Source of the DNA: a virus
IMG/VR virus record: IMGVR_UViG_3300027797_000021
Coordinates: 1-64,000 of that record
Reading direction: 5' to 3' (one strand)
DNA length: 64,000 nt
Shown here: positions 1-64,000 of the stretch, in pieces
How positions within the stretch are numbered: the first letter of the stretch is position 1
How the letters are laid out: every line of letters starts with the position of its first letter
Made by a program: the position numbers and the translations under genes
The notes under the pieces: generated by a model
Told to the model about the DNA's origin: nothing
The model's input: only the letters and a program-made list of their open reading frames with translations
The model's database searches: none

Positions 1-98
1 CCTGCTGGAGTTTTGCCAACTTTTTTAGCTTTGGCGGTGAATGCTCCAGGTCTTTTAATGGCTTTTTGAATCCACTTTTTATCCGCTGGCTTTGCCAT
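1..98 (-). CDS. Small basic phage protein, N-terminus only (runs off window)
   Basis: The first 32 codons of a minus-strand gene whose end lies beyond base 1. The ATG at 96-98 is preceded by AGGATCAGAAG, a plausible ribosome site. The peptide begins MAKPADKKWIQKAIKRPGAF and stays rich in Lys and Ala. Small phage proteins with a similar WIQKAIKxPGA start are familiar from many tailed phages, but I know no function for them. It is the last gene of the small-protein cluster seen here and follows a terminator, so it probably has its own promoter. Confidence 0.7.
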   Translation of the reverse strand, partial: MAKPADKKWIQKAIKRPGAFTAKAKKVGKTPA

Positions 99-138
99 AT
101 CTTCTGATCCTTTAATTAAACATAAATATTGATATACC

Positions 139-147
139 TATAGTAAT
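139..147 (-). promoter_or_regulatory. Candidate promoter element ATTACTATA
   Basis: The minus strand reads ATTACTATA here, 10 bases downstream of a terminator T-run and about 40 bases before the ATG at 98. The same 9-mer occurs in the same setting at 1356..1364. The shared word and spacing suggest a phage promoter element, but neither copy has a clear -35/-10 pair. Confidence 0.25.
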
Positions 148-156
148 GATACATGC

Positions 157-197
157 AAAAAAAAGAGGGCCATGACATATAGCCATAGCCCTCTTTA
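157..197 (-). terminator. Rho-independent terminator
   Basis: On the minus strand AAAGAGGGC pairs with GCCCTCTTT. A U-G and an ATG/CAT pairing extend the stem, and an uninterrupted run of T follows. It ends the transcript carrying the small genes at 213..1324. Confidence 0.85.
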
Positions 198-212
198 ATT
201 AAAACGATTAAA

Positions 213-347
213 TTACATCTTCTTCTTTTTCTTAGCTATTGCAGCCTGGATAAAGGGGGGAAGTTTCTTTTGTGCTGCGGTAAGACCAGCTGTTTTTTTT
301 GAAGCTGTCTTCTTAGGTGCAGCTGCTTTCTTTTTCATCATTGCCAT
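213..347 (-). CDS. 44-residue Lys/Ala-rich small protein
   Basis: A complete 44-codon frame, ATG at 345-347 and TAA at 213-215, with AAAGGAATAAAATT just upstream as a ribosome site. The protein starts MAMMKKKAAAPKKTAS, has a short non-basic middle (LPPFIQAAIA) and ends in KKKKKM. Such composition suits a nucleic-acid-binding peptide or a minor packaged protein, but no family is recognised. It is followed directly by a terminator and sits in a run of six tiny basic or membrane genes. Confidence 0.6.
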   Translation of the reverse strand: MAMMKKKAAAPKKTASKKTAGLTAAQKKLPPFIQAAIAKKKKKM

Positions 348-388
348 AATTTTATTCCTTTGTCTTAAACTAAGACTGAAAATTAATT

Positions 389-502
389 TCAGTACATTTT
401 CTTGGCACCCATTTTCTTAGTGCTCATTTTTTTGGTACCCATTTTCTTAGTACTCATTTTCTTGGTACCACTCATTTTCTTCTTTTCGATGTGACCAGCC
501 AT
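389..502 (-). CDS. 37-residue protein built of KKM(S/G)T repeats
   Basis: The ATG at 500-502 sits after GGAGGTGTAATA, a strong ribosome site, and the TGA is at 389-391. After MAGHIE the product is a tandem series of five-residue units of the type T-K-K-M-S/G, about six copies, ending GAKKMY. The DNA repeats with a 15-base period, in which AAGAAAATG recurs. Function unknown; the cationic repeat could bind nucleic acid or be a flexible tail. The strong ribosome site and clean frame argue that it is expressed. Confidence 0.6.
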   Translation of the reverse strand: MAGHIEKKKMSGTKKMSTKKMGTKKMSTKKMGAKKMY

Positions 503-504
503 TA

Positions 505-771
505 TTACACCTCCTCTACTTTCTTCTTTCCTTCAGTAGATTTCTTATAATGCCACATCATGTGACCCTGCATTTGGTCGTCAACCTTGTCGACCTGCTC
601 ATCTACATGATCTATCTTTAAATGGAGGTCAATGATTTGGTCCTTAACCTCTAGTAAGACAGAAGCTACTGTGTTATGATCATTTTTATTTTCTTTACGG
701 CTTCTCTGAATGAGAACAACTAGTGGCCCCAAAATTACAGCTGAAATTATTGTAGACCAGAAAGCTGACAT
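505..771 (-). CDS. Membrane-anchored coiled-coil small protein
   Basis: An 88-residue protein. Residues 4-22 (FWSTIISAVILGPLVVLIQ) form one hydrophobic transmembrane segment, followed by a basic stretch (RSRKENK). Residues 38-65 have heptad-like Val/Ile/Leu spacing (VKDQIIDLHLKIDHVDEQV) typical of a short coiled coil, and the tail is basic. This layout recalls small phage membrane proteins such as spanin-like or holin-associated accessory proteins, but it is not diagnostic. It lies 2 bases from the next gene's ATG and 3 bases after the 775..1062 stop, so it is co-transcribed. Confidence 0.65.
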   Translation of the reverse strand: MSAFWSTIISAVILGPLVVLIQRSRKENKNDHNTVASVLLEVKDQIIDLHLKIDHVDEQVDKVDDQMQGHMMWHYKKSTEGKKKVEEV

Positions 772-774
772 AGG

Positions 775-1062
775 TCACCACTTCACTTTGTTGGACCAGA
801 AGGCTGCAGATAGCTTGCCTTTGGCAATGTTTGCTGCGTGCCGTGCCTTAAAGGACTTTCTTCTAGCTGCGTCAGAAGAAGATTCACCCTTCTTTGCGGG
901 GGAACCAGATACGCCCTGCTGTCCAAAGCGGATAGTCTTAACTTGATCTCCAGACTTAGCCACAACTACATGTGACTTAGTAGGGTGACTGGGTGTACGC
1001 TTAGGTTTATTGTATCCGGAAACTCCAGCATTAGTTAATCGTGAATCTTTTTTCGCCGCCAT
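775..1062 (-). CDS. Conserved small basic phage protein (DUF6321-like)
   Basis: A 95-residue, strongly basic protein. Its body (KPKRTPSHPTKSHVV, TIRFGQQGVSG, RRKSFKARHAANIAKGK, SAAFWSNKVKW) matches from memory a family of short proteins common in tailed phages, which I believe is DUF6321. No biochemical role is known to me; the Arg/Lys-rich RRKSFKARH segment suggests nucleic-acid contact. The ATG overlaps the preceding gene's TAA as TAATG, so translation is coupled. The family number is from memory and should be checked by HMM search. Confidence 0.7.
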   Translation of the reverse strand: MAAKKDSRLTNAGVSGYNKPKRTPSHPTKSHVVVAKSGDQVKTIRFGQQGVSGSPAKKGESSSDAARRKSFKARHAANIAKGKLSAAFWSNKVKW

Positions 1063-1172
1063 TATTTCTTCTTTCTAGCTTTGCGTTTTTTTCCTAGAAC
1101 TGGACCATTGCTTTTTTGGTTACTTGCACCCATGCGAGGACCACTAATATAAATTGACTTTTTAAAAGTCAT
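1062..1172 (-). CDS. 36-residue basic small protein
   Basis: ATG at 1170-1172, TAA at 1062-1064. The product MTFKKSIYISGPRMG... ends in KKRKARKKK. It overlaps the 775..1062 gene at TAATG and its ATG overlaps nothing upstream; the previous stop is at 1175. The size, composition and tight spacing fit the neighbouring cluster of tiny cationic proteins. No family recognised. Confidence 0.55.
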   Translation of the reverse strand: MTFKKSIYISGPRMGASNQKSNGPVLGKKRKARKKK

Positions 1173-1174
1173 GA

Positions 1175-1324
1175 TTACTTCTGCTTTTTGGCGTTTTTCC
1201 AATGATCTGAATACTTAGTATCTGTCTTTGGGAAATCTTGGATATTCATTACTGCGTCTTTGAGATATTTATATTGATTTTTTTCTGAAGAAGTTTTACT
1301 TCCCCAACCTTTATCCTTAGCCAT
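1175..1324 (-). CDS. 49-residue small hypothetical protein
   Basis: ATG at 1322-1324 preceded by AAGGTAGGTCATT, a reasonable ribosome site; TAA at 1175-1177. The sequence MAKDKGWGSKTSSEKNQYKY... is Lys-rich, with Trp and Tyr residues spread along it. It is the first gene after the terminator at 1375..1397, so it probably heads the small-gene transcript 213..1324. Function unknown. Confidence 0.6.
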   Translation of the reverse strand: MAKDKGWGSKTSSEKNQYKYLKDAVMNIQDFPKTDTKYSDHWKNAKKQK

Positions 1325-1355
1325 AATGACCTACCTTGTATAATAGTGTAATATG

Positions 1356-1364
1356 TATAGTAAT
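1356..1364 (-). promoter_or_regulatory. Candidate promoter element ATTACTATA (second copy)
   Basis: This is identical to the 9-mer at 139..147 and again sits about 11 bases after a terminator T-run, 32 bases before the ATG at 1324. Downstream AT-rich sequence (TATTACACTATTATAC on the minus strand) could include the -10 box. Confidence 0.25.
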
Positions 1365-1374
1365 CCCGTATAGC

Positions 1375-1397
1375 AAAAAAGAGAGGCAGCGCCTCTC
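1375..1397 (-). terminator. Rho-independent terminator
   Basis: A perfect 7-bp stem GAGAGGC/GCCTCTC with a 3-base loop, followed on the minus strand by six T. It lies just after the AT-hook gene 1416..1742 and separates it from the tiny-gene cluster. Confidence 0.85.
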
Positions 1398-1415
1398 AAT
1401 TTTGTTTATAATATA

Positions 1416-1742
1416 TTACTTTTTATTTGGTGGAGACTTCTTAGGGGCTTGAGCCTTGCTCTTATCTGATGCTGACCCACTCTTTGGTCTTCCGGCCTTT
1501 TTCTTTTGCGGGACCTTATCTACCGAAGGTGCAGCCTTAGCGATTGGGGATGCCTTAGACGGGTCACTGGGTATGATCTTAATGTCCGCAGCCTTAGAAT
1601 TTACCGAGGTAGTAGGAGTTGTCCATATAATCGGCTTATCTTCCTTGACATTGGCTTTATCATCGAAATCATATCCACCAAGTTTTGCAGGTGACTTTTT
1701 AAATAGTATTTTTCTTGCCATTTTTTTAATTAGTTTTATCAT
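1416..1742 (-). CDS. Basic protein with AT-hook-like motif
   Basis: A 108-residue protein. The N-terminus is amphipathic and basic (MIKLIKKMARKILFKKS), the middle is Pro/Ser/Ala-rich and probably unstructured, and around residues 80-87 there is KKKAGRPKSG, a GRP core flanked by basic residues like an AT-hook that binds the minor groove of AT-rich DNA. The tail is Lys/Pro/Ser-rich. By inference it is a DNA-binding or nucleoid-type phage protein. AAGGAC lies 9 bases before the ATG at 1742. An inner ATG at residue 8 is possible. A terminator follows. Confidence 0.6.
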   Translation of the reverse strand: MIKLIKKMARKILFKKSPAKLGGYDFDDKANVKEDKPIIWTTPTTSVNSKAADIKIIPSDPSKASPIAKAAPSVDKVPQKKKAGRPKSGSASDKSKAQAPKKSPPNKK

Positions 1743-1783
1743 TGTTTTTGTCCTTTTTTAGTATGTTAGCTAACTTTTATTTA

Positions 1784-2104
1784 TTATTTACCTTGTTGAG
1801 ATTCTTTAATTAACTGATATCTTTCGCCAGTCTCTTTTGAGACAATCGAAAAGCCGTAAGAAGCTGCAGCTTCTATGATCTCAGTTAGTTTATCTTTATC
1901 TTCCAAGGAAACATCATTTAAGGGCAAGGTAATTCCAGCATAGACGTCTATGTTTTCAAAATTACCAATATTAATCTTTCTATTTACTCCACATATAAAT
2001 ACTGGATTAGTTGAAATAGATATTTCTGAACTCAAAATATTCACCACCTGGTCTATGGGAGAGTCAATCGACTGCTCCATTGCTGTTTTTGTTATCTTAG
2101 GCAT
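1784..2104 (-). CDS. Conserved-type hypothetical protein with NxGNFENIDVYAGI motif
   Basis: 106 residues from the ATG at 2104, which overlaps the kinase stop by 8 bases and follows GGA at a good distance. The longer frame to 2128 begins with TTG and has no ribosome site. The centre (KINIGNFENIDVYAGITL) resembles short phage proteins that carry a GNFEN(I/V) block, and the C-terminal half (IIEAAASYGFSIVSKETGER) looks helical. I do not recall a function for the family. The close coupling to the dNMP kinase suggests expression with nucleotide-metabolism genes. Confidence 0.6.
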   Translation of the reverse strand: MPKITKTAMEQSIDSPIDQVVNILSSEISISTNPVFICGVNRKINIGNFENIDVYAGITLPLNDVSLEDKDKLTEIIEAAASYGFSIVSKETGERYQLIKESQQGK

Positions 2105-2882
2105 ATACATCCGTAAGGGATTGTACAATCTTAATTGTCTCTGCGGTTTGTTCTGCTATAGTCATGTTATCAGTATCTATAATTACTGATGCCATGTCCT
2201 TAATCAGGGTTATTTCTTGTTCGGATTTATGATTCATTTGAGCCGGGGTCATTTTGTATCCATCTCTTTTCATCATTCTTTCTTCTCTAACATTCTCAGA
2301 GGCTTCGTAGCACACTATCATACCATTTGGCTGTTTTAATATAGATTTTGCCTCGTTCTCAAATCTAACATCAGATATTATAACACACAATGGAGTGTCA
2401 GTATCTACGTAGTCGGGACTTTTCATGTATTCTCTATATATTTTATTTGACTTCAATATGCCCCAGCTTGAAAAACATTGTTCATCGTGCTGACGACATA
2501 GGTCACCGGCCTTCTGTAGGAAGGTTCTTGGCTTCATTCCTTCTTCTTCTATCGGAAGTTCATATATATCATTGACCAGCTTTGCGAAGTCTTCATATGA
2601 AGGGATAGAGCCAATGGCGTTAGATCCAAAGATATCATAAACAATTTCGTGTATAGAAAAAAGTTGTCTATCCTTTTGACGGATACCAAGTGTATTCTTT
2701 TTTACCGAAGCTAACTCATATAGCGGGAGAGCAAAAAAGATGTGATCCCAGACTATGTGGTTGCTAACGCTATTTATTTGCGCTTTTGGCACAATCTTTT
2801 CTGCTACTGAAGTCTTTCCAGTGGCAGCTTGGCCAGCTAAGCCTATAACTATAGGGTAATCTTTGTGATATTTTTTATTCAT
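2097..2882 (-). CDS. Deoxynucleoside monophosphate kinase (T4 gp1-like)
   Basis: A 261-residue P-loop kinase expected to phosphorylate dNMPs to dNDPs with ATP. Residues 14-25 (GLAGQAATGKTS) form a Walker A loop. Around residues 168-178 ISDVRFENEA matches the DVRFxNEA signature of T4 gene 1-type dNMP kinases. The segment EERMMKRDGYK near residue 205 is lid-like. It complements the dCMP deaminase, ThyX and ribonucleotide reductase further upstream. Its ATG at 2882 lies exactly six bases after a TATAAT box, so a leaderless transcript is possible. Confidence 0.75.
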   Translation of the reverse strand: MNKKYHKDYPIVIGLAGQAATGKTSVAEKIVPKAQINSVSNHIVWDHIFFALPLYELASVKKNTLGIRQKDRQLFSIHEIVYDIFGSNAIGSIPSYEDFAKLVNDIYELPIEEEGMKPRTFLQKAGDLCRQHDEQCFSSWGILKSNKIYREYMKSPDYVDTDTPLCVIISDVRFENEAKSILKQPNGMIVCYEASENVREERMMKRDGYKMTPAQMNHKSEQEITLIKDMASVIIDTDNMTIAEQTAETIKIVQSLTDVYA

Positions 2883-2888
2883 ACGTAC

Positions 2889-2897
2889 ATTATAGCA
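2889..2897 (-). promoter_or_regulatory. Extended -10 promoter, apparently leaderless
   Basis: The minus strand reads TGCTATAAT, a perfect extended -10 box, ending six bases before the ATG of the dNMP kinase. Transcription starting about 7 bases downstream of the box would begin at or next to the start codon. No TTGACA-like -35 is present at 17 bp, as is usual for TGn promoters. The box lies in the 16-base gap after the RNase H gene. Confidence 0.5.
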
Positions 2898-2898
2898 C

Positions 2899-3333
2899 TT
2901 AGAGTTTACTAATGAGCTCTTTTCTTATCTCTAATCCATTTAAAAATGCGTTAGCTAGAGCGTCAGGCTCCCATACAAAAGATCTTTTGACCTGCACTAC
3001 CCTGAAATTAAATTCATCTCTTATTTCTTCAATGGTCATTAGTAGTGGTATCAGTGCGTCGTTCTTGCACTTCCACCTACCGTTGACCTGATTTGCCACA
3101 ACGGCAGAGTCCGTATATATTATCGGATCCACCAAATCTGCCATTGAACATATCAATAGTCCGGCTATTACGGCCTCGTACTCTGCCTCGTTGTTAGTCC
3201 TAGGACCTAGTCCTCTAGCGAACTGTGCAATCTTTTTTCTGTTCTTATATACCACAGCAGAACAAGCTGCTTCACCAAACTTTTTTTGCCCTTGTCCCCT
3301 AGATGCGCCATCGCAAAATACTTCTATGTTCAT
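2899..3333 (-). CDS. Ribonuclease H-like protein
   Basis: 144 residues from the ATG at 3333; the longer frame begins with TTG at 3348. RNase HI fold motifs occur in order: the first-strand Asp in EVFCDGASRG, the Glu in TNNEAEYEAVIAGL, the Asp in IYTDSAVVANQVNGRW, and a last Asp in EPDALANAFL where typical enzymes have the D-x-LAN motif. All four DEDD-type carboxylates are therefore present. Expected role: removing RNA primers or RNA in RNA-DNA hybrids during phage replication. It precedes the dNMP kinase in the same transcription direction. Confidence 0.85.
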   Translation of the reverse strand: MNIEVFCDGASRGQGQKKFGEAACSAVVYKNRKKIAQFARGLGPRTNNEAEYEAVIAGLLICSMADLVDPIIYTDSAVVANQVNGRWKCKNDALIPLLMTIEEIRDEFNFRVVQVKRSFVWEPDALANAFLNGLEIRKELISKL

Positions 3334-3369
3334 GATATTAAACACCAATCTTTTATTGATAATACTTAC

Positions 3370-3591
3370 TTAGCTGATGGTGTTTGTATCTATCTCAACG
3401 TCGCATTCTATCCCGTGCTTAGAGGCAGTTTCTTTGAGGTTTCTCTCTCCGCTTAGAGTAACCTGAATAGTCTTTCCAAGAAGATATCTATCCCCCTTGT
3501 ACTCGACTTGCATGGGGAAATTTAGATCTTCTCTTTTAATGGAATAAAATTCCTTAGAAGAATTGACACTCTTATAGTAACCGATAAACAT
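3370..3591 (-). CDS. Hypothetical protein, 73 residues
   Basis: ATG at 3591 with AAAAGGATATT upstream. A small, probably beta-rich protein (MQVEYKGDRYLLGKTIQVTL) with an acidic C-terminus. No recognisable motif. It lies between RNase H and a helical protein in a run of replication and transcription genes. Confidence 0.55.
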   Translation of the reverse strand: MFIGYYKSVNSSKEFYSIKREDLNFPMQVEYKGDRYLLGKTIQVTLSGERNLKETASKHGIECDVEIDTNTIS

Positions 3592-3609
3592 ATAATATCC
3601 TTTTAACTT

Positions 3610-4125
3610 TTAGTAGGTGCTAAAATCTGAATCTAAATAAGATCCTTTATCTTCCCTATATGCTGCTATTTGCATTGACTGGACTTTGTCCATTATTTTT
3701 CTAGCGGACTCAGATGCTATTCTAGCAGAGGCCTCCATTGCTTCGGCCAGGGAAACGATAGCTTCGCAAGTAACTAGGGCAAAGTACTCATCCTCTGCTG
3801 CGTCCATGGCAGCAGCTTCGCGCTCAGCTTCATTCTTTCCAACTCTATTCGACTTATATATCTTTTTGTATTTGCCTTCTAGTATCTTGTACTGTGCTCT
3901 AGCTATTCCGGCAAAGCGTGCGGAGCGACCATAGACGTTGGAGGTTCTGGCAACCAGCGATGCTATTTTTTCTATACCAAGATCTACAATGTCTGTTTCT
4001 GGTATTTCAATAAAGTATCTGTAATTGTTATCGTTATTGGTGTACGCGTCTATAACTTCTTTTAATTGAGGACCAAGAAAATTTTCAAGAAGTTCCTGTA
4101 ATTTTTCTAAAGAGTATGAATTCAT
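3610..4125 (-). CDS. Helical hypothetical protein (possible recombination-mediator-like)
   Basis: 171 residues, almost entirely predicted helical. A central basic segment (RAQYKILEGKYKKIYKSNR) is followed by an Ala/Glu-rich stretch (EAEREAAAMDAAEDEY) and a second long helix (EAMEASARIASESARKIMDK). The general layout resembles phage UvsY-like recombination mediators, where an Ala/Arg/Tyr-rich helix precedes an acidic region, but I see no diagnostic residue, so this is only a guess. Its ATG overlaps the sigma-factor stop as ATGA, so the two are translationally coupled. Confidence 0.5.
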   Translation of the reverse strand: MNSYSLEKLQELLENFLGPQLKEVIDAYTNNDNNYRYFIEIPETDIVDLGIEKIASLVARTSNVYGRSARFAGIARAQYKILEGKYKKIYKSNRVGKNEAEREAAAMDAAEDEYFALVTCEAIVSLAEAMEASARIASESARKIMDKVQSMQIAAYREDKGSYLDSDFSTY

Positions 4126-4982
4126 TCCGTCTCCGTTTTGAATAGGAAGAAAAGTTCTTCCATGTTTTCTTCTTTCATTATTTCTTTTACTTTTTGCTTT
4201 ATTTTATTTATGTGTTCTCTTACGGTATTGGGATGCTCATTAATGATTAAGGATATTTGACTAGACCTTTTCAAGTCAGCATATCTCCACTTCAGTAACT
4301 GCCTTTCCTGCACAGACAGTCTATCAAAGGGGGGCTGTGCTTTGTCGCCTAGAACCCAAAATTCATCAATTGAATCGGTAGCCAAGAGCTCTTCCATGCT
4401 GTGCTCGATTGGGTCAGCCTTGAAGCCAATAACAAAGTTTTCATCCCCTTCGTCATTTGTTGCGTCGTCATCTAGGAGTGGGAATGTTTTTCTACCTAAC
4501 TGATCTATTAAAAATGTGTCTACGTTTTTCTTTAGCAGGTAGAAAAAATAACTATATAAAAATCCACTAAATGGAATCGGTCCTTTGGCAGAATCCTTTC
4601 TCTCATATCTATATATGCATTGAAAGAACGTCATATAAACAGTCTGCCTGATATCCTCTTCGTCTCCATATCTTTTTGTCATGTAATGAATTCCCCTCAT
4701 GCACTCATTAATAATCTTTAGATTGTGACTATTCATTTTGTTTTTCATTAGGGCAAAGCGCGTTGATGGATCCTTTATGAAAAGGGAGATAAATCTCCTG
4801 ATGTCATAGTCGTTTAAATTAAATTTTCCATAGTACAATAAGGATACATACTTAGTCAAGAAGTTGCTAAATACTTTTAATAACTCTTCTTGAGCTTTTG
4901 ATGATCCCTTTTTCGTACTGGATATTAGGTCTTGCATTTCCTGCTCCGCAAGGGAGTAGTATTGTTCTTTGTAGCTCGTCAT
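4122..4982 (-). CDS. Phage-encoded RNA polymerase sigma factor
   Basis: 286 residues from the ATG at 4982, which overlaps the upstream stop as ATGA; the longer frame begins with TTG. Residues about 104-155 (RYGDEEDIRQTVYMTFFQ, then a region of aromatic residues and KK) resemble sigma region 2, which binds core polymerase and melts the -10 box. Residues about 222-268 (LSVQERQLLKWRYADL, then SLIINEHPNTVREHINKI) form the helix-turn-helix of region 4. The linker between them is acidic, as in small phage late sigma factors. By inference it directs host RNA polymerase to phage late promoters. Confidence 0.75.
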   Translation of the reverse strand: MTSYKEQYYSLAEQEMQDLISSTKKGSSKAQEELLKVFSNFLTKYVSLLYYGKFNLNDYDIRRFISLFIKDPSTRFALMKNKMNSHNLKIINECMRGIHYMTKRYGDEEDIRQTVYMTFFQCIYRYERKDSAKGPIPFSGFLYSYFFYLLKKNVDTFLIDQLGRKTFPLLDDDATNDEGDENFVIGFKADPIEHSMEELLATDSIDEFWVLGDKAQPPFDRLSVQERQLLKWRYADLKRSSQISLIINEHPNTVREHINKIKQKVKEIMKEENMEELFFLFKTETE

Positions 4983-5545
4983 TTTTTTCCTTCCCAATTT
5001 ATAATATATTGGCTATAATAATCTCTTATGTCTTCGTAGAAAACTATTTTAGAAACTTCTATTTCTGCCATGAAATTTTTAGCTTCGTTTGAATATTTAC
5101 TTATTACACATGTCAAATTTGCAAATTCGTCAGGATAATATCTTTTAAATCTTTTTAGTTTTATTTTACTTTTATCATCAAGATACCCTTTGATCTCTAT
5201 CCACTCATTATTTCTTGTCAAAAAGAAATCAGGAGTATAGGCTCGGGTTCCTCTTTTAATTGGGAATGGGAATACAGTTGGCTCAAACTTAAAATCTATT
5301 TTGTAAATATTTAAAACTCTAACAAAGTTAGCTTCCCAGCTAGACCTGACATTTAGCTCAATATCTTTCCTGTATCCGGTCCTTGTGTACTGATAGGCAT
5401 TGCCCTTCTTGCGAGCAATAACTCCATCATTTTCTATGACCTCAGAATTGATTGATTTATTTCTAATATTATTAAGATTGGGATGCTTCTTGAAGGAAGA
5501 TTTTTCCAAAAAAAAGTCTTCCGGCTTGACAACTTCTATGTTCAT
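4979..5545 (-). CDS. PD-(D/E)XK endonuclease, T7 endonuclease I-like
   Basis: 188 residues from the ATG at 5545, which has AAAGGAT at good spacing; the upstream 22 codons are hydrophobic and overlap the promoter. Active-site candidates: E71 (SSWEANF), D106 (YTPDFFL), and E117 and K119 (EWIEIKGY). The 35/11/2 spacing is close to that of T7 endonuclease I (E20, D55, E65, K67), a Holliday-junction and branched-DNA resolvase. A role in resolving recombination or replication intermediates, or in host DNA breakdown, is inferred. Other members of the restriction-like fold are possible. It is transcribed from a well-formed promoter at 5583..5611. Confidence 0.7.
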   Translation of the reverse strand: MNIEVVKPEDFFLEKSSFKKHPNLNNIRNKSINSEVIENDGVIARKKGNAYQYTRTGYRKDIELNVRSSWEANFVRVLNIYKIDFKFEPTVFPFPIKRGTRAYTPDFFLTRNNEWIEIKGYLDDKSKIKLKRFKRYYPDEFANLTCVISKYSNEAKNFMAEIEVSKIVFYEDIRDYYSQYIINWEGKK

Positions 5546-5582
5546 TCGATATCCTTTATAGGGTAAACATGTGGTGATATAA

Positions 5583-5611
5583 ATTATACACCATAAAAAT
5601 AAAAAAAGCAA
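5583..5611 (-). promoter_or_regulatory. Sigma70-type promoter, minus strand
   Basis: On the minus strand: -35 TTGCTT at 5606-5611, a 17-bp spacer, and -10 TATAAT (perfect) at 5583-5588. The predicted start is near 5576, giving a leader of about 30 bases with a ribosome site before the ATG at 5545. It lies back to back with the plus-strand promoter at 5629..5657. Confidence 0.65.
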
Positions 5612-5628
5612 AATATTTGCGCTTTGTG

Positions 5629-5657
5629 TTGCAAATACAAACAGGAAGAGATATACT
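5629..5657 (+). promoter_or_regulatory. Sigma70-type promoter, plus strand
   Basis: -35 TTGCAA at 5629-5634, a 17-bp spacer, and -10 TATACT at 5652-5657. The expected start point (about 5664) is at the ATG at 5665, so the mRNA would be leaderless or nearly so. This is the only gene-directed promoter on the plus strand that I can support. Confidence 0.6.
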
Positions 5658-5664
5658 GACTATC

Positions 5665-5841
5665 ATGAACACACTAACAACAATCATCAACAGTATCAAT
5701 CAGAACATCAATGAAGAAATCATTGAAGACTTAACCTCAACTTTGGGATTCAATCATGGAACCGCAGTCAAGATGGTTACTGAATTCGAAGATTTCAACC
5801 TTTGGTTGTCAGCTGAAGAAAATCCAGTTACTGACTTCTGA
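5665..5841 (+). CDS. 58-residue hypothetical protein, only plus-strand gene
   Basis: ATG at 5665, TGA at 5839-5841. The product MNTLTTIINSINQNINEE... is acidic, Asn/Ile-rich and probably helical, with FEDFNLWLSAEENP near the C-terminus. No motif recognised. A consensus-like promoter lies directly upstream and a strong terminator follows, so this is a self-contained transcription unit. An AGGAAGAG sequence lies about 14 bases upstream, too far for a normal ribosome site, which again points to leaderless translation. Being early-type, small and divergent, it could be a regulator or host-takeover protein; that is inference. Confidence 0.65.
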   Translation: MNTLTTIINSINQNINEEIIEDLTSTLGFNHGTAVKMVTEFEDFNLWLSAEENPVTDF

Positions 5842-5866
5842 TCAGTATCTAAAATAGAAAAGATTT

Positions 5867-5896
5867 GGGGCCGAGAAATCGGCCCCTTTTCTTTTA
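5867..5896 (+). terminator. Rho-independent terminator, probably bidirectional
   Basis: A perfect 8-bp GC-rich stem GGGGCCGA/TCGGCCCC with a GAAA-like loop and TTTTCTTTT following on the plus strand. It ends the plus-strand gene 5665..5841. On the minus strand it lies just after the Cas4-like gene's stop and is followed by AAATCTTTTC, so it could also stop leftward transcripts. Confidence 0.85.
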
Positions 5897-6694
5897 TCTA
5901 AAGTTATTCTTTTTATTTCTAAACACACCAGTTCCACAAGCTTCGCTCTTCGCGTGATCGCAATAGCTACATATTCTTGTGTTGGCAGTTGGCAAGAAGT
6001 TGGTGTCTGTGATTATGCCATTAATGGCTTTTAATATTCTAACTTTTACATTCTCTATATCATCTAGAGAAAATAGATGACCTTTTTTCTTTCCGGATCT
6101 TAAGTAATACAGCTCTGCATATACTTCTTTTTCGGGAAAGATGTTATGCATTGCCAGCGCATATATACCTAACTGAAGATTATTGTGGATGTCCTTTTGG
6201 GTAGCTTCCCATTTACCGGTCTTATAGTCGGTGATATGAACCCTATCTCCAACGAGATCGACTCTATCTATAAAGCCTATGATCCTATATATTCCAATAA
6301 TAAAACTAAAGCTCATTTCTTTTTCATAGATATTTAACTTCTTGTCAACATGCTGGTCGTAAAATTCATCTATGATTACTGATCCCACTGATAATAACTC
6401 TGAAGGAATTAAATTATCAGGATCCCAGATGGGAATATTTTTTTCATATTCATTTCTAAGATCTGTTATATCTAATGTTTTTTCGTTATCTAAGATATTC
6501 TCCAAAACAGAGTGGACTATATTACCAAGTACAGCTGGTGGATTAAATTGTCTAGGCTCCTTAAGGATATAGGAATAGAAATACTTAGCTGCGCATTGTG
6601 TATAGGTGTCTATTCTCGAATAAGAAAAGTCAACTACTCCTAATTTTTGCAAATCATTTAAACTGTCATAACTTTTAATTAATATAGAACTCAA
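5894..6694 (-). CDS. Cas4/RecB-type Fe-S nuclease (active)
   Basis: 266 residues starting at TTG (6692-6694), with AGTAGGA eight bases upstream and no usable ATG. RecB/Cas4 nuclease motifs: H61 (LGNIVHSVLE), D143 (GFIDRVD), D156 and K158 (ITDYKTGK), and Q174/Y178 (QLGIY). Four Cys (C34, C242, C245, C253) have the one-plus-three arrangement of the 4Fe-4S cluster in Cas4 and AddB. Expected to be an exonuclease on single-stranded or frayed DNA ends, acting in replication, recombination or end processing. A second, degenerate relative lies at 13012..13788. Confidence 0.8.
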   Translation of the reverse strand: MSSILIKSYDSLNDLQKLGVVDFSYSRIDTYTQCAAKYFYSYILKEPRQFNPPAVLGNIVHSVLENILDNEKTLDITDLRNEYEKNIPIWDPDNLIPSELLSVGSVIIDEFYDQHVDKKLNIYEKEMSFSFIIGIYRIIGFIDRVDLVGDRVHITDYKTGKWEATQKDIHNNLQLGIYALAMHNIFPEKEVYAELYYLRSGKKKGHLFSLDDIENVKVRILKAINGIITDTNFLPTANTRICSYCDHAKSEACGTGVFRNKKNNFR

Positions 6695-6702
6695 AAATAT
6701 TC

Positions 6703-6870
6703 CTACTTCTCTTCGTTTGGGTCATATATTAATTGACCATTTTCATCAAATTCTCTTCCGAGTTCGTCCATAGTGTGACTGTTGTGCCTATTCAAATAAG
6801 CGCCTTGCCCGATTGCTACCCAACCAGTCTCGCCCAGTTCCATATGATCATCTTCTTCATAGGGCCACAT
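6703..6870 (-). CDS. 55-residue acidic hypothetical protein
   Basis: ATG at 6868-6870 overlaps the previous gene by 14 bases and follows AGGCGGTGAG, a good ribosome site; TAG at 6703-6705. The product is acidic (MWPYEEDDHMELGE...) and ends FDENGQLIYDPNEEK. No family recognised. Its stop lies 9 bases upstream of the Cas4-like gene's start, and its last codons contain that gene's ribosome site, so the two are coupled. Confidence 0.55.
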   Translation of the reverse strand: MWPYEEDDHMELGETGWVAIGQGAYLNRHNSHTMDELGREFDENGQLIYDPNEEK

Positions 6871-7087
6871 GCTCACCGCCTATGGATACCTTGACCTCGG
6901 TTAGATCTTCTGCATTTAAATAGTAGCTGACTACCGTGTACAGGTCTTTGAGTTCCTTCTGTGTTAAGTAAAAACCAACACAGGTGCATTGCAGGAATAA
7001 CTTATCTTCATAGTTATATGTTGAATCAGCATACTCGGTTAATTTAATATTGCCTTTTTCGACCGTTGCAGGAAAATTTTGTAGCAT
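6857..7087 (-). CDS. Hypothetical protein, 76 residues
   Basis: I chose the ATG at 7087 (MLQNFPATVEKG...), because GAGGAG lies 7 bases upstream and the upstream gene stops at 7090; the frame to 7120 would run through that gene's end. A small protein with alternating strands and one helix (TQKELKDLYTVVSYYL). No motif. It sits in a tightly spaced group leading to the Cas4-like nuclease. Confidence 0.6.
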   Translation of the reverse strand: MLQNFPATVEKGNIKLTEYADSTYNYEDKLFLQCTCVGFYLTQKELKDLYTVVSYYLNAEDLTEVKVSIGGEHVAL

Positions 7088-7089
7088 TT

Positions 7090-7455
7090 TTACTCCTCGT
7101 AAATACCTATTGGATTCCAATTTGGATTGTCTAATTTTTCTCTTGTATCTTTAACATAAGAATCCCAGTCTCGTTCATCTTCTGTTATTCTTTCATATTT
7201 AACTTGGCCTTTGAATGGATTTGTCTTAAACTTAGTAGTTATTAAACGACCCTGTTGAGTCTTCCATCTGAGTACTCCATTTTTACAGTCGCAAAAATCA
7301 TCATTGTCAGGACTGACCTTTAGCTGAGGATCATAGCGCCCACTGCATCCATTACATTTTGTATATCGCCCTTTGTCCTGACACCTATTGCAGGACGGAC
7401 AAAAAACCCAACACCATTTTTCAGTTGGGTTCACTGACGGGTTTACGTTAGACAT
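7090..7455 (-). CDS. Zinc-finger-like Cys-rich protein
   Basis: 121 residues. Near the N-terminus, residues 15-37 contain C-W-x2-CPSCNRC...CNGC and a later CDC pair, Cys pairs spaced like DnaJ-type or ribbon zinc sites. The second half is charged (ERITEDERDWDSYVKDTREK). It overlaps the DnaE stop by 8 bases and is therefore co-expressed with the polymerase. A zinc-stabilised protein-protein or nucleic-acid adaptor is inferred; no family is recognised. Confidence 0.55.
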   Translation of the reverse strand: MSNVNPSVNPTEKWCWVFCPSCNRCQDKGRYTKCNGCSGRYDPQLKVSPDNDDFCDCKNGVLRWKTQQGRLITTKFKTNPFKGQVKYERITEDERDWDSYVKDTREKLDNPNWNPIGIYEE

Positions 7456-10400
7456 TTTGTTTCTCCATTCTAATAATTTCTTCTATAATACTTTTAACTC
7501 TTTCGGATGTATTATTTTTAAAGTTATAAATAAACTTATGTACACCGTCTTCTACCTGTAAGTAGACAGGCTTATCACCTTTTGACGATTCAATTATATC
7601 ATATATTTTTTGAATAGTTAAGGGCGAGATACTTTTATCTATATCAAATACTAAAGCTTTTCCACTAGAAAATATATGTGAATCTATTTTCTCTGAATTA
7701 TTATAAAACAATCTTACAATAGAACCCTCTTCGTCACTTTCCTTATTCACGGATCCTGACATAATAAATATGTCTCCCTTAGAAAATGGTTCTTCACCCA
7801 GCTGTTTGGCGGAGTTAGGGAATATGACAATTTCTATATCTGAAGATATGTCCTCCAGTAAGACCTTATACATCTTAGTTCCCTTTTTTGTAATTATAGT
7901 TTTTACGTCTGTTACAATTCCCCCAACTCTTACTGGAGTCCCATTTGCAACTTCGACTAAATCAATAATTTCGTAATCAATCTTCTTAGACAATATATCC
8001 CATATGCCGTTAACCGGGTGATCCGTTACGTACATCCCAAGTTCTTCTTTTTCTTTTTCTAGAAGTTCTATTTCTTGTATTCTGTTAATTTCTAGATCAT
8101 CCCTATAGTCAAATAACTCATCAAAAGCTCCAGCACTTGCGAGATGTTCTAGTGTTGTTTTCTTAAGCGTTGAAGGATCACATCTTCTAAAAAAATCATA
8201 TATGCTAGTGTATGGAAGACTTAAATCTCGAGCATTAACTATTGCATCTGCAATGGAGACACCTATTCCATTTACTGCAGACAGGCCAAAAACAATTCCG
8301 CTATCTCCGTCAACTTCAAAGTCAATTCCAGAATAATTAACTGATGGAGGAAGTACATTTATTCCTAACTTTCTACAGTCTGCTAGGTAAAAGGATTGCT
8401 TTTCTTTATTGCCGACTACTGAGGACATTAGTGCTGCCATATATTCAACTGTATAGTTACTCTTTAGATAGGCAGTAACATAGCTAATCATGGCGTAGCT
8501 AGCTGCGTGCGCTCTGTTAAATCCGTATCCTCCGAAGTATTCAATATCTGAGAATATTTTATTAGCTAAAGATTCACTTAGTCCAGATGTTTTTTGACAG
8601 CCTTCTACGAATTTTGAGCGTATGCTTGCAATTTTATCCATTAGCTTTTTACCGATAACTTTTCTAAGATCGTCAGCTTCAGCTGAAGTAAAACCAGCTA
8701 GTTCTCTTGCCACTCCCAATACGTCCTCTTGATACAGCATAATGCCGAGCGAAGGCGCTAGAACCTTTTCTAGTTTTTCATGCTCGTATTTAACTTTACT
8801 ACGACCGTGCTTTCTATCGATATACTCCTTGTCCATTCCGGAACCCATTGGACCAGGTCTATATAGGGATATTAGGGCCATGATGTCTTCAACATTGCGC
8901 GGCTGTAGCTGCATCATCAGCTGTCTCATCCCAGATGATTCAAGCTGGAACACTCCTGCGCAGTTACCCTTGCAGAGCTCATCGTAAGTCCTACTGTCGT
9001 CTAAGGGAATTAGATCTATGTCTATATCTATACCCCTATGCTTAAGGACTAACTTAACGCATGAATCAATAACACCAAGATTTCTAAGTCCAAGGAAGTC
9101 AATTTTGAGAAGTCCACATTGCTCAACTCTTCCCATATCCCATTGGGTGACTAACGGATTGTCCACACCCTTTTTCATTACTGGAAGATACTCAGTGAGA
9201 GCTTCACGAGAAATAACAATTCCAGCAGCGTGAATTCCAGTTTGTCTAACCAGTCCCTCTAATCCAAAAGCTGCGTCAATAATATTTTTAGCTGTTGAAT
9301 CTTTATTGTAAAGTTGATTGAAATCTTCAACGTCCATACATTCAGATAGACTCTTGGACACACCAAGAATGGGAGGTGGAACTAACTTTGCAACTGAGTC
9401 ACCAGTATTGAAGTCATGCCCTAGAGCTCTTGCAGCATCTCTGATTGACTGTCTGGCACCGCTTCTATTGAATGTGCAGATGTGTGCAACATGGTCAGAT
9501 CCATATTTTAATCTGGCGTAGTTAATGACTTCATCTCGATGTCTATCATCAAAGTCGAGGTCGATGTCGGGCATGGACTTTCTTCCCTCAACCAAAAATC
9601 GTTCAAACATTAAACCAAATTTAATAGGATCAAGATTGGTAATTTTAAATGCGTATGACAGAATACTTCCAGCAGCCGACCCTCTACCCCATCCGACTCT
9701 AATGTGATTATCTTTAGCCCAATTTACTAAATCAGAAACAACCAAGAAATATTCTGGGAAGCCCATATCCTTTACGACTCTCATTTCATAGAGAGCTCTG
9801 TCCACAATGTGTTGCGGAAGTGGGTCGCCATATCTTTCCTTTAATCCGCTCCACGCTAATCTCTCAAAATAATCTATAGAAGATTCACTTGTCGGAATAG
9901 GAAAGTTAGGAAAATAAATATTTCCAAAATTAAGATTAACATCTACCATGTCACATACGTCCATGGTATTTTTTAGCCACTCCGAATTAAATCTTCTTTC
10001 CATATCGTCATAGGATTGCAGATAAAACTCATCGCCACTAAAGGAGAATCTATTAGGAGTGTTAACGTTTGCGTTAGTGGCTACACATAGCATGATGTCG
10101 TGTGCTCTAGCGTCATGCTGATGCACATAGTGGCAGTCGCCACTGGGAACAACTTTAGCGCCAATGATAGATGCAATTTCGATTAGTTGATTAAATACTT
10201 TTCTTTGCTCAGATAGACCATGATCCTGAATCTCAATAAAGTAATTTTCTTTTCCTACAATATCTTGCATCTTTTTAGCCGACGCTAGTGCGTAGTTAAA
10301 ATCATCTCTCAATAAAGCTTGAGACACTTCTCCATTAAGGCACCCAGACAAAACAATAATGCCGTCAGAGTGTTCCGATATGAGATCATGATCGACTCTT

Positions 10401-10783
10401 GGCTTAACATAATAGCCTTCAAGAAAAGATCTAGAAGACATTTTAATTATATTATTATACCCGGCATTATTCTTAGCCAAAATAGTTATGTGATAAGGCC
10501 CTCTTTGCTCCCACTCGTTCTTAGCTGGGCCTGATCTTTCTTCTGGGTCTTTATCAAATCTTGTTTTTCTAGCTTGATAAAATTCAGAACCTAGAATTGG
10601 CTTAACTCCAGTGGCTACTCCAGCGTCATAGAAATCTAACCATGAATGGATATTGCCATGATCGGTAGTCGCTAGACCCTTCATCCCAAGGGACTGCGCT
10701 CTATCTAAGTACTGCTCTATCCGACCATGACCATCCAACATGGAGTAAACCGTATGGTTATGTAAGTTTGTCCAATTTTTCAC
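7448..10783 (-). CDS. dnaE: DNA polymerase III alpha subunit (DnaE) with intact PHP domain
   Basis: A 1111-residue C-family replicative polymerase, near the usual DnaE length. GTG start at 10783 (TAGTG overlap; GAGGA before it). The PHP domain has every expected metal ligand in order: H8, H10, D17, H42, E67, H98, C148, D216, H218. The palm carries D406/D408 in PDIDLDFD and a third Asp at D562 (KIDFLGLRNLG). Near residue 960 an OB domain (VRVGGIVTDVKTIITKKG) follows. No separate epsilon exonuclease is seen, so proofreading probably comes from the PHP site as in mycobacterial DnaE1. It is the phage's own replicase, grouped with primase and helicase. Confidence 0.95.
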   Translation of the reverse strand: MKNWTNLHNHTVYSMLDGHGRIEQYLDRAQSLGMKGLATTDHGNIHSWLDFYDAGVATGVKPILGSEFYQARKTRFDKDPEERSGPAKNEWEQRGPYHITILAKNNAGYNNIIKMSSRSFLEGYYVKPRVDHDLISEHSDGIIVLSGCLNGEVSQALLRDDFNYALASAKKMQDIVGKENYFIEIQDHGLSEQRKVFNQLIEIASIIGAKVVPSGDCHYVHQHDARAHDIMLCVATNANVNTPNRFSFSGDEFYLQSYDDMERRFNSEWLKNTMDVCDMVDVNLNFGNIYFPNFPIPTSESSIDYFERLAWSGLKERYGDPLPQHIVDRALYEMRVVKDMGFPEYFLVVSDLVNWAKDNHIRVGWGRGSAAGSILSYAFKITNLDPIKFGLMFERFLVEGRKSMPDIDLDFDDRHRDEVINYARLKYGSDHVAHICTFNRSGARQSIRDAARALGHDFNTGDSVAKLVPPPILGVSKSLSECMDVEDFNQLYNKDSTAKNIIDAAFGLEGLVRQTGIHAAGIVISREALTEYLPVMKKGVDNPLVTQWDMGRVEQCGLLKIDFLGLRNLGVIDSCVKLVLKHRGIDIDIDLIPLDDSRTYDELCKGNCAGVFQLESSGMRQLMMQLQPRNVEDIMALISLYRPGPMGSGMDKEYIDRKHGRSKVKYEHEKLEKVLAPSLGIMLYQEDVLGVARELAGFTSAEADDLRKVIGKKLMDKIASIRSKFVEGCQKTSGLSESLANKIFSDIEYFGGYGFNRAHAASYAMISYVTAYLKSNYTVEYMAALMSSVVGNKEKQSFYLADCRKLGINVLPPSVNYSGIDFEVDGDSGIVFGLSAVNGIGVSIADAIVNARDLSLPYTSIYDFFRRCDPSTLKKTTLEHLASAGAFDELFDYRDDLEINRIQEIELLEKEKEELGMYVTDHPVNGIWDILSKKIDYEIIDLVEVANGTPVRVGGIVTDVKTIITKKGTKMYKVLLEDISSDIEIVIFPNSAKQLGEEPFSKGDIFIMSGSVNKESDEEGSIVRLFYNNSEKIDSHIFSSGKALVFDIDKSISPLTIQKIYDIIESSKGDKPVYLQVEDGVHKFIYNFKNNTSERVKSIIEEIIRMEKQNV

Positions 10784-10989
10784 TAGATTCCTCTACTTTT
10801 ATCTGAACCATCTAAGGCTCTATTTCTTGTTTGACGATAAGTAATAATGACTACTCCACCACAAAACTTACAAGGCACTGACTTTCCCTCTTGGGCAAAT
10901 GGACTATTGTACATATACTTTTCGGGTTGATCTGATTTACATTCAGAACAAACACCAATAACTTCGTCTTCTTCATTGTTCTCTTCCAT
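10783..10989 (-). CDS. Small zinc-ribbon protein
   Basis: 68 residues from the ATG at 10989, which follows AAGGGAGGTG; the frame to 11022 lies within the primase and lacks a ribosome site. An acidic start (MEENNEEDEV) is followed by CSEC and, about 27 residues later, CKFC, a four-cysteine zinc ribbon, then a basic tail. It overlaps both primase (10973) and dnaE (TAGTG), so it is translated with the replication core. It may be a replisome adaptor; this is inferred from position only. Confidence 0.65.
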   Translation of the reverse strand: MEENNEEDEVIGVCSECKSDQPEKYMYNSPFAQEGKSVPCKFCGGVVIITYRQTRNRALDGSDKSRGI

Positions 10990-12184
10990 GTTCACCTCCC
11001 TTGCTGAGAGCTGTATAGGCAAATCTGATCGGGGATGGGGCAGATTGCTCTTGAGTTTCCATAAATTTGTCTCCTATTTTTACCCATTTATTTCTTTTAT
11101 CTAGAGAGCATTGGCCGCATCCTACTCCGGCTGCATTTGCTCTTTCGCAGGTATAGGGTCTTCCGCCTATTCCTAGATTTCTTCTTTTGACCCAATCATT
11201 AATATGACTGTTGGTTTTCTCCACATTATAATCGTCACAGTTACTTAGTATGCCGTGCAGAAATTCAATAGATTCCTGATTATATGTTAGAATTGAACAT
11301 AGGAATAGCCTAGCTTCATGTTCTAAGAACTTACTATCAATTGCTTGTTGCCATAGTCTCTTAATGGCGGAACAGCTTTCTAATAATCTTTTTGGAGTAA
11401 AGTCTTTTTCTTTTTCCTCTACCGTCTTAAAGGCAGATGACCCATGCCTATTAAAGTATCCAATAAAATCTTTAGATCTTTCTTTATCTATTTCTAAGTT
11501 ATATGTAAACTCCCTAAACCATTCGTTTGCTCTAGCATTAAACGATTGTTCTTGTATTATATTTTCTGACTGCTCTTTGCAGTACTCTAGCACGTCAGCA
11601 ATTCCCATATTTAATACCTCAAGTGGAATTATATTTTTGTAGAGACCAGTATCTTGGTGCCGACTTCCTTGCAGTCTCCACATTCTTCTTGCGTCATATA
11701 CGCTAAAGTCTAAAGAGGTAAGGCTAAGCTTTTCCTTTAGGGAAGTAGCAATGAATCTAAATATATTTGGAAGATTATTGGAAGGACTTATACCTAAAGT
11801 GACAGCTTCGCATTCAATGTGAAATCCCTTTTTCCCCGTAAAGTAAACTATTATTGCGGATTGCGGAATGTACTGCAAAAGGTACTTATAGAGTTTTACA
11901 CACTCTACGTAGGATATCTCTTGGTCCTTGTTGTCAATGTCAAAATATAAAGAGCCTAGTCTAACTGCTTCTTCTAGGTCTTGAGAATTGTAAGACCACA
12001 CAGATGTATATAGTCCTGTGTTTTGATTCTCTGCTCTAAAAGACTCAATATTATTGACCTCTATTAGGATTGGCTTATCACCATTCTTGGAGCGTATTAC
12101 CTTAGAGAGGGAGGGCACGTACTTGGCTATCTCTACATACTTCCAAGAAGACAAATATTTAGAGTCATCATCTGGTATTCTCAT
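10973..12184 (-). CDS. Archaeo-eukaryotic-type primase with PriL-like Fe-S domain
   Basis: 403 residues. The N-terminal half shows AEP-superfamily motifs: D82/D84 (YFDIDN), the GKKGFH loop 117-122, D164 with R166/R170 (VYDARRMWR), and H176 (GSRHQDTG). The C-terminal part resembles the eukaryotic/archaeal large primase subunit domain: C271, a His/Arg-rich helical region (LEHEARLFL), then C346, C356 and C359 (TCERANAAGVGCGQC), a possible 4Fe-4S site. It would make primers for the DnaE polymerase. Both primase halves in one chain, beside a bacterial polymerase and helicase, is unusual. Start ATG overlaps the upstream stop (ATGA). Confidence 0.75.
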   Translation of the reverse strand: MRIPDDDSKYLSSWKYVEIAKYVPSLSKVIRSKNGDKPILIEVNNIESFRAENQNTGLYTSVWSYNSQDLEEAVRLGSLYFDIDNKDQEISYVECVKLYKYLLQYIPQSAIIVYFTGKKGFHIECEAVTLGISPSNNLPNIFRFIATSLKEKLSLTSLDFSVYDARRMWRLQGSRHQDTGLYKNIIPLEVLNMGIADVLEYCKEQSENIIQEQSFNARANEWFREFTYNLEIDKERSKDFIGYFNRHGSSAFKTVEEKEKDFTPKRLLESCSAIKRLWQQAIDSKFLEHEARLFLCSILTYNQESIEFLHGILSNCDDYNVEKTNSHINDWVKRRNLGIGGRPYTCERANAAGVGCGQCSLDKRNKWVKIGDKFMETQEQSAPSPIRFAYTALSKGGEHGREQ

Positions 12185-12366
12185 AGTATTTTAGCTTTAC
12201 CCTCTTCGCAATTAATGTCAATCGTGGCTATTTTTTCTTCTATAATACTGCCAGAATGTGACCTATAGTAAATGGACTCTTTTATTATATCATCTAGGTG
12301 CGACAGAATAAACATCCTATTAACTATTCTCATTTGTTTATTTCGAAGACTTTCTCCACTGCTCAT
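12181..12366 (-). CDS. 61-residue hypothetical protein
   Basis: A small basic-to-acidic protein (MSSGESLRNKQMRIVNRMF...) that overlaps the HD gene end by 29 bases and the primase start by 4 (ATGA). The first Met may be replaced by M12 or M17. No recognised motif. Its position wedged between an HD hydrolase and primase, with coupled starts, supports it being a real gene of the replication operon. Confidence 0.5.
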   Translation of the reverse strand: MSSGESLRNKQMRIVNRMFILSHLDDIIKESIYYRSHSGSIIEEKIATIDINCEEGKAKIL

Positions 12367-13012
12367 TCATTAACTCGCTATCTTCAATAACATTGTGAAT
12401 TTTACTTGCAACGTTGTCTGCTATGTGAACTATATAGTCCATATATGTTATAGGGCAGGTCTCTGGAACTGGAGACCAGGGACCAAGGTGACATCTTACC
12501 AGGCGCAAAATGGTTTGCGCCACATCTTCTGCGATAAAGAGACTGGTGGACTGAGAATCATTGCCGTATTCTTTATCATGCGCTTGACACTTGGATATAA
12601 AATTACCAACCGTATAAGGATGCATCGGATCGTAATTAAATGAGGTTGAGTCCTCGGAAACAATTCCCTTTGTTATGTCATGCAGTATGCATGCTGCGAT
12701 GATTATATCTCTTTCATCCTCTGACAGTGAATACGAATCACATAATATAGAGGCCACTCTGACTACACGCTTAGTGTGAAGAACGTTGCCTCCGGCATTA
12801 TGTTCGTCCGGCGGATGATATTTCCCAGAAAAACTAGATGGTATATTCCAAAAGATCTCTGCCTTAAGTAGAATTGATCGAATAAAAGACGCTATTGAGT
12901 CATCGTTGATTAAATTAATTTCATTTAAAAGTTCAGATAAAACTTCATTCTCATTAGAGATAATATCACTTTTATCTTCTTTTAGTATTTCATCTAATAT
13001 ATTTTTTGCCAT
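12338..13012 (-). CDS. HD-domain phosphohydrolase
   Basis: 224 residues from the ATG at 13012 (TAATG overlap with the upstream stop). HD-superfamily metal ligands: H79 (NVLHTKRV), H111-D112 (ILHDITKG), H131 (MHPYTV), and a distal Asp in VHIADNVAS. A preceding HPPDEHN stretch is probably part of the pocket. Such enzymes cleave phosphate esters of nucleotides (dNTPase, nucleotidase, cyclic-nucleotide hydrolysis); the substrate cannot be told from sequence. In the middle of a replication operon a nucleotide-pool or signalling-nucleotide role is likely. Confidence 0.75.
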   Translation of the reverse strand: MAKNILDEILKEDKSDIISNENEVLSELLNEINLINDDSIASFIRSILLKAEIFWNIPSSFSGKYHPPDEHNAGGNVLHTKRVVRVASILCDSYSLSEDERDIIIAACILHDITKGIVSEDSTSFNYDPMHPYTVGNFISKCQAHDKEYGNDSQSTSLFIAEDVAQTILRLVRCHLGPWSPVPETCPITYMDYIVHIADNVASKIHNVIEDSELMNEQWRKSSK

Positions 13013-13788
13013 TATTTCCATCCATTCCATTTTGAGCAAGGAGCATCGAATGGACACTTCTTGCAATATTGTGTTAAACCTCTTCGCGGAACAAAGACCT
13101 CTTTAGATTCTATGGAGTCACACCAGTATTCTATCGAATCTATGTCCTGTTGATTTATTTCATATTCATTAAATGATAAATTGTTAGATAATAAATCTAT
13201 ATATCCAAACTTGGTATTTTTTATTTTAGCTGGATGTAAGTTTTTAAATGCGAGATACATAGCTGCAAAATCCATTTGATATATATGTCGGTAATTATTT
13301 TTGTAATTAAACATTAATTTAACTACATAATTTTCATTGTCTTTTCTATATATAACATCAAACTTATCTTCTATTCTGACGTTATTGTTGATTGTAATAA
13401 TATAGTCATCATAGATAGACAAAGGTATTAGATCCGTTTGACTATATGTTTCATGAAATCTCAATAATAATCCGGCTGCCTGTGTTGTAAGGCTGGCTGC
13501 ATTGCCATAGGCACTCTCGTGCTTTTCTGTAGCTATATCATAGTGACTAGTATCTTTTGGAAACCAAATCTTTTCCCATCTGTTTAACAGGGAGGCGTAT
13601 GACGGAGTAATTCCACCTTGTTTCTTGAACCAAAAAAAATGTATAATGCTTTTTATTGTTGCTTCAAATTTAGTAGTGTATATATCTCTAGAGTAGATAG
13701 TTTCTGGAAGCTTTTCTACATACCTATAATCATATAGTCTTTCACATGTCTGAAAATCTTTAATCGAATTTACATTAAGGTTGATCAT
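13012..13788 (-). CDS. Degenerate Cas4-like Fe-S protein
   Basis: 258 residues from the ATG at 13788 (TGATG overlap with the helicase stop). It has the Cas4-style Cys arrangement: C15 (FQTCERLYDYRY), then C242, C245 and C251 (CKKCPFDAPC). The nuclease core is recognisable (DKFDVI for GFIDRVD, FNYKN for TDYKTG, QMDFA for QLGIY), but the second metal Asp is Asn and the Tyr of QxxxY is Ala. It looks catalytically inactive while keeping the cluster. Sitting directly after the DnaB helicase, it may be a structural or DNA-binding partner, as AddB's Fe-S domain is; that is inference. Confidence 0.65.
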   Translation of the reverse strand: MINLNVNSIKDFQTCERLYDYRYVEKLPETIYSRDIYTTKFEATIKSIIHFFWFKKQGGITPSYASLLNRWEKIWFPKDTSHYDIATEKHESAYGNAASLTTQAAGLLLRFHETYSQTDLIPLSIYDDYIITINNNVRIEDKFDVIYRKDNENYVVKLMFNYKNNYRHIYQMDFAAMYLAFKNLHPAKIKNTKFGYIDLLSNNLSFNEYEINQQDIDSIEYWCDSIESKEVFVPRRGLTQYCKKCPFDAPCSKWNGWK

Positions 13789-15248
13789 CAATCAAATCCT
13801 TCTCCACTTAATAGGTTTTGTAGGTCTGTTTCATCTGAATATGAATCCTTAGAAACGTGCTCATATTCTTCATATATTTTCTTTGCATCGTTGTATCTAA
13901 CTAGAGGCGGATCATACATAAATGCAGATCCTGTAATTCTATTCTTGGGTATCTGCAATTGCATTACGTGTTCATCTTCAGTTTCATCATTTGATGCTAA
14001 ACGTTTTTCTGTAATGAAAATAGTTACTGCGCACTTTTGCTGAATAGCGAGAGATCCACCAGTGTCTGATTGTTGAACAACTTCTCTTTTTTCTTTCATT
14101 CTATTTGAGTTTTCCTGTGCAGTAATAATTAGAGCGCAGTTCATATCTCTGGCTAGCTTTTCTAAGCGAACCATCATCTCTTCAAATTCACCCCAACGTG
14201 GCTTACCTTTTCCTGCACCTCTCGTAAACATTGATTGTATTGTGTCGATAATTAAAACATCTGGAATTTTATCCCCATGACCTATTAAGTCTCTTAGCCA
14301 AAGTTCAAGATCCTCGAAGTAAGGTGTGTCCGGATCATGGCGAACCATTAAACGATCCCCCCATTCCTCAAGCTTCGCCTTAAACTGATTTAGGTACCCT
14401 TGCTTTTCAGTCTCTGTCCATTTGTCTGATTCTGAATAAACATTCTTACCAATAATTTGGGTCATCAATATTCTTTCCCAGTGGCCAGTAGCTTCTTCAA
14501 AGTTTACAAAAAGAACCCTATGCCCAGTGTCTAACCAATGATTGGCTAGGCACTTTGCGAAGGTACTCTTACCCTTGCCGGAGGCAGCTATGATTGCGTG
14601 TACAGCGCCCTTAAAGAAGCCTCCCTCGTCAGTGTACCCCATTGCTCTATTGAGCGATTTAAACTGGGTAGACATGAAGTTCGGGATATCCAAGAGGCCA
14701 TCGACTCTTGCCAGAATATCATTGGCGGTTGTTAATTTGTCTAACGGATTATATTTAATTGAACTTTCTAGTTCTTTAATCTGAGATGTAACTTCGGAAA
14801 TTCTATCTACATCTTCTATTGACTTTAAGCCTTTTTTATTTAGAAGTAGTTGCAGCTCGTGTAAGTAATTTATTTGCTTACGCTTATTAGCCTTATGTTT
14901 AAGTAGCTCTAACACAGATTCTCTACTAGGCGTATCTACGCTTAAGATGTAATCCAGCATGATTGATATGCCAGCTCCTCCGCCTAGGGCGGAATAAATA
15001 TCTGTTTCAGTTTCTAGCCAAGATTTAAAAGCTATTGAATCAACTATGTCTAGATTGGTAGCCCTATGAAAAGATAATAAAGCTTCATAGAATTCATGAG
15101 TTCCTTTTTCACCATGTATCAGTCCAACTATATCAGTAGGTAAATTGTCGTTAAAAAAAGCTATTGCCCCATGTTCTTTTAGACATAGGGCAAAGGCCTG
15201 ATACTCTAACGGTGAATTTTCTGACTCAGAGATTTCTTCTATTGTCAT
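13788..15248 (-). CDS. dnaB: Replicative DNA helicase, DnaB family
   Basis: 486 residues from the ATG at 15248 (TTG one codon earlier). The N-terminal helical domain (residues about 10-160) is DnaB-like. The RecA-type core has Walker A AASGKGKST (222-229) and Walker B VLIIDTIQSM with D335, plus a sensor-type segment ALIITAQEN and an arginine-rich C-terminal part. It would unwind the fork for DnaE and recruit the primase. It overlaps the endonuclease gene upstream and the Fe-S protein downstream by a few bases. Confidence 0.9.
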   Translation of the reverse strand: MTIEEISESENSPLEYQAFALCLKEHGAIAFFNDNLPTDIVGLIHGEKGTHEFYEALLSFHRATNLDIVDSIAFKSWLETETDIYSALGGGAGISIMLDYILSVDTPSRESVLELLKHKANKRKQINYLHELQLLLNKKGLKSIEDVDRISEVTSQIKELESSIKYNPLDKLTTANDILARVDGLLDIPNFMSTQFKSLNRAMGYTDEGGFFKGAVHAIIAASGKGKSTFAKCLANHWLDTGHRVLFVNFEEATGHWERILMTQIIGKNVYSESDKWTETEKQGYLNQFKAKLEEWGDRLMVRHDPDTPYFEDLELWLRDLIGHGDKIPDVLIIDTIQSMFTRGAGKGKPRWGEFEEMMVRLEKLARDMNCALIITAQENSNRMKEKREVVQQSDTGGSLAIQQKCAVTIFITEKRLASNDETEDEHVMQLQIPKNRITGSAFMYDPPLVRYNDAKKIYEEYEHVSKDSYSDETDLQNLLSGEGFD

Positions 15249-15882
15249 CAATTTTAGAACCTTTTATTTTTCTGTATAGACTTTTTCTATACTCAGAGTT
15301 TTTCTTTTTTGCTTCGTTGTAGAATGGATTATCTGTAAGTGATTTTTTTTGTTTCTTATCAGAGATATAATCACTGGACCTAATTGCCTCCAGCATTCTA
15401 TTATACACGCTGTCTTCAGTTAGGGAGTCGTTATAGCGAAAAACTATTAGAGCAATACCGTTATCTTTACAGTATTCGACTTTCTTTTCATCTCTCTTTT
15501 GGGCTTCTTCAAACTCATATTTAGATTCAAAAAATCTACTGGTGTAAAAAAAATGCTGACGTCCATGATATTCTGCCGCCAACTTATACGAGGGACAGTA
15601 AACATCAAATCTTAGCCTATCATCAATGTGATATTCATTTACTATTTCTTCACCTGGAAGGATCTTTTGCATGATCTGAGTTAGAGCTGTCTGACCTCTA
15701 GACATTTTTTTTCTAGATTCTTTCAACCAAGATAAACCTAATTGATTTATCTTTTTGTTGACTTCATTAACTGAGACATCTAGCTCTCTAGCTATTGCAC
15801 TAATTGATAAGCTTGTCTCTAGTAAGAGATCGATCAAAAACTGTACATCATCTTCTTCTAGTTTATTCTTTTTATCTTTCAT
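15226..15882 (-). CDS. HTH plus PD-(D/E)XK endonuclease (DUF559/Vsr-like)
   Basis: 218 residues. Residues 24-46 (TSLSISAIARELDVSVNE) form a helix-turn-helix. The central domain has D113 and E125 in RFDVYCPSYK...AEYHGRQHF, the D-x(11)-E-Y-x-G-x-x-H pattern of Vsr/DUF559-type restriction-fold nucleases, followed by YCKDNGIALIVFRY as the last strand. The C-terminal tail is basic. It could be a structure-specific or free-standing homing-like endonuclease; the HTH suggests DNA recognition. It overlaps the helicase by 23 bases and the upstream gene by 4. Confidence 0.65.
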   Translation of the reverse strand: MKDKKNKLEEDDVQFLIDLLLETSLSISAIARELDVSVNEVNKKINQLGLSWLKESRKKMSRGQTALTQIMQKILPGEEIVNEYHIDDRLRFDVYCPSYKLAAEYHGRQHFFYTSRFFESKYEFEEAQKRDEKKVEYCKDNGIALIVFRYNDSLTEDSVYNRMLEAIRSSDYISDKKQKKSLTDNPFYNEAKKKNSEYRKSLYRKIKGSKIDDNRRNL

Positions 15883-16520
15883 GCTACTGGCTGAGGATAT
15901 GTAACCTTGCTCAAACTAAGTGTTTTGCCAAAATCTATGGTTGACATATTTAAGTTCTCCCATATTTTTGACATTAAAGCTAGACCTAATACTCCACAGT
16001 CCATAATGCAATAGTCAACTCCGCCTTCAAACTCTGCGAGTTGTGCATATATGCTATCAATTTTTTCATAATAATTAGTATAAGCTACGTTGATGATGTG
16101 AGTATTGTTTCCAAAGTGTTTTTGAATTATCTTTTTATCATGAAAAGTAATAACAACACTAGGTGTATTCTTAATGTAATAATTGACTGTTGAATTATAT
16201 ATCTCTTTATTATTCATGTAATAATATTCAAAGATATTAGAATAGTAATACTCTCCATTTTTATGGAGGCCTATCTTATAATGCTTACCGTCTTCGATGT
16301 CAGATACTAGCGAATGTGAAATTGCTTTCATTACATTTGGATCTGTATTCTTTAATGATGAGACTACGCTCTTTGCAAAATGACTTGGAAAAGAATTGTC
16401 CGAGTTTTTACTTAGGGCAATTATTGCTGATTTAGGAACATTGATGTATGAAAATTTTTTCTTCTTTTCCATAGCTGATGTTAAGTTGATGATGGACTGT
16501 GCTTGATTTAAAAATGTCAT
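15879..16520 (-). CDS. GT-D-fold glycosyltransferase-like protein
   Basis: 213 residues. The C-terminal region (HFGNNTHIINVAYTNYYEK, then DYCIMDCGVLGLALMSKIWE and STIDFGKTLSL) resembles the end of GT-D (DUF1792-type) glycosyltransferases, where a Gly-rich strand is followed by a helix and an A/S-I-D-x-G motif. The N-terminal half (VPKSAIIALSKNSDNSFPSH) may hold the donor site. Expected to move a sugar from a nucleotide sugar to an unknown acceptor. It lies directly before a GT2 gene on the transcript. The assignment is by distant resemblance. Confidence 0.5.
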   Translation of the reverse strand: MTFLNQAQSIINLTSAMEKKKKFSYINVPKSAIIALSKNSDNSFPSHFAKSVVSSLKNTDPNVMKAISHSLVSDIEDGKHYKIGLHKNGEYYYSNIFEYYYMNNKEIYNSTVNYYIKNTPSVVITFHDKKIIQKHFGNNTHIINVAYTNYYEKIDSIYAQLAEFEGGVDYCIMDCGVLGLALMSKIWENLNMSTIDFGKTLSLSKVTYPQPVA

Positions 16521-16529
16521 ATTTTCCTA

Positions 16530-17222
16530 TTAAATTCCAAATGTTCCCCAGTCAATTAAGACTGGGTTACTGTCCAATATTGAGTTGATATGGCCAAGAT
16601 TATGAAACTCTCCGCCATCTATTTCTGTATATCTTTCATGCTTTATTTGCTTATCTTCATCTAAGATATAACCTAGATGTTGCATTACTAGCTTAGAGTC
16701 TTTCCAAAAGTTACCTTGTCTCATCCAATCAACTACATAGGTAGGTTCTGAACCGCAAGCCAATTTTTTATTTGCAAATCCGCCACCCTCTACAAATCTA
16801 AAAATTCTAGAGCTATTGTTTGGCGCCCAAAGCTTGTCTACTCGATATTGATTTTCATTCCACATATGATAAAATCTTACGTTAACTACATCCTGTGGAG
16901 ATTGACTCAGTACTGTTCTAATGTCAATATTTTCCAAATGAAAAAGCTTTTCATCACAGTCAATTGCAACAATCCAATCACCTTTTTTGGCGAACTTTTC
17001 CATATTGCCCCAGGCATATGCTCGAAGCTTAGCTTCGTGGACCTTAAAGAGTGGCTCTGGTGACTGAAAAACTTCTGCGTACTTTGCAGCTATTTCAGGA
17101 GTATTATCAGTAGAGCAGTCGTCTGTGAAAATAATTTTGTCAACTTGACTGCTAAGTTTTTGAAGAACATCTTCTAAAAATCTAGAAGATTCATTGCGGC
17201 CTATCATTTGTGCATAAATCAT
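16530..17222 (-). CDS. GT2-family glycosyltransferase
   Basis: 230 residues from the ATG at 17222, with TTAGGA upstream; longer starts lie inside a terminator hairpin. The GT-A fold motifs are clear: IIFTDDCSTDNTPEIAAKYA (nucleotide-binding Asp residues) and WIVAIDCDEKLFH (DxD metal site). The rest (YHMWNENQYRVDKLW, RIFRF) fits the acceptor half. Substrate unknown; phage GT2 enzymes modify virion proteins, host surface sugars or hypermodified bases. It starts a new transcript segment after the terminator at 17238..17273. Confidence 0.8.
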   Translation of the reverse strand: MIYAQMIGRNESSRFLEDVLQKLSSQVDKIIFTDDCSTDNTPEIAAKYAEVFQSPEPLFKVHEAKLRAYAWGNMEKFAKKGDWIVAIDCDEKLFHLENIDIRTVLSQSPQDVVNVRFYHMWNENQYRVDKLWAPNNSSRIFRFVEGGGFANKKLACGSEPTYVVDWMRQGNFWKDSKLVMQHLGYILDEDKQIKHERYTEIDGGEFHNLGHINSILDSNPVLIDWGTFGI

Positions 17223-17237
17223 TATTGTCCTAAGGGT

Positions 17238-17273
17238 AAAAAAGATTGAGGGGAGAGATCCCCCCCTCAATCT
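17238..17273 (-). terminator. Rho-independent terminator
   Basis: On the minus strand AGATTGAGGGGG pairs with CCCCTCAATCT around a short loop and is followed by six T. It terminates transcripts ending with 17300..17494, upstream of the GT2 gene. Confidence 0.9.
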
Positions 17274-17299
17274 AAATTGAATACGATACGAAAGTTATT

Positions 17300-17494
17300 T
17301 CAGTTGACTAGTTGTTCGCGAGCTTCAATGGCAGAAATTCGCTCGATCTCTACATCGCTGCAGATGAGTTCTCCGGAAATACCAGAAGTACGACGACCGT
17401 TGCTCATTGCAATTCTTTGAGCTTCAGCCTTATTGTTTGCTTTAACTACTGATGTTGTTGTTACTGTGAAATACTTGAACTTATTTTCTGACAT
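17300..17494 (-). CDS. 64-residue hypothetical protein
   Basis: ATG at 17494 with AGAAAGGAC before it. The protein (MSENKFKYFTVTTTSVV...) begins with beta-strand-like sequence followed by a helix (NNKAEAQRIAMSNG), then an acidic strand and helix: a small alpha/beta protein of the type often found in phages. No family recognised. A strong terminator follows it, and it has more GC-rich codons than its neighbours, so it may be an abundant product. Confidence 0.6.
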   Translation of the reverse strand: MSENKFKYFTVTTTSVVKANNKAEAQRIAMSNGRRTSGISGELICSDVEIERISAIEAREQLVN

Positions 17495-17510
17495 TTTAGT
17501 CCTTTCTAGA

Positions 17511-17915
17511 CTATTTTGATGGATAATTGACTGCGATATATTCTATCGCATCTTGCATTGATGGTGCAAGCTTTGTTGCCATGTATTTTAGATAGACTCT
17601 ATTTTTATTGGAGTCACAGCAGAAGACAACTGCTGGCTGATTGTTGAATTTAGCCCAAGCCAACTCAAAGTCAGTACCTATATACGCGCGATCTTGTAAC
17701 ATATACTCTACCAGAATGATATCTGCTCTGCGTTGCATGAACAAATTTTTCTCAACAATTTCTTCTGGTTCCTGATAGCCTACGTCTACAATACTCATTG
17801 GATCCAACACGTCATAGCCTGCAAGGTGCAAAGCTCTTGTTGCAGACTTGCGCCAAAAACGACCATAATCTTCAACGCCCTCAATTGCTCCGGAAAGAAA
17901 TACTTTAAGAGGCAT
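17511..17915 (-). CDS. Nucleoside 2-deoxyribosyltransferase-like protein
   Basis: 134 residues with the family's order of motifs: VFLSGAIEG at residues 5-13 (the SGPI/AI loop), a WR pair, GYDVLDP at 33-39, RADIILVE at 63-70 and IGTDFELAWA at 79-88, where the Glu sits as the catalytic residue does in deoxyribosyltransferases. The reaction would transfer deoxyribose between bases or hydrolyse dNMPs. It fits the neighbouring dCMP deaminase, ThyX and RNR as part of dNTP recycling. The C-terminus overlaps nothing; its start overlaps the 17905 gene by 11 bases. Confidence 0.7.
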   Translation of the reverse strand: MPLKVFLSGAIEGVEDYGRFWRKSATRALHLAGYDVLDPMSIVDVGYQEPEEIVEKNLFMQRRADIILVEYMLQDRAYIGTDFELAWAKFNNQPAVVFCCDSNKNRVYLKYMATKLAPSMQDAIEYIAVNYPSK

Positions 17916-18324
17916 ACGCTACTCCTGGCCAATAATATTCTAAATCAATTGCTTCATCAAAATATTGAGAATAGTATCCAAAATCTTTACGTAGAAGATT
18001 CGATCTGTGCGATCTATGAAATTCATTATTACCAAACCACGTTGGCATAATTATAGAGCTTGGTTCTATTTCTTCATAAGACATATTATTATTATATCCT
18101 CTACGAACCCATTCGCGTATAGTTGTGTTTTGATATAGCTTTAGGGCGGATTCATAACCGGTCCACATTAAGGTAACCGGATGATTACGCCACCCCGTGG
18201 TCTTAGTCCTATTTAATAAAACGTTAAGAACTTGAAAACTTTCTACACGTTGTTTCCCGAGACGACGATAATCTAATACTTCTACAGACTTTTGAAAATC
18301 TGCATACGGTAGAAATGTCTGCAT
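17905..18324 (-). CDS. MSMEG_6728-family / pyrimidine-dimer DNA glycosylase-like protein
   Basis: 139 residues. Diagnostic blocks: MQTFLPYADFQKSVEVLD, YRRLGKQRVES, GWRNHPVTLMW, GYESALKLY, FHRSHRSNLLRK and YYWPG. This set is typical, from memory, of the MSMEG_6728 family, which is related to the pyrimidine-dimer DNA glycosylases (T4 DenV). A role in repairing UV-damaged phage DNA is likely but not proved for this family. It overlaps the deoxyribosyltransferase-like gene by 11 bases and sits 1 base from the nuclease gene, so the three are co-expressed. Confidence 0.8.
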   Translation of the reverse strand: MQTFLPYADFQKSVEVLDYRRLGKQRVESFQVLNVLLNRTKTTGWRNHPVTLMWTGYESALKLYQNTTIREWVRRGYNNNMSYEEIEPSSIIMPTWFGNNEFHRSHRSNLLRKDFGYYSQYFDEAIDLEYYWPGVAYAS

Positions 18325-18325
18325 T

Positions 18326-18727
18326 TTAATCCTTTTTGAATTCGGTAAATGTTTTGTCGCCTACGCCAAAGTATTCTCTAGCAAGACCAGATGCTATTAT
18401 ATCGTCATTGAGACATTCTCCAACGTTATTCCAAACTTTTCCAAGGATTCTGCCATACTTTTCATTCTTGTCAAGAATTGTTTCAATTTTAATTTTATGA
18501 CCAGCCTTAGTTAACCATTGATCTGTAAATTCTTTAGCGGCTAAACCCATCTTTTTTTCTTCAAGATTAGATGTTCTGCTTTCGGGTGTATTTACACCAT
18601 ATAGCCTAATGCTTTTTGGGCCAAACTTAACTTCAAATCCCAAATCAACAATAACTTTGAGAGTATCACCGTCGACCACCTTAACGACTTCTGCGTTATA
18701 AAGGTATACATTAAATTTATCTGACAT
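18326..18727 (-). CDS. Thermonuclease-like (SNase fold) nuclease
   Basis: 133 residues with all staphylococcal-nuclease landmarks: D19-G-D21-T22 (VVDGDTLKV), R41 (IRLYGVNTPE), E49, and R93 (EKYGRILGKVW), plus CLNDDIIASGLARE as the last helix. Usually a Ca-dependent endonuclease that degrades DNA or RNA. It lacks a signal peptide, so it probably acts in the cell, perhaps on host DNA or RNA. A second SNase-like domain lies in the giant baseplate protein (residues about 3440-3625 of 52341..63608). Confidence 0.85.
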   Translation of the reverse strand: MSDKFNVYLYNAEVVKVVDGDTLKVIVDLGFEVKFGPKSIRLYGVNTPESRTSNLEEKKMGLAAKEFTDQWLTKAGHKIKIETILDKNEKYGRILGKVWNNVGECLNDDIIASGLAREYFGVGDKTFTEFKKD

Positions 18728-18728
18728 A

Positions 18729-19520
18729 TTAATCTCTTTCTATTCCCATGTAGTCGCACGCTTTGCGAAATATTTGTTGACTTTCTTTGAACTTAGAATC
18801 TGCTTCTCCACCAACTACGGAAGACTTATGCCAGCTATGGCCAATGGAAACACTCCCGTCATAAACTACATTATATCCTAAATGTCTTGCAAAGTATGAA
18901 CACCAGGTTTCTTCGTAGTAGTGAGGAGTCGGAAGAAAAGCTCCAGTTGCACCCGGATACATTTCTTGATACTTCGGATGATTTGTCAATGCATTCCATA
19001 CTTCTCTTCGTATAAAATACGCTGAGCCTGAAACTGTTACGCAATTGACCCTATCTCTATGAAGTGAATCTTGAAGATCCAGCTCATGCCAACCACGATG
19101 CTTTGGAGCAATATTCGTACCAACAATTCCAGCGTGAGTTATGTGTCCGCTCTCGTTTCTTTGCTTGGGACCCAAGATGTGAATGTCTGGATTTTCATCA
19201 AATATATTTTGGATTTCAACTAGACTAGAAGTGCTCATCCATACGTCAGCGTTTAACAAACAGATTATATCTGCAGATCCTTTTGCAGCTAATTGATTAC
19301 ATGCTGCTGAGTAACCAATGTTGTCATTATGGTAAAATTGTTTAATTTTGTAGCGTTGATAATTATATTTTAGCCATTCAACACTATCGTCCTGAGAGTC
19401 ATTGTCTGCTATATATAGATTCCATACCTTAGGATTCTTATGCGCATCGTTGTGCAGGCAGTCTAGAAACCTATTCAGCAGAGGTCTTGTATTATAGTTA
19501 ACTATACATAGATCTATCAA
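18729..19520 (-). CDS. GT2-family glycosyltransferase (rhamnosyltransferase-like)
   Basis: 263 residues starting at TTG (19518-19520), which overlaps the upstream TGA and follows GGAGA. GT-A motifs: IVNYNTRPLLNRFLDCL at the N-terminus, WNLYIADNDSQDD, NIGYSAACNQ, the DxD-type IICLLNADVW, and an acceptor loop ending YYEETWCSYFARHLGYNVV with ED/EE catalytic-type acids. Resembles sugar transferases such as rhamnosyltransferases. Acceptor unknown. It is the second GT2 within 2.5 kb, set among nucleotide and repair genes. Confidence 0.8.
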   Translation of the reverse strand: MIDLCIVNYNTRPLLNRFLDCLHNDAHKNPKVWNLYIADNDSQDDSVEWLKYNYQRYKIKQFYHNDNIGYSAACNQLAAKGSADIICLLNADVWMSTSSLVEIQNIFDENPDIHILGPKQRNESGHITHAGIVGTNIAPKHRGWHELDLQDSLHRDRVNCVTVSGSAYFIRREVWNALTNHPKYQEMYPGATGAFLPTPHYYEETWCSYFARHLGYNVVYDGSVSIGHSWHKSSVVGGEADSKFKESQQIFRKACDYMGIERD

Positions 19521-19783
19521 TTTAATTCTCCACTAAAAGTAATTGCTTCAAAAGCCATTTCCGGACTCATTCCAAAATCAATTAAACTAAAAAATTCTTG
19601 TTCAATACTTTCTAATTTATCTTCATTGAAAAATTCTTTGAATCTATTTAAATATTGATGTAGTGTTGGATTTTTTTTATGTTCTTCTGACATTTTCTTT
19701 GACCTATTCTGACCTAATGTATATCCAATTGCAAGTAAGTTGACAATGAAAAATAACCTATTACCATTCTTCATAGTCATCAT
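19517..19783 (-). CDS. Small protein with N-terminal hydrophobic segment
   Basis: Up to 88 residues. Starts at 19783, 19780 or 19774 include a hydrophobic segment (RLFFIVNLLAIGYTLG) that could anchor it in the membrane; an internal Met at residue 31 would drop it. The C-terminal half is helical and acidic (FKEFFNEDKLESIEQEFFS, GMSPEMAFEAITF). It overlaps the upstream gene by 23 bases and the GT2 start by 4, so it is probably translated by coupling. Function unknown. Confidence 0.5.
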   Translation of the reverse strand: MMTMKNGNRLFFIVNLLAIGYTLGQNRSKKMSEEHKKNPTLHQYLNRFKEFFNEDKLESIEQEFFSLIDFGMSPEMAFEAITFSGELN

Positions 19784-19994
19784 CTATCGAATCAAAATGA
19801 TTTTCCATAGCCTGCATTCTAACAGTGTCGGCTACTCTTCTGAAAGACTCTGCATACTCGTCTTCATTCTCACTGGCAAGATAATCGTATGTTTCTGCTA
19901 TGTGCATAGCTGTTTCATAGTCTATCACTATAGCGGTTTCTCCGATTGATAGCTTAATGCTTAACTTGTTTTTACTATTCTGCTTCTTTGACAT
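19761..19994 (-). CDS. Hypothetical protein, 77 residues
   Basis: I start at the ATG at 19994 because AAGGAAG lies 7 bases upstream; the frame to 20051 lacks a ribosome site. Basic at the start (MSKKQNSKNK), then a strand/helix pattern (IGETAIVIDYETAMHIAETYDYL) and an acidic tail with DDDYEEW. No recognised domain. It overlaps both neighbours, as typical for this operon. Confidence 0.5.
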   Translation of the reverse strand: MSKKQNSKNKLSIKLSIGETAIVIDYETAMHIAETYDYLASENEDEYAESFRRVADTVRMQAMENHFDSIDDDYEEW

Positions 19995-20193
19995 TGCTTT
20001 CTTCCTTATTATTGACTCTATGTATTGCAAGGTTGTCAGTATCTGGCTCAAATGTTACAAAAAAAATATTCTTTTCATCTAAAGAATATCCTTCCGGGGG
20101 AGGACTATCTAGCGCTATCTTCTTAGAAGAGCAACCATAGACTTGACTATGGTTTTTATATACTACCAAATAATTTAGCTTAGATGCTGGCAT
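19975..20193 (-). CDS. Hypothetical protein, 72 residues
   Basis: ATG at 20193 overlaps the dCMP deaminase stop by 14 bases and lies after GGAGG (AGGTTTTGGAGGCAAATC), a strong ribosome site. A small beta-rich protein (KLNYLVVYKNHSQVYG, IFFVTFEPD) with an acidic tail. No family recognised. Confidence 0.5.
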   Translation of the reverse strand: MPASKLNYLVVYKNHSQVYGCSSKKIALDSPPPEGYSLDEKNIFFVTFEPDTDNLAIHRVNNKEESNVKEAE

Positions 20194-20635
20194 GATTTGC
20201 CTCCAAAACCTCTATGGAACACTCGGACAAAAACTTCTTCACCTTAGACCATTCCTTATAGGACTGATCCGATAAACAGTAAACTGTATCTACTGTTGAG
20301 TTAGCAATTAGTTTAGCACACGAGAAGCACGGTGGTCCATTGATATACATTTTTTTTGCTCTTGAAGAGTAGTCGGAATGCAGTAACGCATTTGCTTCTG
20401 CATGAATTGCTATGCAGTTATCATAAATGGAACCGTTTTCAGAACCCTGTGCTAGTCTCGGGCATCCGCCCTCATCACAATGCATTACCCCACTGGGCCC
20501 ACCATTGTAGCCAACTCCGACTATATGACCGTACTCATCTACTAGGATAGCGGCATATTTTCTTTTTGCGCAGGTGGAAAATATCTTAGATATGGAACTA
20601 CACAGGTCCATATATTGTTCATCTTTTCTATTCAT
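20180..20635 (-). CDS. Deoxycytidylate deaminase
   Basis: A 151-residue zinc-dependent deaminase. Catalytic motif H78-A-E80 (IHAEANALLH) and C103/C106 in PPCFSCAKLI; the N-terminal GVGYNGGPSG and HCDEGGCPR loops match dCMP deaminases such as T4 CD, where the extra His/Cys residues help bind a second zinc. It would convert dCMP to dUMP, the substrate of the ThyX enzyme encoded next door, and so link the two in thymidylate supply. Confidence 0.9.
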   Translation of the reverse strand: MNRKDEQYMDLCSSISKIFSTCAKRKYAAILVDEYGHIVGVGYNGGPSGVMHCDEGGCPRLAQGSENGSIYDNCIAIHAEANALLHSDYSSRAKKMYINGPPCFSCAKLIANSTVDTVYCLSDQSYKEWSKVKKFLSECSIEVLEANHASI

Positions 20636-20642
20636 AAAATTA

Positions 20643-20801
20643 TTACTTTACCACCAACGCAGCCACTGCGCCTGAGACTAGACAAAGAAAGATTGCAACT
20701 GTTTTTTCTTTTCCTTTTGGAAGAGATTGGTTTAAAATTTGAAGGGAAACGCACCAATTAACAATCAGAGTAAATGCCAGGACCTTTAATATGTCAATCA
20801 T
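20643..20801 (-). CDS. 52-residue two-helix membrane protein
   Basis: ATG at 20799-20801 overlaps the thyX stop by 8 bases; TAA at 20643-20645. Two hydrophobic segments (ILKVLAFTLIVNWCVSLQIL and VAIFLCLVSGAVAALVV) flank a basic loop (PKGKEK), the hairpin topology of small holin-like or membrane-stress peptides. No family recognised. It fills an otherwise empty 150-base gap and its start is coupled to thyX. Confidence 0.6.
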   Translation of the reverse strand: MIDILKVLAFTLIVNWCVSLQILNQSLPKGKEKTVAIFLCLVSGAVAALVVK

Positions 20802-21504
20802 GATAACCTTTAGTGAGTAGTTCTATGCAGGTCGGGAATTTGTCCAAGATCAGAGTATGTACCGCTCTTGCATATTCTTGTATTTCTTTTTGTGAATCTT
20901 CTGCCAGTCTTTGATTTAGGAAAAGAGCTACAGATTGCAAGCTAGCAGACCATCGATATATTACATGCATTCCATAAGCTGGCAAAAATAATCTAGCCTG
21001 TTCTGGTGCAACACCGTTTTGCATAGCCATAGAGTAAAGGGCTTCACCCTGAGCGATGTAATCCTGCAATTGTTGAGTTAGAAGTGATCCAGTCCAAGGA
21101 TCTATTGGTCCACCGGATCCTTGTTTTTTGTCATCTGGAGATAAACGCCACTGCTCATTGGTGGGAATATAAAACTCCGGATCCATAGTAATGTATCTTC
21201 TACTTGATTCATTCCATGAATCCATTGTATGGTCAGAACCCACTACGTATTTCCAATGCTGACGAGCGACCATAAGGGGAGCTTTTACTTCAAAAGTCAT
21301 AAATGCATGACGGAATGGTGACATATGATTTTCTCTTACCAAAAAATCTAATAGTCTTCCATCGTTAACTGTCATTTCTTTAGATTCTTTAGCAAATGAT
21401 GCTCTCGCTGCATTAACTACTGATAGGTCAGAACCCATAACGTCAACTAATCTAACGTACCCATTGTTTAATACTGTAATTAATTTATTTTCATTCTGTT
21501 CCAT
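20794..21504 (-). CDS. thyX: Flavin-dependent thymidylate synthase
   Basis: 236 residues from the ATG at 21504 with AGGA upstream; frames to 21525 overlap the preceding gene. Converts dUMP to dTMP using methylene-THF, FAD and NADPH. The ThyX signature is present in variant form: R81-Q-H-W-K replaces the classical RHR, and NESSRRY (residues 98-104) matches NExSxRY. The conserved C-terminal block (RLFLPAYGMHVIYRWS, then ALFLNQRLAEDSQKEI) is clear. It makes the phage independent of host ThyA. Confidence 0.9.
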   Translation of the reverse strand: MEQNENKLITVLNNGYVRLVDVMGSDLSVVNAARASFAKESKEMTVNDGRLLDFLVRENHMSPFRHAFMTFEVKAPLMVARQHWKYVVGSDHTMDSWNESSRRYITMDPEFYIPTNEQWRLSPDDKKQGSGGPIDPWTGSLLTQQLQDYIAQGEALYSMAMQNGVAPEQARLFLPAYGMHVIYRWSASLQSVALFLNQRLAEDSQKEIQEYARAVHTLILDKFPTCIELLTKGYHD

Positions 21505-21847
21505 CTTCAAAATCCTCATCTTCATCGTCAGCGATTACAAAAGAGATAAAGTTATCCGTCATGCAATCATTGAAATCTTCTGATATTTTATACAGTGAAC
21601 CAAGTATATCAGACAATTCGCTATCTGGCTCGCCCAGCATATTTTCTCCGTCTAGGGAGGCTATAATTATTTCTGTAATATTCGAAATATTATCAGATAG
21701 CGCCTGTTGAATTAATAGCAGTTCTTTTGCGCCAAGTTTTACCTCTGACGCAAAAGAATCTGATATTTCTTTTAATTCATTAGAATTAACTATTTCAGAA
21801 AATTTCTTTTCAAAATCTTCATTCTCAAATTCATTTTTTTCAGACAT
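21491..21847 (-). CDS. Acidic hypothetical protein, 118 residues
   Basis: I start at the ATG at 21847, just after the RNR stop at 21852; the longer frame begins inside RNR. Strongly acidic and helical (KNEFENEDFEKKFSEI, then QQALSDNISNITEIII), ending in a run of Asp/Glu (DDEDEDFEDGTE). No recognised domain. Lying between RNR and ThyX, it may be an accessory protein of nucleotide synthesis, but nothing in the sequence proves it. Confidence 0.55.
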   Translation of the reverse strand: MSEKNEFENEDFEKKFSEIVNSNELKEISDSFASEVKLGAKELLLIQQALSDNISNITEIIIASLDGENMLGEPDSELSDILGSLYKISEDFNDCMTDNFISFVIADDEDEDFEDGTE

Positions 21848-21851
21848 AGTA

Positions 21852-23786
21852 TCACTTGATTGGGCAAGCTCCGCCTTCACACTCGAGACTATCCAATAAA
21901 TCCATATTGCTAGAGTCAGTAAAGTTAATTCCATCTTTAATCTTTGACTTTAACTTGTTATATACTTCTTCAGTAATTTCCTCATACGGGGCAAGGGTAA
22001 ATCCATGCTCGCTATGTAGTAGGAACGATACTGATTTTACTTTGTTTTTATAATTCTTTTTCATCCACTCTTGAATCTCTGGAAGTTCTTCCTTCTTGTA
22101 GTAAACCGTAACGCTTACGTTATTGTCTGCCCACGTTGACTGAGCTTTAACTACCCATTCGAGTTGATTGATTGCAGTTATCTGACCTGCGAGAGTAGCA
22201 TGCTCAGGAGTCTTACATGGAAAGTCAACAACGCAGATGGTGTGATTTTCTTTACCGTCTAACCCTACGTCATACTGAACTTTGTGTCCTTTATCTCTGC
22301 AGTAATTTACGAGTGGATCGTTGCTACCCATGCGCACTCGACGTATATAGTATTTTGCGTAAGCTGGATGAATGCCCGGAGTAACTCCCGCCAACAGACT
22401 CAGGGTTCCACTGGGCTTTACTGTCGTTAATTTAATTGACTTGTTTATTCCCAGCGTAGCAGACCACTGCTCATCTATTTGCTTAAGGTTTTTATACGCT
22501 TCATCAATCCAAGATAATTGCTCTTCTGTGGATTGCAGCCACCCTGTGATACCCTGACCTAATCTTCGATTTCTCTCAATGACATCTTGACTCTTCTTGT
22601 ACGGATAGGCTAATGTTGTTATTGCCTTCTGAGTTTTATACAGCAGCATACTCACATCAAAAAGCTCTTCCTTTGAAGTGATATTAGGAAGGAAAATTTC
22701 AGCTAGATTACAAGGCTCTCCATCTTCTAGGCCAATTTCGCCACAAGGATTAGTGCCAATGACTTTTGAGTCATTGGCCTTTTCACCTAATCTACCATTT
22801 TTACGAATAAGGTTTCTATTAATCAAACCATAGGGTTCACCGGACCCATCATAACCCTTCCAGAATTCGTCAATGATCTCTTCGTACGCATCAGCATAGA
22901 TTGAATTATTTGAATTGCCACGCCAAGCGGGAATGTCACCCTTACCCCAATTCTTCGCTTTTAAGAAAAGAAAATCATCAGGGTCTCCGATAGCTATTTG
23001 GGCAGATCGTCGAGCAGAGCCCGCTACAACTATCTTTCCGATGATATTAGCTATGTCCAAGGCGTCGATTGAGCGAATCTTTTTTCCAATACGAGAATTC
23101 AAAATATCGCAAATATTCTTAATTCCCTCAATAAGAACTTCAGGGCCAGACGCTGTTCCACCAAACGTCTTCAGGGGTGCGCCATACCCTCTTACTAGAA
23201 TAGTACTATAAGTAAAGGATTCTCCAGTTTCAAAATAGCTTCTCAAAACTTTACCAAGTAACGCTGACCAACCCTTTCTTGAGTCGCCAACAATAAAGTC
23301 TGCGTCGTTAGTTTTTTCATGTCGAATAGATTGAACGTTTTGCACCTTGGGGAAATCGTGGACGCTTGCTCGCTCTACAGTAAAGCCAACGCCACCACCA
23401 ACCATTAAGTGATCCATTAAGAATTGAAAATCTTCTACTTTAGAAATTGTTGTCATCCAACAGTTCACCAGGGAGACGCCACTCATCTTCTCCACTAATG
23501 GAGTTCCCAATTGCCATAGGCAGCGCCCAGCAAAGATGCCCTTAAGATTAAAAATGTAATCAAACAGTCTTTCTGCTTCTTCTGCTGTATAGCCTGCACC
23601 TATCTTCTGAGCGCCATCTATACAACGTGCTATTGTCTCGTGCCAATATTCTTTTCTACCTAAGGACTCTATTTCTCTAGAATAGGTTCTCCGATATACT
23701 ATCTCGCCTAGACCATTAAATCCCCAAGGAGCTACCTTGTCTGCATATGAGTTTATAAAGTCTTTAGAAAGAATACTGTTTTCCAT
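21852..23786 (-). CDS. nrdJ: Class II (adenosylcobalamin) ribonucleotide reductase, monomeric type
   Basis: 644 residues reducing ribonucleotides to deoxyribonucleotides without oxygen, using B12. Features: FAGRCLWQLGTPL with the first redox Cys, the catalytic loop TNPCGEIGLEDGEPCN near residue 348, the KPSGTLSLLAGVTPGIHPAY block, and a C-terminal shuttle pair C636/C641 (CEGGACPIK). It is shorter than the roughly 740-residue Lactobacillus RTPR. With ThyX, dCMP deaminase and the kinase it forms a complete route to dNTPs. ATG after AGGAGATAAAA; it overlaps the upstream gene by 23 bases. Confidence 0.9.
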   Translation of the reverse strand: MENSILSKDFINSYADKVAPWGFNGLGEIVYRRTYSREIESLGRKEYWHETIARCIDGAQKIGAGYTAEEAERLFDYIFNLKGIFAGRCLWQLGTPLVEKMSGVSLVNCWMTTISKVEDFQFLMDHLMVGGGVGFTVERASVHDFPKVQNVQSIRHEKTNDADFIVGDSRKGWSALLGKVLRSYFETGESFTYSTILVRGYGAPLKTFGGTASGPEVLIEGIKNICDILNSRIGKKIRSIDALDIANIIGKIVVAGSARRSAQIAIGDPDDFLFLKAKNWGKGDIPAWRGNSNNSIYADAYEEIIDEFWKGYDGSGEPYGLINRNLIRKNGRLGEKANDSKVIGTNPCGEIGLEDGEPCNLAEIFLPNITSKEELFDVSMLLYKTQKAITTLAYPYKKSQDVIERNRRLGQGITGWLQSTEEQLSWIDEAYKNLKQIDEQWSATLGINKSIKLTTVKPSGTLSLLAGVTPGIHPAYAKYYIRRVRMGSNDPLVNYCRDKGHKVQYDVGLDGKENHTICVVDFPCKTPEHATLAGQITAINQLEWVVKAQSTWADNNVSVTVYYKKEELPEIQEWMKKNYKNKVKSVSFLLHSEHGFTLAPYEEITEEVYNKLKSKIKDGINFTDSSNMDLLDSLECEGGACPIK

Positions 23787-24501
23787 TTTTATCTCCTGTG
23801 TTAATTGCTATTGTTTTTATGTATTTATTATTAGTTTTAGCTAGTTCAGCTAATTTTATTTTCTTAATTTGTTCTACTGAATAAACGTTATGTATTTGCT
23901 TCTCAAAGAAGTAGCCACTTCTCCAATTGAAAACCTTATCTACATTAGACTTATGGTTCATGAATATATTACATATAACAGCCCCACCGTATGCTTTAAC
24001 TAAGTTAGTTAGTTTGTCCTTTAGTATCGATGCATCGACTTTAGACATGTCTTCAAACTCTTCAGCTTTTTGGTATAGCCAATTGTAAGCTTGTCTTGTA
24101 ATGGGAGATATATCTATCGGATCTATTATACCCAATACTATGATCTCATTTCTCATTGAATTAATTTTTACATCTTCTTTTAGAATATCTACGTAAAGAG
24201 TAAACCAATCATTTTTACTGAATTGAGCCCAGCCTGTACACCAAAATAATAGATTTGTAGCAGGGTCGGGGATAGTCGTTTTTTCCATCAGAGGAAGTAT
24301 AGTAGCACAACTGATAGCCTTCTTTACATGTTCTTTTGCAGCTTCTTGATTTTGCATTTTGTTAACGGAGTTTTTCCATAGAGTAGCAATTGAGTCCTGC
24401 CACGATATGTCAGCGACGTAGAGCTTGAGGTACTTTTCGGCAACGCTTATAGGGAGCGAGTTATTATCAATGGCCTGTTGTACTTCTTGTATAGACATCA
24501 T
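23764..24501 (-). CDS. Hypothetical protein, about 245 residues
   Basis: ATG at 24501 or 24498 (a TTG precedes them at 24504); AAGGA lies just upstream, better spaced for the 24498 ATG. A largely helical, soluble protein with Trp-rich stretches (FWCTGWAQFSKNDWF) and no catalytic motif I recognise. It precedes and overlaps the RNR gene by 23 bases, so it is probably made together with it. Function unknown. Confidence 0.6.
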   Translation of the reverse strand: MMSIQEVQQAIDNNSLPISVAEKYLKLYVADISWQDSIATLWKNSVNKMQNQEAAKEHVKKAISCATILPLMEKTTIPDPATNLLFWCTGWAQFSKNDWFTLYVDILKEDVKINSMRNEIIVLGIIDPIDISPITRQAYNWLYQKAEEFEDMSKVDASILKDKLTNLVKAYGGAVICNIFMNHKSNVDKVFNWRSGYFFEKQIHNVYSVEQIKKIKLAELAKTNNKYIKTIAINTGDKNGKQYSF

Positions 24502-24507
24502 CAATCC

Positions 24508-24609
24508 TTAATAGTTCCAGATAAAATTATGTAAACATATATACTTGCCCAAGAAAACAGACAACCCCGCCTCATGTGGACGGGGTTGTTGTAACAATGG
24601 CTTTCTCAT
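24508..24609 (-). CDS. Possible 33-codon leader peptide
   Basis: A frame beginning at the ATG at 24607-24609, six bases after a TATAAT box, and ending at 24508, four bases before the next gene's first start codon at 24504. It reads MRKPLLQQPRPHEAGLSVFL and so on. It runs through the hairpin at 24561..24589. The position between a promoter and a gene start suggests an attenuator-type leader, but the coding sequence itself shows no conservation that I can judge. Confidence 0.3.
   Translation of the reverse strand: MRKPLLQQPRPHEAGLSVFLGKYICLHNFIWNY
24561..24589 (-). terminator. Hairpin terminator or attenuator
   Basis: A 9-bp stem ACAACCCCG/CGGGGTTGT with an 11-base loop; on the minus strand it is followed by CTGTTTTCTT. 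It would terminate transcripts coming from the lysis/virion side. Because an extended -10 promoter lies only about 30 bases upstream of it, it may instead regulate transcription into 23764..24501. Confidence 0.65.
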
Positions 24610-24615
24610 TCCTGC

Positions 24616-24624
24616 ATTATAGCA
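24616..24624 (-). promoter_or_regulatory. Extended -10 promoter
   Basis: The minus strand reads TGCTATAAT, the same nonamer as at 2889..2897, here too placed six bases before an ATG. No clear -35. It lies between the holin stop (24653) and the hairpin at 24561..24589. Confidence 0.45.
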
Positions 24625-24652
24625 TGAGAGTGCCAGATTATGTTCTATTGAA

Positions 24653-24853
24653 TTAATTTTTTATTGTTGCTGCACTCTCGGGATCACCCATTTTTGTTGC
24701 AACCAAACCTTTAACAACACTTATTGCTGCTGCAACTGCAGCTGTAGCTGCTGACTTGATTTCATCAACACCACCTACTGTGTAAACAGCAATAAAAGCT
24801 TGCGCCGCTGTCCATATAGCTCTTTCTAAAATGTCTTTTTGTAATTTATTCAT
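24653..24853 (-). CDS. Holin, r1t-type
   Basis: 66 residues. N-terminal ERAIWTAAQAFIAVYTVGG, then an Ala-rich membrane segment (SAATAAVAAAISVVKGLVAT) and the small polar tail GDPESAATI. This two-segment pattern, with the VKGLVA block and GDPxSA tail, matches phage r1t-type holins, which permeabilise the membrane for endolysin release. AAGGGAGGCATT before the ATG is a very strong ribosome site. Together with 24864..25112 it forms a lysis module after the virion genes. Confidence 0.8.
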   Translation of the reverse strand: MNKLQKDILERAIWTAAQAFIAVYTVGGVDEIKSAATAAVAAAISVVKGLVATKMGDPESAATIKN

Positions 24854-24863
24854 AATGCCTCCC

Positions 24864-25112
24864 TTAGGAAAAATTCTTTCTAATTAGCTTCTCTATAAGA
24901 AGATGAAAAGTTAAACCTAGCCACACTCCTGTGAATATGCTTCCTGTTATTCTATTTTCTGTATGCCTCCAAAAAGCTCGAGTTAGTGTCTCGATTTTTT
25001 TGGACTTTATAGCATATATGTCATACGCTATAATCCCGAGGGCTAAACCGCCCCAAGCTATGGTCCCACTTTTTTTATCATCTCTTTCCAAGATGAGCGG
25101 GGTGCCAAACAT
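24864..25112 (-). CDS. Small membrane protein next to holin
   Basis: 82 residues from the ATG at 25112, one base after the upstream stop (TAAGATG); longer frames overlap that gene. Two hydrophobic stretches (TIAWGGLALGIIAYDIYA and GSIFTGVWLGLTFHLLI) flank a basic loop with RAFWRHTEN. It resembles the small two-helix membrane proteins often found next to holins in actinophages. Probably an accessory lysis or antiholin-type protein, by position. Confidence 0.6.
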   Translation of the reverse strand: MFGTPLILERDDKKSGTIAWGGLALGIIAYDIYAIKSKKIETLTRAFWRHTENRITGSIFTGVWLGLTFHLLIEKLIRKNFS

Positions 25113-25113
25113 C

Positions 25114-25746
25114 TTAGAGAGCTTTAGCGGAAGGAACTCCATTAAATTCTTGGACCTTTTCACGACCATAATCTCCAGTAGTATTTGCCTGACCATAACC
25201 GCTAGTGAATATTACAGTGCTAGTGACACCATTAAATTGAGTCGGTTGGAAGAATCCAAACGAAGCAGCTGCGCCAGCAGCATCTGTGCGCTGAGCATGG
25301 CCGGTGTTGGCAAAAATATCAGCAGAGGGTACACCGTCAAATATATTGTTATCATATAGAGCGTAATCGTTAACTCTGTTGTATGCATGTCCAAACGTTG
25401 AGGGGAATGCAGATGCGCCAGCTAAGCCCTTGTATTCATTGGGCTTAAATCTAGCTCCATCATACGTAGCAGAACCGTCAGGGAACGTTCCAGAAAGGGG
25501 ATGAACGTATAACGTAGATCCGTTAAATATCTGGGACATAAATCTATTGCCCGGGAACTGGCCGGTGCCAGGATCAAAATGATTGTCCGGAGCACCATCT
25601 AAAACATGACTTGTGCTGTATAGTGGATAAAAAGAGTAAGTGCCAGTGCCCTTAGCTTTTCCTGTCATTGATGTAAGTGGGTTGACCATTCCGGCAGTGG
25701 TTCTACCCTTTAAAACTGGTCTAGGTCCTACGTAAAACGTTGCCAT
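25114..25746 (-). CDS. Probable virion decoration or fibre-associated protein
   Basis: 210 residues, Gly/Tyr/Asn/Ala-rich and without long helices. Short repeats of the form (Q/E/I)F(N/D)GVPSA occur (FDGVPSADIF, FNGVTSTVIF, FNGVPSAKAL), with GHAYNRVNDYA and GHAQR also echoing each other. This composition is typical of beta-structured virion surface proteins. It follows the fibre-like genes and precedes the lysis module, in its own clean frame with AAGGAGAAAATAA before the ATG. Exact function not recognised. Confidence 0.55.
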   Translation of the reverse strand: MATFYVGPRPVLKGRTTAGMVNPLTSMTGKAKGTGTYSFYPLYSTSHVLDGAPDNHFDPGTGQFPGNRFMSQIFNGSTLYVHPLSGTFPDGSATYDGARFKPNEYKGLAGASAFPSTFGHAYNRVNDYALYDNNIFDGVPSADIFANTGHAQRTDAAGAAASFGFFQPTQFNGVTSTVIFTSGYGQANTTGDYGREKVQEFNGVPSAKAL

Positions 25747-25809
25747 TTATTTTCTCCTTATAAAAAGATACGTGTCTTTATAGTACACCTGAAATGTTTT
25801 TTTTAAACC

Positions 25810-27063
25810 TTAGTTGTATTGAATAATTAAATCAGACAAAACAGGTGCGGTTGTGTCGTTTGCCATATTAAGAGTAATTTCAATCCATACGTGGTTATTG
25901 GCTCCTGGATTATCCAGGCTATAGGTTCCACCATTGTCATATATAATTCTATATTCAAAAACATTGCCTATTTGACTTAGGGGTACATTATATATTTTCG
26001 GCGTAACATTAGTTATTTCTTCAATTACGTCACCAGTCTTTGGGGTATATTTTATTATAGTTCTTCCAGTGGGTAGAAATTTATCATATCTTATGTCTAG
26101 GTCCGAAAGACCATAGGTATATATGTAGTTTCCAAGTTCTGTAAAGTAATTTTTTTGATTAAATTTTATTCTTATGGCAGTAATATCTGTACTCGGGAAT
26201 TGATAACATAGGGGTCCGGAGTTCTTTACTGAGTCTGCACCTGAGGTATTCCATCCTCCGGGGGCAACTTTCCCAATTGCCGAAAGATCACCATCGTAGT
26301 ATCCCTTAGAATTGAGTGGTATCCATGTATCAGTATCTGACAGTGATGGATCTGTATTGGTAGTATATTCTATTGAGTAAATTTCTACGCCAAATGCTGG
26401 GAATGGATTGAGTTTAATTGCATTTGTTTTGCTTGATCCTGATATTTCAGGAGACACTCTTACGTAAAACATCATCTGAGCTCCAGTTATTGGATTACTA
26501 GGAGAGATTACTGTTCTTTTCCAAACCTTATCAGGAGAATCTAGAATAGCATTATACATGGGGGTTGAGTCAATGATGGCTCCATTAGTGTCAACTCCAG
26601 CAAAGCTCAGACTAAGCATAGCCTTAAAGTAGTCCGGGACGATCTGTCCGACACCCGGCTGTCCAAATTTAAGTTTTGAAAAAGATCCGCTAGAAACTTT
26701 GGGTAGAGAGATTATATTGTATGTTGGATCAAAACTTAATAGTTCAGTACCTGATACGGCAAAGCTTGTCCCGATAAAACTAGAATAATCTAGCTGAGAA
26801 AATGAGTGAATAGATAGAGTATTACTTTCAGACTCTAGTGCCTTGATTCTGTCGGAAATATCATTGATGGCGTTTGCCAAAAAGGTGTGATCCTTAAGAA
26901 CGCGCTCAAAAGCTGCAGACAACTTTGTGTCAACCATATTTGATTTATTATACAAATACACTAAGTCTTGATAGTTCTCTTCTATTCTGGAATTATAATC
27001 AGAACTATCAACAGGGCCATTGTATTTGTAATCTCTTTTTTTAGTTTTTAAAATGTCTGACAT
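25810..27063 (-). CDS. Tail/baseplate structural protein
   Basis: 417 residues. The N-terminal third is helical with coiled-coil spacing (LVYLYNKSNMVDTKLSAAFE, NAINDISDRIKALESE), followed by a long beta-rich region (YSIEYTTNTDPSLSD, WIPLNSKGYYDG). This stalk-then-beta plan is common for short fibres and baseplate attachment proteins. It is one of a series of structurally similar proteins (29031..35981) sharing phrases such as 'WIPL/WIQI' after a strand. No specific family identified. Confidence 0.55.
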   Translation of the reverse strand: MSDILKTKKRDYKYNGPVDSSDYNSRIEENYQDLVYLYNKSNMVDTKLSAAFERVLKDHTFLANAINDISDRIKALESESNTLSIHSFSQLDYSSFIGTSFAVSGTELLSFDPTYNIISLPKVSSGSFSKLKFGQPGVGQIVPDYFKAMLSLSFAGVDTNGAIIDSTPMYNAILDSPDKVWKRTVISPSNPITGAQMMFYVRVSPEISGSSKTNAIKLNPFPAFGVEIYSIEYTTNTDPSLSDTDTWIPLNSKGYYDGDLSAIGKVAPGGWNTSGADSVKNSGPLCYQFPSTDITAIRIKFNQKNYFTELGNYIYTYGLSDLDIRYDKFLPTGRTIIKYTPKTGDVIEEITNVTPKIYNVPLSQIGNVFEYRIIYDNGGTYSLDNPGANNHVWIEITLNMANDTTAPVLSDLIIQYN

Positions 27064-27064
27064 T

Positions 27065-29029
27065 TCAGTTACCGTTTTCTAATAGTGAAACTTTGTAAAA
27101 TAATCTAGCCAGCTTTCCGCTGAGCTTATTAGTAGTATGTATTTGTAGTGTTTTTATTGGTATTACAAAAGCCCGGACTGGACGAACATAAGCTAGAGTG
27201 CTCTTTATAGTGCTACTCTGAGTGCCAAGGGCAAAATTTTGAGCCCACGAATTAGTACCGCTGACTTCGGAGGAGTTGAAATATGTGTCTGTAAAATTAC
27301 TATTTAAAGCGGCACGGTTGATATATATTTCATTTAATTCATCTAGTGAGGGCAAAAACCAATCTGATTTGTCCCCAAAAGTTAACTCACTACAATAAAC
27401 TGCAGCTGAGGTAGCTGAGGTACTTCCTGACTCAGTTACTATGTCTATAGTATTTTGCTCTCCGGAACCAATTGCTGTTTCGTCAGCTCCAGATCTTTGC
27501 TTGATAGATACAGAATTGTCTATTGTGCCAGTCCACGAGTAGAGTGACGAGGTGCTACCGTCAAAATATGTAGTACCGTCTGACGTCTCGCCAAAAAAGA
27601 CGCTATCTATCTGATGAGAGTCACCAATGGCACCTGTGTTGGTGCTGATTAGGCGTAGGTCTGCTCTGGCTGCACCTACTGGTGCTGTACCTGAAATAGA
27701 CAGACGGGTACTCGTAGTGCAGGCATTGGCAGAACTATTTGCCAAACTAATAAAAACACCTGCGCTGTCGTACCAGTCGATACGTGCGCTGTAAGTTCGC
27801 GCACCTACAAGTCTCAAGACTTGTGCAGAGAAAGTGTAACTTGTGCCCTCCGTTATAGGGAACACGCCAGTGCCGCCGCATGAGGGACCGTACGCAGCTG
27901 TCACTAATGCAGATGACACCATTGACCATGAACCACTACCACCCGCAATAGTACCAGCCGTTTTCGTATTCGTACAAGAGGTGCTCGTCGTATTCCAGTT
28001 TGCAACATCAAACTCAAACGACGGGTTAATGATTAAGTTGGCACGTCCGACGAGTTGGGAACTACTAGCGTGTGCTGTACCTGTCCACATTTTGCCTGCC
28101 ATGCTACCGTCAAAATAACTGCCCAGTGCTGATGACTGTTCAAATAAAATATTATCAAACTTAGTTGTCCAACCAGCAGTTAAGCCAGTAGTCCCTGATG
28201 CCAAAATTATTCTTGCTTTAGTAGCAGTTGCTGGGGCAGTCCCAAAAGCAGACCTTCTCACCCAGCCAGCAAGTGTAGTTAAGTTTCCACTTCCAGCACT
28301 TGTATTGTCAGATATATAAGTACCTGCAGATGTAAACCACTGAACTCCAATATAAATGTTCCTTGTAGAACCAGAAACATTACGGCAATAAGCGCTTAGA
28401 TAATATGGTGTATTTGGTGTAACAGTAATAAAATCATGATAAGCCAAGTTGTAGTCTGTTGCGCTTGAAGTTACAAGAAGATCGCCAGAGCCAGAATAAG
28501 GAGAAACAGTGTTTCTGCTTATTGTTGCACCACTTTGTCCAAGCCAATTATTTGTACCTGTCCCAAACGACGGATTAGCTATTAAGTTCACACGAGTTTT
28601 AGACCAAGTTCTTGTAACCTGCGTTTCTATGGGGGCAACCTCGAAATACTTTCCTGTTGTATTACCCGTTGTCAAAGGAGTGATAAATATTTTTCCTCCG
28701 CCAGGACCAGTATCTCCAATTTCGTATTGTGGATAGGAATAATCGTCATAGATTTGTACACCAGGTATATCGTAAGACAGTCCATCATCCAAGTTTACAG
28801 TTAAGTTAATATCATTAATGTCTCCAATAATATATGTCAATTTTTCCAGTATACTTGCATCTGTGTTTTCTAATTCATTAAGTATTCTTGAAAAATCAGT
28901 TTTTAATAAATTACTTTCTAAGTTTTCAGACAAACTATTTCTTGGAGACTTAAATTTTATTCTATTCAATTGGAATAAAGGTTCTCTAATTCTATATTTA
29001 TTTTCAGTTTTATTAAAAGTAATAGCCAT
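27065..29029 (-). CDS. Tail protein: split Lcl/DUF1566 domain with two inserted carbohydrate-binding modules
   Basis: 654 residues. Residues 104-133 (GDTGPGGGKIF...YFEVAP) are the start of an Lcl/DUF1566-type domain; its end is at about 513-622 (GSGEQNTIDIV, DWFLPSLDELNEIY, AYVRPVRAF). Between them lie two tandem modules of about 180 residues, each starting NLI(A/I)NPSF and ending YFDGS...WTGT, which look like CBM4/9-type beta-sandwich carbohydrate-binding domains. Lcl-like and CBM domains suggest binding to host surface sugars. The second module's DNA (about 27500-28120) is visibly richer in G+C than neighbouring tail genes, hinting at recent acquisition. Confidence 0.7.
   Translation of the reverse strand: MAITFNKTENKYRIREPLFQLNRIKFKSPRNSLSENLESNLLKTDFSRILNELENTDASILEKLTYIIGDINDINLTVNLDDGLSYDIPGVQIYDDYSYPQYEIGDTGPGGGKIFITPLTTGNTTGKYFEVAPIETQVTRTWSKTRVNLIANPSFGTGTNNWLGQSGATISRNTVSPYSGSGDLLVTSSATDYNLAYHDFITVTPNTPYYLSAYCRNVSGSTRNIYIGVQWFTSAGTYISDNTSAGSGNLTTLAGWVRRSAFGTAPATATKARIILASGTTGLTAGWTTKFDNILFEQSSALGSYFDGSMAGKMWTGTAHASSSQLVGRANLIINPSFEFDVANWNTTSTSCTNTKTAGTIAGGSGSWSMVSSALVTAAYGPSCGGTGVFPITEGTSYTFSAQVLRLVGARTYSARIDWYDSAGVFISLANSSANACTTSTRLSISGTAPVGAARADLRLISTNTGAIGDSHQIDSVFFGETSDGTTYFDGSTSSLYSWTGTIDNSVSIKQRSGADETAIGSGEQNTIDIVTESGSTSATSAAVYCSELTFGDKSDWFLPSLDELNEIYINRAALNSNFTDTYFNSSEVSGTNSWAQNFALGTQSSTIKSTLAYVRPVRAFVIPIKTLQIHTTNKLSGKLARLFYKVSLLENGN
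27494..28597 (-). other. Inserted pair of CBM-like modules within the tail protein
   Basis: Marks the part of 27065..29029 coding residues about 145-512. Both copies share NLIxNPSF at the start, a central AYCRNVSG/AQVLRLVGA-type strand, FDNILFE/IDSVFFG, and YFDGS-WTGT at the end. The protein-level similarity with low DNA identity suggests an old duplication or two separate acquisitions. Confidence 0.6.
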
Positions 29030-29030
29030 T

Positions 29031-31175
29031 TTAGCCTTCTTCGCTGTGCTTGAATTTAACTCTTATACTATCTATTGATGGAGATACTAATGGGTTACTT
29101 GACCTGTATAAATCTGCCCTATATCTAACTGCATCGATGGGTCTAGTTATCTCTGAAAAATACTTAATTTGAGACACGCCACTCAAGGATTGTGATGCAA
29201 CGATTTCCCTAGAGCCAAATACATTGTCTATGGTGAATGTAAAGGATGAATCTGATACCCGTTGCCTGAATTCGTATGGATCTAGATAGGTGAAATAATC
29301 CAAGAATAAAGTTCCATAGTCAGATATTGATTTTCCAGACATAATGTTGAAATTTATTAACCCTTGAAAATTTTTATCATACGCAATTTTTATAAAGTTT
29401 ATTCCTTTTTTAAAGTTCCATTCGACATCTCTGCTAAGTGTTCCGCTAGGAAGATCAGCTATTAGGACGTCATTAAGGTATATGGCTAAGTTAAAATCTT
29501 CTCTACTCTTTGTTACCATATGCACAGCACTGTTTTCTGAATCGCAGTTAATCTTAGCATCCAGTAGGCCTGAGCATATATCGTAAGGGCCTGGACTAAT
29601 GGAGCTTAATTGATTTACTATTGGAGAACTAACAGTTACATCTGATCCATTAACAGCGTTTACTTTTTCGCTCCATATATTTAATGCCCTATATATTTCT
29701 ACTGCATTTACGGATGAGGATCTGAATATTATATAGTTCTTAAACGAATTTATTCCAGACAAAATAAACGGTTGCTTAATGACCTCTGAGCCAACTACTG
29801 CTATTCTATAAACGCTCTTACCAAAATATACAGACGTATTGGGATTCAATTCGTTTACATTAAGGGACGTTGTATTCAAGTCAATTAGCTCAAATCCACC
29901 CTTGCTCAGTCCACCATCCTCTATGGTTTTCATAGACTTAGTTGATGATTGTAAGTTAACCGATGTTGGATTTGAATTATTATTTGCATTGATTGGATCA
30001 ATCGCTATCCAATTAAAGTTTTCGATTCCAACAGCAGATGGATTATCTACTGCTACAAAATAGCTTATGTCATAGCCGGATCCCGTTTGGTGATTTACGT
30101 CAAGCGCAACTGACTCTATTGTCAATAGTCCATTGTCAGTTACTGGAATTGATAATGGTTTAGATATCAGAGTTGCTCTTTTGTCATGATATTTTGCACC
30201 TATAAAAAGGTCCCTTAGTCCAAAATTATACATATAAGGCTTGTCAGAGTTATTGGAAGTTTCATCAGCATATGTTTTAAACATAGTTAATTTAATTCTA
30301 GAGTATTTCAATGGATTAAATGTAAAAGAAAATCTATCATAATCAGATCTTGAATTCTTTATTTTTATTTGTTCCGGAATTGAGGAATCATTTGCAGTTG
30401 CTGTTACAATTACGGTAACTGGACTTGCTGTTAACAGTGTTCCTTCAATCTTGGATATTGTAAAATTATTATTGATAGGGATATCAATATCCATTGAAGT
30501 CAAAGATGATTGTGCAGATTGATGCTTGTAGCTCCAGTATGTATCAGTTAACCCATCTAGAGCATTATCGAAATCACTGATAGAGGTATTACTGTAAACC
30601 TCTGCGCCGTTTTCAAATATTGAAACCTTTACAGATTGAATATCCACTATAGACGAAGATATCATATCAAATATACCAGAGCTAATTTTTGGAATAGTTA
30701 CATTTCCTATAGATGTATCAACAAAAGCGTTAGTTAGGGACATGTCTATGTTATCTGTGTTTGAAAAATTATCAACTAAAGAATAAAAAAATCCATCTGA
30801 ATTTAAATTAGAAAATATTAATTGATCCACCTTTCCTTCTAGTTCTCTTCTTTTTGTCTTTAAATTTGACAACCTTTTATTTAAAGAAGTTATTGTTGAC
30901 ATTAACTCATGGTTGTTTTCATTGACACATTCATATAGAATTTCTAGATTAAATAGAGAAGTTATCATTAACTCATTAAGGTCAAAATGATTAATTGTAT
31001 TAGATTGATTTAGAGAATCGTAGTCAACAGAGATAGGAATGCCAATTTTATTGCTTGAAAAATATGTATTGAATATTTTTCTTATTTCTTGCTCTGAGGG
31101 TTTATTACCAGATGAATAAAATAGTTTGTATATATTATTTAAAAATTTTCTTTTTTGTATCGTTGCTATGTTCAT
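29031..31175 (-). CDS. Baseplate/tail structural protein
   Basis: 714 residues. A helical N-terminal region with coiled-coil-like ENNHELMSTITSLNKRLSNLKT is followed by beta-rich segments, e.g. FNWIAIDPIN and KVSIFENGAEVYSNTS. Phrases such as 'YDISYFVAVDNPSAVG...IDPIN' recur in the neighbours 31172..33367 and 33378..35981, pointing to a family of related proteins arisen by duplication. By position a baseplate or tail-fibre-network component. ATG overlaps the next gene's stop. Confidence 0.55.
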   Translation of the reverse strand: MNIATIQKRKFLNNIYKLFYSSGNKPSEQEIRKIFNTYFSSNKIGIPISVDYDSLNQSNTINHFDLNELMITSLFNLEILYECVNENNHELMSTITSLNKRLSNLKTKRRELEGKVDQLIFSNLNSDGFFYSLVDNFSNTDNIDMSLTNAFVDTSIGNVTIPKISSGIFDMISSSIVDIQSVKVSIFENGAEVYSNTSISDFDNALDGLTDTYWSYKHQSAQSSLTSMDIDIPINNNFTISKIEGTLLTASPVTVIVTATANDSSIPEQIKIKNSRSDYDRFSFTFNPLKYSRIKLTMFKTYADETSNNSDKPYMYNFGLRDLFIGAKYHDKRATLISKPLSIPVTDNGLLTIESVALDVNHQTGSGYDISYFVAVDNPSAVGIENFNWIAIDPINANNNSNPTSVNLQSSTKSMKTIEDGGLSKGGFELIDLNTTSLNVNELNPNTSVYFGKSVYRIAVVGSEVIKQPFILSGINSFKNYIIFRSSSVNAVEIYRALNIWSEKVNAVNGSDVTVSSPIVNQLSSISPGPYDICSGLLDAKINCDSENSAVHMVTKSREDFNLAIYLNDVLIADLPSGTLSRDVEWNFKKGINFIKIAYDKNFQGLINFNIMSGKSISDYGTLFLDYFTYLDPYEFRQRVSDSSFTFTIDNVFGSREIVASQSLSGVSQIKYFSEITRPIDAVRYRADLYRSSNPLVSPSIDSIRVKFKHSEEG

Positions 31176-33367
31176 GATTTTTTAACCTTAGCTATTAATT
31201 GGTAAGAATATATACTTGGAGTGAAATTTATTCTATTTTTTTTAACTATTTTTATCTTAACTAAAATATTTTTTACCTCTTTTGGTATTGTAGGATAGCT
31301 AAGGTACGATCCGCCAGATAATCTGTATTCATTCAGAACTGATTGATTAAAGAATAATACTTCCGGTATACCTGAAAAGTCTAATTGTATAGGAGATATC
31401 TGAATCCAATTACTGCCATTATCCACTGAGATATATCCTAATATAGATACATTTTTTAACATCTCCTCATCAATGTTGGAGTTAATATCTAGCATGACTG
31501 ACTCTACGGGAAAATCAAAACTGAATGGTAACGAAACCATTTCCAACTGCGAATTAAAAGTTTCTTTATAAACTTCTATATCCCTTAGCCCTATACACCA
31601 GCGCTTAGCCGGATATCTTTCCTTAGATGTTTCCAGTGGTATTGAATATTTTGTTATTCTTTCCTGAGCAGTAAAAGACTGCTCTATTACAGTTATCATA
31701 TTTACCGTACTTCCGTCATCTAGCAGTGTTGGCGTGGCCTGATTTAAAATGTAAATATCTAATAAATCATCAAAGTCGTTTTGAGCAGCGTCGATTGTGT
31801 CATAGTTTTTATTTTTTATTTCATCTTCGGTAACATCTATAGAGTCTAAGAATCTTGGAACACGTATCACTATAAAATTGCCATTTATATCCTTGTTAGG
31901 AGAATTTTCTGAAAACCATCCCTCAAAATACGCCTTCACTTGCTCATTGGATGGGTTAGTTATACTGAATTCTATAACGTAGAACTTTCTTGCAACTGGC
32001 TTCTTTTTAATAAAAACCTCAATATACTTAGAGGCTTTTCCTAATTTTGAGTATTCTGTTGGATTTGAAATCGTAGGTAGGAGATTATATCTGTTATATT
32101 CAACCTTTTCGTATATGTCCTTATTCAAGGCATCAGGATTAAAGCGTTCTAGGTTTGCAAAAGGGTTATTTATATTCGAGGAGGTTGGCTTCCAATATAC
32201 GTGTTGCATTTCTATATTGGAATATTCCTGCTGCTTAAATGAAACTTGAACTTTAAAGACTTGCCTCTCAGCAAATCTTACTGTTGCCTTACTGTAAAAG
32301 TATGATTTAGCCATTTGCAAGTTTAGCGGAACCAATGAAGACCCTATATATATTGGAGCATCAAGCACTTCTTGTGATACCCCATCTTTTCCATATACTA
32401 CTATGCTAGTAACTTCTACATATTTCATTGAACCAAAGTATGGAGTGATATCTATGCTATTAGCAACAGAGCTATTTGAGGAAGCCAATTCCAGGTCTAG
32501 CACCAGAGGGTCTGCGGTGTTGTGAGTTGACCAATCTACTAAATCACCTTCGCCAGTATTTGAACTATTAAATTCAGATTTAATATATTTAAATTCATTT
32601 TCCCTCGCCGGAATAGAGGGTTGGGGTGTTGGTTTACTCTTGTCAACGTTCAATGCTTCATATTCAAAGTAGGTTAAGGGATTAGAATCTTTTAAGCTGG
32701 TAAGATTATTTAAAGCAGAACTACGTTCAAATATGTATTGATATTCACTGCTTTCTTCCGAGTCTGTAGCCTTGATTACTTGATGACTATTGCCGATAAA
32801 GCCTCCGGAACTTAAAACTTTTACTAGGTTAGCATTCCATTTTTGGGCAGCAGATACAGACAGGCTCATTATTCCATTTTTAATTAATGGATTTAATCCA
32901 GCCTGTATTCTGGAATAGTCTATCAAGTCATCGTTATCAAAAGAATCTCCTACATAATAAATATCATCAGCTGGACTTCTGGAATACATCTGTAAGATTT
33001 TAGATTTTGATGCTATTCTTTCTGAAAATCTTTTTTCATTTTCTATTTCTGTTGAAAATAAATTAAATATACTGATCGACTTTGCATTTAAGAAGTCAAC
33101 TTGACTAGCTATAGCATTAAGGTCAGTTGAACAGCCATCGAAAAATAGATTAACTTTTGATGAGATTGGTGGCTCACCCTTAATAAACGGATAATACTGA
33201 GTTAACGGTGCACCGATTTGTTCGCGCACTTCAGTTAGAATATTTGAATACTCACTCGCTATTTCTTCTTTAGAAAAAATTCCCCTAGAATTAACTACGT
33301 TAATTAATCTAGATACTTTAATTAATAATTGCTGATATGTTAATAGATTTGCGGATAATTGTGTCAT
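31172..33367 (-). CDS. Baseplate/tail structural protein
   Basis: 731 residues with helical N-terminus (LLTYQQLLIKVSRLINVVN) and extended beta regions, including a Pro-rich turn KPTPQPSIPAREN, and YISVDNGSNWIQISPIQLDF near the C-terminus, the same kind of 'expected-value' strand as in 29031..31175. A structural paralogue of its neighbours is inferred. No recognised enzyme motif. Overlaps the downstream gene by 4 bases. Confidence 0.55.
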   Translation of the reverse strand: MTQLSANLLTYQQLLIKVSRLINVVNSRGIFSKEEIASEYSNILTEVREQIGAPLTQYYPFIKGEPPISSKVNLFFDGCSTDLNAIASQVDFLNAKSISIFNLFSTEIENEKRFSERIASKSKILQMYSRSPADDIYYVGDSFDNDDLIDYSRIQAGLNPLIKNGIMSLSVSAAQKWNANLVKVLSSGGFIGNSHQVIKATDSEESSEYQYIFERSSALNNLTSLKDSNPLTYFEYEALNVDKSKPTPQPSIPARENEFKYIKSEFNSSNTGEGDLVDWSTHNTADPLVLDLELASSNSSVANSIDITPYFGSMKYVEVTSIVVYGKDGVSQEVLDAPIYIGSSLVPLNLQMAKSYFYSKATVRFAERQVFKVQVSFKQQEYSNIEMQHVYWKPTSSNINNPFANLERFNPDALNKDIYEKVEYNRYNLLPTISNPTEYSKLGKASKYIEVFIKKKPVARKFYVIEFSITNPSNEQVKAYFEGWFSENSPNKDINGNFIVIRVPRFLDSIDVTEDEIKNKNYDTIDAAQNDFDDLLDIYILNQATPTLLDDGSTVNMITVIEQSFTAQERITKYSIPLETSKERYPAKRWCIGLRDIEVYKETFNSQLEMVSLPFSFDFPVESVMLDINSNIDEEMLKNVSILGYISVDNGSNWIQISPIQLDFSGIPEVLFFNQSVLNEYRLSGGSYLSYPTIPKEVKNILVKIKIVKKNRINFTPSIYSYQLIAKVKKS

Positions 33368-33377
33368 ATAAGTCTCT

Positions 33378-35981
33378 TTATCTTAAGTAGGAATTTAATT
33401 TTCCATAATATGGATCATAGTTTATTGTTTTCATTTTTAATATTAAACTATCAATTGATATTGGATCTGTTGATTCCGTTATGTTTTTTCTTAGAATTAT
33501 CCTAAACCTTAAGTCATTTGGAATATACTGATATATTACCTTAAAAGCAGTATTTATGTTTTTATTAAAAACAATTCCTTGTCCACTGTGAATAAAAATG
33601 GTATCATTGGTATCATAAAAACTATTCGTCTGAGAAGTAGAAGTGTAGTTAGTTATATTAAGGGCATAAGATCCATCTGATAGCTGAACCCTTACGGGAG
33701 AATATCCGGCAAAGTTTCCTATAAAACTAGTACCAGTAACTTTGCTGAAAAAAGCGTTAGTTGCAGCGCCGGCGCTAATGTACGGAGTATATGATAACCT
33801 AATATAGCTATTTGAATCAGTTTGTCTGAATTGTTCACCTGGTCCATTTTCTGTCCCAAAAGATTTAACTGATTCAAGAAATATATTTTGTCTAGTAAAA
33901 TCAATTTCATCTGGTGAAGACGTGGAATAATCTAAGGAGTAGCTAGCTACGTAAGTGTCTGCCTGATTCAAGGATTCAATGGACAACGTAATTGTTTTAT
34001 TACCATTGGAATAAACATAACTAGCGTTACCTCTTGGTATCAACATGCCATTCTTGTAAACATTGATCGAATTATCTATTGCGCTAAAGCGAAGCGTTGC
34101 TTTTTTAGATGCTGGATCAAAAAATAATATTTCAGATTCTATAAAAGAAACACCATAAGGAACTATCGGAGTCCAATCTGACTCTCGGTTTGGGGCAGGC
34201 TTGTTAGAAATGGATACTTCATAAGAGGCTGCAGAGCTTAGATCTAGCCCGGAAGGTACTAGCGAGAGGGAATTGTTTGCCTGATTAATCTTTGCCTTTA
34301 GGGCAGTTACTTGCCCATCTACTGGAATTTTTTTACTAACAAAAACAGCTTTATTACTTGCTTGATCTAAAGTTTCAATTAGCTCTATAGACTTTAGTGA
34401 AAATGAATACTCGTAAGATTCTTCAGATTCTGTTATCTGAGAATTATTAACTGCATTGATGTTGGGGAAGGAAATCATTGGATCAGAGAATTGATTACGA
34501 TAATCTGCCATTGTATTAGATGAATTATACTGAGTAAATCCAGGTTGATTAATTCTACTTGTAACCCTGCTATTCATTCCCATTTCTAAATATTCTTTGT
34601 TATCAAAAATATTTAATTTACCAGAGAACCCGTCCAACATCGTATTGACTAGGTTAACAAATATTGGAGTATTAGAAAATACATTTGTGTCTTCCATAAT
34701 TAGAGAATTGAAATCTTTAATTTGTTCATTTAGGGTTGAGATATATGAACTAAACTCAGCGGGAAATCTGTAAGTATAATAATCGTTATCTAGGTAATTG
34801 TTTTTTGATAGGCCAGCTATGGTATTTTTTCTAACAAAAAACCAATAAACTATATCTTGAAATTTGCTAAACCTTTTAGCTCTATCATTAATTACTGCCT
34901 TTACAAAGGAGTCTAATACTCTTGCATTTAGCTCTGAGGACAACGCAGTCTTATTCGATCTGGTATAGTTTGATTGATTAAAAATAAATATAACTTTTTT
35001 TACACTTTTTTGATCAAATCTTAATTCGAAAACTCCATTGATTAGTCTTGGCTCATCTAGGAGGGTTGTATAATTTTCTGCGGCACTGCTATTGTTTGAC
35101 TGCTGTGGAGAACCATGAAATAGTACTACCTGAAGAAGTTGAAAGTTATTAGATTCATTTGGATTAAATCTAATAGTATCAATATTTACGCTACGTTGTA
35201 AATCGATTTCAGATAATGTGACTGCCCCTTTAATTAGAGAGTAATCATACTTGATATATTTTAAAGATTCTGTGATTTGAGAATCAAGTATAACCGGGCT
35301 CTTAACAGTTATGGTCCATGAGTCTGATAGGTTATCATTAAATAAATTAAAGAAATCATTATTAGTAGTTATGTAATTACTATAATTTGTTTTAATATTA
35401 ATATTTTTAATGTTTCTAATTATATTTTTTATATCTTGAGAGTTGCCAATTTTTAAAACCCCAAGAGATCCATCTACAAAAGCGTTGCCGTTTTCTCCAA
35501 ATTGAACATTATCTCTATCGGGAATATTAAATCTGACATTATCTGACCTGTAGTCATTAATGAAACTGTCAAATTTTTCTATATAGTTAGCGTTAAAAAG
35601 ATCATCTTTACCAGATATGAATTCGTAATTATCAATAAATAATTCTAATTTATCTAAATCATTTTGAACTTTATCTATTTCTGAAGAAAAAATATCCACC
35701 ATAGATGACAACACTAGACCATGGGCATTTGCTGCAGAAAAAAGTTGTTGCTCCCTTAGATATAGATTTCTAAATGAGTCAATTAATATTTCTTTTGAGA
35801 TTACAGAGAATGCTGGTATCCGTGACGCTGAAAAGTTTTTGTCAACTACATTAGCATTTATTTTATCTACTAGTGATGATAGTTCTACTTTAGAAATTTT
35901 CATACTTTTGATTAAAGAAGAAATACTAGTTCTAGTTGAAGAAGAGTATTGATTTATGGTTTCTGGTAAATAATTTAACAT
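33378..35981 (-). CDS. Baseplate/tail structural protein
   Basis: 867 residues. N-terminal helices with coiled-coil spacing (SSLIKSMKISKVELSSLVDK, DLDKLELFIDNYEF), followed by many beta strands and Ser/Asn-rich loops (NQPGFTQYNSSNTMADYRNQ). C-terminal VYKNGMLIPRGNASYVYS and YVASYSLDYST resemble fibre-type strand repeats. Co-directional with similar proteins on both sides. Role inferred from position and style. Confidence 0.55.
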   Translation of the reverse strand: MLNYLPETINQYSSSTRTSISSLIKSMKISKVELSSLVDKINANVVDKNFSASRIPAFSVISKEILIDSFRNLYLREQQLFSAANAHGLVLSSMVDIFSSEIDKVQNDLDKLELFIDNYEFISGKDDLFNANYIEKFDSFINDYRSDNVRFNIPDRDNVQFGENGNAFVDGSLGVLKIGNSQDIKNIIRNIKNINIKTNYSNYITTNNDFFNLFNDNLSDSWTITVKSPVILDSQITESLKYIKYDYSLIKGAVTLSEIDLQRSVNIDTIRFNPNESNNFQLLQVVLFHGSPQQSNNSSAAENYTTLLDEPRLINGVFELRFDQKSVKKVIFIFNQSNYTRSNKTALSSELNARVLDSFVKAVINDRAKRFSKFQDIVYWFFVRKNTIAGLSKNNYLDNDYYTYRFPAEFSSYISTLNEQIKDFNSLIMEDTNVFSNTPIFVNLVNTMLDGFSGKLNIFDNKEYLEMGMNSRVTSRINQPGFTQYNSSNTMADYRNQFSDPMISFPNINAVNNSQITESEESYEYSFSLKSIELIETLDQASNKAVFVSKKIPVDGQVTALKAKINQANNSLSLVPSGLDLSSAASYEVSISNKPAPNRESDWTPIVPYGVSFIESEILFFDPASKKATLRFSAIDNSINVYKNGMLIPRGNASYVYSNGNKTITLSIESLNQADTYVASYSLDYSTSSPDEIDFTRQNIFLESVKSFGTENGPGEQFRQTDSNSYIRLSYTPYISAGAATNAFFSKVTGTSFIGNFAGYSPVRVQLSDGSYALNITNYTSTSQTNSFYDTNDTIFIHSGQGIVFNKNINTAFKVIYQYIPNDLRFRIILRKNITESTDPISIDSLILKMKTINYDPYYGKLNSYLR

Positions 35982-35982
35982 T

Positions 35983-38760
35983 TTAGTTCCAGTCTTCTCC
36001 AGCTATATCCTGGAGATCAAAGACAACTCCAGCTGTAAGATTATTTTGAATTATACTATATATTTCTTTTTCATCAATAAAATTATCTTTAACTTCTTTT
36101 GGTATTCTAATTATAACATATCCACCCTTAGTATAAGTGTCTCCCTGTGCAGGATATGTGTCCCAGTAGGAAAGTATTTCATCTATACTTTCAATTATTT
36201 CCGAGTTTTGAATAGACGCCTTTACTCCGCCACCCCTTAGTCTTAGGTCTGCCAATTTTGGATTTTGCCTATTGGGATCGTTTGTTACGTATGTAATAGC
36301 TATCATTAAAGCAAATGGATCATAATTGATGGAGAGTATGTCAAAAATTGTTGGATCATAAGTAAAGTTTACACTCTGAGTATAATCGTGATCTAATATT
36401 TCTGTGTATTCAACTGATTGTGGATTCAGATTGCTATATGTTTTTTTATATATATTTTTTGGAGTTATATATATATAAAGTGGCTTATCAAATTCAATAA
36501 CATCTGCGTTTAATAGGGGGTTTAGCGGAATCGGATCTCCATCTACCTGCCTTAATAAAATGTTTCTATTTTCGGTTGTATAACAAACCTTAATAAGGGA
36601 ATTGCTTGATGGAACTAATGGACGTTTAAAAGTTATTACCCCGGTATAAGAGTTTATATCTTTAATTAATCGGTATGGTATTTCCGCCCAGTCGCTATCT
36701 ATTGTTTGTTTTGTAAATACTTTAATTTCACTCTTAATTAATCCAGATATGGATGATGAATAACTTGTTGGATGATTCCAATTTAATATTGGAGTTCTCT
36801 TTACTTTTATATTTTTACTATCTAATATTATAGGATATTCATCAGTAACATCATAGTGCCCATGACCATATATCTTTGACCAAGAAACATTTTGTTGATC
36901 CAATGTACTATATTGTGCCAGTAAAGACTGATCTTTATAATCTTTCTTCCAGTCAAACCATTGATTTCTTGGAGAAATATATATCTCTTTTGAAAAAGCG
37001 CCGGGTGAGACGGGGAGCTCCCATGAGTCAAATTTAGATAAATTCGGACTTATTTCATTAACCTTAATAGAGCTTGAGGAATTATATCTTACGGAATATA
37101 CTGGAACTAGATACTTTAGCGGTACTTTACTTGGTATGAATGTACTAGAATTATTAAGACCAAAAAACTCATTGTCACCAGGTGTTCCATCTGCATCTAG
37201 TGCGCATATTCCAATGAATATATTTTCAACATTTCTGCTTAAAGAATTTTCTGATCTTGAATAAAAGTCAAGATAGTTTAAATAATTTCCTAAGAATTCT
37301 TTTTGTCCTATATCATAGAATCCATATTTAACGCCATCATCTGGAAACTCACTAGTAATTGAAAAGTATCCATACTGAAGATCTCTCTCTTCTAGAACGT
37401 CTCTATTATGAGATGGAATATCATTGATCGCAGATTTTATTTGGGTCATAGTTGGAATACCTTTTGCAGTGCCGTCTGCGTTACAGAAAAGCAGGATCCC
37501 CTCTCCGTAATTTATAGTGTTCTTATCGATTGCTGATAATAAGGTTCCGGATACTGTCTTCATTCGATTATTAGATAAATCATTTGAAATTGTTGTCACT
37601 AATGAATCGCCGTAATAGGTTGCTGATGTTTCAACCTTAAGTATGTTATTATCCTTAGAAACGGAAACTGGGGTGCCCTCCAATGTAACTTGCCCCCTAG
37701 ATATAACATTATCCAAAGATATGTCCGATAGCACTATAGGCTGACCTGTATTTCTGTTGCTAAACGAATCGACTATTATGTCACCATTATTATAATTGAC
37801 ACTATTTAAAGTTAATTCATCTTCAGGAGTAAAAATAATAGAAGTATTTTCTCCCTCAACTTTTGAGGGATACTCAATTTTGGAAATATAGTGATTACCG
37901 TTTCTCAATGACGTTAAAGACTTAATCCTGCCTAAGTTATCTAATGGCACTAGCTTGGATGTGATTGGGGAAATATTTTGCACAGTGCCAGAAATCGATA
38001 CGGTTACCGTAATTAGCTTGGGTGGAAAGTAGTCTTTATATCTTGTCTCAGTATAAGGTTCTCCAGGCTTACTCATGCCTTTTACGTCTATTCTTGCGAT
38101 AGAGAAACCTTCAGCTTCTCCAAAACCAGGTATTTTATTTCCAATAATATTAACAAAAATATATTTAGCGTCTTCCCTACTTCTACCGTTCATGGGAATC
38201 TTTATTTCCCCCGACTGTGCCGATAAATCTAGTAATTCAATTCCGCCAAATTTGAAAATATCAGTTTGATCAGTGGACGACCATCCAATTGCTGCAGCTT
38301 TGAATTGCCTCCATTTCGGATCTGCGTCTGCTGTAATAATAATCTCATTAACTGTCAATAGACTATCTGGTATCTTAAAAAAAATGTAATCAGACGCTAT
38401 TGATGGGCCGACCGTTCCGCTAAAACTTAGTTTTTTATATGATCTATCAGAGTTAATAGAAGAGGTGGTGCCCATATTTTCTACGGCAATGATGTACTTT
38501 CTTATGTCTGGAGAGGCAAAGTTTCTCCAGCCCTCAAATACTTCTGGGGTTGACGCCTTCATATTTAACCAGAACTTAGCCAAGTACCATTTAGTTTCAC
38601 TATCTACTTTGCCGTCAATATATATTTGATTATTATTTGCCTGAAAGACCTTAACGGAAGCGTTTGTTACTGGACCATATAGCCCATCAATAGCCTTATT
38701 ATAGTATCCATTAGCCGCTAATGTATACTGTATGTATTTTACGTATTCATGTGATGACAT
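35983..38760 (-). CDS. Tail/baseplate protein with N-terminal peptidoglycan-binding domain
   Basis: 925 residues. Residues 5-60 form a PG_binding_1-type helical domain (EYVKYIQYTLAANGYYNKAI, DGLYGPVTNASVKVFQ, IDGKVDSETKWYL) with the usual DGxxGPxT...VxxFQ motif. The remaining ~850 residues are beta-rich and fibre-like (YFPPKLITVTVSISGTVQNI, ...). Such a domain on a tail structural protein would let the baseplate grip the cell wall during infection. It sits 2 bases before 33378..35981 in the baseplate operon. Confidence 0.7.
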   Translation of the reverse strand: MSSHEYVKYIQYTLAANGYYNKAIDGLYGPVTNASVKVFQANNNQIYIDGKVDSETKWYLAKFWLNMKASTPEVFEGWRNFASPDIRKYIIAVENMGTTSSINSDRSYKKLSFSGTVGPSIASDYIFFKIPDSLLTVNEIIITADADPKWRQFKAAAIGWSSTDQTDIFKFGGIELLDLSAQSGEIKIPMNGRSREDAKYIFVNIIGNKIPGFGEAEGFSIARIDVKGMSKPGEPYTETRYKDYFPPKLITVTVSISGTVQNISPITSKLVPLDNLGRIKSLTSLRNGNHYISKIEYPSKVEGENTSIIFTPEDELTLNSVNYNNGDIIVDSFSNRNTGQPIVLSDISLDNVISRGQVTLEGTPVSVSKDNNILKVETSATYYGDSLVTTISNDLSNNRMKTVSGTLLSAIDKNTINYGEGILLFCNADGTAKGIPTMTQIKSAINDIPSHNRDVLEERDLQYGYFSITSEFPDDGVKYGFYDIGQKEFLGNYLNYLDFYSRSENSLSRNVENIFIGICALDADGTPGDNEFFGLNNSSTFIPSKVPLKYLVPVYSVRYNSSSSIKVNEISPNLSKFDSWELPVSPGAFSKEIYISPRNQWFDWKKDYKDQSLLAQYSTLDQQNVSWSKIYGHGHYDVTDEYPIILDSKNIKVKRTPILNWNHPTSYSSSISGLIKSEIKVFTKQTIDSDWAEIPYRLIKDINSYTGVITFKRPLVPSSNSLIKVCYTTENRNILLRQVDGDPIPLNPLLNADVIEFDKPLYIYITPKNIYKKTYSNLNPQSVEYTEILDHDYTQSVNFTYDPTIFDILSINYDPFALMIAITYVTNDPNRQNPKLADLRLRGGGVKASIQNSEIIESIDEILSYWDTYPAQGDTYTKGGYVIIRIPKEVKDNFIDEKEIYSIIQNNLTAGVVFDLQDIAGEDWN

Positions 38761-38789
38761 ATTTCTTAGCTCTCATGTACTAGTATTTT

Positions 38790-41700
38790 TTAGGGGTTGT
38801 AACTTATGAAGCTTGCTGGGAAAGTACCCAAGCCTAGGCTATATAGTTGCGCTTGGGTTTGATTAAATAATGTTTTTACAATAGTGGAAGACGCAAAATT
38901 TGCAGTGGAGAAAACAAAAATTATATTATATTTACCAAATTCGCCTTGATTAGCTAACTTACGTACGGAAAATTGAGTATATAATGCTAAACCGGCATCT
39001 GTTGAAATCGTTCCACCCTTGAAACGAGTAAGTGTTATTATAGCGGGATTAGTTCCAGGCGCAATGACACCAACATTTTCCACTCTTATTATATCTGGTC
39101 TACTTGCGGTTGAATCGGCAATTGGAACAACAGGCGGAACTGAAGTGGTGTCGGGTGGAAGACTGGCGATGTAAGCAGCTATCGCTGCCCAGTCTATTAC
39201 GTCTTCATCGCCAGGATCACCGCCACCATCTACTGTTTGCTTCCATATCCCTGTTATTCCGTGTATATCTATATCTCCAGTATAGGGAAAAACATTTGAA
39301 CTTTCTGAGACTTTAGTACTGCGTTGCAAGTTAAGGTCGTCAATGGCAGACTGAAAGTTTTTAGCTTCTGCAATAAAAGGTTGTGATTCTGGAATTATTG
39401 TTACAATATCAGGTATTAATTCTATACCTTTTCCGTCAATTGCTATTGTGGCAGTTAATGACAGGTCACAGTCGAACCCATAAGGTTCGTCCATTCCCTC
39501 AAATGAAGTAAACTTAGAAGATAATTTAAATGGATAGGAATTAAATCCTGAAGAAAATCCTATTCCTGAATTAAGGCTTCTGGTAGATGATGTACCAGCT
39601 GGTCTTTCCACCAATAGGTGAGGCCCAAGTCCAGCTATCCTTTGTAGTGACGGAGAATACTTCTTAGTATAGGCGAGTAGAGGTCCCCTCGCTGCGCCGG
39701 ATACCACAAATTTATAAAGTGAATAAGATGATGGTATGTTCTCGGTTATGCTTGGACTAGGAATTACCTCGGCATTGACGAACCCTACGTCTGGATTTGT
39801 GACTTCTACATAAAATGTAATATCTTCAACACTAAGTTCAGCTAATAAATTACGCTGAAACTCTGGCAGCTTTTCTAGCATTTTTGTTTTTAAATAAGTG
39901 AAAATACTAGGACTATTTGATGATGTATCTTTTGTTAAATTTCTAGCATAAACACTCTCGGAATCGACATTTTCAAATAAGATTTTTTCAGAATCTTCTA
40001 GGGCATCTGAATACATTACCCAAGATGAGTCCCAATCTGTAACAAAATTAATTAAAGATGAAGCTGTTGTTGGCTTCCTTTCTGATTGAGACTTGCAGTA
40101 TATCCCATAGGAAACCGCATTGAAAAGTAACTTGAAAGGCCCTTCAACTATTGCGGAAAAAACGTTGTTGTCATTTTCAATATTTCCATAATGAGATACA
40201 GCGTTATTGGAATCAACCACCTTATCTGGATAAGCTAAGTTATATACTGAGTTACAGTAAGCCAGTAAATTAAATGTTGTAGCAATAATATTACCCTTAG
40301 ATAGGGTGTCTACCAGATTGGTAGAAGCGGGAATAATTGCCCCTATAGGATACTGCGCAGAGGTAGTGGCTCCGGCCTTAAGGAAAACATTGTCGTTTGC
40401 TAAAGATGAAAAGTATTTATAGGTTTTTGGCGAACTAGCATTTCCGTTTATGAGTCTTGATCCAAATATTCCGTAATAGTCTTTTTCAAAAATATTATCC
40501 GAGAGAGACCATCCACCATTTTTGGTAGAGTCCACAAGATAGTTAGTGTCTATCATATCAACAGTGTTCGCAGTCGCTCCATCAGACATTGCTAACTGAG
40601 TTCCTGCATTTAACTTTGATGCATTTGGACATAGTGATAGATCTAATATTAATGTGCCAAATTTATTACCCGTAAAATCATTAATTTTTTCTGCCTGTTC
40701 ACGAGTAATCTCTGCGTCAGGAGACCAGACTAAAACATCATACCCAGAAATATCCGTTGTATCTATGTTCACTTTCCAATAGTCAGCTTGATTTTTATTT
40801 ATACCATTTTGTGCTAATGGATTGGTGAATTTTAGACGAGTAAGATTGAAGGGTGAGTTTTCAAGTCTATATATTGCGTATGGATTTGTATTTCCATTGT
40901 TTGTATTTTGGCTGTTTGAGCTCGTGCATAGCACTGCTGCTTTTACAGTTCTAGAAAAAGTTCCCGAAGATATGTCAGACTCAACACCATAGTAAACTTG
41001 ATTAAAATTGAGGCTTCTTTTAGTTCTTGCTATTATTCGCCAGTTAAAAACTTCATAAGTTCTATAATCTTTAATAGCTTTACTGGGCACTATAACCTGG
41101 TAGCCATTTTCTATTGGTTGATTATTCAAATTGATATTAGTATATTTTTGATCTATTTTTTTTATAGAAAAATTCTTTGAGCCATAGTAGTTTGGATCGA
41201 TTACAAATGACTCTTCGGGAAGTTCCTTGAAATATTTAACAGGATTTATTGTTTCGGAATATCGTAACTGAAATCCAAATACATTTCCAAGTTCATCTGA
41301 TTCAACTTTATTGTACATTAATTTTAAGTTTATTGGTTGTTGTGGGTCTAGAAATACTAAAATTCTATAAGGAATTTCCGGGAGAGAAGTGTTATTTTCT
41401 GTCCTGAATGGTTCTAGTAAAATCTTATATTTTCTTTTATTTGTAATTGGATTAATATAATCTTTTCCAAATTCATCTAATACTTTTATGCCTAGGCTAA
41501 TGATTATATCATCACTAATATAATCATCCAAAGATATTAGGGAAATAGATGATGGAGCTATCGCAAAGTATCTACTTGTATAGAAATAATGGCTAAATGA
41601 ATCTGGATTTACTTGATTTAAATCCAATAGTTCAGAGACTGTTTTCTTGTGTACGAAAGAATTACTGATTGTTATATTTTCCGTTGCAATAGAAGATGAA

Positions 41701-41936
41701 CCATTTAACCTTCTTAAAATACCTAGCTCATCTGCGTACATGATTTCTGAGGAAGATGTTTCTTTAATCTTATTTTCTATAATTATTTCTGAAACATCTG
41801 TAATAAATACATTTTTTGCCGGACTAATTGATTCCGAAGTAAACCAAGATATACCTGCGGCATGCAACGGGACCTTTGCCCCTATCTTTGTTGCTTTTTC
41901 CTTGCCAGAAGTAGTTAGATTGTCAAATATTTCCAT
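38790..41936 (-). CDS. Large baseplate/tail protein
   Basis: 1048 residues, beta-rich with a Gly/Asp/Pro-rich linker (KQTVDGGGDPGDEDVIDWAA) before a C-terminal domain of about 120 residues. A middle segment (GYDVLVWSPDAEITREQAEK, KFGTLILDLSLCPN) has the look of a Rossmann- or glutamine-amidotransferase-like core often found in large phage structural proteins, but catalytic residues are not evident. Function not recognised; baseplate assembly or adsorption is inferred from its place between fibre and wedge genes. Confidence 0.5.
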   Translation of the reverse strand: MEIFDNLTTSGKEKATKIGAKVPLHAAGISWFTSESISPAKNVFITDVSEIIIENKIKETSSSEIMYADELGILRRLNGSSSIATENITISNSFVHKKTVSELLDLNQVNPDSFSHYFYTSRYFAIAPSSISLISLDDYISDDIIISLGIKVLDEFGKDYINPITNKRKYKILLEPFRTENNTSLPEIPYRILVFLDPQQPINLKLMYNKVESDELGNVFGFQLRYSETINPVKYFKELPEESFVIDPNYYGSKNFSIKKIDQKYTNINLNNQPIENGYQVIVPSKAIKDYRTYEVFNWRIIARTKRSLNFNQVYYGVESDISSGTFSRTVKAAVLCTSSNSQNTNNGNTNPYAIYRLENSPFNLTRLKFTNPLAQNGINKNQADYWKVNIDTTDISGYDVLVWSPDAEITREQAEKINDFTGNKFGTLILDLSLCPNASKLNAGTQLAMSDGATANTVDMIDTNYLVDSTKNGGWSLSDNIFEKDYYGIFGSRLINGNASSPKTYKYFSSLANDNVFLKAGATTSAQYPIGAIIPASTNLVDTLSKGNIIATTFNLLAYCNSVYNLAYPDKVVDSNNAVSHYGNIENDNNVFSAIVEGPFKLLFNAVSYGIYCKSQSERKPTTASSLINFVTDWDSSWVMYSDALEDSEKILFENVDSESVYARNLTKDTSSNSPSIFTYLKTKMLEKLPEFQRNLLAELSVEDITFYVEVTNPDVGFVNAEVIPSPSITENIPSSYSLYKFVVSGAARGPLLAYTKKYSPSLQRIAGLGPHLLVERPAGTSSTRSLNSGIGFSSGFNSYPFKLSSKFTSFEGMDEPYGFDCDLSLTATIAIDGKGIELIPDIVTIIPESQPFIAEAKNFQSAIDDLNLQRSTKVSESSNVFPYTGDIDIHGITGIWKQTVDGGGDPGDEDVIDWAAIAAYIASLPPDTTSVPPVVPIADSTASRPDIIRVENVGVIAPGTNPAIITLTRFKGGTISTDAGLALYTQFSVRKLANQGEFGKYNIIFVFSTANFASSTIVKTLFNQTQAQLYSLGLGTFPASFISYNP

Positions 41937-44900
41937 TATTCTTCCTCATGGTCTGGATGCAATTGCGAGTAATCAGATATATAGTACGGAGTAGAGCCCA
42001 TCAAACCCATTTGATATTGATCGTATCTATTTAGCGGAATCCATTTTGGAGGTGACCAATTTGGTGTCGAATTATATGCGTAAATAATCTCTGCATTGGA
42101 GTGCTCATATGCAAAGCTGGGAGTTGCTAATATCTGTGAGTTTTGTTGCCTATTTATTGTATATATATTTGGTAGTGGGATATCATTCTCATCACTATAT
42201 TGGATAGAATCGTATGACTCATGCCAGTAAATAACATCTCCAGATATAGTAACGTCATTGGACAAAAGAACTTCTCCACTAGAAGTCAAAATAGACGTAA
42301 TAGCTTCTTCGTTAGAGATATTTACCCGAGCAAACCAGTATCCCGGCGTGCTTGAGTCACTGGCTGTAATTTCATTAGATATGGTAAATTCTCCATTTGA
42401 ATTAGTATTAATCACATAATCTGGCGTAGCTGCAAACAAGTCTTTTAACGTCCTGCCGACATTCCAGGAAAGCTGGACTTCATTATTAAAGGGTTTATTC
42501 TTCCAGTAAATTTTTCCAGATATTGATACCTTACTGATGCCATCGGCATTTATGTTAATGTCGGACGCAGCTGCCTTAACTGACAAATTAAATGGGTCAT
42601 TTCTATTTATTGCAAATGGCACCTTTAAGATGTATCCTTCGGAAGAGCTATTTTGCTCACCATTCGGGGTGGCAGATCCTATTCCAACAATATCAATTAC
42701 TCCCTCGCGATATACTGCTGGTATGTCACCATCATATCGAATGATGGCTGTTGCTAATCCATTATCGCTTGTCGTTATGAATGATGGTGTAGCTGAAATT
42801 AAATCACCAGAAATAGCAAATGTTTGACCTGGCTTTAGATTATATTGATTATCGTGAGATACCAAAGATAAATACATTAAATCTGAAGTAGAGTCAGAGA
42901 TGTATGCTGGTGATAAATGAGCTTCAACATGCGAAAATGGATAATCTTCTTTACTGACATATATGTATCCTTCATCTATCGGATTTAAGGATGAATTCAG
43001 ATGTAAATTAATTGGATATGTAATGTCGTTAATTGAATTTTCATAAGTAATATTATATGAAGAATTTGAGTTTGGAGTTGAGCTGAAATAAATTACTGAA
43101 TTATATGCGTCAGCAATAGGGTCATAAACGTCATTATCGAGATACCATGCATTATTTACCTTATACGAAACTAAGTATTCCCTATCGTATATGAATGGTG
43201 TGGCTGCACTTTGGGGTGTAGCTTCATTGGTCAGTGTAATTTGATTTTCGCTTACAAGTATAGTATCTAATACTTCTTTGCCAGTATAATTATCTAAGAC
43301 TGATACATTAGATATGTCTTTATACGCTAAATAAATTATTTCATTTGCGCTGGCATTAACTATTTCAGAGTTTTCAAAAGTTAATTTTCCAGGAGTAGCG
43401 GCGTCTTCAAATGCCATATTTCTATAGTTCTGACCATCAACATCAACAAGTACGGGGGCGCCATTCCTAGGCGTATTTAAAAGGTTGACACTGAAGAATC
43501 TTCCACTAGAAGATTCCGTAACTGGATTTGCATATATGTAATAATCATTTTCTTCCAGGTATATCCAACCCGTGTGTAGTGCTGATCGCTGTTCTTGAAT
43601 TAAAAACTTATCTTTTTTAGCATGTACGTCTATGTAAGTTTCTACATCTTGACTAAACGAAGAATTTAAATTATTTAAAAGCGCATCTTGAGATTCAACG
43701 TATGCTTGAACTGAATTTTGTGCAGTATTTAATGTAGCGTCTTTTATGATATATACATCATCTTGGAGAAGGCCGAAAGATTCTTTACTCAAATAAATTT
43801 TACTTAAAAAAGAATCAGTATTAAAATAAGAATTTAGCGGATTCTCCCCGGTCTCATATACGTTATCTAGCGAATCTATGTATCCACCAAAAAGATTAGG
43901 AGTTGTTTGGGCTGTAAACGATTCATAGGCATCAAAATATATTGGATAATAACTTGATGTAGCTGATTCGATCAGCAAGTAGTGTGGTGTTGACGCGTAA
44001 TTAATTGTTGCAGAGTTAAAATAATTAGATGATCCGAGCGATATATTTGAAGAGCTGAATGGTTTCCATTTTATGTTTGGAGAAGATGGAACTAAATACT
44101 GCGAATTGTCATCTGGATTAATGGTTCTCCCGCCAATAATATTTGTTTCTATATCTTCTGATCCAAAGTATCCAACCCCATTTGGAGCGCTGACGTCTAC
44201 ATAAAGATACTGAGGCGTTGCGTCGAATGGTAAGATTACTCTATCTAACATCTCATTTACGTAAATGGACTTTGTCGAGGTACCTAAGATGGTAGGATCA
44301 TTTTGCGGATTCAGACTAAAAGTAGATTGTAATGGGTTCGTGTTTAAGGATGCTATCTTTGTTGAGTAATCGGTAGATCCAATTTTTATATTAGCGTCTT
44401 GGGGGCGCCTATTTGGAGTGGCCATTGATATTTGAGAATTGACAGTTGGGTTAACGTAGTAACTTGGAGTACTAGTGGAAAATGAAGCACGATAGCTTGC
44501 AGTTGCAAGAGAAGTATCGTATGCTTGGGACACATAATTCCATCCGCCATTTGAGAATACTATTTTTACTGAAGAAGCGTCATTGAAGGTAATACTATTA
44601 GTTATAGGAGACGCGTGAGTATTGAGGTAGATCTGATTATATACTTTATCTTTGAATACTACATCAGGAATGGTATTGCCCTCTTGATCAAATATTCTAA
44701 TATAGTTAAATTCTGGACTAGCAGAACTTGTAGCTGGTAATCTATTGCCAACATAAAAATCTTCTCTATTAGTATAGTTTAAATTTGAATAAAATGTAGA
44801 AGGAGTGGTGTAGTTATCATGTGGTGGCATTATTATTTCATATGTCAGCCCAACTCCAACATCGGCTTTATTGACATTATTTACTTTCCCAGTGCCTGAG

Positions 44901-47404
44901 ATATGAAGACCATCGGATTTAGTTACAACTCTTAAAGCCAAGTTATTGGTGGGTGTTGTGCCACCAAGTTGTGCGCCAGGAATAGTAATTACATTACCTA
45001 CTTGGTAGTTTGAACCACCGCTGGTTACGGTAACTACAATGTTTCCAGGAACAAAACCATTAAGCGACCCAGTTTTCTGAATAGTAAATACTGCGCCAGA
45101 ACCAGCAGTGCCAGAGGATCCCCCAGTGACTGTGCCCGTTACTCCAGTAACGGTTCCCGACCAACCTGCAGTGCCAGTTCCAGTCCCAGGTCCAGTCGCA
45201 GTAAAAACAGTACCAATCGTATTATTTGCTGCGCCAATTGCGGTAAAGTCCGTTGTACCAACGGTGACTATAGTGTAACTCTGTCCACTGGCAAAATTAC
45301 CTGCAGAGGTGACATTGTTCCCCGTAAAACTTGCAGTGCCAGTTCCAGTTCCAGGTCCAGTCGCAGTAAAAACAACACCAACCGTATTGCTTGCTGCGCC
45401 AATTGCGGTAAAGGATGTATTTCCAACTGCGGAAATAGTGTAAACTCTTCCAGTCACAAAACTACCTGCAGTGACTGTAACTCCCGCAACGGTAAATGTT
45501 GTACTGCCGTTAGTATCAAGTGCAGACTTTGGGTTTTGGTTACCCGAAAAATAAAACTGAGTAGTGCTGGCTACGGTAACTGTTCTTGTAGTATCATAGG
45601 AACTCGGTATTGTACCAGTTATCGCAACGGTGTCACCGTTACTAAGGCCATGAGGTGCTGATGTAACGTAGGATGTTGTAGCAAAGGTTGTAGAGTAACT
45701 GGCGCCAGATATGTTAACAAACTTTCTTCTGCCAGCATTATAGTCTTGGACTGTTCTTAGGTATCTAACGTACCATGAATAGTCCACAAGGATTGGCGTG
45801 TAGGCATACTCTATTCCGGTCTTATGTACTCCGGCTATAGACATTGACCCATCGAATGATATAGTGGATTTCTCTAATGATTCTAGAATGAATCTTCCGT
45901 CAGAAAAATCTCCAATACCTGGCTGATAATATTCCGATAGCGGAGATGCGTCCGTATCATATATGGCAGGTATTCTAGATATACCTTCTCCGTCCATCCC
46001 AGAGTAGTCCCAAGTTCCCTCACCCCATCTAACATATCCTATATTAGATGGGTATCTATTATTTAAGTCTTCTACTAGATCTTTGAACATTTTTTCTGGC
46101 TTACCAGAAGGGGAAAAATACGGTGTTGTTTTTTCTAAATCTGAAATTTCATAAATACTTGGAAAAGCTTGAGTGCTGTCAGAGTCTACGTCTACGCCAT
46201 AAGCCTTCCATATGTCCAACTCTCTTCTTAGTGTTCTCTTTAGACCGTCACTATGGATTCCTGGAATATTCTTAGATACATCTAATATTCTTTGCTTGTA
46301 TCTTAAGTTAGTTTCTTTATATAGTCTTTCTAGGCCTACTCTTGCGCCAAATTCATCAAAGTTATTAAATATATTAACTGCATATTGCTCGTAAGGAGTT
46401 CCGTTTATGGAAAGCGTTACATACTCTCTCATGACAAGGATCTGTTTATCCATTGGATTATAATAATAAACATGATCTGTTATTCTACTTCTGTGAAAAT
46501 CTGATAAAGAATTTACAGGTGAAAGGATAACATCATCGCCTACAATGGTCTGGAGATTAGTTGGCACATCATAAGAGACATAGGCCCATGCAAGCATGTT
46601 TTCATCGGCGCTATTAATGTACGCATTAATATCCCTTAGGTCGATCTCCGAAACAATAGCATCTATGTTTTCTTGAACCAATGCTGTCAGAAATTTACCA
46701 CCTGTAGACTGAGGGATAGCTAAGGAGGGGGTAGCGGGCTCTAGGGAGTCATCAAATAACTTTGTCCACGTTGGAAATCTTCTTAAGATATTCCTTGCTG
46801 AATTTGATATTACTGGAGACGTAGGCTCGTGTATGCCTATTTCCAAATAAAATAGCAGTCCCAGCGTGGATACGTCTATATTCTCAGAGAATATTTCAAG
46901 TTCTATTTTTATCCATGGCTTAGCGTTTCTAATAAATATAATATTAGAATCAAACGATAGAGAAGACTTTAGCCATGGACCATCTTCCGTATCTGACTCA
47001 TGCATCTGGATATTGAAAGAAGGTACTTCAAATCCTGGTAAGTTTGTAAAGGTATGTTTATAGGCTAGAACGTCTATTCTTGAGCTAGTATCCAGGAAGC
47101 GTATTAAGTCAGGCGTAGCTGGCTCATAAACTATTTCACCGGCATTAGTTACGTACAGTGCATTTGCGCTAAGGGGCGTCGACATATCATTAGAATAGGA
47201 TGGTGAGGTTACTTCCGTGCCCACGTAAGTGTTGTCACCGATTAGATTAAGGCCATAGCGAGATCTGGTATATGAGTAGTTATTGTACTGACTATTGCTA
47301 TATAGGTTTACGGGATTAGTACTTGTCCATAGCGAATTTCCCGTTAAAGAGTCATATGTTTTAGTGAAATCTCCACTTTTAAAAAGTAACAAGTACTGCT
47401 TCAT
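41936..47404 (-). CDS. Giant tail-fibre/baseplate protein with repeats
   Basis: 1822 residues. After a helical N-terminal third (GARVGLERLYKETNLRYKQR), residues about 560-830 hold a repeat-rich insert: an HGLSNGDTVAITGT segment typical of phage fibre domains, then two near-identical modules ending FTATGPGTGTGTA (DNA repeats at 45167 and 45332). Beyond residue 1000 the protein is beta-rich with about fifteen (A/S)TP tripeptides before turns. The style is that of a large host-binding or baseplate-linking protein. A palindromic TATAAATA promoter-like sequence lies upstream. Confidence 0.65.
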   Translation of the reverse strand: MKQYLLLFKSGDFTKTYDSLTGNSLWTSTNPVNLYSNSQYNNYSYTRSRYGLNLIGDNTYVGTEVTSPSYSNDMSTPLSANALYVTNAGEIVYEPATPDLIRFLDTSSRIDVLAYKHTFTNLPGFEVPSFNIQMHESDTEDGPWLKSSLSFDSNIIFIRNAKPWIKIELEIFSENIDVSTLGLLFYLEIGIHEPTSPVISNSARNILRRFPTWTKLFDDSLEPATPSLAIPQSTGGKFLTALVQENIDAIVSEIDLRDINAYINSADENMLAWAYVSYDVPTNLQTIVGDDVILSPVNSLSDFHRSRITDHVYYYNPMDKQILVMREYVTLSINGTPYEQYAVNIFNNFDEFGARVGLERLYKETNLRYKQRILDVSKNIPGIHSDGLKRTLRRELDIWKAYGVDVDSDSTQAFPSIYEISDLEKTTPYFSPSGKPEKMFKDLVEDLNNRYPSNIGYVRWGEGTWDYSGMDGEGISRIPAIYDTDASPLSEYYQPGIGDFSDGRFILESLEKSTISFDGSMSIAGVHKTGIEYAYTPILVDYSWYVRYLRTVQDYNAGRRKFVNISGASYSTTFATTSYVTSAPHGLSNGDTVAITGTIPSSYDTTRTVTVASTTQFYFSGNQNPKSALDTNGSTTFTVAGVTVTAGSFVTGRVYTISAVGNTSFTAIGAASNTVGVVFTATGPGTGTGTASFTGNNVTSAGNFASGQSYTIVTVGTTDFTAIGAANNTIGTVFTATGPGTGTGTAGWSGTVTGVTGTVTGGSSGTAGSGAVFTIQKTGSLNGFVPGNIVVTVTSGGSNYQVGNVITIPGAQLGGTTPTNNLALRVVTKSDGLHISGTGKVNNVNKADVGVGLTYEIIMPPHDNYTTPSTFYSNLNYTNREDFYVGNRLPATSSASPEFNYIRIFDQEGNTIPDVVFKDKVYNQIYLNTHASPITNSITFNDASSVKIVFSNGGWNYVSQAYDTSLATASYRASFSTSTPSYYVNPTVNSQISMATPNRRPQDANIKIGSTDYSTKIASLNTNPLQSTFSLNPQNDPTILGTSTKSIYVNEMLDRVILPFDATPQYLYVDVSAPNGVGYFGSEDIETNIIGGRTINPDDNSQYLVPSSPNIKWKPFSSSNISLGSSNYFNSATINYASTPHYLLIESATSSYYPIYFDAYESFTAQTTPNLFGGYIDSLDNVYETGENPLNSYFNTDSFLSKIYLSKESFGLLQDDVYIIKDATLNTAQNSVQAYVESQDALLNNLNSSFSQDVETYIDVHAKKDKFLIQEQRSALHTGWIYLEENDYYIYANPVTESSSGRFFSVNLLNTPRNGAPVLVDVDGQNYRNMAFEDAATPGKLTFENSEIVNASANEIIYLAYKDISNVSVLDNYTGKEVLDTILVSENQITLTNEATPQSAATPFIYDREYLVSYKVNNAWYLDNDVYDPIADAYNSVIYFSSTPNSNSSYNITYENSINDITYPINLHLNSSLNPIDEGYIYVSKEDYPFSHVEAHLSPAYISDSTSDLMYLSLVSHDNQYNLKPGQTFAISGDLISATPSFITTSDNGLATAIIRYDGDIPAVYREGVIDIVGIGSATPNGEQNSSSEGYILKVPFAINRNDPFNLSVKAAASDININADGISKVSISGKIYWKNKPFNNEVQLSWNVGRTLKDLFAATPDYVINTNSNGEFTISNEITASDSSTPGYWFARVNISNEEAITSILTSSGEVLLSNDVTISGDVIYWHESYDSIQYSDENDIPLPNIYTINRQQNSQILATPSFAYEHSNAEIIYAYNSTPNWSPPKWIPLNRYDQYQMGLMGSTPYYISDYSQLHPDHEEE
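45167..45248 (-). repeat. 82-bp direct repeat, copy A
   Basis: This copy matches 45332..45413 with about six mismatches by my count, at a distance of 165 bases (55 codons). Both copies code TAIGAA(S/N)NTxGxVFTATGPG on the minus strand, a module widespread in phage fibre proteins. Confidence 0.85.
45332..45413 (-). repeat. 82-bp direct repeat, copy B
   Basis: Second copy of the repeat at 45167..45248. The differences fall mainly at third codon positions or between similar residues, so the copies have been kept as protein modules since duplication. G+C is higher than in the surrounding gene. Confidence 0.85.
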
Positions 47405-47462
47405 TTAATCCTCAGTTTAACTAAAATTAATGTTTAAATAAAGTATATTATAATATATATTT

Positions 47463-47474
47463 TATTTATAAATA
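47463..47474 (-). promoter_or_regulatory. Candidate late promoter TATAAATA (palindromic)
   Basis: TTATTTATAAATAA is a perfect palindrome containing TATAAATA on both strands, the core of T4-type late promoters recognised by a phage sigma factor. On the minus strand it stands about 60 bases before the ATG of 41936..47404; a TATAAT box follows closer to the gene. AT-rich gaps produce such words by chance, so support is weak. Confidence 0.35.
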
Positions 47475-47482
47475 ACTTATTC

Positions 47483-48652
47483 TTAATAAGTTGTCGATCC
47501 CATTATAACAGAATTTATACTAACAGTTCCAGCTGATATATACTTTTTAATGCCTTGTAACGAAAAATCTTGTAGTGGCAGCTCTTTTCCATCGGCGGTA
47601 ATGCTAGATACAATTGTATTTCTTATATAATCAGAAGATCTGTTAATTTGGTTTTCAATTTGGGTCAAGGACATGGTATCCCCTATGGTTAGTGAATTTA
47701 AATACCTCTTAACGAATAATGATGCTTGATTTGCAATGCCGGAAGCCAAGGTCGCAGATACACCCATGGGGATTCTAATGGTAGCTGCAACTGAAACTGT
47801 AACTTTTTCTGCTATTCTAACATTGAATTTAACACCTACTGGCTTGACTGCGTTAACTGCTAATAAAATATTTTGAGGAAGATTACCTAATCCACTACTT
47901 GTTTCTGGGACTACTACAATATCGCAAGATCCTATTCCATAAGAGCCTTCTCTAATTCTAACATCTCTTACGCCCCTCACTCCTAAGGCAGCAAACCTTA
48001 CTGATTCTGCACTCCCCACTGCCTTTGACTTAATCGACGCAATTATTCTTCTTCTAAAATTAGAATCAGATTCTGAATTTATATTAGAATATACTTCTTT
48101 TGGATTATTACAAAATATGATTACTCCAGCTGGGGAAAAGAAATTGTGCTTTGTCAAAGAATTAACTGGAGCTACGTACGCATTGTCCGAGAAATTTGGT
48201 TCTACCCTACCGTAGGCTCTGGTTGAACCTGTTGGAATTACTACATCACCAGCTAGTTTAAAGCCATATTGTTTTGATATAAAATTTGACACGTCATTAT
48301 AAACCAGTACATCTTTTGGAATAGTTATAGCCGAGCTATGAGCTTTATTTATGAAGAATTCTATATTGAAGGACTGTCTATCTTGAGAAGCGTAATCTGT
48401 TATACTCTTTCTTGTTATCCCATAAAGATCGCCAATCAGATCTAGATTCCTACCAGAGGCACTAGATAGGTCCCCTTGCGTTATGTTGAACCTTAGTGCT
48501 TCGTAAAGATCTGATATTTCAGAACTAAAAGCTTCCGCAAAAGCTCTAGCAATGGAACCTGGATAGACTGCCGATATTGCTGCGTCTTTTTGTAAAGAAT
48601 TCAATATACTTACTAATATATCTGATTTACTTTTAATACCATAAACGGACAT
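47483..48652 (-). CDS. Baseplate wedge protein, gpJ/T4-gp6-like
   Basis: 389 residues matching the baseplate J family plan: helical N-terminus (AFSSEISDLYEALRFNITQ, GRNLDLIGDLYGI), the family's NINSESDSNFRRRIIASIKS and RFAALGVRGVRDVRI strands, SYGIGSCDIVVVPE, and a C-terminal IANQASLFVKRYLN plus LTQIENQINRSSDYI. J-like proteins build the wedges around the hub of contractile tails. It lies directly before the gp25-like gene (3-base gap), as in many myoviruses. Confidence 0.8.
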   Translation of the reverse strand: MSVYGIKSKSDILVSILNSLQKDAAISAVYPGSIARAFAEAFSSEISDLYEALRFNITQGDLSSASGRNLDLIGDLYGITRKSITDYASQDRQSFNIEFFINKAHSSAITIPKDVLVYNDVSNFISKQYGFKLAGDVVIPTGSTRAYGRVEPNFSDNAYVAPVNSLTKHNFFSPAGVIIFCNNPKEVYSNINSESDSNFRRRIIASIKSKAVGSAESVRFAALGVRGVRDVRIREGSYGIGSCDIVVVPETSSGLGNLPQNILLAVNAVKPVGVKFNVRIAEKVTVSVAATIRIPMGVSATLASGIANQASLFVKRYLNSLTIGDTMSLTQIENQINRSSDYIRNTIVSSITADGKELPLQDFSLQGIKKYISAGTVSINSVIMGSTTY

Positions 48653-48655
48653 TTA

Positions 48656-49036
48656 TTAATCTCCTAGATTTTGACTTATTGATAACATAATGGGTTCGTC
48701 TATATCGGATACTATGTGAATATCAAACTTAATAGTATCCCTGCTGGTTGGAACAGCGGTAATCTTAATGTTGCGTCCCTTGAAAAGGCCTTCTTTTTGA
48801 AGCCCAGCCATAATGAGAGCTTTACCAAATTCTGCTGTCTCTTTTGTCTGTGGCAGTCCGTAGAGTCTGGATAAATCTATTCCGAGTTGTGGATATATAT
48901 AGAAATCTCCAGGCTCTGTCATTAGCCTTAGGTAGATTTGCTGGATATCTTCATGCAAAGAGGATGGAGCCAATCCGAGATCCCTTTTTCCATCGATAAC
49001 AAAATCTCCATCTAAGGTAAAATATAGGTCACTCAT
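48656..49036 (-). CDS. Baseplate wedge protein, gp25/gpW-like
   Basis: 126 residues. The block HEDIQQIYLRLMTEPGDFYIYPQLG, followed by a helical AEFGKALIMAGLQKEGLF and beta strands at the C-terminus, matches the T4 gp25 / lysozyme-like wedge fold (also gpW-type) in order and length. It would join the J-like protein in each wedge. The stop overlaps nothing; its ATG overlaps the next gene by 8 bases. Confidence 0.75.
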   Translation of the reverse strand: MSDLYFTLDGDFVIDGKRDLGLAPSSLHEDIQQIYLRLMTEPGDFYIYPQLGIDLSRLYGLPQTKETAEFGKALIMAGLQKEGLFKGRNIKITAVPTSRDTIKFDIHIVSDIDEPIMLSISQNLGD

Positions 49037-49673
49037 TTACTGCCTCTAATGCTAACTGGTGTGCCTGCTCGAAGGATATTCCCTCTTTCATAAGACTTAT
49101 CATATATACGATATGCTCTTTGGAATAATCTGATTGATATATTTCCAGTAAACCTATTTGCTCATTTGTCAATCCATCTATACTATATTCTGATTGATAA
49201 TTTTGCTTTAATTGGTCGACTACTGGAGCAAATCCATACTCACCAGTTATAGTAATGGGCTTTTGCTTTTCCTCCTGGTCATATTTCTTAGCTATATCTA
49301 AATAATAGCTAACGCCATTCTGGGCAGAATGTATCGATTTAGTATTTATTTTCACTAAAGTTGGTTCAATATAGGACGAGGCTGCATAGTTAAAATTGTA
49401 GCTATTCCACCTAAGGCCATCTTCTTTCGTATGCATTCTGACGGAGTCGCCAAAAAAGGATATTGACTTTGATCTTGCGCTAATAATTATTCCTATACCG
49501 GGAGCAGCAAATATTTCTATATCCCCTTCGTCATTTAACCTAATAAAACTAGATAAGTCGGGGTGCGTTAGTCCAACTTCTCTATCGGAAAATTCTTTTC
49601 TTTTTTTCATTTCAGAAGATACAGGTAGAGCTGGATCTTGGTAATTAATATTATTCATTGACCGTCTGCTCAT
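49029..49673 (-). CDS. Hypothetical baseplate protein
   Basis: 214 residues. Middle segment GDIEIFAAPGIGIIISARSK and SISFFGDSVRMHTKEDGLRW looks like spike or hub beta sequence; the C-terminal part is helical (LTNEQIGLLEIYQSDYSKEH, QAHQLALEAVNE). It sits between the OB-fold spike gene (1-base overlap) and gp25-like gene, so a baseplate or spike-assembly role is likely. Confidence 0.5.
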   Translation of the reverse strand: MSRRSMNNINYQDPALPVSSEMKKRKEFSDREVGLTHPDLSSFIRLNDEGDIEIFAAPGIGIIISARSKSISFFGDSVRMHTKEDGLRWNSYNFNYAASSYIEPTLVKINTKSIHSAQNGVSYYLDIAKKYDQEEKQKPITITGEYGFAPVVDQLKQNYQSEYSIDGLTNEQIGLLEIYQSDYSKEHIVYMISLMKEGISFEQAHQLALEAVNE

Positions 49674-50041
49674 TAGTGGACCATAAACCTTGGTATTCCG
49701 GTGTTTACCCTGTATTGATAGGCTCTATTATATCCAGAATTTGTATCGTCATAATAGTTTATTACATAAGGCTTTGCTTCATTATTATCTCTGAAACCTA
49801 TTAGACACCTAGAGCCTGGTACCGGAGCAACAATCTGGACTCCCCTAACACTGGGGCATACTACGTCTTTAACTATATTTCCTATGTTTTCTGAATGATG
49901 ATCTTCCAATACTACAACTGCAGTGTTGTTACTATTATTGTAGGACATGATTACTCCAGGCCTTGATCTTGACCTTTGCATCTGGGATAGATCAATTTGG
50001 TCTTGTATTTTCTTATCAAATTTTGGATAATTGGCTGGCAT
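49673..50041 (-). CDS. Baseplate spike OB-fold protein (gp5/gpV N-terminal-like)
   Basis: 122 residues. After a basic helical start (KKIQDQIDLSQMQRSRSRPG) it runs VIMSYNNSNNTAVVVLEDH, VVCPSVRGVQIVAPVPGSRC and LIGFRDNNEAKPYVINYYDD, the strand pattern of the OB domain that heads T4 gp5 and P2 gpV spikes. Expected to sit on the hub and carry the membrane-piercing tip. A separate beta-helix is not obvious here. AAGGAG precedes the ATG and a CATAAATA promoter-like word lies just upstream. Confidence 0.6.
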   Translation of the reverse strand: MPANYPKFDKKIQDQIDLSQMQRSRSRPGVIMSYNNSNNTAVVVLEDHHSENIGNIVKDVVCPSVRGVQIVAPVPGSRCLIGFRDNNEAKPYVINYYDDTNSGYNRAYQYRVNTGIPRFMVH

Positions 50042-50072
50042 AAAAGATCTCCTTATTTATGAATTATTGTGC

Positions 50073-52331
50073 TTAATCATTTACTAAATATTCTCCATTT
50101 AGCCATCTATCGATGTATGTGGCAGAATTCTTGCCTTGTGTACCAGCATCCTTGGCGTATACGTCTTTAACCCATTGTTTCAATGCTGCTTCAGTGCCTC
50201 CACCATTTACGTAAACTTCTACGGCGTCGCTAAACTTAACTGATCCTATCCATCCATATGGGTCTTTGTAATTATCTCCCCACGCTTGGAATTGATATCC
50301 GGTTTCTGGGATCGTTCCTAATTTTGTAAAAAGATAAGATGGAGGACCTCCCGTCCTCAAGGTGTAAAACATATATGCCTGGTTTAATGGTATCCAAACC
50401 CTACGGTCAACTAGTTCTCTGAGTTTTTCAACAGCACCGTTGTGACTGCCTGAATAAAATAATTCTAATTTATATTTTTCATTTAATTTTTCATTATAAT
50501 TATCCACAGTAGGAGGTTGTTCTCCCGGATAAACTGTAGTCCAATTCTTGCTTGCTAGCTGCCATCCTTGCATCTGTTCTTTAGTCGTTGCATCTGTTAA
50601 TTCATAGATTTTTCTACCGTGCGCTGATCCATCGCCAGAATTTCTGCTAATTGTTCCATTGCTATATTCCCTAAATCCACCAGCGCCCATATTAATTTGA
50701 AATATACCCAAAGACATAAAGTCTCCACTTAAAGTTTTCGGATTGCATGAAGTCGGATTACCTCCACCACTTTCCCTAACGGTAATTGCTGCAAAAATTG
50801 CTGCGGTTTCTTTTCCGCATACTGTGGTATGTAGCAGCTCGTAAACTGCGTCTCGCCCTATATTCTCTCCCCAACGACCATAATAATTTGTTGTAAGGTT
50901 AGAACTAGGAGCGACTACTGTCGGAATGGGAATTAAACCTCCATCGATAGGATCAATCATATACCCAGGAGGTATTTCACCATTAGTACCTTCGTCAGGA
51001 ACAATCCCTGCTGGAGTCATTGCTCCGCCGGGGCCAGTATATTTTCCTGCGCGCATTCCACTAAAGCTTAGGTGTATATGATTGGTATGGTTATTGTCTC
51101 TATTGTCGGCAAAAAAGTTTACATATTCTAGCCACGGTCGACTCAGTTTAAATGCGTTGGTACTTGCATCATTGTTGCCACTTTGGTCGACGCCATAACC
51201 AATGGCGTAGTCTTGATGAATGCACAATAGGTCTGGCAGCAAGTACGGAGCTACATCCCCTAAGGTGTCCAGTAGTAATGTTAAAGCACCGTCGTATACG
51301 TCTTTAGTAACTCCGGGACTCAGATTTATTGCATCACTATTAATGTTGCCAACTGAAAATATGTCAACGGCTCTTCCACTAGAGTGATCGCTCAGCCATA
51401 CGTTACCTTCATCATTTGGTTGCTTTGTCAACGCTCTTCCAGCACTGAATTGGCCATTAATAACTACGCCCTTTGAATGTAAAGCCAGTAGCAGCTCTAT
51501 TAAAGCAGGAGCTACATAGGCATTTATGTCCGTTGGATCTTCTAGAATAATATCTTTAGAAATGATCCTCTGTGACTCACCCACTATGGCATCTGGAAAA
51601 TATGTATCTTCTCCGTTAAATACCGTGATTCCATCGGCAGCATATGTATTTGCAATGTCAAATTTAAAACTTGTATCAGTAAAAGTACTAGGATACTTGG
51701 AACGCAATACATCTACTCTTTCTTGATACCATCCTTTTTCTTGTTCCGTCATTTGACTAAAGAGTGCTACATTTCTCATTCCTGCACTCTGGGTTTCGGT
51801 GGATGGTATGTTATCTCCGGTAGATGGATCTGCTCTAGTGCCTGAGGTCTGTGTACCGTAGTTACCAACACTTATCTGCTGCATATTGGCTATTGAACTA
51901 CTAACAAACGATCCACTAAAATTTTTTCCACTTAATGAATTTGCTATAATTCTATTGATTGCAGCTCCTCCAGTTAGTGTACTAGACGCCTCATCCTCTC
52001 GTTGACTTTCAGGATTGTTAACCTTAACATTTGGATTTTCTTGATTGCCCGCTGACGCTATTGATCCGCTACCTGTAATTAATGTATTTAGTGAAGAGGA
52101 TACACTTTTATTCATTGCGGCAACGGCATACTTTGGGCTTCTAAAGAACGCATCACCATTTATCACATCGGATAGTGTTCTCGCGCTCAATGTTTGACCA
52201 ACCATGGGTCTACTTACTGAGGCGCTAGTATTTTTTACTGGCGTTTTTCCACCCGGAAAAAAGTCTGCGTGCAACGAAGTTGCAAATGATGCTGAATCGG
52301 CTAAGGCTGCATTATTAAAACTAAAAGACAT
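50073..52331 (-). CDS. Bifunctional tail hydrolase: M15 peptidase plus lysozyme-like domain
   Basis: 752 residues. The region around residues 310-420 is a D,D-/L,D-peptidase of the M15/VanY type: H316 and D323 in SDHSSGRAVDIFS and H418/H420 in HTNHIHLSF form the zinc/His site. From residue 484 the sequence YGRWGENIGRDAVYEL, TVRESGGGNPTS (E520) and MSLGIFQINM match a soluble lytic transglycosylase or lysozyme fold. It would cut peptide and glycan bonds of peptidoglycan during DNA entry, and possibly lysis. It lies beside the spike gene and the giant hub, so it is probably virion-bound. Confidence 0.75.
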   Translation of the reverse strand: MSFSFNNAALADSASFATSLHADFFPGGKTPVKNTSASVSRPMVGQTLSARTLSDVINGDAFFRSPKYAVAAMNKSVSSSLNTLITGSGSIASAGNQENPNVKVNNPESQREDEASSTLTGGAAINRIIANSLSGKNFSGSFVSSSIANMQQISVGNYGTQTSGTRADPSTGDNIPSTETQSAGMRNVALFSQMTEQEKGWYQERVDVLRSKYPSTFTDTSFKFDIANTYAADGITVFNGEDTYFPDAIVGESQRIISKDIILEDPTDINAYVAPALIELLLALHSKGVVINGQFSAGRALTKQPNDEGNVWLSDHSSGRAVDIFSVGNINSDAINLSPGVTKDVYDGALTLLLDTLGDVAPYLLPDLLCIHQDYAIGYGVDQSGNNDASTNAFKLSRPWLEYVNFFADNRDNNHTNHIHLSFSGMRAGKYTGPGGAMTPAGIVPDEGTNGEIPPGYMIDPIDGGLIPIPTVVAPSSNLTTNYYGRWGENIGRDAVYELLHTTVCGKETAAIFAAITVRESGGGNPTSCNPKTLSGDFMSLGIFQINMGAGGFREYSNGTISRNSGDGSAHGRKIYELTDATTKEQMQGWQLASKNWTTVYPGEQPPTVDNYNEKLNEKYKLELFYSGSHNGAVEKLRELVDRRVWIPLNQAYMFYTLRTGGPPSYLFTKLGTIPETGYQFQAWGDNYKDPYGWIGSVKFSDAVEVYVNGGGTEAALKQWVKDVYAKDAGTQGKNSATYIDRWLNGEYLVND

Positions 52332-52340
52332 TTATTACTC

Positions 52341-55300
52341 CTACGTTCCCGGATTCAATGTGACTTGTCTTGGAATTAGTGCAGATTCTTCTGCGCTAAT
52401 AACTGATTGGGACTCCACTTGAAGCTGCTTTGCATAAACTGTTGCAAGATTATTAACAACTAGTTCCCAGTTTAGAGTAACCGGATATCCATCTTCGTAA
52501 TATTCATCCCAGAATATAGTAGGCCAATCATTAGACTTTTCATAAGTTGTTTCTAATACCTTAAAGCAAACTAGATTATTGTAAAATCTATTAAAGTCTT
52601 CTTCCGTCAGTCCATAATTTGCCATTGATTGTGCAGAAAGATCCAATGGTGGATTATATTGAATATCCAAAGTAGCAATTTTTTTCATAATATTGGATCT
52701 TTTTATATAAAGGGGAGATTCCTCGTACACTGAAGCAAAAAACTTTTTACTAACATCATCATCTGTGCCTGTATCTGATACTGTAGGAACAATTATCTTC
52801 CCCTGATTTGCAACGAAACATCCCCTGACAAAATCTTTTGCTTGATTGATGACTGATTCTGGCTGATAGTACCAGACCGTCCCTAGTGCTCTTTTCCCTT
52901 CGGCGCCGTCGAAAGAGTCTTTTGTATAGTTTTCAAATCTATTCTCAGCAGCGCCGGGTTCAAACTGAGCTTCGAATATAACATCATTACTTGAGCTATT
53001 GCTAACTTTCATTCTTAATACAAATACTTTATTAGCTATTTTACTCTGCGTATAAATCTTAGCTCTACCGCCAGGGGTTGAGGTAGATGTTAGATTCGTT
53101 GTATCCCCAAATGGATCGTTAACATCTCCACCTGGTTCACTTGGGATTTCTCCCACTCTCATGGTATTGGTTTCGCCTGTGTTCATTCCATCAAATCTGA
53201 CAGTAAAAGTTGCTCCAGAAATAACGTCCTCGACATCAAATGTGTCGCCGTCTTTAAACTTAGTAACTGTTGCTATTACCTTAAATAGGGATGTTTGCAG
53301 GGCAGTTTTCTCTGGACCAAGTCCGCTAAGACTAAGTACTCGAGCGTGTGTTAGAGCATTTTCGTAATCAGTATATCTGACTAGATCTTTTATTTCAGTT
53401 TCTTGCCATCCAAGACTCTTTAGTAGGTCGTCGCTTCTAATAAAGGCATTGCCTTCAGGCGTTTTTACTTTTGTTCTTGCTCCTAATATTCCTGGCAGTA
53501 AAGCTTTTGTATGGTACCTACCTACTACCATACCTTGATTATATGATAATCCTGCGTCCATTGGTTGACCATTTTTATTTAGATACTGAACATAGCAGCC
53601 ATGCTGATCGAGTACGTTATCCCTCAGCCATGTCCAGCCCTTCCAGGCTAATTGCCCAACGATTGGAACTGCCCTTGCCAAAGATGCTCCCACGACTGCT
53701 ATAACAGTATCTGCCCCCGGCACTTTAGCTTGCCCGGCTCTTGCTATTTCGTCTCGTGCTCTATCCGGAAGGCTTAGCGCAGTTTGATTTGCCATAATAT
53801 CTTTCATCAAAGCTGAGGATCCGTGTGTATACTGAATTCCGCCAATCATCTGTGTACTCAAGGAGTCTGCTAGTGCATCTACGGAAATGTTTCCACCCAT
53901 GTTTATACCAGAGTTCGATGCCATAATATTATCCATGTAGAATCTAGTATCATTTCTTAGATTCTGCATACTGAGCCATGAGTGCAACCATGTTGACATA
54001 AACCATCTGGAGGGATCATTAACTGTAACTAAGGCATTGGGTGTGATGCTGGTAACGTATCCCATCTCTGAAGTGAAGTGATGAACTACTTGCTCTACCT
54101 CAAATATTCCATACATTCTACTATAGACATCAGATAGATACACTAAGTCGTGCGGTCTAATATCTGGATTTCCCACTAAAGTGAGTTCTCCACCATAAAT
54201 ATCCTTAATGGATTCCTTTAGATGGGATAGTGCCACTCTTCTCGCGGACAGTTCATCTGGAGTGCCTTGTAAAGTTTTTGCATATCCCCTAAATGTTTCC
54301 AGGGGGTGCATAAAGGGGTGAAGAACTCCAAGGAATCCAGAACCAACCATATTATCATAATATAATCCGGTCTCAACTGTAGTCTCTGTTTGACGCTCTG
54401 ATGGAGCCCCTTTATCTAATGCAACCGTTACTGGATTTTTTCCATCAGAAACCGCTGTAATAACAGTTGAAACGTTATTTAAATTTTCTTGAATTTGATT
54501 GGATATAATATGAGAAAAAGAACTTAAATAATGTATTCTTTGGAATGGCTGGCGAACCTCTACTACAGGCTCTCCATATTCTCTAGTGAATGGATTGTCA
54601 ACTGCCCTTAACAGCGTTCCTGGTCTTCCGAGTGAATAGTATATTGAATCATTTAATACTTTATTAAGAATATGAGCCTGCTTACTAAAGTTCCCAACCT
54701 CAGAAAGTGCATATCCCATCTGCATCATGCTCAACTTAAACATGCCCAAGAGTGAGCTCAGGCCATCTCCAATGGCTCCAAGTATTGGACCAATATTAGC
54801 GTTGTAGAAATCTGATACGTCTTCATCTATTCCACCAATAAACGTTGAAGAGTTACTTCCCTCTCCTTTTGTCGAAACTAAAAGCTTTAGGAATTTACTA
54901 TTGTCTTTAGCGTATTGGCTATATGGATTAATGAATGCTTCAAATACTTTATCGATTGGCTTAAAGGACCACTGTCCATCTTCGCCTCCTCCGCCAGATG
55001 TAATTGCACCACGTTTTCTGTCTGGCTTAAGCACTAGCCAAGCTCTACCATATCCAGAGCTCCAAAGCTTTTGCCTGAATAACCCAACCATCAATAGGAA
55101 TAGTTGCTTAGGTGTCTTAACTGCTTCTGATAAATTTATTGCAGTTTCTGGATTATCTTTATTCTCAATTGAAATTGAAAGCGCGTTATTAATTACCTGT
55201 GTTTCAAAGAAATTTGACCTGATACCATCTAATGATTTAGAGATAACACTATTGAAATACTGTATAATTCCAGCGTCGCCTTGAACTCCTTTACTCTGAT

Positions 55301-58300
55301 AGTCTATATAGTTATTTGTAATAAACTCCACAGCATCTTTTTTATCTTGAGGTGTAGATTTAGTGGAACCGTAATTGCTTCCATATTGAGTTTCTGAATT
55401 AAAGAAATCGGAACCCAATAGAATGGCTATTTCGTCTACTCCTGTACCTTCAGTAGCAGAAAGACCAGGAATGGTTACATTGGATTGTGAGAAATTTTGA
55501 AATGAGGTAACATTGTTTCCTCCTAGTATTCTTGAGAATTCTGGAGGAAATTGATCTGTTGAATCAGCGTCCATACCATATGTCTTAGTAAATATAGCCT
55601 TAACGCTATCATAAGTATGATATCCAAATCTGAACTGATCCCATATGTCACTTGCCTGATCAAGTGTTCTTCCGTTTCCAGCTATTACCGAAACATTAGG
55701 GTCATAATTCTCATCATAAAAAGATCTAGCTTCAACTGATGTGCTATCCATTGGCGAATAGACGGCGGCAAAGCCGACTCGCCCACTGCCAGAATCCTCA
55801 TCTCCTGTCGTATAAAGCTCAGCATCGAGGCGTTCATATAGCTTACCCTTATCTAGGGCATTGTAATCCTTGTCTATAATTGCCTGAAAGTATCCTGGAT
55901 TATCTCCGCTTTTAAGAATATTTCCACCATACTCATAATTCATAGTAGTGACTCTAGCGTTCTGCGCAGAATACTCTTCTAGTGAGCTATCCTTGTCGGC
56001 ATCAATCTTAAAGTAATCTCCTACGCTAGGTTGACCAAAGTCTCCAGGACCAAAAACTTTTGGTGAAGCAATAAACTTATTACTGTCGCCATTGTCATTT
56101 ATGGCGTATGCTCCAAAGCCAATAATATATGCAGTTGCGTCATTGGTGTCGTAAAATCTTTTTGCTGGGGCTGCTTCTGCTGCAACGACTCCCAATGGGG
56201 TACCATCTGGTACGAAAGCAAAGAGGCAATCAACATCTCGTGGGAAGGTGCTTAAACCGCTTGCTTTTTCCAATTGAGCGTATGTGCTATTTGCTATGGT
56301 CATATCTAAAGTATTCGAATCATAGCTTTGCAAATTGGCCCAAGCGGGTAAAGATTCTGAGAGTTCACCAATTAAATTAGCTCCTTCATTGAACTGAGAT
56401 ACAAATGTTCCTAAGTACCATGCAGCGTCGGGCGACACAACTGCTGCAACTTCGTCATCATTATCCTCTCCCCACATAAAGTACGCCGGGGCACAAACTA
56501 CTGCTCTTCCCGTTAACGGGCTGAATACAAGTACTCTTCTTTTTTTGTAATCGCTTGCTGTTCCATATAGATCTTCATTGGGGAAGTAGGTATCTTTAAA
56601 TTTACTCAGTGATGCGTCGGGGATAGGGCCATCGGACGTGGTGGGCAAGTAGGGCCATTTCATTGCTATGTAGAATTGTTCTTCCGTTGCAGTTGCTGGA
56701 CAGCCCCATTCTTCATATGTTATTTGTTGATTTAATTCATATTCAAAACTGAAATCATCCGAATTCTCTTCCTTTTGAGCAGTAGTGCTATTGATCATTG
56801 TAAAGCCCACTAAGGGATAGTTTTCTTTCTGTAAAGAAGAGACAGACGGCAGCGGCATTCTTGCGACAGTAGTTTGATCTAGGTTCAAAAACTCCACGCC
56901 AGAAGAACTAATAGAATCCATAAGACTCGTAAAGCCTAAGGGCCTATCTAGCTCCAATATGCCAGAACTAGGCCTTACAGTAATCTCTGTCTCTTGTAGA
57001 AAACGCGATTCTAGTTGAAGAAAATATATTAAGTTTACTGCCAGCGTAGCTCCACCCTCTGTGTAGCTGGACGAATTTATGGCTTCCTTATATCTCTCCA
57101 TCATATCTGCTTGATCTTGCTCAAGATCATCAAGATCATTAGTATCAACTTCGTTTCTTGCTGAAAGAAATTCAGCGAATTCAGAAAATAAACCACCATC
57201 TCTAACTTCGTAAGATTTGCTATCTAAAACGGTAGTTTCAGATATCGTATAGTACGGGTACTTAAATCTTACTGGAAGATTATCTAGTTGTCTATGATCA
57301 TAACTAGGAGTTAAGGGTGCATAAGTTGTGGGATTAGTGCTCACTGGTAAGTGAAAGCCCATTTTAACTTTACCAGAACTAATAGGGAGTTTAGAGATAA
57401 TGATTTCATTATCATCTTCATCTTTACTAGTTCTTATTTTTGCTAGATTTGAATTAAAATTTAATAACTTTCCTGTTAGACTTTTTGTTGGAGCATATTC
57501 TCCAGTGGAAGATGCTTGGTCTTTTGCTAGTCCAGCCATGACATCACTAAGCTCTTCAGATCTCTTAAATGCCTCATAGTCTGCTAATGAGTTAGATTGT
57601 TTATTGACATTGTTCATAATTGTCTGAATATCGTCATTAGGACTTCTATCTTTTGGATAGCCTGGAAGATTTAATTCATTAGCTTTCCTTACGCTTGGAA
57701 AGCCCGTAGTCACTGGAACTACACCGGAAGTATATAACCAATGCGGCTTTCCATAAAAAATAGTAGATCTATCCTCAAAAGGTCTAACTGCTACTATATA
57801 ATTTGGCAGTAGCCTTGCGCACATTTGGAAAAGATCCCATACGGTTCGCATGTATGTTTGTGCTCGGAATGACACTTCGTCAAATCCACTTAAGTCATCA
57901 TCAGCGTTGGGGGCAATTATTCCCATTGTCCTAAATACATTAGTGCCACCCCTACCTCTCAGTAGGCCCATGAGAGCTCCACCTCCAGCTATTCCTGCTA
58001 TAACATTAACTCCCGGTATAGCAGCAATGCCTGCTGTTAGTCCACCTAGTAGGACATTCTTGACAGCCCCTGCCCGTCCTTCTGCTGAAATGAGTTTATT
58101 ACCCTCAACATAGGAATCTATGGCAGCACTAGCAGAAACTGACTCATTTTGAGCTTCTACTATTAATCTGTTCCATGATCTATCTGTTCCATTTTCTAGA
58201 TATGCTTGTCCAGCTAAAGTTTTTCCATCACCCTCAACCAAAGACGCTGCAGTCAGCCATCCATCGTCTAGATCTCCACCTAAGAATTGTGCGAATCCGG

Positions 58301-61300
58301 TTCCATTTCCAGGATAAATATTTCTTTTATATAATTCAAGATCTACTTCTGAAGAAAAATTAGACATTAGTTGACCCATACTGGTCATCACTCCTCCATT
58401 GCCAAAAAATGCGTTCTCATTTCTTGAAAATACATTTGTTGATAACTTAAAAGTTGCGGCGTTAGCTGCTCCACCAATATCTCCCTGCCCAACGTTAGAG
58501 TAGGCATTGGTGACAACGTTTCTCAATCCATCGGCTCTTTGTCTTTCAACTTCGTTGAGTGGCTCATATAGTATTGTACCAAAATGTCTAATGCCAAATC
58601 TATTTTCAGAAAAAACCGTTCCCAGAGTTGCCCTAGCTATTGCTTCGCGAACCCTAGATGCTCCCATACTTAAGAGTCTAACCATTAAGTCTCTTGGCTC
58701 CGAAAGGTACATGCCAGTATCTACTCCGCCATCAATTTTTCCAGAGTCACCTTTTTTATTTGTTGAGTTAACAACAGCGCCAAGTTCAATTGCGTCAGAT
58801 TGGGCAGTGATAGTAACTATTTCCCCTTCTTCAACATTTGTTATAACTCCATTGAATAGCGTTTGCAGTGAGTTTGGATTCGAGCCATACCCACCTCTTA
58901 AGTGAAGTCTAACTCCTGGCTTTAATCTTATATTATTAATGTCAACAACATAATCATTTCTCATTCCGGAAATAATATTTTTAGCTATATTTAAAGTTCT
59001 ATCTAAGATGGCGCTGATTCCATCGACAGCACTTAGGGGATCCTTATTCAGGTCATCATTACCTGCGTTAAATATATCTGTAGACGGGCGCGTTGTTAAC
59101 TTGGAGTACATGTTTGAAACTCTCAATATTAATGTGTCTCCTAATAAATCTTCAGATGATACAACTGAAAAATCTATAACAGACTGAAGTCCATAGAAAT
59201 TATCGAATAATTTGACACCTGCAAACATTCCACCTTCATCTATAAGCCATAGCATGTAAGTGGGGAATGCTCTAATCATGCGCCCAGATATATCTCTATA
59301 TTGGACATCGTTAAGCATTTTTTCCATATGGTTATTGAACGAGCCATCGTAAGCTTTTTGATATGCGGATAACGGCTGAGCTCCACTAATTCCAGTTAAA
59401 GAATTGGTACAACCAATATCTGGAGTTTGCATATCTTTCGTATAATTACTTTCAAACTTTTTTGCGCCATCAGATTCAACTCTAACATTAGTTCCTTCTA
59501 TTGTAAGGTAAAATCTTCCGGTGTCTTTATTGATGTAGCCGAAATGCGTTCCTAGAGCACTATACATTATTGCTGGGATTTCATTAGCGTCTTGTTCTTC
59601 GGGATTAGTCAGTGGAAGTAAGTTAATAATTTTATGGAATTCAACCTCATCTGGATCAAAGCTAACAAATTCCTCTTCTGCTAAATGGGAACTGGCTAAT
59701 ACTTGTGCAATAATATTTTCCGTTTGCGAACCAGTAATGCCAACATTTCCTACGACAAATGGTGCTCCATTAAACTCTTCAAAAATTTGGCTTCCCTCTG
59801 ATGACTGTGACGCTAAAAATATATAATCAGTTAAAAGTGCAATCTTTGAATAATTGTTAATAGTATTATTGTCTGGTTCCGATGTAACTTGTTGAAACAA
59901 TGCAATAAAGTTATGAATGCTGATTCCGGACTCATTTACATAGTCTATCATTTCATTGATTAGATCTTGATTTGTTTGTCTTCTAGATTCAATCGCAGCA
60001 ACATTAGCAGCATCCGTGAATGAGTATCTTCTCATAAAGTCTTTAATGCTATTTTTTACAGATTCAATTTTTCGTTCGATAGCTTCAGCCCCTCTAGGGC
60101 CATCAGTATTTCTTGCCCAATGATCTGAACTATCAAAAGTAAAAGCTTTAGCTAAGTCTACTTGAGTAGTATTGTTATTGATAATGTCACGATCAAACAT
60201 TTCGAAACTTCTAAAATAGAAATCTGGATCTAGGTTGCCAACAATATCTCCATTCTTATCTTTTACACCCAATGGAAGGTCAGGATAAGCGTTGAATGAG
60301 CCCCACAATTGCTTCATTCTTAAGAAAGGATTTCTCTTCGTGCCAAAATGGTCAATTAAGTCTTTTTGCTGCTTTGAAGAAATTTTCTCTCTCTGCTGCT
60401 GGAATATATCAAAGTCAACTAGGCTCAGTTGGACTGAGTAGACATGTGGGTAATTCGGTATTGTATCGACCTTATAGTTAAGTGGCAATACATATTTAAT
60501 GCCAGATAACGCAGTTATAATATTTTTAATTCCTAAGAATCCTATAACCCCAGTAGAGTGTTCTAGTCTAGCTAGACCATTAACATGGTCAAATACTGAT
60601 CTAATTTTTAATAATTCTTTTTCACCAAAGACAGTCATGGACACATTAATGTAACTATCTTTTCCGCCAATGTATTGATAGCTAGGCTCATCTTGCATTT
60701 GGATTTGTAGCTTTGCTAAATTATTACCCATGGACACACTAACGCCGTTAACTATGGCACTTTTTGGATCTAGATCCACACGATTCATTGGAACTTCCCA
60801 CTCATTAAAGTGGTAATCCCCATCTTTCAGCCTAGTTGCCTCCATCATATTCTTAACAAAGCCATCCGTAAAGAATCTTTCGTACATATTTACTTGAAAT
60901 AATTCGGTTACCTGCTGTGTAACTTTTTCTCTATCTGGTTCTACCCCGGCACTTTTAGTCTGTCTAACAATTTCTTCGTCAATCAATATATCTAATACGG
61001 ATCCAGATTCGCCGGCCTTAAGGTCAAATAGATACTTTATCTGATTCAAGCTTTTATCTGATGTTAGCACTCCGTATAAGAAATAAGACTCTTCAGTGCT
61101 AGAGTATTGATAAAAATATCCGGCTACCTCAACTCTTTCATCTGGCCCCAAATAATCCAAGAGCCACTTCTGTTGTTCTTGGTCTAGCCTAGTTGCATTA
61201 GCAATAACAAAAGATTTTGCTAAATAAAGATAAACTTTTTTCTTGGTGTCAGTAGTGGAGATGCCTGCGGTCAGGCTGTCAACTGCCTGGCTTATAAACG

Positions 61301-63608
61301 TTTTCATGCCCTTTGGAAAGTTTGATTCTAAAGACATAGATTTAATTCCATCTATATCTTTTATCAAAGGACTGTTAACAGAGCGCTCTATTCCGAATGA
61401 ATTAAGAAGCCTATCCCAAAGTCCAGACGCTGTATCATTTAATATTTTTTCTTGATCACTTCTAAATGAGGTATTGTCCGGTAGAAATATTTTTGTTTGA
61501 GTTTCTGCTGGAGTAAATAAAGTTATGTTACTTCCATCTCTCCATTGAGAAATTATGTTAGTTTCCAAGACGTCATTCCTAAAAGAGTTTAGATAAGTAA
61601 GTTGCACGTCTTCTGGCAGTACATTTATGTCAAAAATTTCAGATTGAGCTTCAAGTCCGGCAGCCGTTAATGCACCTTGATCGACCGCTGTATCAACAAC
61701 CTTATTGTCAGAAGTTTTTATTAAGAAACTTTCATTGACATACCTATGCATTTCTCCGGCTGCTTTACCCATATACTGACGATACTTACCCCAGTGTATT
61801 GCCTGGTTGAAATCTTTTAACATTGGCAAGAAAGGCTTGTGATTAAAGTGGACCATTTCTAAATCGATAACAAGAGCAAATGGATAATTGGGAGCTGTTG
61901 CAATAGACATATTTGAAAGTCCAACGGCAGTAATGCCATGTACCGAATTTAGATAATCATTCTTAATCGGCAGGATCGGAGAATATTTGAATGCAGCTAC
62001 TAGGCCTCTAAGCGATGACAAGAATTTATCTATTTTTACTTCGTCATCTCCGCCATTTTTAAAGTCAATCTTAAAACTTTCATCTAGATTTAGCGTTGCC
62101 GCATCGGAGATTGATAAGCCCCATATCTCTTCATAATTGGGAAAGAACAACCTCATAGAAATAGTAGTTTCTTTATAGCCTGCGTTAAATTTAGGTGTGT
62201 TTTTCTGTCTGATTGCTCCACCTGTTAATGATCCTGTTTTAAAATTAGAATTTACGCTAATTGAAACTGGAGGAACATAAAAGTTAGCAGCTCCCAGCCT
62301 GAGATGAAATATATCTGGTTTTCTGGGTGGAATATTTTCTCTAAATGGGAAATCTACAAGTGCTTGTTTAATTCTTTGTGCGGTATTTTCTACTCTAAAA
62401 GCTAAGGTGAATATTGCTTCGCCACCTTTAGTAATTCCAAAAGCTTTTTCTAGTGAATCCATTGCGTCAGCTTCATTGTTCAATGTATCTTCTGCGCCAC
62501 CACCCTTGCCATTATTCGAGTAGTCACCGACCGCGGCCAGTGCATCAAATACAAATGTAACTAAACTTGGGAAATAAAAATTAATTATAGAAAATGATAT
62601 TGGATCTTTTTGAAGATTATAAACTACTTCACTTAATATTGTTAGCCATGGCGTATCTATTTCAGGACTAGTATATTCATCCATTGACCTTTTGGCTGTT
62701 GCAACGCTCTGCAGTCTTTTCTTTGCAAAGTTGCTAATTTCATAAGCAAATGAGGCCAGCTGTAAAATTCCGCTTGACTCTAACCTAGCGTAGATGGATT
62801 TAGAAGTTCCAGTATCTAATTCTATCGGACCAGAGGCGCCTAAACCAAAAATTCTACTGGTTGCGCTTTTTGTCTTCTCATCAGCCTGAAACTCGGAGCC
62901 CCTGTTTGTCGAGAAGTATTTTTTTATTACTCCATCAACATCATTAGTTTGATTTATTGGATCACTGCCGTACACATTATGTAAAAATATTCTAAAGTCT
63001 GTTAGGTAATCCTTGGTGACTTCATCTTCTGTATTATTATCTTCTAGCTCTTTATCTTTTTCTGTTGTATTAATTTTTTCTTCTAGCTCAAGAGCAACTA
63101 GATCTTCATCAGTTATTCCGTCTTCACCTATGTAACTTTTCCAGATATTAAGCCTGTCAATAATAATTGACTTAGCTGTTTCCATTGTGATTTTTTTTGC
63201 ACTATAGCTGATTAAGTAGTAATTAAAAAACCAATTTAATGCTTCATCTGCTGATGGATTATCTAGAGTGGCAAATCCAAAATTAAATGCCCATGTCTGA
63301 AATGTCTCAGTTACAAATAGTAAATTTGAATCTTTATCTAAAATTTCGCAGTTTGCCAAACGGAGTGTTGACAAATAGGCGTATTTATCGCCTGTATTTT
63401 TAAAATCATTATCACTTGCAAAAATAAGGGCCCTTCCACCTTGATTACTATCGTAACCAATTATTTCTGGGTAAGCTCCTGGTAGAGTCAGGAATGCATG
63501 CATCTGCCTTTCATTGAAGCCCCTAATATCTTCAATTGTTGAATTAATACGATTTTCATTTTCGGATAGATACTGTAAGACTATTTTTGCTATTGGATTA
63601 ATTGCCAT
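52341..63608 (-). CDS. Giant baseplate hub-like protein with C-terminal SNase-like domain
   Basis: 3755 residues. Two related segments near 570-600 and 1048-1076 (PNYPFALVIDLEM, PNYPHVYSVQLSLVDFDIFQ) suggest a duplicated domain. Around 1555-1600 RLHLRGGYGSNP...NVEEGEIVTI and around 3135-3190 TLVGNPDIRPHDLVYL...HHFTSEMGYVTS resemble hub proteins (T4 gp27/gpD type). A Gly/Ala-rich hydrophobic stretch lies near 1860-1885. Residues about 3440-3625 carry SNase motifs: D3453-G-D3455-T, the TVRFDG Arg, GETNT Glu and KRALGTVW Arg. It is unusually long for a hub and may fuse several baseplate parts. Confidence 0.6.
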   Translation of the reverse strand: MAINPIAKIVLQYLSENENRINSTIEDIRGFNERQMHAFLTLPGAYPEIIGYDSNQGGRALIFASDNDFKNTGDKYAYLSTLRLANCEILDKDSNLLFVTETFQTWAFNFGFATLDNPSADEALNWFFNYYLISYSAKKITMETAKSIIIDRLNIWKSYIGEDGITDEDLVALELEEKINTTEKDKELEDNNTEDEVTKDYLTDFRIFLHNVYGSDPINQTNDVDGVIKKYFSTNRGSEFQADEKTKSATSRIFGLGASGPIELDTGTSKSIYARLESSGILQLASFAYEISNFAKKRLQSVATAKRSMDEYTSPEIDTPWLTILSEVVYNLQKDPISFSIINFYFPSLVTFVFDALAAVGDYSNNGKGGGAEDTLNNEADAMDSLEKAFGITKGGEAIFTLAFRVENTAQRIKQALVDFPFRENIPPRKPDIFHLRLGAANFYVPPVSISVNSNFKTGSLTGGAIRQKNTPKFNAGYKETTISMRLFFPNYEEIWGLSISDAATLNLDESFKIDFKNGGDDEVKIDKFLSSLRGLVAAFKYSPILPIKNDYLNSVHGITAVGLSNMSIATAPNYPFALVIDLEMVHFNHKPFLPMLKDFNQAIHWGKYRQYMGKAAGEMHRYVNESFLIKTSDNKVVDTAVDQGALTAAGLEAQSEIFDINVLPEDVQLTYLNSFRNDVLETNIISQWRDGSNITLFTPAETQTKIFLPDNTSFRSDQEKILNDTASGLWDRLLNSFGIERSVNSPLIKDIDGIKSMSLESNFPKGMKTFISQAVDSLTAGISTTDTKKKVYLYLAKSFVIANATRLDQEQQKWLLDYLGPDERVEVAGYFYQYSSTEESYFLYGVLTSDKSLNQIKYLFDLKAGESGSVLDILIDEEIVRQTKSAGVEPDREKVTQQVTELFQVNMYERFFTDGFVKNMMEATRLKDGDYHFNEWEVPMNRVDLDPKSAIVNGVSVSMGNNLAKLQIQMQDEPSYQYIGGKDSYINVSMTVFGEKELLKIRSVFDHVNGLARLEHSTGVIGFLGIKNIITALSGIKYVLPLNYKVDTIPNYPHVYSVQLSLVDFDIFQQQREKISSKQQKDLIDHFGTKRNPFLRMKQLWGSFNAYPDLPLGVKDKNGDIVGNLDPDFYFRSFEMFDRDIINNNTTQVDLAKAFTFDSSDHWARNTDGPRGAEAIERKIESVKNSIKDFMRRYSFTDAANVAAIESRRQTNQDLINEMIDYVNESGISIHNFIALFQQVTSEPDNNTINNYSKIALLTDYIFLASQSSEGSQIFEEFNGAPFVVGNVGITGSQTENIIAQVLASSHLAEEEFVSFDPDEVEFHKIINLLPLTNPEEQDANEIPAIMYSALGTHFGYINKDTGRFYLTIEGTNVRVESDGAKKFESNYTKDMQTPDIGCTNSLTGISGAQPLSAYQKAYDGSFNNHMEKMLNDVQYRDISGRMIRAFPTYMLWLIDEGGMFAGVKLFDNFYGLQSVIDFSVVSSEDLLGDTLILRVSNMYSKLTTRPSTDIFNAGNDDLNKDPLSAVDGISAILDRTLNIAKNIISGMRNDYVVDINNIRLKPGVRLHLRGGYGSNPNSLQTLFNGVITNVEEGEIVTITAQSDAIELGAVVNSTNKKGDSGKIDGGVDTGMYLSEPRDLMVRLLSMGASRVREAIARATLGTVFSENRFGIRHFGTILYEPLNEVERQRADGLRNVVTNAYSNVGQGDIGGAANAATFKLSTNVFSRNENAFFGNGGVMTSMGQLMSNFSSEVDLELYKRNIYPGNGTGFAQFLGGDLDDGWLTAASLVEGDGKTLAGQAYLENGTDRSWNRLIVEAQNESVSASAAIDSYVEGNKLISAEGRAGAVKNVLLGGLTAGIAAIPGVNVIAGIAGGGALMGLLRGRGGTNVFRTMGIIAPNADDDLSGFDEVSFRAQTYMRTVWDLFQMCARLLPNYIVAVRPFEDRSTIFYGKPHWLYTSGVVPVTTGFPSVRKANELNLPGYPKDRSPNDDIQTIMNNVNKQSNSLADYEAFKRSEELSDVMAGLAKDQASSTGEYAPTKSLTGKLLNFNSNLAKIRTSKDEDDNEIIISKLPISSGKVKMGFHLPVSTNPTTYAPLTPSYDHRQLDNLPVRFKYPYYTISETTVLDSKSYEVRDGGLFSEFAEFLSARNEVDTNDLDDLEQDQADMMERYKEAINSSSYTEGGATLAVNLIYFLQLESRFLQETEITVRPSSGILELDRPLGFTSLMDSISSSGVEFLNLDQTTVARMPLPSVSSLQKENYPLVGFTMINSTTAQKEENSDDFSFEYELNQQITYEEWGCPATATEEQFYIAMKWPYLPTTSDGPIPDASLSKFKDTYFPNEDLYGTASDYKKRRVLVFSPLTGRAVVCAPAYFMWGEDNDDEVAAVVSPDAAWYLGTFVSQFNEGANLIGELSESLPAWANLQSYDSNTLDMTIANSTYAQLEKASGLSTFPRDVDCLFAFVPDGTPLGVVAAEAAPAKRFYDTNDATAYIIGFGAYAINDNGDSNKFIASPKVFGPGDFGQPSVGDYFKIDADKDSSLEEYSAQNARVTTMNYEYGGNILKSGDNPGYFQAIIDKDYNALDKGKLYERLDAELYTTGDEDSGSGRVGFAAVYSPMDSTSVEARSFYDENYDPNVSVIAGNGRTLDQASDIWDQFRFGYHTYDSVKAIFTKTYGMDADSTDQFPPEFSRILGGNNVTSFQNFSQSNVTIPGLSATEGTGVDEIAILLGSDFFNSETQYGSNYGSTKSTPQDKKDAVEFITNNYIDYQSKGVQGDAGIIQYFNSVISKSLDGIRSNFFETQVINNALSISIENKDNPETAINLSEAVKTPKQLFLLMVGLFRQKLWSSGYGRAWLVLKPDRKRGAITSGGGGEDGQWSFKPIDKVFEAFINPYSQYAKDNSKFLKLLVSTKGEGSNSSTFIGGIDEDVSDFYNANIGPILGAIGDGLSSLLGMFKLSMMQMGYALSEVGNFSKQAHILNKVLNDSIYYSLGRPGTLLRAVDNPFTREYGEPVVEVRQPFQRIHYLSSFSHIISNQIQENLNNVSTVITAVSDGKNPVTVALDKGAPSERQTETTVETGLYYDNMVGSGFLGVLHPFMHPLETFRGYAKTLQGTPDELSARRVALSHLKESIKDIYGGELTLVGNPDIRPHDLVYLSDVYSRMYGIFEVEQVVHHFTSEMGYVTSITPNALVTVNDPSRWFMSTWLHSWLSMQNLRNDTRFYMDNIMASNSGINMGGNISVDALADSLSTQMIGGIQYTHGSSALMKDIMANQTALSLPDRARDEIARAGQAKVPGADTVIAVVGASLARAVPIVGQLAWKGWTWLRDNVLDQHGCYVQYLNKNGQPMDAGLSYNQGMVVGRYHTKALLPGILGARTKVKTPEGNAFIRSDDLLKSLGWQETEIKDLVRYTDYENALTHARVLSLSGLGPEKTALQTSLFKVIATVTKFKDGDTFDVEDVISGATFTVRFDGMNTGETNTMRVGEIPSEPGGDVNDPFGDTTNLTSTSTPGGRAKIYTQSKIANKVFVLRMKVSNSSSNDVIFEAQFEPGAAENRFENYTKDSFDGAEGKRALGTVWYYQPESVINQAKDFVRGCFVANQGKIIVPTVSDTGTDDDVSKKFFASVYEESPLYIKRSNIMKKIATLDIQYNPPLDLSAQSMANYGLTEEDFNRFYNNLVCFKVLETTYEKSNDWPTIFWDEYYEDGYPVTLNWELVVNNLATVYAKQLQVESQSVISAEESALIPRQVTLNPGT

Positions 63609-63617
63609 TATATTTTC

Positions 63618-64000
63618 CTACTTAAACATCATATTATTGCGAACAATAGTTCTAAGTCTATCACTTGAAGAATCTTTCATTGTAACAGAAGTATAATTAT
63701 TCATTATACTAGACTTTGTTTCTTTCTTGAATGAATCTAGAGTAAAATTTTGCTTTTTTGTTTGCGGGTCTTTATTGTACCTAGCCTGCTGGTGTCTTTT
63801 GCCACTGTATCCGCTGCCATTCATCTGAAGACGCGTAGTTGGGGCGTCATCTAAGCCCTCTTTAGAGTATTTAATTTTATCAGATTTCCCTGATGCCTGT
63901 ATTTTTTGGCGTGATTCGCCTACAACATTTTGGGTCGGACTCTTACTGGAAGCTATTTTTGCTGCATACTTGTTTGCTGTTAAGGATCTATGAGATGTGT
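63618..64000 (-). CDS. Basic structural protein, C-terminal part (runs off window)
   Basis: The frame is open without stop from 63618 to base 64000, so the Met at 63824 is probably internal and the gene starts beyond the window. At least 126 residues are visible. They are basic and Ser/Asn/Gln-rich (SSKSPTQNVVGESRQKIQAS, KRHQQARYNKDPQTKKQNFT) with little order expected. It ends 9 bases before the giant hub gene, which implies a tail or baseplate assembly role; no family is recognised. Confidence 0.55.
   Translation of the reverse strand, partial: TSHRSLTANKYAAKIASSKSPTQNVVGESRQKIQASGKSDKIKYSKEGLDDAPTTRLQMNGSGYSGKRHQQARYNKDPQTKKQNFTLDSFKKETKSSIMNNYTSVTMKDSSSDRLRTIVRNNMMFK

Follow-up and report, generated by a model that had tools for sequence, protein, structure and literature searches.

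The question raised by this locus is whether a virus encodes, in one polypeptide, an AEP catalytic core and a PriL-like Fe-S domain, and whether this polypeptide primes DNA synthesis beside a bacterial-type DnaE and DnaB. The window, namely the whole stretch of DNA analysed, is 64,000 nucleotides long and comes from a 91.6-kb virus record. A single open reading frame fills positions 10973-12184. The original prediction gave these coordinates correctly; the strand is minus, and the plus strand of the same interval is filled with stops (24 in total). The product, P0001, begins with ATG and has 403 amino acids, and its gene is the sole copy in the record. P0001 is organized as follows.

10973-12184, minus strand: single-chain AEP primase with a Cys-rich C-terminal domain (CTD), 403 aa (open reading frame and homologues)
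11587-12184, minus strand: AEP/PriS-type catalytic core, approximately residues 1-199 (conservation, Foldseek, profile match)
11471-11536, minus strand: helical linker between the core and the CTD, approximately residues 217-238 (secondary structure; alignable to distant AEPs)
11108-11404, minus strand: PriL/PriX/CAPP-like helical Cys domain, approximately residues 261-359 (conservation, profiles, Foldseek)
11018-11101, minus strand: clade-specific C-terminal extension, approximately residues 362-389 (alignment, secondary structure)

A large group of environmental phages carries the P0001 primase in well-conserved form. Conservation was measured in two samples: 48 diverse AEPs, clustered at about 65% identity, and 138 members of the P0001 clade, which come from environmental phages. 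In UniProt, a near relative of the P0001 CTD (59% identical) is an 'AE_Prim_S_like' protein from an uncultured phage. P0001 had no match in Pfam, and direct phmmer search of PDB chains gave no match. Elsewhere in the window, a single open reading frame of 3755 aa (52341-63608, minus strand) is very large for a phage gene.

The N-terminal part of P0001 is an AEP (PriS-type) catalytic core, and of this there is no doubt. The AEP / Prim-Pol superfamily motifs hhhDhD, sxH and hD are present as D82/D84 (motif I), GFH122 within GKKGFH 117-122 (motif II) and D159 (motif III) in 48 of 48 diverse AEPs. R167/R170, H176 and K183 are further core residues. Across the 48 AEPs, about a dozen positions are invariant: D82, D84, G117, G120, H122, D159, R170, K183, C271, C346, C356 and C359. 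The residues named in the original prediction (D82, D84, GKKGFH at 117-122, D164, H176, C271, C346, C356 and C359) are all numbered correctly. One assignment, that of D164 as a catalytic Asp, did not hold. Because D164 is Asp in only 29 of the 48 AEPs, the third catalytic Asp is D159 and not D164. When Sulfolobus PriS was aligned, the Asp of 'tlD' and that of 'Yd', which comes later, occupied separate positions. The predicted full-length model (pLDDT 78.6) shows the RRM-like catalytic fold of the AEP superfamily, and Foldseek matched it to LigD-Pol, CAPP and PriS with probabilities of 0.97-1.00 and E-values of only 3e-3 and worse. Furthermore, PHROG family phrog_16345 'primase' matched P0001 at 9.8e-26, and a profile built from distant phage AEPs only matched residues 13-238 at 6.6e-54.

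The original prediction had set C271, C346, C356 and C359 in a helical context, and would have failed had they not been conserved in homologues. All four are invariant, in 138 of 138 clade members as well as in 48 of 48 diverse AEPs, and the predicted structure of this region is helical. Because of the invariance in the 48 AEPs, these four Cys are exactly those that matter across the family. As in the PriL CTD, the first lies far upstream of the other three. Of shuffled CTDs, 5.6% also contain the loose pattern C-x(55-100)-C-x(6-32)-C-x(2-4)-C; therefore, the spacing alone proves little and it is the invariance that counts. W331 in the CTD is also kept across diverse AEPs. The clade has features of its own. 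C296 and C316, which the original prediction did not list, are invariant within the clade (138/138) and not outside it, so that the clade CTD carries six invariant Cys in total. In addition, this CTD contains a 16-residue insert, and the C-terminal extension, a beta hairpin with a conserved SPSPxRFAY tail, is missing in distant AEPs. The hairpin and tail (11018-11101, minus strand) are a candidate docking piece. C125 is kept in 132 of the 138 clade members, and C202 is mostly kept in the clade.

Is the CTD PriL-like? We consider it likely that the clade CTD is homologous to PriL or has a PriL-like fold. For comparison, the PDB alignment supplied the stretches of Sulfolobus PriL and yeast Pri2. 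When P0001 and four relatives from cultured phages or plasmids were combined in a profile of five AEPs, it aligned to Sulfolobus PriL over 249-337 with the four Cys in register (E=0.0022). When the mixed CTD profile of 48 members was searched against PDB, the best 18 of 20 matches were all PriL/Pri2, although each match is weak by itself (best E 0.024) and the matches are mutually dependent. In hhalign, the alignment of 48 CTDs scored 37 with Sulfolobus PriL, whereas none of 150 shuffles in which the Cys were kept in place exceeded 23; with yeast Pri2 it scored 35, against 18 in shuffles. Thus, the likeness of the CTD to PriL exceeds that given by the cysteines alone. At E-values up to 0.1, PF04104 (primase large subunit) was detected in 20 of the 48 members and PriCT_1 in 19; the distant relatives P0002 and P0003 pass the PriCT_1 (PF08708) cut-off. 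PriCT domains of AEPs from mobile elements have been argued to be relatives of PriL (PMC5862659).

Structure prediction points in the same direction. The CTD model, for which the input alignment included distant CTDs, had a pLDDT of 81.4, with core helices over 90. Its five best Foldseek matches in PDB, all weak (E 0.8-2.6), were PriX, Pol alpha-primase chains and the human Pri2 4Fe-4S domain, and in BFVD it matched a PriL of an archaeal virus (E 7e-4). The order of helices was the same in a model made from the clade only and in the model made from the mixed alignment.

The clade CTD by itself gave a different result. P0001 did not match PF04104 or PriCT_1 (PF08708), staying below the PriCT_1 gathering cut-off, and no PriL match was obtained in NCBIfam. 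A clade-only profile searched against PDB did not find PriL and gave chance matches only, and a tblastn search of phages and plasmids with the CTD alone gave no match. In hhalign comparisons of the clade CTD with distant CTDs, the score was not above the shuffled null even when more divergent clade members were added, probably because clade sequences vary very little (Neff about 2) and contain the 16-residue insert. The sequence evidence that would link the clade CTD to PriL therefore all runs via distant members. The link between the clade CTD and the distant CTDs lies in the shared core and linker helix, in where the domain sits, in how the four Cys are ordered and spaced, in W331 and in the predicted fold. 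Thus, the proposal of a PriL-like CTD is supported, for the most part indirectly, by position, Cys register, fold prediction and mixed profile, and is not matched by PriL sequence similarity of the clade CTD alone.

These results bear on whether the CTD might instead bind zinc, as a helical or knuckle domain like that of PrimPol or of UL52-type and Zn-binding AEPs. Such a domain would contact template and nucleotide, and would have neither an Fe-S cluster nor a common origin with PriL. The stretch C346-x9-C356-x2-C359 resembles half a zinc site, the six invariant Cys leave the set of ligands open, and the clade-only profile lacks a PriL match. In contrast, the mixed profile leads to PriL/Pri2 and the fold prediction to PriX/Pri2, and the first Cys is situated 75 residues before the second, an arrangement found in PriL but not in a ribbon. 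The original prediction had itself named an ordinary zinc ribbon as the alternative. No zinc-ribbon family emerged: a stray Zn_ribbon_Top1 match in 1 of the 48 members (E=0.064) was not consistent, and the only other zinc match was an unconvincing zinc-finger chain (E=0.36). We therefore regard a zinc domain of independent origin as unlikely. On the PriL-like reading, a 4Fe-4S cluster rather than Zn on the CTD is plausible.

The explanation that we favor as a whole, and hold to be reasonably probable, is that P0001 is a replicative primase that consists of an AEP core and a PriL-like CTD, most likely with a 4Fe-4S cluster. In this mechanism, the core would form the first phosphodiester bond and extend the primer through D82, D84 and D159 with two nucleotide sites. 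The CTD would act in the role of the PriL CTD, PriX and the CAPP CTD, keeping the initiating nucleotide close to the core by its 5' triphosphate, and the four Cys would pin the CTD together, most likely around the 4Fe-4S cluster. We judge the initiating-nucleotide role to be moderately likely. PriX carries the second nucleotide site in Sulfolobus; the corresponding position is taken by R306 of human Pri2 and R355 of yeast Pri2, both of which are essential for initiation (PMC5700102). R292 of P0001 may occupy the place of human R306. Yeast Pri2 has C-x14-R-x3-R355 and P0001 has C271-x16-E-x3-R292, with an L-x4-R spacing common to both, and 137 of the 138 clade members retain R292. However, because the R292 position is usually T or A outside the clade, where an R lies four residues earlier, this detail differs between groups. 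PriX shows that priming in itself does not require Fe-S (PMC5700102); therefore, a cluster in P0001, if present, is more likely structural.

A different division of labor can be considered, in which the core of P0001 carries out the whole reaction, as in an ordinary AEP primase-polymerase, and the CTD serves only to dock DnaB or DnaE. The core of CAPP primes without its CTD in vitro (PMC10345425), and the conserved hairpin and SPSPxRFAY tail belong to this clade only. On the other hand, AEPs whose partners differ greatly, AEP-MCM fusions among them, retain the four Cys and W331, and a partner-specific dock would not explain this conservation. We thus consider a docking-only CTD improbable, and prefer an active part for the CTD in initiation.

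The genes beside P0001 suggest which process it serves. They are as follows.

7448-10783, minus strand: DnaE, family C DNA polymerase, directly downstream of the primase (70 of 70 contigs)
12338-13066, minus strand: HD-domain phosphohydrolase-like protein, directly upstream of the primase (PF01966, 7.3e-9; 61 of 61 contigs)
13012-13791, minus strand: PD-(D/E)XK / Cas4-like nuclease (PF12705, 2e-4, and PF01930, 2e-3, both just under cut-off; 61 of 61 contigs)
13788-15251, minus strand: DnaB-type replicative helicase (61 of 61 contigs)

Counts refer to contigs of the first homologue search; the 61 are those with enough sequence upstream, and in each of them the upstream genes have the same order and strand. 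The DnaE and DnaB neighbours named in the original prediction were thus found, and the block DnaB - PD-(D/E)XK - HD - AEP - DnaE is conserved, its upstream part in 61/61 contigs and the downstream DnaE in 70/70. DnaE was also found in five of five relatives tested. The HD protein and the nuclease (12338-13791, minus strand) lie between DnaB and the AEP in all 61 contigs. The gene directly before DnaB (15226-15882, minus strand) has an N-terminal helix-turn-helix and similarity to phrog_559 homing/HNH endonucleases (9e-18); it is kept in most related contigs and is possibly a domesticated nuclease. Two glycosyltransferase-like genes, GT-D-like and GT2 (15879-17270, minus strand), adjoin the replication block and are also conserved.

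The DnaG N-terminal domain was not matched in the P0001 record or in 10 of 11 other records searched, an absence that is suggestive only, since these are virus records of unknown completeness. The one other record with this domain has a KLEB27-3-like primase. Because the block from DnaB to DnaE is fixed and the record has no DnaG match, a replicative role is likely: P0001 is very probably the replicative primase of the phage. It would prime for the phage DnaE at forks opened by the phage DnaB, replacing DnaG. The mixed replisome of AEP, DnaB and DnaE in the original prediction is well supported by this synteny, and cultured relatives have a mixed set too.

The place of P0001 in this block also bears on its relation to CAPP. 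Type A CAPP (MpCAPP/MsCAPP) has, like P0001, an AEP core and a CTD that its authors describe as PriCT-like with conserved Cys (PMC8211822), and a review considers the role of this CTD analogous to that of Pri2/PriX (PMC10345425). P0001 might accordingly be a CAPP-like primase-polymerase for repair or adaptation and not a replicative primase. The only curated match of the clade CTD is the CTD of CAPP type A (type A1), at 6.6e-7 for P0001 and 7.9e-9 for clade member L233; by Foldseek, the P0001 core is structurally near CAPP; and a Cas4-like nuclease is encoded two genes upstream. However, against the CAPP type A model NF040561 (NCBIfam), P0001 scored 27.5 bits over the CTD only, far below the cut-off of 200 bits for the whole protein. 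At its N terminus, CAPP carries TPR (or RT or helicase) domains, and it is encoded beside Cas1/Cas2, whereas P0001 lacks these domains and has HD, PD-(D/E)XK, DnaB and DnaE as neighbours, in a fixed place between DnaB and DnaE (61/61 and 70/70 contigs) in a record with no DnaG match. A CAPP-like function is thus very unlikely, and we retain the replicative primase.

Single-chain primases of this kind are already known. The original prediction stated that in cells the two parts are two proteins; this is not strictly true, because the primase of Nanoarchaeum equitans is fused. Together with PolpTN2 of Thermococcus plasmid pTN2 and the Bacillus provirus phBC6A51, it has PriS-like and PriL-like domains with four Cys in one chain, as P0001 probably does, and purified PolpTN2 was light brown, as expected of an Fe-S protein (PMC3973330). 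At about 920 aa, PolpTN2 contains additional domains and a more extensive PriL region, whereas P0001 has 403 aa and the CTD-like part only. Bacillus phage vB_BboS-125 (L089, 5977-9060) encodes an AEP, a four-Cys CTD and an MCM helicase in one 1027-aa chain, which resembles the known phBC6A51 type. Archaeal and eukaryotic PriS-PriL (Pri1-Pri2) and PriX likewise combine a catalytic core and a helical CTD, and the Cys register of Sulfolobus PriL is shared with P0001 through distant relatives; however, PriS and PriL are separate subunits, and the N-terminal domain of PriL is absent from P0001.

Stand-alone AEP primases are also found in cultured phages and plasmids: gp40 of Thermus phage P23-45, gp067 of Bacillus phage KLEB27-3, CDS0062 of Moorella phage MTATph1 and the AEP of Bacillus plasmid pAD3. 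In each, a CTD in which the four Cys recur in the same order follows the core, and a DnaB gene is nearby. They are only about 20-28% identical to P0001 overall, and lack its C296/C316, 16-residue insert, C-terminal hairpin and SPSPxRFAY tail. Because KLEB27-3, MTATph1 and pAD3 encode DnaE as well, the mixed AEP/DnaE/DnaB set is not unique to the window phage. KLEB27-3 has an additional gene annotated as DNA primase.

A more far-reaching picture can be offered tentatively, and its parts together are doubtful: a large lineage of environmental phages may have given up DnaG entirely in favor of a compact single chain of PriS-PriL-like type, priming for a bacterial-type DnaE and acting on a bacterial-type DnaB, the CTD being a distinct six-Cys metal domain, possibly with a changed cluster site, and the hairpin and SPSPxRFAY tail an adaptor for primer hand-over to the bacterial polymerase or helicase.

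Since fused PriS-PriL primases of mobile elements were described before (PMC3973330), the picture of primase evolution is unchanged. At 403 aa, P0001 is a handy model for what an Fe-S/PriL domain adds to priming, and, with its natural DnaB and DnaE encoded beside it, for the hand-over of primers from an archaeal-type primase to a bacterial polymerase.
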